A stretch of 37,612 nucleotides of DNA from a virus: IMG/VR virus record IMGVR_UViG_3300017773_000039, positions 1 to 37,612 of that record. The stretch is one strand, 5' to 3'. This document shows, one piece after another, positions 1-37,612 of this stretch (the first letter of the stretch is position 1; the number at the start of each line of letters is the position of its first letter). A program made the position numbers and the translations under genes. Below the pieces are notes generated by a model. The model saw nothing but the letters and a program-made list of their open reading frames with translations. It was not told the DNA's origin and searched no databases.

Positions 1-204
1 AAGTTTGCTGATATAAGTGACACTATCTACATTGACATTCATGCTTGTCGTTCATCAACAGTGATTGTATATGAGAAGGGTGATGAATTTTATGATGTAT
101 ATTTGAACAACATTTCAATTGAAGAGATTGGAGATGATTGTTTAGGAGGCGGCGAATATCTATGGCAAACCAATAAACTTATCAATCGTTATTCACTTGC
201 TTAA
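1..204 (+). CDS. C-terminal part of an unknown small protein (5' end outside window)
   Basis: An open frame runs from the first base to a TAA at 202-204, giving 67 residues of a protein whose start lies upstream. The visible part has alternating hydrophobic residues (TIYIDIHAC, STVIVYEK) that look like beta strands, followed by an acidic stretch with EEIGDDCLGGGEY. I do not recognise the family. It is followed after 6 nt by another small gene on the same strand, so it is probably the tail of an early/accessory operon. The frame has no internal stop and the codon use looks like that of the neighbours, so I take it as real. Confidence 0.6.
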   Translation, partial: KFADISDTIYIDIHACRSSTVIVYEKGDEFYDVYLNNISIEEIGDDCLGGGEYLWQTNKLINRYSLA

Positions 205-210
205 TTAACA

Positions 211-375
211 ATGACACAACACACATGTTCTGGTGCCTGGATTGATTCCAAAGGTCGTAGGCATAACTTTGAGATTGAATCTGATCGTGCTGAAAGATCA
301 TATATCACGGAACTTGTAGAAGCAATGTATCCAGCAGAAAAAGTAATTATTAATAGTGTACGCCCTAATTACTAA
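211..375 (+). CDS. Small hypothetical protein, 54 aa
   Basis: ATG at 211, 6 nt after the preceding stop; TAA at 373-375. The product starts MTQHTCSGAWIDSKGRRHNF and ends with an EKVIINSVRPNY tail. It is short and soluble with one Cys and mixed charge; a beta-hairpin (CSGAWIDSKGRRHNFEI) followed by a helix (ERSYITELVEAMY) would fit. I do not recognise the family. It is likely cotranscribed with the upstream gene because there is no promoter in the 6-nt gap, and the next conserved promoter element starts right after its stop codon. Confidence 0.55.
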   Translation: MTQHTCSGAWIDSKGRRHNFEIESDRAERSYITELVEAMYPAEKVIINSVRPNY

Positions 376-380
376 TGATT

Positions 381-417
381 ATTGTTAGTAACCTTGAAAT
401 GTCCCCTATAGTATGAG
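381..417 (+). promoter_or_regulatory. Conserved early-type promoter element, copy 1
   Basis: First of four nearly identical 37-nt blocks. Its -10 hexamer is TATAGT (407-412), preceded by AAATGTCCCC. Upstream, TTAGTA (385-390, 16-nt spacer) or TTGTTA (382-387, 19-nt spacer) could serve as -35. It differs from copy 3 in having TTG for TCT after AACC and ATGAG for ATAAG after the -10. Conservation of the spacer as well as the hexamers suggests recognition beyond plain sigma-70 contacts. Confidence 0.65.
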
Positions 418-430
418 AGACAATCGCACC

Positions 431-637
431 ATGATTCAAGACGATAACATCAAAGCAAAATCCATTCTAAATCAAATTCAAGGATGTAAAGTTGCTGATG
501 ATAACAACAATCGATATGAGGTTGTTGATGTTAAAGTTTTCAATGGTACAGTTTCATTCATTGGATTGAAAGATTCTGATGGCGTTATCAAGTATGCCAG
601 TGAGAATTGTTATATGTCAATGGCAGATGTTGCTTGA
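431..637 (+). CDS. Small hypothetical protein, 68 aa
   Basis: The frame also has an ATG at 413, but that codon directly follows the -10 hexamer at 407-412 and would lie at or before the transcription start. ATG 431 is 19 nt after the -10, exactly the distance seen for the genes at 691 and 2237, so I choose it. The product starts MIQDDNIKAKSILNQIQGCK. Its centre (RYEVVDVKVFNGTVSFIGLK, then DSDGVIKYASENC) looks like a small beta-barrel or SH3-like fold. No known family recognised. It is the only gene between promoter copies 1 and 2, so it probably forms a single-gene unit. Confidence 0.6.
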   Translation: MIQDDNIKAKSILNQIQGCKVADDNNNRYEVVDVKVFNGTVSFIGLKDSDGVIKYASENCYMSMADVA

Positions 638-640
638 TAG

Positions 641-677
641 ATTATTAGTAACCTCTAAATGTCCCCTATAGTATAAG
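641..677 (+). promoter_or_regulatory. Conserved early-type promoter element, copy 2
   Basis: Same block as copy 1 with TATAGT at 667-672 and the AAATGTCCCC spacer motif. The upstream end reads ATTATTAGTA, one base different from the ATTGTTAGTA of copies 1 and 3, which weakens the TTGTTA reading of the -35 and favours TTAGTA (645-650). It starts right after the stop codon at 635-637 and drives the genes at 691 and 963. Confidence 0.65.
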
Positions 678-690
678 CAACCAATCAATC

Positions 691-939
691 ATGACTTCAA
701 CTTTTCAAACCACAACAACCGATGAAACTTACAACGGTTGGACTAATTACGAAACCTGGAATGTAGCACTCTGGATTGGTAATGATGAACCATTATATCG
801 TGCTGCTCGTGGTTGCTATTCCTATCAAGATTTCTTGAATCGTTATACTGATGAAGGAGATATGACGCCCGATGGTGTTAAATGGAATGATGTTAATCTC
901 AACCTAGTTGAACTTGACGAAATGATTGATGAACTGTAA
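691..939 (+). CDS. Small acidic protein with NGWTNYETWNVALWI motif, 82 aa
   Basis: ATG at 691, 19 nt after the -10 of promoter copy 2. Residues about 15-30 read NGWTNYETWNVALWIGND. This Trp-rich motif is the hallmark of a small protein family found in many phages and some bacteria (I believe catalogued as DUF7249, from memory). Function is unknown. The C-terminal half is acidic (NLVELDEMIDEL). There is no Shine-Dalgarno sequence: the leader is A/C-rich and ends CCAATCAATC before ATG. It is first gene of a two-gene unit with the gene at 963. Confidence 0.75.
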   Translation: MTSTFQTTTTDETYNGWTNYETWNVALWIGNDEPLYRAARGCYSYQDFLNRYTDEGDMTPDGVKWNDVNLNLVELDEMIDEL

Positions 940-962
940 ACTACAACAAAGAAGAAACTATT

Positions 963-1148
963 ATGTCACAACTATTCACTGAAGCACTTGAATCCTTACC
1001 CCAATTTGTATCAGAAATGAATCCAGATTGGGAGATGGTTTATGATTACATGACAGAACAAATGTCCATTGATGATCTTACACCAGAACAAATCCTTAAG
1101 GTAACTGATGTTTATGATGAATACATGGGTTATAACGATGGACAGTAA
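963..1148 (+). CDS. Small acidic hypothetical protein, 61 aa
   Basis: ATG at 963, 23 nt after the stop of the upstream gene, with a weak purine stretch (AAAGAAGAAA) before it. The product (starts MSQLFTEALESLPQFVSEMN) is strongly acidic and mainly helical by appearance; it ends DVYDEYMGYNDGQ. The segment DDLTPEQILKVTDVYDEYM looks like a helix-loop-helix. I do not recognise a family with certainty. It shares the transcript from promoter copy 2 and is followed by promoter copy 3. Confidence 0.6.
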   Translation: MSQLFTEALESLPQFVSEMNPDWEMVYDYMTEQMSIDDLTPEQILKVTDVYDEYMGYNDGQ

Positions 1149-1160
1149 TCCTTAAGCATT

Positions 1161-1197
1161 ATTGTTAGTAACCTCTAAATGTCCCCTATAGTATAAG
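1161..1197 (+). promoter_or_regulatory. Conserved early-type promoter element, copy 3
   Basis: TATAGT at 1187-1192 with the AAATGTCCCC spacer motif and ATTGTTAGTA at the upstream end. It matches copy 2 at all but one base in the block. The downstream gene starts at 1214, 22 nt after the -10. It drives the three tightly packed genes at 1214, 1565 and 1690. Confidence 0.65.
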
Positions 1198-1213
1198 CAT
1201 CACTCAAACTCAA

Positions 1214-1558
1214 ATGCGTAAGATTGAATCCCAAATGTGTTCCGCTATTCAGTCAAACAAGAACTGGAGTTCAGGCAATACAAGTGTTATCACTGATGAG
1301 AATAACATCTCTACAGTATATCTTCACGGAAACAAGATCGCTGAAATTGATGAAGATAGCATGACAATCTATGATGGAGGTTATCAATCAACTACAACTA
1401 AATCAAGACTCAATGCACTATGTGATTATTTCTGTGTAGAGGGTGAATGTGTTTATCAGAAGAACTTCAAATGGTATGTTGATAAACTCGTAGGAATGGC
1501 AGGACAAAGTAAAGTCTTCAACACCTACGAATTCACCAATGGTTTCATCTTCGCGTAA
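1214..1558 (+). CDS. Conserved phage hypothetical protein, 114 aa
   Basis: ATG at 1214; stop TAA at 1556-1558. The pattern MRKIESQMCSAI, then SGNTSVI, STVYLHGNKIAEI, an aspartate-rich turn, and TTKSRLNALCDYF is one I recognise from a widespread phage protein family (VYLHGN and TKSRLNA are its most constant parts). Its biochemical role is unknown. The middle is beta-rich and the SRLNA segment helical. It contains three Cys near residues 75-85 (CDYFCVEGEC), which could bind a metal, but this is only a guess. It has a C/A-rich leader with no Shine-Dalgarno sequence and is first in a three-gene unit. Confidence 0.75.
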   Translation: MRKIESQMCSAIQSNKNWSSGNTSVITDENNISTVYLHGNKIAEIDEDSMTIYDGGYQSTTTKSRLNALCDYFCVEGECVYQKNFKWYVDKLVGMAGQSKVFNTYEFTNGFIFA

Positions 1559-1564
1559 CCAATC

Positions 1565-1693
1565 ATGAGACTTATCTTACTCGCTCTCTTCACTATTCTA
1601 GGAGCAAACTTATTCATTGATTTGATGGATTCTAACCTTAAGAATATCATTGAAGAACGCAACGAAACTATCAACCGAATGATCCAATCATGA
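1565..1693 (+). CDS. 42-aa single-pass membrane peptide
   Basis: ATG at 1565, 6 nt after the preceding stop; TGA at 1691-1693. The N-terminus MRLILLALFTILGANLFI is a clear hydrophobic helix, long enough to cross a membrane or act as a signal anchor. It is followed by a charged helical tail with ERNETINRMIQS. No family recognised. The start codon is preceded by AACCAATC rather than a Shine-Dalgarno sequence. The stop overlaps the next start as ATGA, so the two genes are probably translationally coupled. It may modify the host inner membrane early in infection; this is inference from topology only. Confidence 0.55.
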   Translation: MRLILLALFTILGANLFIDLMDSNLKNIIEERNETINRMIQS

Positions 1694-1890
1694 TTGTAAC
1701 ACAAACCACTGACAACATCTCACAAAAGGATGAACTCATTGACGCATATGTGACAAGAGTTATTGATGGTCTAGATCTAGATGATTGCCTTGCTATTCTA
1801 CATGATTACATGACCAAATCATATGAGGAATATACACTGGAAGAGATCAAAGAAGAGGTGACTGAGTATTTCCCTGAACTCCTAAATTAA
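1690..1890 (+). CDS. Small acidic hypothetical protein, 66 aa
   Basis: ATG at 1690 overlaps the upstream stop (ATGA). Residues 12-32 contain KDELIDAYVTRVIDGLDLD and the C-terminus ends EEVTEYFPELLN; this arrangement (ELIDAYVTRVIDG near the start, YPELL-like end) is one I have seen repeatedly in small cyanophage proteins of unknown function. The protein is highly acidic and predicted helical. It is the last gene of the unit from promoter copy 3. A gene-free stretch of 346 nt follows. Confidence 0.65.
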   Translation: MIVTQTTDNISQKDELIDAYVTRVIDGLDLDDCLAILHDYMTKSYEEYTLEEIKEEVTEYFPELLN

Positions 1891-1905
1891 CCCCTTGATT
1901 ATAAG

Positions 1906-1913
1906 CATAAATA
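1906..1913 (+). promoter_or_regulatory. Late-promoter-like CATAAATA without an adjacent gene
   Basis: CATAAATA matches the T4-type late promoter pattern NATAAATA seen elsewhere in this window before virion genes. The next good start codon is more than 300 nt away, and the ATG at 1915 opens only a three-codon frame. If active, it would make an untranslated transcript running into the DnaA-box region. In such AT-rich DNA an 8-mer match can be chance. Confidence 0.25.
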
Positions 1914-1969
1914 CCATGTTTTTATGTTAAAATCAATTAAAAAGGTATTAATAAATGTATATGAGTGTT

Positions 1970-1986
1970 TTGTTAGTTTTTAACAA
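1970..1986. repeat. Inverted repeat next to DnaA-like boxes
   Basis: TTGTTA (1970-1975), a 5-nt GTTTT loop, and TAACAA (1981-1986) form a perfect 6-bp inverted repeat that ends 3 nt before the first DnaA-like box. It is too AT-rich to be a strong terminator. Confidence 0.4.
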
Positions 1987-1989
1987 CCC

Positions 1990-2052
1990 TGTGGATAAGT
2001 GCTTGTTATATGTGGTTAATACCTGTTAATCTGTGGAAAAGGTATCATTTAA
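1990..2052. repeat. Three 21-nt repeats each starting with a DnaA-box-like 9-mer
   Basis: TGTGGATAA (1990-1998), TGTGGTTAA (2011-2019) and TGTGGAAAA (2032-2040) start at exact 21-nt intervals and share one orientation. On the - strand they read TTATCCACA (the E. coli consensus DnaA box), TTAACCACA, and TTTTCCACA (the form reported for cyanobacterial origins, from memory). The remaining 12 nt of each unit are poorly conserved, so the pattern is spaced binding sites rather than a recent duplication. Twenty-one bp is two helical turns, placing all sites on one face of the DNA. Confidence 0.5.
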
Positions 2053-2159
2053 TCCCTTCTAAATGTTCATTCTTATAGTGATGTTAGCGAGCAGTCTATC
2101 AGAAACTCTCCCAAATGTCAAGACCCTATGTAACACTCCCACAGACCCACATAATTTTC

Positions 2160-2188
2160 TTGACATATACTTTGAAACATGGTATTAT
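2160..2188 (+). promoter_or_regulatory. Sigma-70 type promoter TTGACA-N17-TATTAT
   Basis: TTGACA at 2160-2165, a 17-nt spacer and TATTAT at 2183-2188. It overlaps the upstream end of the fourth conserved promoter block (2187-2223), so the gene at 2237 could be read from either or both. Confidence 0.55.
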
Positions 2189-2223
2189 TGTTAGTAACCT
2201 CTAAAGGTCTTCTATAGTGTAAG
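2187..2223 (+). promoter_or_regulatory. Conserved early-type promoter element, copy 4
   Basis: TATAGT at 2213-2218, preceded by a diverged spacer (AAAGGTCTTC where the other copies have AAATGTCCCC). The ATTGTTAGTAACCTCTAAA upstream part is identical to copy 3. The downstream ATG at 2237 is 19 nt after the -10, as for copies 1 and 2. Confidence 0.6.
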
Positions 2224-2236
2224 CACACAACACGCA

Positions 2237-2356
2237 ATGAGTTCCTATCAACAACTCTGTGAACTGATTGATACAGTGAAAGCAGAAGGACACCAAAAGG
2301 TAACAGTAACTGTGCTGCCTTCAGGTGTTAAGCGCAAGCGCAAATCTCTGCTGTGA
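2237..2356 (+). CDS. Small hypothetical protein, 39 aa
   Basis: ATG at 2237, TGA at 2354-2356. Product starts MSSYQQLCELIDTVKAEG, continues with a beta-like QKVTVTVLPSG, and ends in a basic tail VKRKRKSLL. The basic tail could bind nucleic acid, but I recognise no family. Placement 19 nt after the -10 of promoter copy 4, as for two other genes in this region, supports it as a real early gene. The leader is A/C-rich without a Shine-Dalgarno sequence. Confidence 0.5.
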   Translation: MSSYQQLCELIDTVKAEGHQKVTVTVLPSGVKRKRKSLL

Positions 2357-2424
2357 TTCACATTAACTGATAGTCCTAGTGATGACTTTAAACCCACTAC
2401 ATTTCACACTAAATCACTTTTATT

Positions 2425-2547
2425 ATGTCACGCGAAGTTCTTCTCGGTATGCTCTCACAGGGTAACACTGGCGACGAAATCCTTGCGATTCTTGATGCTA
2501 TCTCCGAGGATGTGAATAACACACAGGAGGCAGAGATTCAGTTCTAA
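2425..2547 (+). CDS. Small conserved-looking hypothetical protein, 40 aa
   Basis: ATG at 2425, TAA at 2545-2547. The segment MSREVLLGMLSQGNTGDEIL followed by AILDAISED has the pattern 'LL..L..G..GDEIL.ILD' that I associate with a group of very small cyanophage proteins. Function is unknown; the peptide is acidic and helical. It is 68 nt downstream of the previous small gene with no obvious promoter between them, so it is probably the second gene of that unit. Confidence 0.55.
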   Translation: MSREVLLGMLSQGNTGDEILAILDAISEDVNNTQEAEIQF

Positions 2548-2559
2548 TGTAATACTTTG

Positions 2560-2590
2560 TGGGGGACAGTGCTTGACACATAGTCCCCCA
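2560..2590. repeat. Inverted repeat overlapping a promoter -35
   Basis: TGGGGGAC (2560-2567) and GTCCCCCA (2583-2590) form a perfect 8-bp inverted repeat with a 15-nt centre that contains the -35 hexamer TTGACA (2573-2578). The right arm lies in the -35/-10 spacer. It could be an operator, or a hairpin ending the upstream unit, although no T-run follows. Confidence 0.5.
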
Positions 2591-2601
2591 TATGTTAGAC
2601 T
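2573..2601 (+). promoter_or_regulatory. Sigma-70 type promoter TTGACA-N17-TAGACT
   Basis: TTGACA at 2573-2578, 17-nt spacer, TAGACT at 2596-2601. It would start transcription near 2608 and give the gene at 2793 a leader of about 185 nt. GACAGT occurs at 2565, 2602 and 2619, around this promoter. Confidence 0.5.
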
Positions 2602-2607
2602 GACAGT

Positions 2608-2792
2608 ATTGTGAATTCGACAGTGATTGGGCGTCTTATGTGTTGCCGAGCGGCGGGCGTAGCGGGTATAAGGGTTAAGGTTATAAGGTAAGGCGACCCC
2701 CCCCCTAATAATATTTCGACTTTGTGTAACCTACAAAAGTATATTCCCGACTTCTATATAATTCGCAAATAAAAATTTCCCCAGAAAAAATT
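2608..2792 (+). other. G-rich leader with C9 tract, possible structured RNA
   Basis: Between the promoter at 2573 and the gene at 2793 lies an unusual segment: GC-rich 2628-2665, GGG runs at 2655, 2664 and 2672, repeated AAGG, and a run of nine C (2697-2705). Pairings visible: GTTGCC (2642-2647) with GGCGAC (2692-2697, one G-T pair) enclosing TATAA (2667-2671) with TTATA (2681-2685). The part after 2706 is AT-rich and has a TATAAT at 2757-2762 that may be a separate -10 for the next gene. No tRNA fold is evident. Confidence 0.35.
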
Positions 2793-2987
2793 ATGCCCGA
2801 AAAGGTTTTTCATGTATATGCGAAAGAGGAATGTTTATATAATAATCTAACGGAAGAACAGTTTAAGAATACTTGGAATGCCCTCAATGGAATGGTTGGT
2901 TTACTACACACCGACTATGATGTTGAGGATTTATCGTATGAGGAAGTAGAGACAACCGCCCATATAGCAGAGGAGTCATCCTATTGA
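2793..2987 (+). CDS. Conserved cyanophage-type hypothetical protein, 64 aa
   Basis: ATG at 2793, TGA at 2985-2987. Product starts MPEKVFHVYAKEECLYNNL, then EEQFKNTWNALNGMVG and LHTDYDVEDLSYEEVE. I recognise this arrangement (HVYAK..CL.NNL, F..TW..LN.MVG.LHTDY, LSYEEV) from small proteins conserved next to structural genes in cyanophages; function is unknown. The protein is acidic and probably a compact alpha/beta fold. A TATAAT 31 nt before the ATG may be its own -10. Its stop codon overlaps the TTGACA of the next promoter. Confidence 0.7.
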   Translation: MPEKVFHVYAKEECLYNNLTEEQFKNTWNALNGMVGLLHTDYDVEDLSYEEVETTAHIAEESSY

Positions 2988-3012
2988 CATCGCATAGATA
3001 CCACGTTATAAT
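2984..3012 (+). promoter_or_regulatory. Perfect consensus sigma-70 promoter TTGACA-N17-TATAAT
   Basis: TTGACA (2984-2989), exactly 17 nt, TATAAT (3007-3012). The -35 overlaps the stop codon of the upstream gene. Transcription would start about 15 nt before the glycosyltransferase ATG at 3034, giving a very short leader. It should be read by host polymerase without phage factors. Confidence 0.75.
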
Positions 3013-3033
3013 TGAATTGAGTTACTCAGACTT

Positions 3034-3825
3034 ATGGCAAAAGGATTTACAGTAAAAGCAAAGACACCTGTGAAGGCGTCAGTAGAGAATACAGAGAAAG
3101 CAGACTGGGACTACACAGCAATTAAGGAGAGAATGCGTGGAAAAGCGATTGTCTTCTGTTTACCTGGGAGGGGATGTTCATATGCTTTTATGAAGAACTT
3201 TGTTCAATTGTGTTTTGACTTGGTTCAGAATGGAATGAGCATTCAGATTTCACAAGACTATAGTTCTATGGTGAACTTTGCTCGTTGTAAGTGTTTGGGT
3301 GCGAATGTATTGCGCGGACCTGATCAGTTGCCGTGGGATGGTAATTTGAAGTATGATTATCAGTTATGGATTGATAGTGATATTATCTTTACATCAGAGA
3401 AGTTCTGGCAATTGTGTGATATGGCAATTACTGAAGATGGTACAGAACGTCAGATTGTATCTGGATGGTACAGTACAGAGGATGGACGTACAACAAGTGT
3501 TGCTCATTGGTTAGATGAGGATGACTTCCGTAATAATGGTGGTGTCATGAATCATGAGATGGTTGATGGTATCAGTAAGCGTAAGAAACCATTTACTGTT
3601 GACTACACAGGATTTGGATGGGTAATGATTCAGAATGGAGTCTTTGAGAGTGCTGCGATGAAGTATCCATGGTTTGCTCCAAAGATGCAAGTATTTGAAT
3701 CAGGTGCCGTACAAGACATGTGTGGAGAGGATGTATCATTCTGTTTAGATGCGATCGAAGCAGGATATGAGATTTGGTGTGATCCACGTATTCGTGTAGG
3801 ACATGAGAAGATGCGAGTAATTTGA
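3034..3825 (+). CDS. GT-A fold glycosyltransferase-like protein, 263 aa
   Basis: Probable nucleotide-sugar-dependent glycosyltransferase. What is visible: a GRGCSYAFMKNF segment near residues 45-57, NFARCKCLGANVLRG near 81-95 (the substrate-binding region in this group), and the DSD metal-binding motif at 114-116 within YQLWIDSDIIF. Also present are the acidic GED at 231-233 in an acceptor-side segment and a late His (H257) that could be a metal ligand. All are typical of GT-A enzymes. Length fits a single catalytic domain; no membrane segment. It lies just upstream of the baseplate genes behind a perfect host-type promoter. Acceptor is unknown: virion proteins, modified DNA, or host surface sugars are all possible. 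The stop overlaps the next ATG (TGATG). Confidence 0.75.
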   Translation: MAKGFTVKAKTPVKASVENTEKADWDYTAIKERMRGKAIVFCLPGRGCSYAFMKNFVQLCFDLVQNGMSIQISQDYSSMVNFARCKCLGANVLRGPDQLPWDGNLKYDYQLWIDSDIIFTSEKFWQLCDMAITEDGTERQIVSGWYSTEDGRTTSVAHWLDEDDFRNNGGVMNHEMVDGISKRKKPFTVDYTGFGWVMIQNGVFESAAMKYPWFAPKMQVFESGAVQDMCGEDVSFCLDAIEAGYEIWCDPRIRVGHEKMRVI

Positions 3826-3929
3826 TGTCATTATTATTTGTTATAATCTTTATAGGATTACTGACAAGTGGTATGATGATGGTTGGTAACAAAATGGCAA
3901 TTACAAGGAGAATCGATGGCGAAAATTAA
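3825..3929 (+). CDS. 34-aa membrane peptide
   Basis: ATG at 3825 overlaps the glycosyltransferase stop by one base; TAA at 3927-3929. Product starts MSLLLFVIIFIGLLTSGMMM, a hydrophobic helix of about 20 residues, then a short basic tail (GNKMAITRRIDGEN). Reading corrected for codons: the first residues are Met-Ser-Leu-Leu-Phe-Val. It overlaps the next gene by 14 nt. No family recognised. Being a single transmembrane helix in a coupled overlap it could be a small membrane accessory, but it could also be a translational bridge between its neighbours. Confidence 0.4.
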   Translation: MSLLFVIIFIGLLTSGMMMVGNKMAITRRIDGEN

Positions 3930-4062
3930 GACAGGCAAATTCGGTCAGCAGATGATTGATAGTCAACCCAAGAATACCCGTCAGGGTCAGGGGAAGAATA
4001 CAAAATACTCTGCGACCAGTGGCAATAATGCCAAGAAGCGTTATCGTGGTCAAGGACGGTAG
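3916..4062 (+). CDS. Small basic hypothetical protein, 48 aa
   Basis: ATG at 3916 with a good Shine-Dalgarno AAGGAG (3905-3910); TAG at 4060-4062. Product starts MAKIKTGKFGQQMIDSQPKN and is rich in Lys, Arg, Gln, Asn and Gly, ending KKRYRGQGR. There is little hydrophobic content, so it is likely disordered or nucleic-acid binding. I believe similar short basic proteins occur near cyanophage structural genes, but no function is known to me. The stop overlaps the GTG start of the SET-domain gene (TAGTG), so the two are coupled. Confidence 0.6.
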   Translation: MAKIKTGKFGQQMIDSQPKNTRQGQGKNTKYSATSGNNAKKRYRGQGR

Positions 4063-4436
4063 TGTCTTATAACAAAACACTTTACACCTATCTCGCTCCC
4101 AGTACAGTCTGTGAGGGAGTGGGTGTTTTTTCTTTAGTATTCATACCAGTTGATACATGTATCTTTGTGCCCAAAAACCGCGAGAAAATCGCTTTTCATG
4201 ATGTAAGTAAAGAGATAGGGGTTGCGATGCGAAACCTAACATACTATGATAGTGAAGGGTTTTGGGTTGATGATGATTTAGATCGTATTGGTCCACAGTA
4301 TTATATCAATCATTCAATAAATCCAAATGTATCTTATAATAAGGACACGGGATGTCTTTATGCGATAAAAGATATTTCACCAAATAAAGAATTACTTGAT
4401 TACTATTTCCCAGAGGAACGAGAATGGCCTATTTAA
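4062..4436 (+). CDS. SET-domain protein, probable protein lysine methyltransferase, 124 aa
   Basis: Starts with GTG at 4062, overlapping the upstream stop. The SET fold signature is complete for a minimal domain. GVGVF at residues 19-23 corresponds to the GxG motif that contacts S-adenosylmethionine. NHSINPN at 83-89 is the NHSxxPN knot motif. ELLDYY at 110-115 corresponds to the EELxxDY motif with the catalytic Tyr. The usual GEE is changed to NKE. Length (124 aa) is about that of a bare SET core, with no pre-SET or post-SET cysteine clusters. SET proteins transfer methyl groups to protein lysines; the target here is unknown. It overlaps the next gene by 13 nt. Confidence 0.75.
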   Translation: MSYNKTLYTYLAPSTVCEGVGVFSLVFIPVDTCIFVPKNREKIAFHDVSKEIGVAMRNLTYYDSEGFWVDDDLDRIGPQYYINHSINPNVSYNKDTGCLYAIKDISPNKELLDYYFPEEREWPI

Positions 4437-5083
4437 ATCACAGTTTACCAGATTGGTCTTGTTATATTCGTAATGAGTTTCTTTATAATCATAAGAAAGG
4501 TCAGGGTGAGGTAACTCGTTGTGATGTTCATTCTGTAGCGAGTATAGAAAAACGGACGCCTCTGTTTGAAGCATTTCTGGAGAATGGTGTCAATTGGACA
4601 CGAAGACCTTTACATGCTTTTTGTTGGAAGTCTGATGCGGCAATAGAACCGTTAGAGGATATAATGTACTGGGACTGCTTTTCGCCTTATGTGGACGTAC
4701 AGAGACGCCATAGATTAGCAGGATTAAATGCGGAACTCATTCGTCCTGATGGGAAGAAAAGAGTAGGAACTTATATGTTCACATTAGATTGGTCATGGGA
4801 GAATAAAGGTATGCCTGATCTTAATTTTTCAGAGACACCAGAACATAAGTGTGCTCATTTGTTTAAAATGGAGAATGGTAATTATTATGCCTATCCAAAC
4901 AATCGTATTATCTGGTATGATGATGCCTGGACATTTGAAAGGATTAGTCAGAATCCTGGATATGAGATTGATCTAACTGTATATTCAGTTGAAAACAAAC
5001 GTAAGATTGAGACATCAGATCACTTCATGTATGAGGTTACACACCTAGATAATGAAATACCAGATCGGATTCCAGGATTATGA
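4424..5083 (+). CDS. Conserved-looking hypothetical protein, 219 aa
   Basis: ATG at 4424 inside the end of the SET gene, with an AGAGGA Shine-Dalgarno about 8 nt upstream. Product starts MAYLNHSLPDWSCYIRNEFL and is rich in Trp, Tyr and His. Recognisable blocks are PLHAFCWKSDAA, EDIMYWDCFSPYVDV, the Lys/Arg-rich RPDGKKRVGTYMFTLDW, and PNNRIIWYDDAWTF. I have the impression that such blocks are conserved in tailed phages near virion genes, but I cannot name a family. It is not gp53 or gp5 by sequence. It could be a virion-associated or assembly protein. The stop overlaps the next ATG (ATGA). Confidence 0.6.
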   Translation: MAYLNHSLPDWSCYIRNEFLYNHKKGQGEVTRCDVHSVASIEKRTPLFEAFLENGVNWTRRPLHAFCWKSDAAIEPLEDIMYWDCFSPYVDVQRRHRLAGLNAELIRPDGKKRVGTYMFTLDWSWENKGMPDLNFSETPEHKCAHLFKMENGNYYAYPNNRIIWYDDAWTFERISQNPGYEIDLTVYSVENKRKIETSDHFMYEVTHLDNEIPDRIPGL

Positions 5084-5241
5084 GTGAAGATAACCTCTTA
5101 AGAGAAATTGCTAATGACAATCAAACTCCAAGAAATAAGAGAAAGGTAAACCGAGATGGACTCTTTGAAACAAGCGATTGTTCTGATCCTGATCATATCT
5201 GTACTTGTGGTACTCAACAGGTAACACTTACTGAAGATTAG
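5080..5241 (+). CDS. Small hypothetical protein, 53 aa
   Basis: ATG at 5080 overlaps the upstream stop as ATGA; TAG at 5239-5241. Product starts MSEDNLLREIANDNQTPRNK, charged and helical, and ends with a Cys-bearing segment DCSDPDHICTCGTQQ. Three Cys and one His within 12 residues could hold a metal or iron, but the spacing is not a standard zinc ribbon. No family recognised. It closes the overlapping cassette that begins at the glycosyltransferase; a late promoter follows 5 nt later. Confidence 0.5.
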   Translation: MSEDNLLREIANDNQTPRNKRKVNRDGLFETSDCSDPDHICTCGTQQVTLTED

Positions 5242-5245
5242 TGTT

Positions 5246-5252
5246 CTAAATA
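5246..5252 (+). promoter_or_regulatory. T4-type late promoter CTAAATA before gp25
   Basis: CTAAATA at 5246-5252, ending 22 nt before the gp25 start codon, the same distance as the CTAAATA before gp13. This motif is read in T4-like phages by the phage late sigma factor gp55 with the sliding clamp. Confidence 0.6.
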
Positions 5253-5273
5253 AGGTAGAATTCTTGTATCAGT

Positions 5274-5678
5274 TTGTCAGTTCAGGAAAGGAGATCGAAA
5301 GGTTTCAAGGACATTAGTGCTACGTTCAAGATTAATCCTATCACTAGTGATTTGATTGGTCTTGTTAATTATAATGCGATAGCACGATCGGTTCGTAATT
5401 TAATTCTAACCGTGCCTGGTGAAAGACCTTTTAATCCAGTTCTTGGATCTGGCGTGAATGCCTTATTATTCAATCAACTTGATAATATCACATCAAGTAG
5501 CATTAAGACTGAAATTATTACAACACTTGAAAATTTTGAACCACGAATAGAATTAAATAATGTAATTGTTGCTCCAAACGCAGAACAACATAGATTTGAT
5601 GTTACAATTCAATATTATATTGTTGGTATTCCACTGGATGTACAAGAAATTCAGATAGCATTAGTCCCGACTAGGTAA
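5274..5678 (+). CDS. 25: Baseplate wedge protein gp25
   Basis: gp25-type baseplate wedge subunit (GPW/gp25 family), part of the inner wedge core next to gp6. Matching features: FKDISATFKINP at the N-terminus, the NAIARSVRNLILTVPGERPF block (residues about 34-53) with NPVLGSGVNALLF after it, and the C-terminal NFEPRIELNNVIV segment. Length 134 aa compares with 132 in T4. The start must be TTG at 5274: the frame has no ATG or GTG near the N-terminus and a stop 18 nt upstream. There is no good Shine-Dalgarno before the TTG. Next gene starts 1 nt after its stop. Confidence 0.9.
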   Translation: MSVQERRSKGFKDISATFKINPITSDLIGLVNYNAIARSVRNLILTVPGERPFNPVLGSGVNALLFNQLDNITSSSIKTEIITTLENFEPRIELNNVIVAPNAEQHRFDVTIQYYIVGIPLDVQEIQIALVPTR

Positions 5679-5679
5679 G

Positions 5680-7797
5680 ATGCCACTAGTAAACTTCAGC
5701 AACCTAGACTTCGACCAGATTAAAACGTCCATCAAGGACTATATTCGTGCGAACTCTAATTTCACCGATTATGATTTTGAGGGATCTAACCTCTCCACAA
5801 TCATTGATACGTTAGCATATAACACGTATCTCACTTCGTATAACACCAACATGGTGACGAATGAGATATTCATTGATAGTGCGACCTTGAGAGAGAACGT
5901 TGTATCTCTAGCAAGAAATATTGGATACCTTCCGCGTTCAAGAAGAGCAGCGAGAGTATCCGCATCATTTACGGTATCTAATCTTACTGACATTCCTTCT
6001 GTTACTTTGAAGAAAGGATTAGTCGCTGTTACCTCTCAACGTTTTGGTAACTCTGATTTTGTATTTTCAATTCCAGAAGATATTACTGTACCGGTAAATT
6101 CAAAAGGTGTAGCACAATTCTTTGATATTGTTCTGTATGAAGGTTCATACCTAGAGCAGTCATTTACTGTCAATTCAAGAAATCCAGACCAGAAATTTAT
6201 ACTACCCAATACTGGTGTAGATACGACTACTATTAATGTAACTGTTAATGAGTCTAGTACATCAACTATTAAGAGCACATACAAACTTTATAATAGTTTG
6301 ATTGATGTCGGACCAGAAACTCGCGTTTACTTTATTCAAGAGATTGATGGTGAGCGATATGAACTCCTATTCGGTGATGGCATCATTGCGAAAAAGTTAG
6401 AAGAACCTAATGAAGTTAATATTGGTTATATTGTATCAAGTGGTTCAAATGGAAATAGCATATCAAACATAACCTTTGCTGGTTCTCTTGTCACTAATAA
6501 TGGAACACCAGTTACACAAGGATTATCATTCATTACTATAGACGGAGCATCTTTTGGTGGATCCCCGATTGAATCAATTGACTCAATTAAAAAATATGGT
6601 CCACAAGTTTATGCTTCGCAAAACAGAGCAGTTACTGCTGCTGACTATGAGGCACTAATTCCGAGAATATATCCTGAAGCAGAATCTGTTTCAGCATATG
6701 GTGGTGAGGAGTTGAACCCACCACAGTATGGAAAGGTATTCATTAGCATCAAACCAGTTAATGGTGTTTTTCTTTCTAATTGTCTCAAGGATAATCTTTC
6801 TTCTGAACTTGCGAAGTATAAAGTAGCAGGTATTAAGATTGATGTTATTGATCTATCCTATTTGTTCATTGAACCATCGTCTAACGTTTATTATAACAGC
6901 AACCTGACTCCAACTACCCTAGGCGGAAATGATGGCACTGGAATGGTTTCTAGTCCTGTTAGAGACGATGCTCTAAAGGCAATTGGAAATTATGCTAACT
7001 CAACTGAATTAAATAAATTTGGTGGACGCTTTAAGTATAGTAAGTATCAGTGTGTCATTGATAAGTCTAATTCTGCGATTACATCAAACATCACTAATAT
7101 TCAGATTAGAAGAGATTTGGAACCAAAACTAAATCAGTTTGCTGAATATGAACTTTGCTATGGCAATAGATTCCGTCTCAAGAATCATTGCCGTACTATC
7201 GCAGAAGGTGCAATGGTTGGTTTCAATATCAGATCCTCTGGATTTAAAGTCAGTGGTAGTGCTGATGTTGTATACCTTGGAGATCTACCTAATGCGAATA
7301 TGGAGACTGGAGAATTATTCCTCTTTAAGTTGAGTTCTCCCAAAAATCCTGTCATCGTTAAAAGAAACGTAGGGGTTATAAATTATAAGATAGGTGAGAT
7401 TATGTTGAATCCAATAAAGATTATATCTACACAAATTACTAAAGGAACCACACCTGTCATTGAAATCTCTGCGATTCCATATTCAAATGATGTTATTGGT
7501 CTTCAAGATCTTTACTTACAATTAGACCTTAATAATACTGTGGTAAATACTGTTATAGATCAGATTGATTCAAAAACAGATGTATCTGGAACCAATTATA
7601 TTGTGTCTCCGAGTTTTGACGGTAATCAATTAGTTCGTGGAGTACCAGTCTCTATTGATGGAGCAAATGGAGCATCATCTGCTACGACTCCAAGCACAAT
7701 AGCACAAGTAACGACACCTGGTACTACTTCTCAAGTGACAGGTATTGTTCAACAATCAAGTACATCATACAGTCCAGGATCCACCTCCGGTTATTAA
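5680..7797 (+). CDS. 6: Baseplate wedge protein gp6
   Basis: gp6 forms the ring of the T4 baseplate wedge and holds gp25, gp7 and gp53. The N-terminus (LVNFSNLDFDQIKTSIKDYI) and the following ANSNFTDYDFEGSNLSTIID block are characteristic. A baseplate-J-like segment lies near residues 307-360 (YASQNRAVTAADYEALIPRI, then QYGKVFISIKP). Length is 705 aa against 660 in T4. The last 40-odd residues are a low-complexity Ser/Thr-rich tail (ending SYSPGSTSGY) that is probably flexible. ATG at 5680 is 1 nt after the gp25 stop; gp7 starts 6 nt after its own stop, so the three are coexpressed from the late promoter at 5246. Confidence 0.93.
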   Translation: MPLVNFSNLDFDQIKTSIKDYIRANSNFTDYDFEGSNLSTIIDTLAYNTYLTSYNTNMVTNEIFIDSATLRENVVSLARNIGYLPRSRRAARVSASFTVSNLTDIPSVTLKKGLVAVTSQRFGNSDFVFSIPEDITVPVNSKGVAQFFDIVLYEGSYLEQSFTVNSRNPDQKFILPNTGVDTTTINVTVNESSTSTIKSTYKLYNSLIDVGPETRVYFIQEIDGERYELLFGDGIIAKKLEEPNEVNIGYIVSSGSNGNSISNITFAGSLVTNNGTPVTQGLSFITIDGASFGGSPIESIDSIKKYGPQVYASQNRAVTAADYEALIPRIYPEAESVSAYGGEELNPPQYGKVFISIKPVNGVFLSNCLKDNLSSELAKYKVAGIKIDVIDLSYLFIEPSSNVYYNSNLTPTTLGGNDGTGMVSSPVRDDALKAIGNYANSTELNKFGGRFKYSKYQCVIDKSNSAITSNITNIQIRRDLEPKLNQFAEYELCYGNRFRLKNHCRTIAEGAMVGFNIRSSGFKVSGSADVVYLGDLPNANMETGELFLFKLSSPKNPVIVKRNVGVINYKIGEIMLNPIKIISTQITKGTTPVIEISAIPYSNDVIGLQDLYLQLDLNNTVVNTVIDQIDSKTDVSGTNYIVSPSFDGNQLVRGVPVSIDGANGASSATTPSTIAQVTTPGTTSQVTGIVQQSSTSYSPGSTSGY

Positions 7798-7803
7798 TAT
7801 CAA

Positions 7804-10800
7804 ATGGCACTAGATAGAGTTAAAATTCAGGATATCCTCGCATCTCAGGTTCCTGAGTATGTGAAGGATGATTTTCCTCTGCTTGTAACTTTCCTAGAAG
7901 AGTATTATAAATCCCAAGAGATACAAGGTGGTACATTTGATCTGATTCAGAATCTGGATCAATATGTCAAATTAGATGATTTAGTAAATCTGAAGAACAG
8001 CACAATTCTTCAGGAAAGTATTGATTTTGCTTCCACAACTATCAAGACTGATGTTGATAGTAATTTTACATATGGATTCCCCGAAGAGAACGGGTTGATT
8101 AAAATTGAAGATGAGGTCATCTCTTATGGGTACAAGACCAGTACCACGTTTGAGGACTGTAAGAGGGGGTTCAGTGGCGTTACAGCACTGATTGGACCGG
8201 TCCCTGACCAATTGGTGTTTGATAGCACTATTTCGACAATCCATACGAAAGGTGCGAAAATTGAGAATCTCAGTATTCTCTTCCTGCAGGAATTCTTTAA
8301 AAAACTCAAAAAACAAATTGTTCCTGGTTTCCAAAATAGACAACTTACGGATGGTTTGGATCAAAGAAACTTTATTCTTGGTTCTAATACTTTTTATAAT
8401 TCAAAAGGAACAGACGATTCGGTTGAGATTCTATTCAGATTATTATTTGGTAAAGAAGCAGAAATTATCCTTCCAAGTAAGTTCTTGATCAGACCTTCGG
8501 ATGCTGATTATAGAATTTCAAAAGATTTTATTGTTGAATCATATGCGGGAGATCCACTAAAACTTAGTGGTAAGACTCTGTATCAGCCAATTATTAATTT
8601 TGGAAATAAAGGTGGAATTGGTCAAGAAGGACTTGGACGTGGAACTGAAACGACAGGAACTCTATCTGGTATTAACTCAATCAATGGAACACCAGAATTA
8701 GATAAGGTCGTTAGAGGATCTGTTTGTGGTGTCGAGAGACTTAACTATGACAAGGGACAATACTATCAAATCAGCGTTGATTATGGATATGATAGAGACA
8801 CTAATGTAGAAGGTAGTATTTACGGTTCTTTCCAACCTAACCCCAAAACCCAAATTGTAAATTCTGTTGCTATTGGTGCCACTATCATTGATGTTGATTC
8901 AACTGTTGGTTTTCCAGATTCTGGAGATTTAAGCGTTATTGATAGAAATAATGATGAATTAAAGATTAGTTATACCTCTAGAAACATCAATCAGTTTATT
9001 GGCATATCATCTTCCAATATTACATCTGAAATTCCTGATGAAAATATTGTAAGATTCTTCAATAATGCTTTCGCATTTGTAGGTATTGGAACTGAAGATC
9101 AAATCAAAGTAAGAATGACTTCTACTTTGAAAGATCTTAAAATTGGGGATAAAACTAAATCTCTCAACGTTGATGATACAATCACTGTTAAATCTCTTGG
9201 TCTGCCGGATACTAATAAAAAGTCAACAAATTGGTTTTATAATTTAAAATCACAGTATGATGTTAATGACATAGAAGCAGTTGATACTTCAGAATCGATC
9301 TATAAGGTTACACTTAAAATCGGTCACTTCTTTAAGATTGGTTACAATATCCGACTTGAAAGTAGCAACGGTGCAACTAGAACAGGAAATATCACCAAAG
9401 TTAACGGAAAAACTAGTTTTACTATTAAATTAAGTTCAATTATTCCAACATCCGAACTTGATCTTTTCTATACCGTAACAAATCTTATTTTAAAAGGCAA
9501 TTCGTCTTTTTATCCTCAACTTAATAATAATTACGCCAACGTTCAAGCAGTTTATAATAATTTTAATGATGATCTTATGGTAGCATCTAATTCGCTACCA
9601 AGATATGTCAACTCTCAAATTAATCCATATAGTAAAACTGTAAAGTTTTCTGGCAAAGCAGATTCTAATGGTATAATTCAAGTCACCACCTCAATTGATC
9701 ATGGATTTTATACTGGAGACTCTGTATTCTACAAAGGTAGCGTAGTAAAGAATGTAACCAACACTCCTGATGGATTTCAGATTGTTACAGAAACAGAAAA
9801 CAAGTTTACCAATATGGAAGAACTTGTATATTTTGTGAAAAGAGTAAGTGGGACAAGAGTTCAACTCGCAAAGAGTAAATCAGACCTGTTCAGTGGAAAG
9901 TATATTATACCATCTGGTTCTGTCCAAGATAATCAGTTAATTTATTTTGATTATTATGGCAAAGAGGTTGGTGGTCAATATTTGTATAGAAATTTTGTAA
10001 AACCGGATAATCAGTCTGGTATATTTGATACCGCACCAGGATATACCGGTATGTTAGTGAATGGTGTTGAAATTCTTAATTTCAAATCACCAAAATCTGT
10101 ATATTATGGAAAAATTAATCAAATTAATATTTCAAATGAGGGATCTGGATATGATGTGCTTAATCCTCCGGTTTTAAATATCGTTGATCAAATTGGATCT
10201 GGTGCGACAGGAACTTTTTCTGTTAATGGTTCTTTAGAAAGAGTTGATATTGTTGATGTAGGATATGATTATATTGATGCTCCAACTGTAAGAATCACTG
10301 GGGGTTTCCCAACGAAAGATGCTGTTGCTGAAGTTAATGTTTCATCGATTAGTCATAATGTAGAATTTAACGCTGGTGCGGGAAGTACTAATCTAAAACT
10401 TACTCCAAATAATACAATTGGGTTCTCAACCTTTCATAAATTTAGAGATAACGAAAAGATCATTTATGATACTAGCAGTACGGCTCCTGTAGGTGGTATT
10501 TCTACTAATTCTTACTATTATGTGAATGTAGTAGATGGATATACTGTACAACTTCACAATAGTGAGTCAGATGCTATATCTGGTATCAATACAGTTTTAC
10601 TTACCTCATTCAGTGATAATACACATTCGCTAAATTCATTTGAAAGAAAAAGAACCGTTACAAACGTTGTTGTTACAAATCCAGGAGAAGGTTATAAGAA
10701 CAATAGAAAGAATATTAATTCTGCTGGAATTATTACGGCATTAAATTGCTTCTCTATTGATGAACATGGGTATTCTACTAAAGATATCATTAGATATACA

Positions 10801-13800
10801 CCTGGCAATATACCTATTAGTGGGTTGTCCTCCCTTACTGATTACATTGTCAAATCTATCAATAGAGATACAATAAAATTATATGAAGTTGGTTCTGGTG
10901 GCACTAGTAAGAACTATTACTTCAATAACAACATTGCAGTAAGTATTGCCTCTACAGGAAATGGTTCATTTAATTATGAACCAATCAATATGTCTATTGA
11001 AGGCACAGTTGGTGTTAATAGTCTAACTAATCAAGATTTCACCTGTAGAGTAACACCAGTATTCAGAGGTTCTATCACATCTGCCGATATTATCAGCAAA
11101 GGTATTGGATATGGATCATCCACAATTGTAAATTTCAATAGACAACCAAAAATTAATATTGAGAGTGGAACCGGTGCTCAATTGTTTCCAGTTGTATCAA
11201 ATGGTAAAATCATTGACATAATCATTCAAAATCCTGGAACTGATTATAATTCACCACCAGATATTCAAATTGTTGGTGTTGGAAGTTTCGCTAAATTGAC
11301 CCCAGTCATTAATGATGGTTCTTTTGTATCAGTAAATATTATTAGTGGAGGTATAGGATATAATCAGGGTAATATTTCATTGCGTGTAGTACCTTCTGGT
11401 AGAGGTGCTACTGTAGAAGCAAATATTAATGAATGGAATATTGATACATTTGCTAACGACTTTAATAATATTAATGATGATGATGGATTCATTGATGATA
11501 ATTTGGATTCTTCTTCCTTACAATATTCTCACGTTTATGCTTCTCGTAAATTGAGAGAAGCAATCAGCCCCATTGATGCAAATGGAGATACAATTTATGG
11601 TGCTCAAGACTTAATTAAAGAAAATGGAATTGAAGTATCTTCACTTGAGCACTCTCCCATTATTGGATGGGCATATGATGGAAATCCAATTTATGGACCT
11701 TTTGGTTATGCTAATGCCAGAGGCGGCAATGTAAAGCAAATGGTTTCTGGTTATGAACTTGTAACTAGTCAAGCACAAAGACCCTCCGTATCAAATTTTA
11801 GAGAAGGATTCTTTGTAGAAGATTATGTCTATAGGGGAACGGGAGATCTTGACCAGCATAATGGTAGAATTTGTGTAACACCAGACTACCCAGATGGTGT
11901 GTATGCTTATTTTGCCACATTTGAGCAGACGGTTGATACTAGTGGTCCGTTTGATAAGTTTAAGAGACCAGCGTTCCCATATTTGGTTGGTCCATCATTT
12001 AAGTCTAAACCAAACAACTTTAATTTTAAAAAGTCATCAAATCAATTAGATTACAGTATTGGAAACTATGATTGGTTAAGAAATACTAATTTCTACAATC
12101 TTGATGGCAATCACGGCGACTACAAATATATTTTTAATCCCAATAGGGTTAATGCTCCCACGATGAAAATCGTATCTACCACATCTGGTAGTATAGACAA
12201 TATTGGCATTGTAACAGGTGGAACTAATTATAAGGTTTCCGATAACATCTATCTTGATGGATCCGCTAGAGCATCCGTATCGAAAGTCCAGGGTAAATTA
12301 GTCAATAGAGTCAGTATTGCCACTAGCTCTGTATCTAATATTGAATTCATACCATTCCAGTCTAGACAACAATTTATTGGAATGTCTTCGGCACCACATG
12401 GATTCAAGAATGATGATGTTCTTACACTTAACAGTACATCCGAATATTTTGATCAATTTGATGGTAAGTATAGAGTTGGTGTAACTACTAATACCTTTGT
12501 TTTAACAGATAATATAAGCGACTCTACTGTCACTGGAATTAATACTTTTATTCCAGTATCCGGTCCTACACAATATCCAACTCTTGTCATAAATGACATT
12601 CTTGAGATTGGAAGTGAAAGAGTTAAGGTTCTTAATATTGAACCGAATCGTTTAAGAGTTGCCAGAAAGCAGGATGGAACGGTATCGTCGGCACATACTG
12701 CTACATCTATTCTTACTTCTGATCCTAGAAGATTTACTGCCAACATTGGAGCTGCTAGCACAACAAAAGTTTTATTCTTCAATAAAGAACTGTATTTTAC
12801 ACCATCTGAAACAGTTGGTATCGGATCTACAACCGGTACAGGCATTGGTGTTACCCTCACAATTTCTAATCCAGGAGCAGGGGTTACACAAGTATTTGTT
12901 GAACCAAGATCTCTCTTCTTACCCAATCATGGATTGAAGTTAAATGACAGAATTAGATATAATCTTAATGGTGGTTCATCTATTACTTATTGGGATGGTA
13001 TTAGTGGAACACCAGTCAGTAGTCTGACAGGAATTTCAACACTCTTTGCTATTCCTCTGACTACCAATACAGTTGGAATTAGTTCAAATATTTGTGGACT
13101 TAATAGTGGTGGTAAGTTTGTCGGTGTAAACACAGATGCCGGTCTCCTTTACCTTGTTGGAGTCGGAACTGGTGATAATCATAGTTTTAAAACTGATTTA
13201 GTAAATGTCGTAACATCTACTGCATCTAGAAATGAAGTAACAGTATCTACAGCAGGAACTCACGGTCTATCATATCTTGATAGTGTAGTATTTGATTTAA
13301 AACCAACCAATGTGATTAGTGTAAAAGTAAAATACGACGACCACAATAGAAGGATGGTATTTGATCCTGTTAATTTTGTTGCTGGGGACGTAAATCTATC
13401 AGATAATACAATATCATTTACTAAAAATCCATTTAAAACAGGAGATAGAGTAATTTATACCTCTACCTCCCCAGTTGGTGGTCTTGTAAGTACGGGATTA
13501 TATTTTGTTTATGTATATTCTACTACAGAAATTAAATTTGTTCACAATAAGTCTGACTTAAACCTTTTAGAACCACCTTTTATCAATCTAACATCTACAT
13601 CAACTGGAACTCTTTCAAGAGTCAATCCACTGATTCAAGTTAATAGAAAAAACACACTGAAATTTGATTTATCTGACCCATCACTATCATTTATATCAAG
13701 TGGTGTTAGATATCCTGCCTTTGAGATGCAGATGTATAGAGATATTCAATTTAACGATAGATTCCTAACATCTGGAGAGACTGATACTTTTGAAGTATCT

Positions 13801-16800
13801 TCTTCCGGCCAAGCAGGTATCACGACCACTGCTAACCTTACAATTAGCGTGACTGATGATCTTCCATCAGTTCTATGGTATAAATTTGATACGATTAATG
13901 ATTCTATTATTCCCTCGGTAAAAAATGAAATTGTGATTGATGGGGATGTCAAGGCATACAATCAAATTGATGTTGTCAAGACTCCCATAGACGGTTCTTA
14001 TAGACTTTCATCAATAGGTTCAACCACATTTACTTACATTGTTCCTAATATCCCTGATATTGTATCATATGGGTCAACAAATGCTGAGTCTTCATATACA
14101 ACTCCATCCAAGAATGCCTTCGGTGCTATTAACTCTGTAAAAATTGTTAATAGTGGATTTGGATACAAATCTACACCTTCAATATCCTCCATCAGAAGCG
14201 GACTTGGCACAGGTGGTCTAGTTGAAGCATCAAGTGATAATATTGGAAAACTTCTAGAATCTAGATTTATTTCAAAAAACATCGGATTTGATTATGCATC
14301 AGACCCAACTTTAAATGCTATTGCTGGTATACCAGAGGTCGTCAAATTAGAACCTCTGTCATCATTTAATTCGATCGGAATTACTTCCTCGGGTATCAAC
14401 TATCTAACATCTCCAGATATCATCGTTTTTGACGGCATAACCAATAAGAGATTGGATGTTGAACTTGAATATAATCTTGGTGATATGGAAGTAAGTATTC
14501 TTAAGAATACAACTAATGCTTACTATGTTCCACCTAAATTTGTCACAGTTAATAATTCAAATGGATATTCAATATCATCTATATCTTACAACGATTCAAA
14601 TAAAGTTGTAAGACTCTTCCTGAGTCATCAATTCTCGTCAAACGCTGAATATCCCTTTGAAGTAAGCAAGAACATTCTAATTGAGAATATTAGTGTAGGT
14701 GTAGGGTCAACCGGATCTGGATATAATTCCAAAGACTATAATTATACATTATTTGCTGTATCTGGCGTCAATACTAATGCTGGCGGTTCTGGTGCTTGGG
14801 TTGAATATGATATGACTGAGCAGTTAGGAGACAATGGATTCCCAGGAAATTATAGCTCTGATTCCATTGGCAAAGTAATCCCAGAAACTCATTTCCCAAT
14901 CTTCAATCCCGTTCTCATCAAAAATCTATTTTTGAAGGGTGAAAGAATCGCTGGAGACCGATTTAAAGGTAGAGTTCAAGATTATAATCCAAATAATGAG
15001 ATTTTAAAGGCAACTGTTCAGGGTGTTATTTCTCCTGGTGATTTTATTAGAGGATTTACCTCTGGTTCTGTTGGTTCTGTTGAAACTTCAACCTTATTTG
15101 ACGCTACTCTTCAAATTGGTGCGGGAGCAACAATATATGAGGGATGGAAGAAGTCTACAGGATTCTTGAATGACAATCTTCAAAGAATCGCTGATAATGA
15201 GTATTATCAAGATCTTTCCTATTCCATCTCTTCTGAAATTGATCTTGATACTTGGAATGATCCTGTAAGTTCAATGACTCATACTGCTGGATTTAAGAAA
15301 TTTGCTGATCTGCAGGTTTATAGTCAAGCACCTCAAAATATATCTGCCATTGTATCCACCCAAGATAGTAATATTGAAAATATTGTTGATATCAGTAGTA
15401 TCGTAGACCTAAACTGCTATCAAGATTTTGATGTAGCGTCTGAAGGGGGCACCTTCATTGATGACATCTATATTTCAAATGAAATCGTACTTCAAAATAG
15501 AATTCTGACAGATTTCCTTGAATCTATCGGAAACAGGGTTTTGGAAATTGATGACATAAGTGGTCAGTTTAACAGTAACTCTAGAACTACACCTTTTGAA
15601 GTTATTGCTCTATATGGTTTAGATTATAACTACAACAAAATTTTCACTCATGTAAAAGACGCAACATTCACCGATGAAAGGCAATTTGCTATTGTCAGTG
15701 TGCTTCAAGATAATGGAATTGGATATATTTCTCAATATGCATCAATCGAGACTTATCCTTATCTTGGATATTTTGATTATGGAGTCACTTCAACCGGTTG
15801 GAATTTACTATTCTATCCAGTCAAATTTGAGAGAAATATTTATAGTACCTCAACATCGGCCATCAATATTCTTTCTGGAATAACAACAACAGGGGTGGAT
15901 GCTCATGGGGATGTAGCATATACGGTCGGTGGATATCAACCAATTGTTGCTAACACGAAAACTTCAATTGTATCTTTCGGCACAACATACAGAGCAGCAA
16001 AAATTATTGCTTTGTTTGATGCCGCTAATGATCGTAAATATGGTGCTGAACTCAATATTATTCATGACGGCACCGAATGCTATCAGATGGAGACTAATTC
16101 TATTGGTGAAGTGCAGGGTCTAACTGGTGTCGGATTTGGTACATTCGATTCTAGAATTTCTGGTAGTAATATAATTGTTGAATTTACTCCAAATTCAAGT
16201 GTCAGTGTCGCAATGACATGCACAACTGCGTCTATCTTAATTTCTGATACTAATACAACTGCTGGAAATCAACTTCTTGATGTTTCTAGAGTTGGATCTT
16301 CTTACAGTAGCATCTCTGCCTCTGGTTCTCCAACTCAAAACATTGTTGCCTCTTACATACCACCATCTGAATCAGGATACTATATCTTTACAGTAGAAGA
16401 CAATACAAACAACAGATATGAAATGTTTGAGTTTGCTGCTCTCAACTCTTCATCTAATGAGTGTTATGTTGAATTTGCAAATCTTGAAACTAGTGGTCAT
16501 ATTGGAACTGTTGGAGCAACAACGAATGTTGACGGAGGTATTAATGTAGTATATACACCAGAAGCAGGAATTGATGTTGAAGTAAGGTCTTACTTTACTG
16601 AGATGATGATTTATGATGGTGTTAATACGAGAGCAGGAGTCATTGATTTAGATAATGTTCAAATTACCACTGATCATGAACAATATGAAGGAACTCTTCT
16701 TGACGTTAAAACAGCATTTGAACTCAAGCACGATGGTCTGAATATTTTCAGAAGAGTATTTGATGGTACAAATACAACGATTGTCAATACCAGCACCGAC

Positions 16801-19800
16801 CAGATCACGCTTCCTAATCATTTCTTTGTAAGTGGTGAAGAAGTTGAATATGGTCATCCAGGAACTGGCACAACTATGGCAATTGGAATTGCCAACACTA
16901 CATTCCCAGGGATTGGTGCTACGACCAAACTTCCTCAAAATCTATTCGTTATTAAAGATAATGAGTCTAAGATTAGACTTGCTGTGTCTGCTGAACATGC
17001 ACTATCTGAATCACCAACAGCGATTGACATTACCTCAGTGGGTATTGGTCTATCACATACAATCAATTCCAAAAAACAAAACTCTAAGGCATTGCTGGCA
17101 ATTGATAACATTATTCAATCCCCAATTGCTAAAACTGATATTACTACCGAACTTGCTAGTAATGTTGTTTTTGATACTATATTTAATACTACTGGTCTTT
17201 CTTCCTTTATAGCAGGTGATATTATCAAGATTAATGATGAATATATGAAGATAGATGGTATTGGTATTGGAAATACTGTTGCCGTTAGGGTTGACAGGGG
17301 ACAATTAGGTTCTGTGCTTGGAGTTCATACATCGGGAGATAATATTATCAAGTTTACTGGTAATTATAATATTGAAGATAATATTATTAATTTCGTTCAG
17401 GCACCTTTTGGTAATAATCCTTTGAGCACGACAACAGGAAATCCAAATGAAAGAGACTGGACTGGAATTACAACTAGTTCAATGTTCCAAGGAAGAACAT
17501 TTATGAAGCGTGGTGCCATTGGTTCTACAGAGGAAACATACCACACTAATCATATTTTTGATGACATTACTGATAGATTTACTGGTGTTGGTAAAACTTA
17601 TGCTCTTACAAGTGGAGGAAATAATGTATCAGGTATTGATACAAGCACTGTTATCTTGATAAATGGCATCTATCAACTAAATCAAGGTATTCAGGCATTC
17701 CCTGGTGATTATAACATTGAAGAAAGTGTTGGCGTCAGTTCTATAGTATTTACAGGTGAACGTGTAAATCAGGGATATGATCCTAATAGGTCTACTCTTC
17801 CTGTTGGTGGTAGATTTATTTCAGTTGGTTCTACTGGTGGATTTGGATATCAACCACTTGTATCAGCAGGTGGAACTGCCGTTATCTCTGCTGCTGGTAC
17901 TGTTCAGTCTATTAGCATTGGAAACAGTGGTTCTGGATACCGAGCAGGCATCAATACGGTCGTAAATGTTGGTGTTCAGACTTACAGTGGTGTTCTTCCT
18001 AATCTGCTCAATATCGGCACTGCTACCATTCAAGGTGGTAATATTGTAAGCGTTGCCGTCACTAACCCTGGTGTAGGTTACACATTCACCAATCCACCAG
18101 TTGTCGTGTTTGATGATCCTCTGTCATATGTCAATCTCCCTTTGATTTACAGTGCTTCTAGTCCTTCACAGAGTGGTGCTGAAGCGACTGTAGATATTGT
18201 GGTTGGTCAAGAATCTGGTATAATTGATTTTGAGCTCAATGATCAGGGTTATGGATATCGCGAAGGAGATATTCTTACTGTTAATATTGGTGGTTTGACT
18301 GGCATTCCAACTAATACATCACTTACCTATGAAGAGTTCCAACTTACAATTGATAGGACTTATAGCGATCAGTTTAATGGATGGTCAATTGGAGAATTCC
18401 AAGTATTTGATAGACTTGACTTAAAGTTTGATGGAATTCAAAGATCGTTTAAACTGCTATTGAACGAAAATCCAGTTTCTATCAAAGCAGCTGCTGGTTC
18501 AAATATTGAAATTGAACAAACATTGCTTGTATTCATCAATGATATCCTCCAAAAACCAAATGAAGGTTATATATTTGAAGGTGGTAGTTTAATTACATTT
18601 AGTGAACCACCAAAAGGACCAGTTGGTTCTGCTCAAATAGGTGACACCTCTAAAATTTTGTTCTACAGAGGAAATGGGGATATTGATGTTGTATTTACCG
18701 ATATTGAGGAAACTGTAAAGGTTGGCGATACTCTTAAACTTAATAATGATACATCAAAAGGTCAAGGTATAACACTTGATCAGAATCCAAGAACAGTGGT
18801 TGGTATCAATACACTTGATACTGTAGAAACTAATTCATATGTTTCTCCAGGCGTCACTACAGATAAAACATTACTGAGACCACTTACATGGTGTAAACAG
18901 ACTGTTGATAAGTTTATCAATGGTGACGAGATTGGTAAAGATAGACTCGCTTATGAACCAAATATATTCCCTGCTTCTTTTATTATTCAACCTGTGGGTC
19001 TTGGAACAACAACAGTTTATGTTGATACAGTGAGACCACTCTTTGATGGTCAAAATGAACAAAATCTTAGAGGATTCCAGGATAAGATTACTCTAAATTC
19101 TCAAGATACTCTTGTTGGAGCGACTGTAACTGCCATTGTTGAAAATGACGGTAGAATTCTATCATTTAATATTACTGAATCGGGGACTGGTTATACTGGA
19201 TTATCTACTGTGTTGATTACAGTATCAAATCCAGATGGTGGAATTTCATCTAGAGCATCTGGAATTGGAACCATGACATCTGGAGGAATTCTATCCTCCG
19301 CATCTATTACTAATCCTGGTTCTGGATACACATATTCTAATCCCCCTGTGTGCTTGATACAATCTCCTGTAATTACAGAAGAGGATATGGCAGTAAGGTC
19401 TTACCTTGGTGATTATGGTCAGATTGTTGGTGTAGGAACAACCTCTAGTGGTTCTCAAAATCAACTTACTTTTGACTTGTTTATCACTGTAAATTCTGAT
19501 CTTCGCAATACAGATCTGGTGGGAACAGCAATTACAATCAGTGGTATTTCCACTAATGATTATCTTACAATCTCCAATACGAATATTTCTATTGGTGATA
19601 CCTTTGCTTCAGAGGATACATCTGGAAGTACAATTGGCATCGGAACCACATCTCTTGATATGATATATCAAGTTACTTCTTCTGAGATTAGAGATGAAAA
19701 TGTAATTGGTATAGGTATAACTTCAATTCGTAGAATTGCCGTTAATATTGATACCGCTGTTGGATTCGCATTTACAAATACATCAAACATGGGTAATTTT

Positions 19801-19938
19801 AGTTGGGGTAAAATAAATGTTTCAAGAGCACTTAACCCAAGTGAATTTAACTTCTATGGTAACGGTGGTCTCATTGGTATCTCGACTTCGGCATTGGTGA
19901 CAAGATTCAATCCTCTGAAATTTAATAATTATGTTTAA
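7804..19938 (+). CDS. 7: Giant baseplate wedge protein gp7, 4044 aa
   Basis: Called gp7 from position (6-7-8 order) and its N-terminus, MALDRVKIQDILASQVPEYV with FPLLVTFLEEYYKSQE, typical of cyanophage gp7. T4 gp7 has 1032 residues, so this is about four times longer. The extra length is beta-rich repeats: at least a dozen GxGYxxxP-type units (for example near residues 780, 960, 1100, 1180, 2115, 3420, 3835); several HG-GD-V-Y/GGL/YYV units (about 633, 875, 988, 1709, 1875); and EE/RG/GT/H units (about 98, 1600, 3140). A YHYH-type domain lies at about 1280-1385 (GWAYDGNPIYGPFGY, HNGRICVTPDYPDGVYAYF). Near residue 3576 FINDILQKP is a motif shared with other cyanophage structural proteins. The reading frame is open for 12.1 kb without a stop. 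It probably forms both the wedge connector and a large peripheral array on the baseplate. Confidence 0.85.
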   Translation: MALDRVKIQDILASQVPEYVKDDFPLLVTFLEEYYKSQEIQGGTFDLIQNLDQYVKLDDLVNLKNSTILQESIDFASTTIKTDVDSNFTYGFPEENGLIKIEDEVISYGYKTSTTFEDCKRGFSGVTALIGPVPDQLVFDSTISTIHTKGAKIENLSILFLQEFFKKLKKQIVPGFQNRQLTDGLDQRNFILGSNTFYNSKGTDDSVEILFRLLFGKEAEIILPSKFLIRPSDADYRISKDFIVESYAGDPLKLSGKTLYQPIINFGNKGGIGQEGLGRGTETTGTLSGINSINGTPELDKVVRGSVCGVERLNYDKGQYYQISVDYGYDRDTNVEGSIYGSFQPNPKTQIVNSVAIGATIIDVDSTVGFPDSGDLSVIDRNNDELKISYTSRNINQFIGISSSNITSEIPDENIVRFFNNAFAFVGIGTEDQIKVRMTSTLKDLKIGDKTKSLNVDDTITVKSLGLPDTNKKSTNWFYNLKSQYDVNDIEAVDTSESIYKVTLKIGHFFKIGYNIRLESSNGATRTGNITKVNGKTSFTIKLSSIIPTSELDLFYTVTNLILKGNSSFYPQLNNNYANVQAVYNNFNDDLMVASNSLPRYVNSQINPYSKTVKFSGKADSNGIIQVTTSIDHGFYTGDSVFYKGSVVKNVTNTPDGFQIVTETENKFTNMEELVYFVKRVSGTRVQLAKSKSDLFSGKYIIPSGSVQDNQLIYFDYYGKEVGGQYLYRNFVKPDNQSGIFDTAPGYTGMLVNGVEILNFKSPKSVYYGKINQINISNEGSGYDVLNPPVLNIVDQIGSGATGTFSVNGSLERVDIVDVGYDYIDAPTVRITGGFPTKDAVAEVNVSSISHNVEFNAGAGSTNLKLTPNNTIGFSTFHKFRDNEKIIYDTSSTAPVGGISTNSYYYVNVVDGYTVQLHNSESDAISGINTVLLTSFSDNTHSLNSFERKRTVTNVVVTNPGEGYKNNRKNINSAGIITALNCFSIDEHGYSTKDIIRYTPGNIPISGLSSLTDYIVKSINRDTIKLYEVGSGGTSKNYYFNNNIAVSIASTGNGSFNYEPINMSIEGTVGVNSLTNQDFTCRVTPVFRGSITSADIISKGIGYGSSTIVNFNRQPKINIESGTGAQLFPVVSNGKIIDIIIQNPGTDYNSPPDIQIVGVGSFAKLTPVINDGSFVSVNIISGGIGYNQGNISLRVVPSGRGATVEANINEWNIDTFANDFNNINDDDGFIDDNLDSSSLQYSHVYASRKLREAISPIDANGDTIYGAQDLIKENGIEVSSLEHSPIIGWAYDGNPIYGPFGYANARGGNVKQMVSGYELVTSQAQRPSVSNFREGFFVEDYVYRGTGDLDQHNGRICVTPDYPDGVYAYFATFEQTVDTSGPFDKFKRPAFPYLVGPSFKSKPNNFNFKKSSNQLDYSIGNYDWLRNTNFYNLDGNHGDYKYIFNPNRVNAPTMKIVSTTSGSIDNIGIVTGGTNYKVSDNIYLDGSARASVSKVQGKLVNRVSIATSSVSNIEFIPFQSRQQFIGMSSAPHGFKNDDVLTLNSTSEYFDQFDGKYRVGVTTNTFVLTDNISDSTVTGINTFIPVSGPTQYPTLVINDILEIGSERVKVLNIEPNRLRVARKQDGTVSSAHTATSILTSDPRRFTANIGAASTTKVLFFNKELYFTPSETVGIGSTTGTGIGVTLTISNPGAGVTQVFVEPRSLFLPNHGLKLNDRIRYNLNGGSSITYWDGISGTPVSSLTGISTLFAIPLTTNTVGISSNICGLNSGGKFVGVNTDAGLLYLVGVGTGDNHSFKTDLVNVVTSTASRNEVTVSTAGTHGLSYLDSVVFDLKPTNVISVKVKYDDHNRRMVFDPVNFVAGDVNLSDNTISFTKNPFKTGDRVIYTSTSPVGGLVSTGLYFVYVYSTTEIKFVHNKSDLNLLEPPFINLTSTSTGTLSRVNPLIQVNRKNTLKFDLSDPSLSFISSGVRYPAFEMQMYRDIQFNDRFLTSGETDTFEVSSSGQAGITTTANLTISVTDDLPSVLWYKFDTINDSIIPSVKNEIVIDGDVKAYNQIDVVKTPIDGSYRLSSIGSTTFTYIVPNIPDIVSYGSTNAESSYTTPSKNAFGAINSVKIVNSGFGYKSTPSISSIRSGLGTGGLVEASSDNIGKLLESRFISKNIGFDYASDPTLNAIAGIPEVVKLEPLSSFNSIGITSSGINYLTSPDIIVFDGITNKRLDVELEYNLGDMEVSILKNTTNAYYVPPKFVTVNNSNGYSISSISYNDSNKVVRLFLSHQFSSNAEYPFEVSKNILIENISVGVGSTGSGYNSKDYNYTLFAVSGVNTNAGGSGAWVEYDMTEQLGDNGFPGNYSSDSIGKVIPETHFPIFNPVLIKNLFLKGERIAGDRFKGRVQDYNPNNEILKATVQGVISPGDFIRGFTSGSVGSVETSTLFDATLQIGAGATIYEGWKKSTGFLNDNLQRIADNEYYQDLSYSISSEIDLDTWNDPVSSMTHTAGFKKFADLQVYSQAPQNISAIVSTQDSNIENIVDISSIVDLNCYQDFDVASEGGTFIDDIYISNEIVLQNRILTDFLESIGNRVLEIDDISGQFNSNSRTTPFEVIALYGLDYNYNKIFTHVKDATFTDERQFAIVSVLQDNGIGYISQYASIETYPYLGYFDYGVTSTGWNLLFYPVKFERNIYSTSTSAINILSGITTTGVDAHGDVAYTVGGYQPIVANTKTSIVSFGTTYRAAKIIALFDAANDRKYGAELNIIHDGTECYQMETNSIGEVQGLTGVGFGTFDSRISGSNIIVEFTPNSSVSVAMTCTTASILISDTNTTAGNQLLDVSRVGSSYSSISASGSPTQNIVASYIPPSESGYYIFTVEDNTNNRYEMFEFAALNSSSNECYVEFANLETSGHIGTVGATTNVDGGINVVYTPEAGIDVEVRSYFTEMMIYDGVNTRAGVIDLDNVQITTDHEQYEGTLLDVKTAFELKHDGLNIFRRVFDGTNTTIVNTSTDQITLPNHFFVSGEEVEYGHPGTGTTMAIGIANTTFPGIGATTKLPQNLFVIKDNESKIRLAVSAEHALSESPTAIDITSVGIGLSHTINSKKQNSKALLAIDNIIQSPIAKTDITTELASNVVFDTIFNTTGLSSFIAGDIIKINDEYMKIDGIGIGNTVAVRVDRGQLGSVLGVHTSGDNIIKFTGNYNIEDNIINFVQAPFGNNPLSTTTGNPNERDWTGITTSSMFQGRTFMKRGAIGSTEETYHTNHIFDDITDRFTGVGKTYALTSGGNNVSGIDTSTVILINGIYQLNQGIQAFPGDYNIEESVGVSSIVFTGERVNQGYDPNRSTLPVGGRFISVGSTGGFGYQPLVSAGGTAVISAAGTVQSISIGNSGSGYRAGINTVVNVGVQTYSGVLPNLLNIGTATIQGGNIVSVAVTNPGVGYTFTNPPVVVFDDPLSYVNLPLIYSASSPSQSGAEATVDIVVGQESGIIDFELNDQGYGYREGDILTVNIGGLTGIPTNTSLTYEEFQLTIDRTYSDQFNGWSIGEFQVFDRLDLKFDGIQRSFKLLLNENPVSIKAAAGSNIEIEQTLLVFINDILQKPNEGYIFEGGSLITFSEPPKGPVGSAQIGDTSKILFYRGNGDIDVVFTDIEETVKVGDTLKLNNDTSKGQGITLDQNPRTVVGINTLDTVETNSYVSPGVTTDKTLLRPLTWCKQTVDKFINGDEIGKDRLAYEPNIFPASFIIQPVGLGTTTVYVDTVRPLFDGQNEQNLRGFQDKITLNSQDTLVGATVTAIVENDGRILSFNITESGTGYTGLSTVLITVSNPDGGISSRASGIGTMTSGGILSSASITNPGSGYTYSNPPVCLIQSPVITEEDMAVRSYLGDYGQIVGVGTTSSGSQNQLTFDLFITVNSDLRNTDLVGTAITISGISTNDYLTISNTNISIGDTFASEDTSGSTIGIGTTSLDMIYQVTSSEIRDENVIGIGITSIRRIAVNIDTAVGFAFTNTSNMGNFSWGKINVSRALNPSEFNFYGNGGLIGISTSALVTRFNPLKFNNYV

Positions 19939-19977
19939 TAAATACTTCCTGGCATAGAAATACCATCACATAATACC

Positions 19978-19985
19978 TATAAATA
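19978..19985 (+). promoter_or_regulatory. T4-type late promoter TATAAATA before gp8
   Basis: Perfect T4 late consensus TATAAATA, ending 20 nt before the gp8 ATG. A second weaker match, AATAAATA, overlaps the end of gp7 near 19938. This gives gp8 and the next genes a start independent of the 12-kb gp7 gene. Confidence 0.75.
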
Positions 19986-20004
19986 ACAAAAAAGTCCTAA
20001 CAAA

Positions 20005-21576
20005 ATGGCAGCGATAATTACAGATCAATTAAGAATTTTGAATGCAAAGAATTTTGTCGCTGGCGTTCAGTCTAGCACGAATTCTTATTATACTTTTATT
20101 GGTCTCCCCAATGCTTCTGATTATCAGTCGGATTGGAATATTAATCCTCCTTCTCCAAAGGATGCTTTGGATGAGTCCAATGATTATTGGGATAATATGA
20201 TTGCTATGAAGAAAATTTCTAGCAGTGATATTAGTCAGGTTGTTAAAAAAACAACCTGGTCATCAGGAACCACATATGACATGTGGAGAAATGATATTAG
20301 CAGAGACAACCCATCACAACCATCTGGTACTTTTGATATCTATGATGCTAATTATTATATAATGAACTCTGATTACAGAGTTTACATTTGTCTATTCAAC
20401 AACTCCAACCCTGAAAATGGGTATCAAGGAAGTCCATCACTTGATGAACCTACTTTTACTGATTTAGAACCAAGAGCGGCAGGAAGCAGTGGTGATGGAT
20501 ATATTTGGAAGTATCTATATACTATTAAACCAAGTCAAGCGATTAAGTTTGATTCTACATCATACATTCCTGTACCTAATTCTTGGGAAACAAACAGCGA
20601 CGATGCTCCAATACGACAGAACGCCTCAACCAGTGGTCAATTAAAGATTGTAACTGTTAGAGGTCGTGGTGTAGGTCTTGGGACCGCAAGAACATATACA
20701 AGAGTCCCTATTCAAGGTGATGGAAGAGGAGCAGAAGCAACGGTTGTTGTTAATAATGACTCAAAAGTTGAATCAGTCACGATTTCTAAAGGTGGTTCTG
20801 ATTACACATATGGAACAGTAAATCTAACTGGTAGAGTTCCAAAAGGAACAACTTCTCCATCTTTTGATGTCATCATTCCACCAGCTGGTGGTCATGGTGC
20901 TGATATTTACCGTGAGTTAGGTGCGTACAATGTACTTACATACTCAAGATTTGAAAATGATACCGAAAACCCAGACTTCATTACTGGTAATGAATTTGCA
21001 AGAATTGGTTTGATTGAAAATCCTCTTGATAATGATTCAAGCACTATCCTTACAAAGGATAAAGCGAGTGCCGTATATGCTCTTAAATTAACTAGTGCTG
21101 GAAATCAGTATCAGACTTCTACATTTACTCCTGACGTTGAAATCGAACAGACGGTTGGAGTTGGTTCAACTGCCGTTGGAAGAGTCATTTCATACGATCA
21201 AGTTACTGGAGTTCTTAAGTATTGGCAAGATAGAACCAATGTTGGATTCAATTCTGATGGAACCGCAAATGTATCACCAGCATATGGTTTTGAAGTTTTA
21301 AGATTTACAGGAGATCCAGCAACAGGTGGTTCACTGGATATTCGTGGTGGTTCACAAATTCTTGGCATTGACACCAACTTCGGGACCACTGCTTCTCCAG
21401 GTATAAGTACGGTAATAAATAGTCGTACATACTTTCTTGGTCAGAGTTTTGTTCAAGGAGTGGCACAACCAGAGTCCAAGAAGTATTCTGGAAATATTAT
21501 CCATGTTGATAATAGACCTTCTGTCACTAGGTCCTCCTCTCAGAAAGAAGACGTAAAGATTATCTTGCAGTTCTAA
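20005..21576 (+). CDS. 8: Baseplate wedge protein gp8
   Basis: gp8 is a dimeric wedge subunit that bridges gp6/gp7 and gp10 in T4. The N-terminus (ITDQLRILNAKNFV), YYTFIGLPN near residue 30, the SDISQVVKKTTWSSGTTYDM block and GDGYIWKYLYTIKPSQAIKF near 170-190 are typical of the cyanophage gp8 family. Length 523 aa against 334 in T4; part of the difference is an insert near residues 215-290 that carries one copy of the GxxYxxG repeat (ISKGGSDYTYGTVNL) also found in gp7 and gp14. ATG 20005 follows a perfect late promoter. There is no Shine-Dalgarno sequence. The next gene starts 6 nt after the stop. Confidence 0.92.
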   Translation: MAAIITDQLRILNAKNFVAGVQSSTNSYYTFIGLPNASDYQSDWNINPPSPKDALDESNDYWDNMIAMKKISSSDISQVVKKTTWSSGTTYDMWRNDISRDNPSQPSGTFDIYDANYYIMNSDYRVYICLFNNSNPENGYQGSPSLDEPTFTDLEPRAAGSSGDGYIWKYLYTIKPSQAIKFDSTSYIPVPNSWETNSDDAPIRQNASTSGQLKIVTVRGRGVGLGTARTYTRVPIQGDGRGAEATVVVNNDSKVESVTISKGGSDYTYGTVNLTGRVPKGTTSPSFDVIIPPAGGHGADIYRELGAYNVLTYSRFENDTENPDFITGNEFARIGLIENPLDNDSSTILTKDKASAVYALKLTSAGNQYQTSTFTPDVEIEQTVGVGSTAVGRVISYDQVTGVLKYWQDRTNVGFNSDGTANVSPAYGFEVLRFTGDPATGGSLDIRGGSQILGIDTNFGTTASPGISTVINSRTYFLGQSFVQGVAQPESKKYSGNIIHVDNRPSVTRSSSQKEDVKIILQF

Positions 21577-21582
21577 AGAATT

Positions 21583-24500
21583 ATGCCACAGGAAATTAAC
21601 CTCAATGTTGCTCCTTATTTTGACGACTTTGATCCTCGCAACAATTACTACAAGGTACTCTTCAAACCTGCCTATCCTATTCAGGCAAGAGAGTTAAATA
21701 ACCTTCAATCGATTCTTCAGGATCAGGTTGAAAAAATGGGAACAAATCTCTTTAAAGAGGGAACTGTTGTCATTCCGGGTTCTACAAACTACAACCCCAA
21801 CTTTCATGCTGTTCAGATTCAACCTGAATTTCTTGGAATCCCAGTAAGTGTATATCTTGAAGAACTATTAGGAAAAAGAATTACTGGTGCTGAATCTGGC
21901 ATCACTGCTGAAGTTATCACATATATTACTGATGCTGAGTCATCAAAAGGAAATTATACATTATATGTAAACTATTTAAATTCAAGCACATCTGACGACT
22001 CTACAGAAACCTTTTCTGATAATGAGGTTCTTCAAGTCGAAGAAGCAATTACATATGCCACCACATTTATTGCTGCTGGTGAAGGATTTGCCAATACAAT
22101 TGTAGATAATGCTACCACAGATGGTTCAGCATTTGTTGTTTCTGAGGGTGTTTTCTTCATTCGTGGTTATTTCGTAACTGTCCCCTCTCAACTGCTAATT
22201 CTCGATCAATATGGAACTAATCCAAGTTATAGAGTTGGATTATCTATCAGAGAGCAATTAATTTCTTCCGACACAGATCCTCTTTTGACGGATAATGCGT
22301 CTGGTTTTAATAACTTTGCTGCTCCAGGTGCTGACAGACTTAGCATTACTGCTACACTATCTAAAAAAGATCTTAATAGTTATGATGAAGAAAACTTTAT
22401 TCAACTTGCGGAAGTTCAAAACGGCAGTTTAAGAAGAAAGTCTCAAGACACTGAATATAATCTAATCGGAGACGAACTAGCAAAAAGAACTTATGATGAG
22501 TCTGGAAGTTACTATATTAAAGAATTTGTAACCACTGTTCGAGAAGCACTTAACGATCAGGAAGGAAACCGAGGCATTTACGAACCAGGTCAAGTCACCA
22601 GTGATGGTAATAATCCTACTGATGATATGATGGTTTATAAGGTATCTCCCGGTAAGGCATATGTCAAAGGATATGGGGTTGAGGTTAGATCTCCATCAAT
22701 TATTGATGTTGAAAAACCTAGAACAACTCGTTTAGTTGAAAACCAAGCGGTAAACTTTGCTTTTGGACCAACTATTGAAGTTAATAATGTTAATGGTTCT
22801 CCTGTAGTAGGTTTTGATACATCTACAATTTTAAGTCTGAGAGATCAAAGAGTTGGTGGAATTGCTACGGTAGCACCTGGAGAAGAAATTGGTGTTGCTA
22901 GACTTTATGACTTTGTTCTAGAATCTGGTTCATATAATACTTCATCACCACAGGATAACCTGTGGGACCTGTCAATGTTTGATGTTCAAACATATACAGA
23001 TATTGATATCAATATTAGCATTACTTTGAATGCTTCAAACTCTATTCACATTGAAGGTGAATCAAGTGGAGCGAGTGCGTTTTTAAGATATGATGTTAAT
23101 GCTGGAACCGCTCTGACAGCATATAGTAAGCAAGGAGATTTCACTTTCGGTGAAAGAATAAAATTTAATGGTGTTCTTGATAATTCAAGATTTATCACTA
23201 ATATTGATAATCATACTATTTCAGATGTAAAATCTATATTTGTAGATGGTGTAGGGGCAGCAACAACGTTTAGTGCTGATCTAGTACAACATCAGGGAAT
23301 CTCTATTGGTATTGCTTCCATCACAGGAAGAGATGCCACAGGTGTATCAACAATCACAAGCCCATCACTTAATGCTGGTGGTTTTGTCGGAATTGTTACA
23401 GCAGGGAACATACTTAGATTTACTCTTGCCGAGAACAACGATCCAACTTTAGTTAGAGTAACTGGAATAAATGGTGCCGATGCTACTATCGTTGGTGTAA
23501 CCACTGTTCCAGGCGTATGTGAGGGTTCCCCACCGACAACTAATGCTTCTCTATCTGATCTAACGACTGCTATTAGTAGACTTCAGGGATCCACAGGAAC
23601 TGGCAATGCTGCTAGTAATGATTCAGTGTTTAGTGTGTTTGCTAAACAAAATGTAGCATCGGTTGATCTTTCAAATGGCAATCTTATAATCAGAGATAAC
23701 TTTGATGTTCAGATTGATTCTGATGGGGAGTCTCAAGTATTACAAGTTAACGACCCAACTAAAGAAGTCTTCCTAGCTTTTGACGAAGAAAGATATTCAT
23801 TAATTAGGTCAGATGGTTCAACAGAAGCATTGACTTCTGACAAGTTTATTTTTACTGTTGGTTCTACACAACTCCAACTTAAAGGATTAAGTGGTTCTGA
23901 TCCTAATTCCAAACTGATTGCCACAATCAGAAAATCCAATGTTACATCAAAAATCAAATTAAAACAAAACAACAGTCTTATCATCAATAAGTCAACAAAC
24001 AGTGCATCTGGCATTGGAACTGCGACTTTGAATGATGGTTTGTCTTTTGGTGCATACGCATTTGGAACAAGAGTACAAGACTCTACTATCAGTCTCAATA
24101 TACCTGATGTGATTGATATCTATGGTATTTTTGAGGCAAGTGAAACAACTGATCCACAGTCTCCGAATGCTGCCATTTCTTCGATGAATGGTCCTTCAGC
24201 AACTACAAATGATTTAATCATCGGGGAGATAATTACGGGCAGTACCAGTGGATCAAAGGCCAGATTAATTGATAAACTGACGGATAATTCAATTGGTTAT
24301 ATCTATTTGAATGATATTGTATTTGAACCAGGTGAACTTATCAGTTTCGCTGATTCAACGGTTACCGGTAATATTTCTTCTATTAGTGCTGGTTCTAAAA
24401 ATGTTTCTAGAAACTACACTTTGGCAAAGGGTCAAAGGTCTTCTTTCTATGATTTCTCAAGAATTGTTAGAAAAGGTAATTTCCCCGCACCCTCTAGAAA

Positions 24501-27500
24501 ACTTAAAGTATATTTCTCCAATGCGTATTATGAGAGTGGAGATACTGGAGATATCACCACTGTAAATTCATATAATTCTTTTAATTATTCTAAAGAAATC
24601 TCACTTGTAAATGGTAAAAGAGTAACTGATATTGTTGATGCTAGACCTCGTGTAAGTAATTACAGTGTCGCTGCTGGTACAAGATCTCCTCTTGAATTCT
24701 TCGGAAGAAACTTTAATGGAGGTCAGCATAGTTCAAAGAACGTTTTGGCGTCTGATGAATCATTATCACTCTCATATAATTATTATCTGGCAAGAGCAGA
24801 TAGACTTTATGTTAATAAGTACGGTTCATTCTCTGTCGTAACTGGTTCTCCCGATGACGTTCCCAAACTTCCAACACCAGTCTCTGATGGTCTGAATATT
24901 GCTAACATCTTTATGCCCGCTTATCTTTATAATGTAAAAGATGCCAGATTAAACTTTATCGATCACAAAAGATATCAGATGATGGATATCGCTAAGATTG
25001 AACAAAGAGTTAAGAATCTTGAGTACTATACTTCATTGAATAATCTTGAGCAATCAACACTTAATACGTTCGTTCCTGATACGAATGGTCTGAATAGATT
25101 TAAGTCAGGTATTTTTGTTGATAATTTCTCAACTAGAATTCCACAAGATGATAGCATTGGTATTAGAAACTCTGTTGATCCTAAGAAGAAAATTCTTAGA
25201 CCTTCTCACTATACGACATCATTTAATCTACAACTTGGCATTGGAAACAGTATCTTTGGTGCTGGTGTCCGTAGAACGGGTAATATGCTCACTCTTGATT
25301 ATAATGACACTAACTGGTTGGAGCAACCATTCGCAACACGAGTTGAAAATGTAACTCCTTTCCTTGTTAATTTTTATAATGGTTCAATTGATCTAGAACC
25401 ATCTGTTGATGTTTGGATTGATACAAATCAACTTGAAGTGCGTGATGTTCTTCAAGAAGGAGCATTTTCAAGTATTGCTAGTTTGATTGATGCAGAAGTA
25501 GAAACTGCTGAAGATGGGTCAAGAATTGGTGTTGCTCCTGTTGTTTGGGATTCTTGGGAGACCGTTGGTGCTCAACTCGATATCTCTCTATCACAAAGAA
25601 CAGAATCACTAAACGCAGCAGCAGCGCGTGGAAATCTTGGTGGAGGTGATGCGATTCTTGCATCACAAGGAGTTAGTAATAATAGAATTGACTCTGCTAG
25701 AACTACTGTTGAGAGTATTACTCTCGATGGGTCTGTTTCGTTAAACCAACAAAGAACGGGTAGTCAACAGACAGTTAATGAAGTAATTAATACTGAAAGT
25801 CTTGGTGATAGAGTGATTAATAGAGAAATCATTCACTTTATGAGATCTCGCAATATTAAGTTTACTGCGAAGAGACTGAAACCATTCACAAGAATGTATT
25901 CGTTCTTTGATGCAGTAGATATTAATAAATTTATTGTTCCAAAACTGATTGAGATTAATATGACATCTGGAGTTTTCCAGACAGGTGAAACAGTAGTAGG
26001 TGTAATGCAGTCGGCATTAGATACAGAAGAGTCGTCATCTGCGGGTTCTGCTTCTATTACATTCCGAGCGTGTGTTGCTAATCATAAGTATGGTTCTTTC
26101 AATGAACCATCTGATGTCTTTGATAGTAATCCTTATGATAGAACTTCATCAATTGCTACAGCATATACAGAGTCATCAACACTTCTGAATGTTGATACTG
26201 ATACTCTTGCCGCTGAAGACCAATCTCAGTTCTCTGGATATATTCAACAGGGAATGATCCTTAGAGGTCAGACAAGTGGAGCAGAAGCAGTTGTTTCTAG
26301 ATTAGCACTTGTTACAGACCGAGTTGGTACTGTAATTGGTTCGTATAGAGTTCCAGATTCTTCCAATACTGCCAATCCCACATTTGAAACTGGTAGATCT
26401 AACTTTAAACTAAGCAGTAGTTCCACTAATTCTAACATTAGTGGATCAGTTTCTTCTAGTGCTGAAGAAATCTTTTATTCTCAAGGAGATCTTGATAATA
26501 CTCAAGAAGTTACACTTTCTCTTAGAAATGCTTCCGTTGACACTATCGACTTTGACCCTCAAACAAGAGTCATAGCAGGTGAAACTGATCAAACAAGTAT
26601 CGTACAAAATATTAACGCAGTAAGAATACCACCCCCACCTCCACCACCAAGACCACCAGATCCACCACGCCGTCCTGATCCTCCACGTCCACGTCGTGGT
26701 GACCCTCTGGCGCAAACATTCTTTGTTGACGACGAAACAGGTGTATACATTAGTAGACTTGAATTATTCTTCCAGTCGAAGGATAATAATCTTCCTGTCA
26801 CACTTCAACTTCGTGAAACACGACTTGGAACTCCATCAGAGGTTATTGTGCCATTCTCTGAAGTTGTACTTGAGCCGAGTCAAGTTGCTGTTTCAGAAGA
26901 TGGAACAGTTCCAACGTCTTTTGTATTCCCATCTCCAGTATATCTAAATCCACAAACTGAGTATGCCATTACGGTTCTCTCTGATGTCACTTCATATAAT
27001 GTTTGGATTTCTAGAGTCGGTGAGTCTGATGTAACCACACAAGCAACAGAAGCGGGACAGATATTGGTCACAGAGCAACCACTCCTTGGTTCTCTATTCA
27101 AGTCACAGAACGCCAGAGTTTGGACTCCTAGTCAGTATGAGGATCTTAAGTTTATAGCATATCGTTGTAATTTTACTTCCAACGGTCTGGTTCAATTCTT
27201 TAATCCAAATCTCCCAACGGATCTTGAAAAGATTACCAAAAATGGTATTTCTGTTAAGTCAAGATCAATGAATGTTGGTCTTGGTACAACAATTAGTAAC
27301 AGTGGAAATACTGCTGGAAACAATCTTATTTCAGGGACCGACCTTATCCAGATCGGTTCTGATTTCAAAGGAACTGTTGTTGGACTTGCTGGTTCAGCGA
27401 CAGGAGCAATGTCACTTGTAAATCCTGGTCTTGGATATACTCCTGCCGCCGGTCAATTTACACATACAGGGGTTGCTCTTACTTCAATCACTGGAAATGG

Positions 27501-29190
27501 CATCAATGCTAAAGCAGATATTACTACCCTTGGTGGTGTTGCGATTGCTGCTACCATCAGTACCGGTGGTAATGGTTATAACATCGCGGATGTCTTGGCA
27601 CCTGTCCAAGGAAATCTAGTTGGGTTTGGTGTGATTGGTAACGATATGAAGTTGTCAGTTCAAGAACTCCTAGGATTTAATGAGATTGAAGTAACTAATG
27701 TTCAGGGTGAACTTCTCTATGGAGCAAGTAACTATCTAAGATTCACCACGCAAACGGGTATTACATCTGATGTAAATGTCGGTACTGGTGGAAGTGTAGT
27801 TCCTCTTGCGAACGCGAGAGTCAATCCTCAAGATGATGGACTACACCTTAAGGTATTCCAGAGAAACCATGGAATGTATGCTGACACAAACAGAGTTACT
27901 ATTCAAAACGTTTCTTCTGATATCCCAGCTACTGCTTTGGCATCTCAGTATGGTAGAACTGCCAATAGTGCTATCTCTGTCGGCACAACCGCTAATATGG
28001 CAGACTTTGAAGGATTGCCTGTCAGCGCCACCAACCCCGGATATGCCAAGATTGGTAGTGAGATTATCTCATATACTGGGGTTGCTGGAAACACATTGAC
28101 TGGTATCACAAGTAGAGGTGTAGATGGAACTTTATCTGCGTCTCATGCACTCAATGAACTTGTATTCAGATATGAGTTTGGTGGTGTGTCCTTGAGAAGA
28201 ATAAACAAAGAGCATTTGTTCTCTGATTCTCAAATTACTAATAGTATTGATATTGACTCCTATCACGTTAAGGTGAACATGGCACAGAGTGGAACAGATA
28301 GAAGTGCTACTTCTGCTTCTTTCTCCTCGCGTTACTTCACCAAGAGAACCACAGGTGGTGGTATTGCTGCTAAAGGCACATACAATCTACCATACTCTAT
28401 GGTTATTCCTAACCTTAGAAGTATTTCTCCATCTGGTAGTTCTCTCAACGCATCTATTAGAACTATTTCGGAAACTAGTGTTGATGGAACAGAAGTTTCA
28501 TTCCTCGATAAAGGTTATCAGGAGGTTTCTCTGAACGAGCAGAACTATTTTGAAACACAAAGAATGGTTGTCTCACCCGTTAACGAAAGAACCTATTTGA
28601 ATGCTTTGCCTGGATCAAAGTCAATGACAATGAATGTAAACTTAAATACAAGTGATGCTAGGCTTTCACCTGCTATTGATTTAGATCATGCATCAGTTAT
28701 TTTTGTTTCTAACAGAACAAACCAACCAATTACTAACTATAAGAGTGACGTTAGAGTTAAGGATATTCCTAATGACCCTAACAGTCTCATGTACGTTACT
28801 AAAAACATTGTTCTTGAGAACCCTGCCACATCACTGAGAGTCTTTATTGATGGATATGTCTCTAACTTCAACGACGTTAGATTGTTCTATGCTGTTAATC
28901 AGGATCTTCCAGCGGAAGAATGTATCTTTACACCATTCCCTGGTATCAACAATACAGATGAATTTGGAAAGGTCGTTCAACCGTTCAATGCTGATGGTGG
29001 ACCTGATGTGTTTATTCCAAAATCGGATATTTACACTCAGATGCCTTCCTTGAATTTATTTAAAGAGTATAAGTTCTCCATTGATGAGTTAGATCCATTC
29101 AACTTCTTCAGAATCAAGATTGTCGGAACATCAACAAACCAGGCGATTGTTCCACAATTTAGAAACTTTAGAGTCATTGCCGCAGTATAA
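21583..29190 (+). CDS. DUF4815-type large baseplate/fibre structural protein, 2535 aa
   Basis: Occupies the position of T4 genes 9 to 12. The N-terminus (VAPYFDDFDPRNNYYKVLF, ARELNNLQSILQDQVEKMG) matches the DUF4815-type protein found after gp8 in cyanophages. Residues to about 1680 are beta-rich with GE-ITG-TSGA-A type units near 95, 488, 880 and 1554. At 1682-1708 there is a Pro/Arg-rich linker with seven consecutive Pro. After it, DPLAQTFFVDD and a block ending LFKSQNARVWTPSQYEDLKF form a conserved module. Further on are GxGY repeats near 1945 and 1990 and a SEIISY/RGVDGT/H unit near 2154. Likely the peripheral baseplate component that carries tail fibres; sequence gives no clear gp9 or gp10 homology. 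Stop overlaps the next ATG. Confidence 0.7.
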   Translation: MPQEINLNVAPYFDDFDPRNNYYKVLFKPAYPIQARELNNLQSILQDQVEKMGTNLFKEGTVVIPGSTNYNPNFHAVQIQPEFLGIPVSVYLEELLGKRITGAESGITAEVITYITDAESSKGNYTLYVNYLNSSTSDDSTETFSDNEVLQVEEAITYATTFIAAGEGFANTIVDNATTDGSAFVVSEGVFFIRGYFVTVPSQLLILDQYGTNPSYRVGLSIREQLISSDTDPLLTDNASGFNNFAAPGADRLSITATLSKKDLNSYDEENFIQLAEVQNGSLRRKSQDTEYNLIGDELAKRTYDESGSYYIKEFVTTVREALNDQEGNRGIYEPGQVTSDGNNPTDDMMVYKVSPGKAYVKGYGVEVRSPSIIDVEKPRTTRLVENQAVNFAFGPTIEVNNVNGSPVVGFDTSTILSLRDQRVGGIATVAPGEEIGVARLYDFVLESGSYNTSSPQDNLWDLSMFDVQTYTDIDINISITLNASNSIHIEGESSGASAFLRYDVNAGTALTAYSKQGDFTFGERIKFNGVLDNSRFITNIDNHTISDVKSIFVDGVGAATTFSADLVQHQGISIGIASITGRDATGVSTITSPSLNAGGFVGIVTAGNILRFTLAENNDPTLVRVTGINGADATIVGVTTVPGVCEGSPPTTNASLSDLTTAISRLQGSTGTGNAASNDSVFSVFAKQNVASVDLSNGNLIIRDNFDVQIDSDGESQVLQVNDPTKEVFLAFDEERYSLIRSDGSTEALTSDKFIFTVGSTQLQLKGLSGSDPNSKLIATIRKSNVTSKIKLKQNNSLIINKSTNSASGIGTATLNDGLSFGAYAFGTRVQDSTISLNIPDVIDIYGIFEASETTDPQSPNAAISSMNGPSATTNDLIIGEIITGSTSGSKARLIDKLTDNSIGYIYLNDIVFEPGELISFADSTVTGNISSISAGSKNVSRNYTLAKGQRSSFYDFSRIVRKGNFPAPSRKLKVYFSNAYYESGDTGDITTVNSYNSFNYSKEISLVNGKRVTDIVDARPRVSNYSVAAGTRSPLEFFGRNFNGGQHSSKNVLASDESLSLSYNYYLARADRLYVNKYGSFSVVTGSPDDVPKLPTPVSDGLNIANIFMPAYLYNVKDARLNFIDHKRYQMMDIAKIEQRVKNLEYYTSLNNLEQSTLNTFVPDTNGLNRFKSGIFVDNFSTRIPQDDSIGIRNSVDPKKKILRPSHYTTSFNLQLGIGNSIFGAGVRRTGNMLTLDYNDTNWLEQPFATRVENVTPFLVNFYNGSIDLEPSVDVWIDTNQLEVRDVLQEGAFSSIASLIDAEVETAEDGSRIGVAPVVWDSWETVGAQLDISLSQRTESLNAAAARGNLGGGDAILASQGVSNNRIDSARTTVESITLDGSVSLNQQRTGSQQTVNEVINTESLGDRVINREIIHFMRSRNIKFTAKRLKPFTRMYSFFDAVDINKFIVPKLIEINMTSGVFQTGETVVGVMQSALDTEESSSAGSASITFRACVANHKYGSFNEPSDVFDSNPYDRTSSIATAYTESSTLLNVDTDTLAAEDQSQFSGYIQQGMILRGQTSGAEAVVSRLALVTDRVGTVIGSYRVPDSSNTANPTFETGRSNFKLSSSSTNSNISGSVSSSAEEIFYSQGDLDNTQEVTLSLRNASVDTIDFDPQTRVIAGETDQTSIVQNINAVRIPPPPPPPRPPDPPRRPDPPRPRRGDPLAQTFFVDDETGVYISRLELFFQSKDNNLPVTLQLRETRLGTPSEVIVPFSEVVLEPSQVAVSEDGTVPTSFVFPSPVYLNPQTEYAITVLSDVTSYNVWISRVGESDVTTQATEAGQILVTEQPLLGSLFKSQNARVWTPSQYEDLKFIAYRCNFTSNGLVQFFNPNLPTDLEKITKNGISVKSRSMNVGLGTTISNSGNTAGNNLISGTDLIQIGSDFKGTVVGLAGSATGAMSLVNPGLGYTPAAGQFTHTGVALTSITGNGINAKADITTLGGVAIAATISTGGNGYNIADVLAPVQGNLVGFGVIGNDMKLSVQELLGFNEIEVTNVQGELLYGASNYLRFTTQTGITSDVNVGTGGSVVPLANARVNPQDDGLHLKVFQRNHGMYADTNRVTIQNVSSDIPATALASQYGRTANSAISVGTTANMADFEGLPVSATNPGYAKIGSEIISYTGVAGNTLTGITSRGVDGTLSASHALNELVFRYEFGGVSLRRINKEHLFSDSQITNSIDIDSYHVKVNMAQSGTDRSATSASFSSRYFTKRTTGGGIAAKGTYNLPYSMVIPNLRSISPSGSSLNASIRTISETSVDGTEVSFLDKGYQEVSLNEQNYFETQRMVVSPVNERTYLNALPGSKSMTMNVNLNTSDARLSPAIDLDHASVIFVSNRTNQPITNYKSDVRVKDIPNDPNSLMYVTKNIVLENPATSLRVFIDGYVSNFNDVRLFYAVNQDLPAEECIFTPFPGINNTDEFGKVVQPFNADGGPDVFIPKSDIYTQMPSLNLFKEYKFSIDELDPFNFFRIKIVGTSTNQAIVPQFRNFRVIAAV

Positions 29191-29411
29191 TGGAACGTTT
29201 ACCAGTAGAAGGAAAAGATGGACTCTACCGCGATTCAAGCAGTAGAGCCATCATTAATACAAACAAAACTGACTACACCAACTATATGAATGCTAGAAAT
29301 AGACTTAAATCTGAAAGAGAAAGAGTCAATCAACTAGAAGAAAAAGTTGATAATATTAAAGGTGATTTAGATGAAATCAAATCTTTACTAAGGTCACTAA
29401 CAAATGGCTAA
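29190..29411 (+). CDS. Small coiled-coil protein, 73 aa
   Basis: ATG at 29190 shares one base with the upstream stop. The N-terminus (MERLPVEGKDGLYRDSSSRA) is polar and the C-terminal 45 residues are a clear coiled coil (heptad-like pattern through NRLKSERERVNQLEEKVDNI and DLDEIKSLLRSL). Similar short proteins after the DUF4815-type protein occur in cyanophages, I believe. It could be a trimerisation or assembly factor for fibres, in the position where T4 carries wac (fibritin), but this is inference. It overlaps the next gene by 8 nt. Confidence 0.65.
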   Translation: MERLPVEGKDGLYRDSSSRAIINTNKTDYTNYMNARNRLKSERERVNQLEEKVDNIKGDLDEIKSLLRSLTNG

Positions 29412-29787
29412 TAATACAATCACCTTCGATCCCACAGTAAGAACACCTTATGGTGTTAATCTTACGATGTATACTGGTGCTGATTTTGAAGAGACATTCA
29501 AGATTTTGAACAACGATAGGTCAAACTATGATTTGACCTCTCATACGGTGTCTTCAAGAATGATGAAATCCGCTGGTCAAGCAGCATCAATGGATGTGGT
29601 GGCAAACTTTACAGAATCAATTACAAGTGCTAGTGCTGGTGAATTTAAGATTACATTACCTGATACTACCAACAGACAAATAAAGGGTGGAAGATATGTA
29701 TATGATATCTTTGTTTCCGTAGGAAGTAGCGTTTATAGTATTGCCAGAGGCAATATCACTGTGTATACCGGGATTTCTACGACCTAA
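29404..29787 (+). CDS. Ig-like beta-sandwich structural protein, 127 aa
   Basis: ATG at 29404 lies inside the end of the coiled-coil gene. The product starts MANNTITFDPTVRTPYGVNL and shows the pattern of a phage baseplate Ig-like domain: a DFEETFKIL strand, SNYDLTSHTVSSRM, FKITLPDTTN, then GGRYVYDIFVSVGSSVYSI and RGNITVYTG at the C-terminus. This 'DLT.. / YDI / G.I.V' pattern resembles the N-terminal domain of BppU-type baseplate proteins. A single domain fills the whole length. Likely a virion decoration or adaptor protein made with the fibre apparatus. Followed by a late promoter. Confidence 0.6.
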   Translation: MANNTITFDPTVRTPYGVNLTMYTGADFEETFKILNNDRSNYDLTSHTVSSRMMKSAGQAASMDVVANFTESITSASAGEFKITLPDTTNRQIKGGRYVYDIFVSVGSSVYSIARGNITVYTGISTT

Positions 29788-29794
29788 CTAAATA
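29788..29794 (+). promoter_or_regulatory. T4-type late promoter CTAAATA before gp13
   Basis: CTAAATA at 29788-29794 ends 22 nt before the gp13 ATG, identical in sequence and distance to the one before gp25. It directly follows the stop codon of the preceding gene. Confidence 0.65.
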
Positions 29795-29815
29795 GTAAAA
29801 AAGTAATGTCTCATA

Positions 29816-30691
29816 ATGGCGCAACCATCCACTAGACAAGAACTTATCGATTATTGCTTAAGGCAATTGGGTGCACCAGTTGTCGAAATCAATGTTGCTG
29901 AAGAACAACTGCAGGATTTAGTTGATGATGCGGTACAGTTTTTTCAAGAGAGACATTTTGATGGAGTAACTCAGGTATATCTTAAATATCAAATAACTGA
30001 AGAAGATATTAAAAGAGGACAAGCAAGACCTCCGGGTGCTCCAACTAGCGACACCGCTGGAACAACAGGAATAACCAATATCGCAGCAACTGCTGATATG
30101 GGTGGAACTAACACAACATTTACATATTATCAAAATAGCAATTACATACAAATCCCTCCGTCAATTATTGGAATTAATAAAATATTCCAATACAATGAAG
30201 GATTGTCTTCGGGAATGTTTAATTTAAAATATCAGTTGATGCTTAATGATATTGTTGGTCTACAAGGAAGTGGATCAACTGGATATGATCTTACTTCATA
30301 TTCAATGACCATGGGTTACATAGAAACGATAAACTTTTTACTTAATACTCATAAGCAGATTAGATTTAACCAAAGACAAGATAGAATGTATCTTGACGTA
30401 GATTGGTCAGAATTGAAAGAGGGAGAGTTTATAATTATAGATTGTTGGTCAGTTATGGATGGTAATGATTATCCAAGAGTGTGGAATGATTCTTTCATCA
30501 AACCATATCTAACCTCATTAATCAAGCGTCAGTGGGGACAGAACCTGATGAAGTTTACTGGAGTTAAACTACCAGGTGGTATTGAATTTAATGGTAGACA
30601 GATTTATGACGACGGACAAAGAGAACTCGATGAAATTAAAGCAAAGATGTTGAGCACATACGAGTTACCACCACTCGATTTGATTGGTTGA
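29816..30691 (+). CDS. 13: Neck protein gp13
   Basis: gp13 closes the filled head with gp14 and provides the docking site for the tail. Diagnostic features: TRQELIDYCLRQLGAPVVEI at the N-terminus, EEQLQDLVDDAVQFFQERHF (about 29-48), and toward the C-terminus the YPRVWNDSFIKPYLTSLIKR and GIEFNGRQIYDDGQRELDEI blocks. Length 291 aa against 309 in T4. A Thr/Gly-rich loop (residues about 73-97) is a variable insertion. ATG 29816 follows a late promoter; the gp14 start is 4 nt beyond its stop. Confidence 0.93.
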   Translation: MAQPSTRQELIDYCLRQLGAPVVEINVAEEQLQDLVDDAVQFFQERHFDGVTQVYLKYQITEEDIKRGQARPPGAPTSDTAGTTGITNIAATADMGGTNTTFTYYQNSNYIQIPPSIIGINKIFQYNEGLSSGMFNLKYQLMLNDIVGLQGSGSTGYDLTSYSMTMGYIETINFLLNTHKQIRFNQRQDRMYLDVDWSELKEGEFIIIDCWSVMDGNDYPRVWNDSFIKPYLTSLIKRQWGQNLMKFTGVKLPGGIEFNGRQIYDDGQRELDEIKAKMLSTYELPPLDLIG

Positions 30692-30695
30692 TGAT

Positions 30696-33251
30696 ATGCT
30701 TAATCCATTTTTTCAGAACGGCACATCAGGCGAGCAGAGTTTAATCCAAAGCCTGGTCAATGAACAGATTAAAATGTATGGTATTGAGGTGTATTATATG
30801 CCTCGTAAATACCTGACAAAGTTTACTGTAATCAAAGAAGTAATTCAATCAGAGTTTGACAATGCCTATCCTATTGAGGCATATGTGGACAGTTATGATG
30901 GATATGCTGGTGAAGGGACTATCCTTTCAAAGTTTGGCATTCAAGAGAAAGATGATTTAACACTTATCGTTTCAAGAGAAAGATTTGAAGATTATATCAC
31001 ACCATTAATCAAAAATTTACCTAATATTGAGTTAGCGACTAGACCTAAAGAAGGGGATTTGATTTACTTCCCTTTAGGTGAGAGACTGTTTGAAATCAAA
31101 TATGTAGAGCACGAACAACCCTTCTATCAACTTCAAAAGAACTACGTTTACCAGTTAAGATGTGAACTATTCAGATATGAGGATGAAGTTATTGACACTG
31201 GTGTTGAAACCATTGATGAGGAGATTGAGCAAATTGGACACATCACTACACTACGACTCCTAGCAGTCGGTGTAGGAACACAAGCAACAGCAAATGCTAG
31301 CATGTGTACTGGCGGTTCAGTTGGAAAAGTAATTATATCCAACATGGGTAAAGGTTACGTTGACCCACCTCGTGTAGCGTTCTCATCTGCTCCAGATGGA
31401 GGTACAACAGCAGTTGGTTTCGCCTCACTATCATTTGACTATGTTGGATGCGATGGACAGACCGGTAGAGTTGTATCCATTAATCTTACAAATGCTGGAT
31501 GTGGATATACAGAAACACCTCTAGTTACATTCCATAGTTCCAAAGGAAGTGGAGCAGCAGGAACTTCTATTCTTGTTCCTACCACATCTGTACAATCAGT
31601 CTCTATTGCTAATAGTGGCGGCGGATATTTAAGAGCACCCGAAGTTGGTATCTCTACACCTAAACATGTTGGTGCTGCTGCTACAGCAACGATTGAATAT
31701 CCTATCGGAACAGGTTCAAGTGTAATTGCTAGTACTGTTAGTGTTGGTATCGCTACTTATCTATTCCCATATGGGACAACAGGTGGTGTGTACTATAAGC
31801 AAGCACCTATTGTCACCTTCGCTGGTCCAACCGGATCAGGTGATGCTGCTAACGCGACAGCAATCATGGACCCCATCTCTCTCGCAGGTGGTACGGTCAA
31901 GAAAGTTTCAATTGGCGATAGTGGTAGATTCTACACCAGTGCTCCAACTGTAACTATTAATCATCCAGGATTTAGTTTTGCTTCTGCTACCATTGATAAT
32001 GGTGGTGGTGATGTTGGATCAAGTATTGATGAAAATTCAGTAGCATTTACTACAACTGGCAGAGCATATACAACAGCACCAACTGTTAGTATTGGAATAG
32101 GTACAGGAACAGATACACCATCAGAAGTTGCCATTGGTATTGCTACTATTCATCCAATCCTTGGTATTGTAACGGCAGTTGGTTTCAATACTGCCACGAA
32201 ACCCTGGTGTGTGGGAACAGGAGCAACAATTGGCGCTGGATATACAGTGAGACCAACTATCTCTTTCACTGGTTCTACAGGAGCATCAGCAGCAACAGCG
32301 ACGGCAACAGTTTCTATCGCTGGAACCGTCAATACGATATCTTTGGGCAGTAGTGGATTTGGTTATGTATCTACTCCAACTGTATTTGTTGGAGGACCTG
32401 GTGGTATCAGTACAGAGTTTCTTGCTACTGGTATTGCTACAATTAGATATGACTCTATCAAGACAACGGGAACAATTGGTATTGGTTCAGCAGTAATTAC
32501 TGGTATCAATACAACCAATATGATCATTGGCGATAGAGTCCGTTTAGAAACAGGATATGATCATCCACAACCTTCTATTCAGATTATTCCATCAGATACA
32601 TTTGTAACAAGTATTGGTTCATCATTAATTGTTATCAACAATTCAACTACTGGCATTGCTACAACCACAAGAACTGTTGAGGTTGGTATTCAAAATTGTG
32701 GTATTGTGACTGGTATTATTGTAACATATGGTGGAGGGGGGTATTTGACCGCACCCACTGTCACTATTAGTAATGATACATCAGAAAAGAATTATTCTAC
32801 TGAAGTGGAGGGTGTAGTTAGAGCGACTGGAATTAGTAGTATCAACACTGCTGGATTTGTAACTTCTATTCTTCTATCTGATGCTGGTGCTCAGTATGTA
32901 TTGACACCGGAAGTTGTAATTGAATCTCCTGCTTACGTTGGTGTTACAACCTCAAGTGGTTCGTTTGTATACAACGAAATTGTAACAGGCGGAACATCAG
33001 GAGCAACAGCAAGAGTCAAAGAATATAACGCTGCGGCAAATACACTTGAGATTGCTATTGTTAGCAAAGAATTTGTTGCCGGAGAATCAATCACTGGTTC
33101 TGAATCTGGGGCAGTTGGAGTCGTCAGTAAAGTTGGTACAGATGTTGGATCTTATGATGAAGTTACACCATTTGCTGATAATGACAACATAGAAAGAGAA
33201 GCAGACTCCATTATAGATTTTAGCACTAGAAATCCTTTCGGAATGCCTTAA
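30696..33251 (+). CDS. 14: Enlarged neck protein gp14, 851 aa
   Basis: gp14 joins gp13 in the neck. The N-terminal ~190 residues (LNPFFQNGTSGEQSL, INEQ-like NEQIKMYGIEVYYMPRKYL, YPIEAYVDSYDGYAGEG) and the last ~30 residues (DNIEREADSIIDF, NPFGMP) are classic gp14. Between them about 570 residues are inserted, made of nine or ten beta-rich repeats of the form G.GY...P.V (near residues 214, 263, 304, 405, 512, 550, 677, 727) and two TSGATARV-type units near 762 and 799. T4 gp14 is 256 aa. I chose ATG 30696 over the TTG at 30684 because the family starts MLNPFF. It lies 4 nt after the gp13 stop. Confidence 0.88.
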   Translation: MLNPFFQNGTSGEQSLIQSLVNEQIKMYGIEVYYMPRKYLTKFTVIKEVIQSEFDNAYPIEAYVDSYDGYAGEGTILSKFGIQEKDDLTLIVSRERFEDYITPLIKNLPNIELATRPKEGDLIYFPLGERLFEIKYVEHEQPFYQLQKNYVYQLRCELFRYEDEVIDTGVETIDEEIEQIGHITTLRLLAVGVGTQATANASMCTGGSVGKVIISNMGKGYVDPPRVAFSSAPDGGTTAVGFASLSFDYVGCDGQTGRVVSINLTNAGCGYTETPLVTFHSSKGSGAAGTSILVPTTSVQSVSIANSGGGYLRAPEVGISTPKHVGAAATATIEYPIGTGSSVIASTVSVGIATYLFPYGTTGGVYYKQAPIVTFAGPTGSGDAANATAIMDPISLAGGTVKKVSIGDSGRFYTSAPTVTINHPGFSFASATIDNGGGDVGSSIDENSVAFTTTGRAYTTAPTVSIGIGTGTDTPSEVAIGIATIHPILGIVTAVGFNTATKPWCVGTGATIGAGYTVRPTISFTGSTGASAATATATVSIAGTVNTISLGSSGFGYVSTPTVFVGGPGGISTEFLATGIATIRYDSIKTTGTIGIGSAVITGINTTNMIIGDRVRLETGYDHPQPSIQIIPSDTFVTSIGSSLIVINNSTTGIATTTRTVEVGIQNCGIVTGIIVTYGGGGYLTAPTVTISNDTSEKNYSTEVEGVVRATGISSINTAGFVTSILLSDAGAQYVLTPEVVIESPAYVGVTTSSGSFVYNEIVTGGTSGATARVKEYNAAANTLEIAIVSKEFVAGESITGSESGAVGVVSKVGTDVGSYDEVTPFADNDNIEREADSIIDFSTRNPFGMP
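31320..32960 (+). repeat. Protein-coding repeat array inserted in gp14
   Basis: Nine or ten degenerate repeats encode units with a Gly-x-Gly-Tyr turn, three residues, Pro and a hydrophobic strand, often followed by a GSGAA-like turn. Units are irregularly spaced (about 40-70 codons). Codon-level sequence differs between units, so they are old, not a recent tandem expansion. Confidence 0.6.
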
Positions 33252-33263
33252 TAATTAATAAGG

Positions 33264-33270
33264 TTAAATA
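33264..33270 (+). promoter_or_regulatory. Late-promoter-like TTAAATA before gp15
   Basis: GTTAAATA at 33263-33270 in the 48-nt gap between gp14 and gp15. One base differs from the CTAAATA used before gp25 and gp13, and the distance to the ATG (30 nt) is longer, so it is a weaker call. Confidence 0.45.
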
Positions 33271-33299
33271 GTACTATATTCGTATAAGAATGGGGAGCA

Positions 33300-34316
33300 A
33301 TGTTTGAATATTTTTATAACGAGATCTTAAGATCAACCATCATTGCTTTTGGTTCGTTATTTAACGATATACAGATAAAACATAGAGATGGTGATGATGA
33401 TGTTTGGAGTGTAATTAAAGTTCCGCTTGCTTATGGTCCTACGCAAAAGTTTTTAGCAAGATTAGAACAGACTCCTAAACTAAACACTCCTGTTCAGATG
33501 ACACTTCCGAGAATGGCATTTGAATTTATTGATCTAGTTTATGATCCCGAAAGAAAAGTATCAAAGACATCAAATTTTGTAGCAACATGTGCTGATGGTA
33601 CAGAAGTAAAAAAGGCATACATGCCCGTACCATATAACATGACATTTGAGTTGTCAGCAATGACAAAACTCAATGACGATATGCTTCAAATTACTGAACA
33701 AATTCTTCCTTATTTCGCACCAAGTTATACGATCCCCATTAAAGTGCTTGGTTGTGTGAATGAGATTATGAATGTTCCTATTGTAATGGATAATATCACA
33801 ATGGAGGATGATTATGAGGGAAACTTTGATACAAGAAGGGCATTAGTCTACACATTTAGATTTACTGCCAAAGTTAATATGTATGGTCCTGTCAGAGATG
33901 TTTCTTCTAGCATCATTGATAAGGTCAACATCGGATATATTGGTGGTTCTAGATCTATCGTTAAGGGATCTGCTGCTTCTTACGAGAGAGATGTTAACTA
34001 TAAAGTTACTCCAAGAGCACTTAAAGATTATGACGGTGTTATTGTTACTAACTTGGCAGCGGATATTACCGATGAGGATACTGTAATTGAAGTTCTTGAT
34101 GGAACGAAGATTACGGTAGATACTGACATCTATATTGATGAAGAATTGATGTATGTTAGAAATATTACTGATAATAAACTAACTGTAGATAGAGCGAAGG
34201 ATCAAACGACTCTCCAAACTCACGTTTCTGGAGCAGCGGTACATGGTATTACTGTTGCTGATGCTCCATTGATTGAAGTTGGAGATAACTTTGGATTTGA
34301 TGGTGGATTTTTCTAA
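33300..34316 (+). CDS. 15: Tail terminator / sheath-stabilising protein gp15
   Basis: gp15 caps the tail tube and sheath and binds the neck. The N-terminus (FEYFYNEILRSTIIAFGSLF), VPLAYGPTQKFLARLEQ near residues 40-56, MTLPRMAFEFIDLVYDPERK near 66-85 and DDMLQITEQILPYFAPSYT near 128-146 are diagnostic. Length 338 aa against 272 in T4. The extra part is C-terminal, about 248-338, and contains a unit (IYIDEELMYVRNITDN, LTVDRAK, HVSGAAV) that recurs in gp7 and the DUF4815-type protein. A GGGGAG Shine-Dalgarno (33291-33297) precedes ATG 33300. The stop TAA overlaps the gp16 ATG by one base. Confidence 0.92.
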   Translation: MFEYFYNEILRSTIIAFGSLFNDIQIKHRDGDDDVWSVIKVPLAYGPTQKFLARLEQTPKLNTPVQMTLPRMAFEFIDLVYDPERKVSKTSNFVATCADGTEVKKAYMPVPYNMTFELSAMTKLNDDMLQITEQILPYFAPSYTIPIKVLGCVNEIMNVPIVMDNITMEDDYEGNFDTRRALVYTFRFTAKVNMYGPVRDVSSSIIDKVNIGYIGGSRSIVKGSAASYERDVNYKVTPRALKDYDGVIVTNLAADITDEDTVIEVLDGTKITVDTDIYIDEELMYVRNITDNKLTVDRAKDQTTLQTHVSGAAVHGITVADAPLIEVGDNFGFDGGFF

Positions 34317-34741
34317 TGACTATTATGACAAAAAAGTATGACAAGTTGGATGAAACCTTTGACGTTAAACCAACAGAAGTAGTAAAAGAGAAAGTCGATG
34401 GTAAAATCGAACAAATTAAATCTTCCACTGAAGATATCCGTAAAGACTACGAATATACGAGGGGTAATCTTTATTCGATCATTGAAAAAGGTCAAGAAGC
34501 GATAAATGGCATTCTTGAACTTGCTCAAGAAAGTGAAATGCCTAGAGCATATGAAGTTGCTGGTCAACTTATCAAAAATGTTTCAGATGCCACTGATAAG
34601 TTGATGGATCTTCAGAAAAAACTGAAAGATGTCAATGAGGATAAAGAAGCAAAAGGACCAACCACCGTCAACAATGCTCTTTTCGTAGGATCTACCGCTG
34701 ATCTTCAAAAAATGTTGAAGCAAGCGCAGGAAGATAAATAA
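34316..34741 (+). CDS. 16: Terminase small subunit gp16
   Basis: gp16 regulates the large terminase gp17 during DNA packaging. The central block matches the T4 gp16 family: DIRKDYEYTRGNLYSIIEKG (about 40-60), INGILELAQESEMPRAYEVA and GQLIKNVSDATDKLMDLQKK, which forms the antiparallel helices that oligomerise. Length 141 aa against 164 in T4. ATG 34316 shares a base with the gp15 stop; a second in-frame ATG at 34325 is equally possible and would shorten it by three residues. Gene 17 is not in the next position; a fibre-like gene follows. Confidence 0.88.
   Translation: MTIMTKKYDKLDETFDVKPTEVVKEKVDGKIEQIKSSTEDIRKDYEYTRGNLYSIIEKGQEAINGILELAQESEMPRAYEVAGQLIKNVSDATDKLMDLQKKLKDVNEDKEAKGPTTVNNALFVGSTADLQKMLKQAQEDK
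34733..34740 (+). promoter_or_regulatory. Late-promoter-like GATAAATA before the fibre gene
   Basis: GATAAATA overlaps the end of gp16 and matches NATAAATA. It lies 43 nt before the fibre ATG at 34784, further than at other late genes. A short GGGA/TCCC hairpin (34748-34761) sits between the two. Confidence 0.4.
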
Positions 34742-34783
34742 TACACTGGGAGAGAAATCCCGAAGTATTATTTACTTATAAAA

Positions 34784-37612
34784 ATGTCTAAAGAAGAACT
34801 GCCGTCAATAAATGATTACCTTGAGGGTAGTGATCTACCATCTTATAAAGATTTTTTGGAAAAAAAGGAAGAACTTCCTTCAGTAGAAGAATATATTTCA
34901 GAATCAAACCAAAATATTATTGAAGAAGAGACTCAAACCATAGAAAATGTAGATGGTGAGTCATTTCTAGAAGTAATCGATGTTGTCAAAGCACCTGAAT
35001 GGTCAGAATTGGTGCGTCTGGTCAATGATGTAAGAAAAGATATCCCTAAAATACCTGAAATTAGGTATTATGATGAACAATTAGAAGAAATTTGTGATAA
35101 AATCTCACAAATTCAACAAGATTTTGTAAAGAGTGACAAAATTGATGTCTTAAATGTACAAAATGAAGAATTTGAGGGCAAATTATCTGAAATTGAGGCA
35201 AAAATTCCCACGGTCAAGTATTATGACCATGATATTAATGTAATTTATGATAAAATTACTAATATCAATGAAGAAATTAATAATCTTCCAGAGGTAAAAT
35301 ACTATGAAGAGGACTTAAAGTCTTTAAAATTAAGAATTGAGCAAGTAAATGAAGATATCCCTACCTTTCCTGACTGGGTTCAGAAAGTTCAAGAAGTTCC
35401 AGACTTCTCTTGGATTGGTAAAACCTTTAGCATCATTGATGATGACTTTAATAAAGTTCAAGGGCATCTTGATTTTATCAAGGAAAGGATTGATCGTGAA
35501 GTTAATATAATTAATGAGTCTATTGAAGTTAAAGAATTTGAATTCAAAGTTGATGTAAAAAATCTTAATGAAAATCTTGATCTAACAAACGATAGGATTA
35601 CACAAACTAAGGATAAAATATATCAAGAAATTAAAGAATCTTCTATTAGGATATGGGAACTTCGTAATACATTTAAAGATGATGATAAAAAATTAAAGAA
35701 GTCTATCCTCAGCGAACAGAATAAACTTAAACAGTCTCTTGAGAAACAAATTGAGAAAATTGACGAGCAGAGTGTTAAGGCCGATGAGTCTATTCTGAAA
35801 TTCTTCAATGAACTCAAAGAAACTGTTGATACACTTCCTGAAGTAAAGTATTATGATGAAGATATTTCATCTATTAAAGGAGACATATCCTCACTTAAAA
35901 GTGGTCTAAAAGAATTAAACGAACTATCATCTTTAATTAAGAAAGATCAAAAAATATTAAAGGAAAACTACCTTCTTAATGAACCTCCTAGCGAAAAAGA
36001 GACTGCGGGAAATCAAACTGACGCATTAACACCACTTGATCAAAAGTTTGCGACTCTTGATGACCTATCAAATCATTACAGACTTTTTATTAATAGGATT
36101 ACCACTCAACTCTCAACAATGGGTGGTGGTGGAGCAGGTTTTATCAAAGATCTTGATGATGTTGATATCACTGGTTTACAAAATAACTATATTTTAAAAT
36201 GGGATGACCCAAATAATAAATGGATAGTAGCGAGTGGTGGCAATGTTGGTGCTGGAGGAACTTGGGGTGTTGACTCAGTTGGTATTCACACTGTCAAGTC
36301 AGTTGGTATTAATACAACATCTGCTGTAACAGGTAAATCTCTTTACGTTGATGGTGATGTCCAATTTACCGGTAACCTGAGTGTTGGTGGCACGATCACC
36401 AAAGAAGACATTAAAAACTTAGATTCTATCGGCATCATTACCGCAAGAAGTGGAATTACTGTTACATCAAACGGATTAAACGTTTCTGGTATATCTACAA
36501 TCAGCACGGGAGTTGGAACGGTTCATATTGGTGTTGGTCAAACAACACTACTTGTAGATGGAGATGCCAGAGTAACAGGTATCCTCACTGTTGGACGAGG
36601 ATCAATTACACTTGACCCAACCAAAAAGTCACTTACTGGAATTGATGACATTCTTGTCGGTTCTGGTGTATCAATATCATTAGCACCTCTCCTTGGGAAT
36701 AAGGGAAAGTTTGTTGTTGATCATTCTACAATAAACTTAAAAGGGTATGGTTCCGATCTTGATGGAGCATACAATAGACAGTCTACTTCATTTGTTCTGA
36801 CAGGTGCTCCATCTTACTCTGGTAGTGCCACTTTCCTCAATATTGGCGGTTACTATTATTTCCTACATGAAAGTGATAACTCAAAAATTATCATCTATAA
36901 TTTAGTTGATGGATATTGGTCAGCAATTTATAGTAATGGTTCTAATTTTTCCTCACCAAGTAATGGACAAAGTTTAGGTTCAATTATACAATCAAGGTTT
37001 ATTAATCCAATTAGAGCATCCTTTGATGGAACTGGTAGAGCATATCCAGCTGCTGTTGCTGGCATTGAATATGAAACTACAATTGTTGGTCAAACATCTA
37101 TACTCGGTATCTCAACTGCCACTAAGATGCATGTCGGTGTTGACACTGGATTTCATAGTGAGGAATTAGTTGTAACTGGTGATGCCAGAGTAACTGGTAT
37201 TTTAACCATTGGAACTGGATCAATTACACTTGATCCAAATGCGAGAAAAATTACTGGTGTTGATGAAATAATTATTGGCACTGCTACCACAGTTAGAATA
37301 CACCAAGACACTTCTGGAGAAGTTGTTTTTAGTGACAGAGATGGAAAACAAGCATCTGTTGGAATTGGTACGACAGTATCTATCAATACTACAGGCATAA
37401 TTACTGCCTCAAGTTTTAGAGGTGATGGTAGTCAATTAACTAATATTATTTCTGGTGTTGGAATCCAATCGGGATCAGTTCGTGTTGGAACTGGATTTAC
37501 TGACGTTAAATTTACTGGAGCAGGTGTAACAATTGTAGGGTCTGGAACGACTGTAACTGTTAATATTCCATTCTCAACAATCACTAGACAGACAGAAACA
37601 TCTTCTGGTGTA
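34784..37612 (+). CDS. Long fibre-like structural protein, 943 aa visible (3' end outside window)
   Basis: The frame opens at ATG 34784 and is still open at the last base. The first 40 residues hold three LPS-x3-aromatic units (LPSINDY, LPSYKDF, LPSVEEY). Residues to about 430 are Glu/Lys-rich coiled coil broken by four copies of a P-x-[IV]-[KR]-YY-[DE] motif (near 94, 145, 172, 355). Near 446 comes LDDVDITGLQNNYILKWD, a motif common in cyanophage fibres, and then beta-rich repeats: VDGDARVTGILTVG and VTGDARVTGILTIG with SITLDP after each, and GDGSQLTNI. This is the plan of a trimeric fibre: coiled-coil stem, beta-helical shaft, presumably a distal tip beyond the window. Whether it is tail fibre, whisker or head fibre cannot be decided here. 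Confidence 0.75.
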   Translation, partial: MSKEELPSINDYLEGSDLPSYKDFLEKKEELPSVEEYISESNQNIIEEETQTIENVDGESFLEVIDVVKAPEWSELVRLVNDVRKDIPKIPEIRYYDEQLEEICDKISQIQQDFVKSDKIDVLNVQNEEFEGKLSEIEAKIPTVKYYDHDINVIYDKITNINEEINNLPEVKYYEEDLKSLKLRIEQVNEDIPTFPDWVQKVQEVPDFSWIGKTFSIIDDDFNKVQGHLDFIKERIDREVNIINESIEVKEFEFKVDVKNLNENLDLTNDRITQTKDKIYQEIKESSIRIWELRNTFKDDDKKLKKSILSEQNKLKQSLEKQIEKIDEQSVKADESILKFFNELKETVDTLPEVKYYDEDISSIKGDISSLKSGLKELNELSSLIKKDQKILKENYLLNEPPSEKETAGNQTDALTPLDQKFATLDDLSNHYRLFINRITTQLSTMGGGGAGFIKDLDDVDITGLQNNYILKWDDPNNKWIVASGGNVGAGGTWGVDSVGIHTVKSVGINTTSAVTGKSLYVDGDVQFTGNLSVGGTITKEDIKNLDSIGIITARSGITVTSNGLNVSGISTISTGVGTVHIGVGQTTLLVDGDARVTGILTVGRGSITLDPTKKSLTGIDDILVGSGVSISLAPLLGNKGKFVVDHSTINLKGYGSDLDGAYNRQSTSFVLTGAPSYSGSATFLNIGGYYYFLHESDNSKIIIYNLVDGYWSAIYSNGSNFSSPSNGQSLGSIIQSRFINPIRASFDGTGRAYPAAVAGIEYETTIVGQTSILGISTATKMHVGVDTGFHSEELVVTGDARVTGILTIGTGSITLDPNARKITGVDEIIIGTATTVRIHQDTSGEVVFSDRDGKQASVGIGTTVSINTTGIITASSFRGDGSQLTNIISGVGIQSGSVRVGTGFTDVKFTGAGVTIVGSGTTVTVNIPFSTITRQTETSSGV
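36554..37277 (+). repeat. Direct repeat pair in the fibre gene
   Basis: Two related units of about 105 nt begin at roughly 36554 and 37171. Both encode GDARVTGILT, a glycine turn, SITLDP, and a [IV]-x-G-[IV]-D-[DE]-I segment. DNA identity is clear at GATGCCAGAGTAAC in both copies. The second copy is followed by the GDGSQLTNI module. Confidence 0.65.

Follow-up and report, generated by a model that had tools for sequence, protein, structure and literature searches.

A conserved non-coding element with phased DnaA-box-like 9-mers, a candidate replication origin of T4-like cyanophages

Organization of the locus

The genes in the window, by which we mean the whole 37.6-kb stretch of viral DNA that was analyzed, match those of T4-like cyanophages; they include the baseplate wedge genes gp25, gp6 and gp8, a glycosyltransferase-like gene and small hypothetical genes, and the nearest named relatives of the window are Synechococcus phages such as S-B43 and S-SCSM1. 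Very long open reading frames (ORFs) lie among the baseplate genes, at 7804–19938 (4044 aa) and 21583–29190 (2535 aa), and in S-B43 gp6 is followed by a “baseplate wedge initiator” that is likewise very long. Two smaller features of the window are a run of nine C residues at 2697–2705, just before the ORF at 2793, and a promoter-like cassette with the core TTAGTAACCTCTAAATGTCCCCTATAGTATAAG, which is repeated at 366–417, 626–677, 1146–1197 and 2172–2223, ahead of several small ORFs.

Three DnaA-box-like 9-mers are arranged on the plus strand in steps of exactly 21 nt (Table 1), and a preliminary description of this DNA had given their sequences, positions, single orientation and spacing correctly. 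The two neighboring features that it had reported are likewise present: an AT-rich stretch, with 17% GC at 1900–1959, and an inverted repeat with arms at 1906–1911 and 1921–1926. The left arm of the repeat is part of CATAAATA (1906–1913), which matches the cyanophage late-promoter motif NATAAATA (PMC2984593). Single box-like sites are not rare in the window, where six lone TGTGGNNAA sites are found vs. 7.2 expected. The composite triple pattern occurs only once in the window, even when three mismatches are allowed, and in none of 100 shuffled sequences; it is the clustering and phasing of the 9-mers that is unusual, not the single sites. The consensus TTWTNCACA is matched by boxes 1 and 3 only, the middle 9-mer, TGTGGTTAA (TTAACCACA), being off consensus.

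The A+T-rich stretch falls within the least stable 0.1% of 60-bp windows across the 37.6 kb, and the corresponding segment is also among the least stable DNA in four phage genomes. On the other side of the array, a predicted promoter, TTGACA-17-TAGACT (2121–2093), points left, via the box array and into the A+T-rich segment, in a direction that opposes nearly all phage genes. The layout in the window is an unstable A+T-rich segment, followed by a helically phased array and an opposing sigma70-type promoter.

Table 1. Coordinates of the element and of its flanking markers in the window
Feature	Position	Strand	Remarks
phrog_554 protein	1214..1558	+	Left synteny marker
Inverted repeat CATAAA/TTTATG	1906..1926	none	Probably outside the core element
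Conserved A+T-rich segment TTAAAAAGGTATTAATAAATGTATATGAGTGTTTTGT	1937..1973	+	Candidate DNA unwinding element; profile match, about 100 loci; low duplex stability
TTTTTAACA	1977..1985	-	Possible remnant of an inverted box; TTYTCCACA is flush at the A+T-rich end in many relatives
DnaA-box-like 9-mer 1, TGTGGATAA (complement TTATCCACA)	1990..1998	+	16 nt from the A+T-rich segment
DnaA-box-like 9-mer 2, TGTGGTTAA	2011..2019	+	Off consensus
DnaA-box-like 9-mer 3, TGTGGAAAA (complement TTTTCCACA)	2032..2040	+	Complement is the cyanobacterial DnaA-box consensus (PMC4674748)
Conserved block GTGATGTTAGCGAGCAGTCTATCA	2078..2101	-	Spans the -10 hexamer and the predicted start of the leftward transcript; 54 IMG/VR loci
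-10 hexamer TAGACT	2098-2093	-	Leftward promoter
-35 hexamer TTGACA	2116..2121	-	Leftward sigma70-type promoter; 17-nt spacer, extended -10
Divergent sigma70-like promoter TTGACA-17-TATTAT	2160..2188	+	Rightward; probably serves small downstream ORFs
Glycosyltransferase-like gene, gp25 and gp6	3034..7797	+	Right synteny markers, at 3034-3825, 5274-5678 and 5680-7797

Conservation and variation of the element

A blastn search with the intergenic stretch matched S-SCSM1, P-TIM68, Bellamy and one single-cell marine virus, and two parts were conserved in these matches, the A+T-rich segment and the block GTGATSTTAGCGAGCAGTCTATCA. Weak blastn matches to Acinetobacter phage Acj9 and to T7 gene 4 were set aside as chance. 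Using a pattern for the promoter-side block alone, which is blind to the boxes, we retrieved 54 IMG/VR stretches; TTGACA is located 17 nt upstream of the -10 hexamer in nearly every locus, although it was not part of the search pattern. Strong TTGACA promoters on the strand of the leftward promoter number just three to six per genome in Bellamy, P-TIM68 and S-SCSM1.

Across roughly 100 related loci, a phrog_554 homologue is present on one side of the element, and homologues of the window ORF at 2793, the glycosyltransferase-like gene, gp25 and gp6 on the other; to the right of the element, a glycosyltransferase gene is found in 78 loci and gp25 in 64. As judged by sequence comparison, the non-coding element that holds the 9-mers is conserved and syntenic in T4-like cyanophages (Kyanoviridae), with gp25–gp6 downstream of it. 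Ten named viruses carry the element: S-SCSM1, S-BM3, S-PM2 (at about 19,230–19,350), S-RIM12, P-SSM3, P-TIM68, Bellamy, Sf-FS3, S-B43 and AG-345-O18. Boxes adjoin the A+T-rich segment in five of the ten, and in S-PM2 and S-RIM12 they are placed on the opposite side of that segment. Inspection by eye did not find the element in S-CAM7 or ACG-2014f.

Box counts were based on 77 dereplicated elements selected blind to the boxes. At least one box is present in 40 of these elements and at least two in 36; strict TGTGGWWAA-type sites number 80, vs. 0.8 expected, and boxes are 142 times as dense in the element as elsewhere in the same loci. All 78 forward sites read TGTGGANAA, and 53 of them are TGTGGAAAA (TTTTCCACA, the cyanobacterial form). 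The comparative evidence indicates that the boxes are under selection in the element. Forward boxes are 20–22 nt apart in 26 of 40 pairs. Over IMG/VR, the triple pattern was found in 108 stretches at 21 nt vs. 2 at 16 nt, 12 at 23 nt and none at 26 nt (these being counts of stretches, some of them near-identical), and on this comparison the 21-nt spacing itself is favored. Since cyanophage marker genes are present on 27 of the 108 stretches, the preference extends beyond T4-like cyanophages. The preliminary description had named loss of the 9-mers or of their spacing in close relatives as a refuting result; the 21-nt spacing is kept in the two closest distinct relatives (L068 and L075). Six contigs (L002, L047, L061, L064, L065 and L085) carry gp25, gp6 and glycosyltransferase genes together with 21-nt-spaced DnaA boxes; by profile, none of them has a marine-type A+T-rich segment beside the boxes.

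From the end of the A+T-rich segment to the first forward box there are 14–17 nt in 24 of 38 elements, whereas the distance between boxes and promoter differs among the elements by well over 100 nt. This pattern fits a role of the array in opening the A+T-rich segment better than a role in promoter control. In relatives, an inverted box is often flush with the A+T-rich end.

The DnaA boxes are not conserved throughout the group (40 of 77 elements only). The remaining 37 elements have no DnaA box, and boxes are absent from the elements of the cultured phages Bellamy, S-B43, Sf-FS3 and P-SSM3, so DnaA cannot be essential to the element group-wide. Most box-less elements (e.g. L121, L126 and L120) have tandem 11-bp repeats at the same place, with an autocorrelation z of 12 at lag 11, a fitted motif of gAGtgTCTTtG and adjacent sites exactly 11 bp apart in 65 of 85 cases; other box-less elements contain palindromes such as GAGAATGTTCTC or AGGATAGTATCC. 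S-SCSM1 combines boxes with 11-bp-like repeats. Some of the 11-bp repeats hold TGTGG, and we considered whether they are weak DnaA boxes; this was set aside because the fitted motif is unlike a box, and the repeats were handled as a separate module. They may still be DnaA sites.

Likeness to known origins and the replication proteins

At the T4 origins oriF and oriG, a promoter with an A+T-rich element downstream of it, within 100–200 bp, is all that is needed; the RNA made there enters an R-loop and serves as the primer of the leading strand (PMC3016281). The cyanophage promoter similarly reads into an A+T-rich candidate unwinding element; the two T4 origins differ in that the promoter is a MotA-dependent middle promoter and is not separated from the unwinding element by a box array. 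T4 oriE has an early promoter, and evenly spaced repeats have been reported for it (PMC3016281); in the T4 record it is located upstream of gene 6, in minus-strand direction, with a primer complementary to the gene 5 transcript. The cyanophage element is also located upstream of gene 6, its predicted primer RNA is directed against structural genes, and it contains evenly spaced short repeats (boxes at 20–22 nt or 11-bp repeats), the sequence of which is unlike that of the T4 repeats. The T4 repeats, in contrast, are not DnaA boxes, and the 24-nt repeats lie inside the gene 5 coding sequence, whereas the cyanophage element is intergenic. The T4 24-nt repeats by oriE (L374, 5403–5570) may reflect protein repeats and not iterons.

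As in bacterial oriC (E. coli and cyanobacterial), an A+T-rich segment adjoins DnaA boxes, and TTTTCCACA is the form found in cyanobacteria (PMC4674748). Several consensus DnaA boxes lie beside the candidate A+T-rich unwinding element; in the window two are consensus and one is off consensus. Unlike oriC, the cyanophage element has only two to three boxes, no dnaA or dnaN neighbor and an opposing promoter that reads through it, and a gp41-type helicase of the phage itself would be expected to act there. Relative to the A+T-rich segment, the first box in the window probably has the orientation of R1 in E. coli. Iteron plasmid origins have helically phased repeats beside an A+T-rich segment, some with DnaA boxes, and this arrangement of repeats is shared by the cyanophage element; the difference is that iterons and DnaA boxes mostly stand in for one another in the cyanophage elements, and that no Rep protein has been identified.

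The host strain Synechococcus WH7803 encodes one DnaA, and no perfect DnaA box was found in its dnaN-proximal region; tandem TTNTCCACA pairs are present in only 16 of 81 host-family genomes, a result that is neutral as to recognition by DnaA. A search of 12 cyanophage genomes for the C-terminal, box-binding domain of DnaA gave nothing above the cut-off. The Syn9 genome encodes gp59. GC skew makes no turn at the element in four phage genomes, and is uninformative because nearly all of their genes run in one direction.

Proposed origin and alternative explanations

Based on these observations, we propose, with a probability that we put at roughly 0.55, that T4-like cyanophages start replication at this element, an RNA-primed origin of T4 type with an exchangeable initiator module that in the window consists of DnaA boxes. 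The T4-type, RNA-primed reading is suggested by the place, polarity and parts that the element shares with T4 origins. Host RNA polymerase would start early in infection at the leftward promoter and transcribe through the array into the A+T-rich segment, where, as at T4 oriF, the RNA would stay hybridized as an R-loop and prime the first leading strand. Host DnaA bound to the boxes would help to open the A+T-rich segment or to hold it open, and the opened segment would let the phage gp41/gp59 system load. In the box-less members of the family, another protein could act in the same role on the 11-bp repeats. Points that speak against the proposal are the lack of boxes in half of the family, the position of the boxes across the A+T-rich segment in S-PM2 and S-RIM12, the dnaN-proximal region of WH7803 with no perfect box, and the two genomes in which the element was not found; GC skew lends it no support. 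A more far-reaching version, to which we give somewhat less than even odds, is that the element is a shared primary origin built of a fixed RNA-priming promoter, an unwinding element and an exchangeable initiator-binding cassette; lineages would switch between host DnaA, on boxes phased at 21 bp, and another initiator, on 11-bp repeats, so that part of the group would depend on host DnaA at initiation.

The preliminary description had suggested a candidate phage origin that may recruit or titrate host DnaA. This idea is supported in large part, a candidate origin that recruits host DnaA being the best-supported reading in view of the box enrichment, the synteny, the cyanobacterial consensus, the anchoring to the A+T-rich segment and the correspondence to T4 oriE. 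The idea has to be amended in that the boxes are optional, and the description had overlooked both the leftward promoter, which is the source of the likeness to T4 origins, and the alternative 11-bp repeats.

A conserved strong promoter that is aimed at the array, with a divergent promoter alongside and the boxes downstream of the transcript start, could also belong to a transcriptional hub, at which a non-coding or antisense RNA is made, DnaA or the protein on the 11-bp repeats serves as a downstream roadblock or switch, and no replication starts. We find this rather unlikely: the boxes are tied in position to the A+T-rich segment, not to the promoter, and no leftward-strand gene is found nearby in the window. 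The predicted RNA is also little structured and has no Rfam match, and on the same two grounds, fold scores and Rfam, a structured non-coding RNA was rejected. Binding of the 9-mers by a phage protein in place of DnaA, in which case the element may still be an origin, seems a shade less credible. Half of the family has other repeats at the same place, which means that some other binding protein must exist, and the lack of perfect boxes in the dnaN-proximal region of WH7803 also speaks for it; against it, the forward sites share one form without exception, mostly the known cyanobacterial DnaA box, and no candidate phage protein is known.

It is quite improbable that the boxes merely soak up host DnaA as phage copies rise, halting host initiation in the manner of E. 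coli datA while phage replication starts elsewhere. High-quality boxes at a fixed site would suit such titration, and phage DNA reaches many copies per cell, but there are just two to three boxes per genome, and titration would leave unexplained why the boxes are tied to the A+T-rich segment, why a promoter is present and why 11-bp repeats can take the place of boxes. The probability that the 9-mers are chance occurrences in an A+T-rich intergenic region is close to nil: although the number of lone TGTGGNNAA sites in the window is in line with expectation, chance clustering is refuted by the enrichment in homologous elements (142-fold; 80 sites vs. 0.8 expected) together with the preference for 21 nt over the control spacings.

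Our literature search covered searchable papers, with most subscription papers outside it, and found no experiment on this element; to judge from their titles and abstracts, the papers that name both cyanophage and DnaA box deal with cyanobacterial genomes. In a review of cyanomyoviruses, the sole mention of an origin is a predicted single theta origin in Syn9 (PMC2984593). For the abundant T4-like cyanophages, the element provides a precise candidate site of replication start, of about 200 bp, in the cultured phages S-PM2, S-BM3, S-SCSM1, S-RIM12 and Bellamy. It also leads to a sharp prediction, namely that host DnaA is used by some T4-like cyanophages and not by others. If the proposal is true, phage replication would be tied to host replication control at an origin that is directly testable, and the element would illustrate how initiator modules can be exchanged at a conserved origin.
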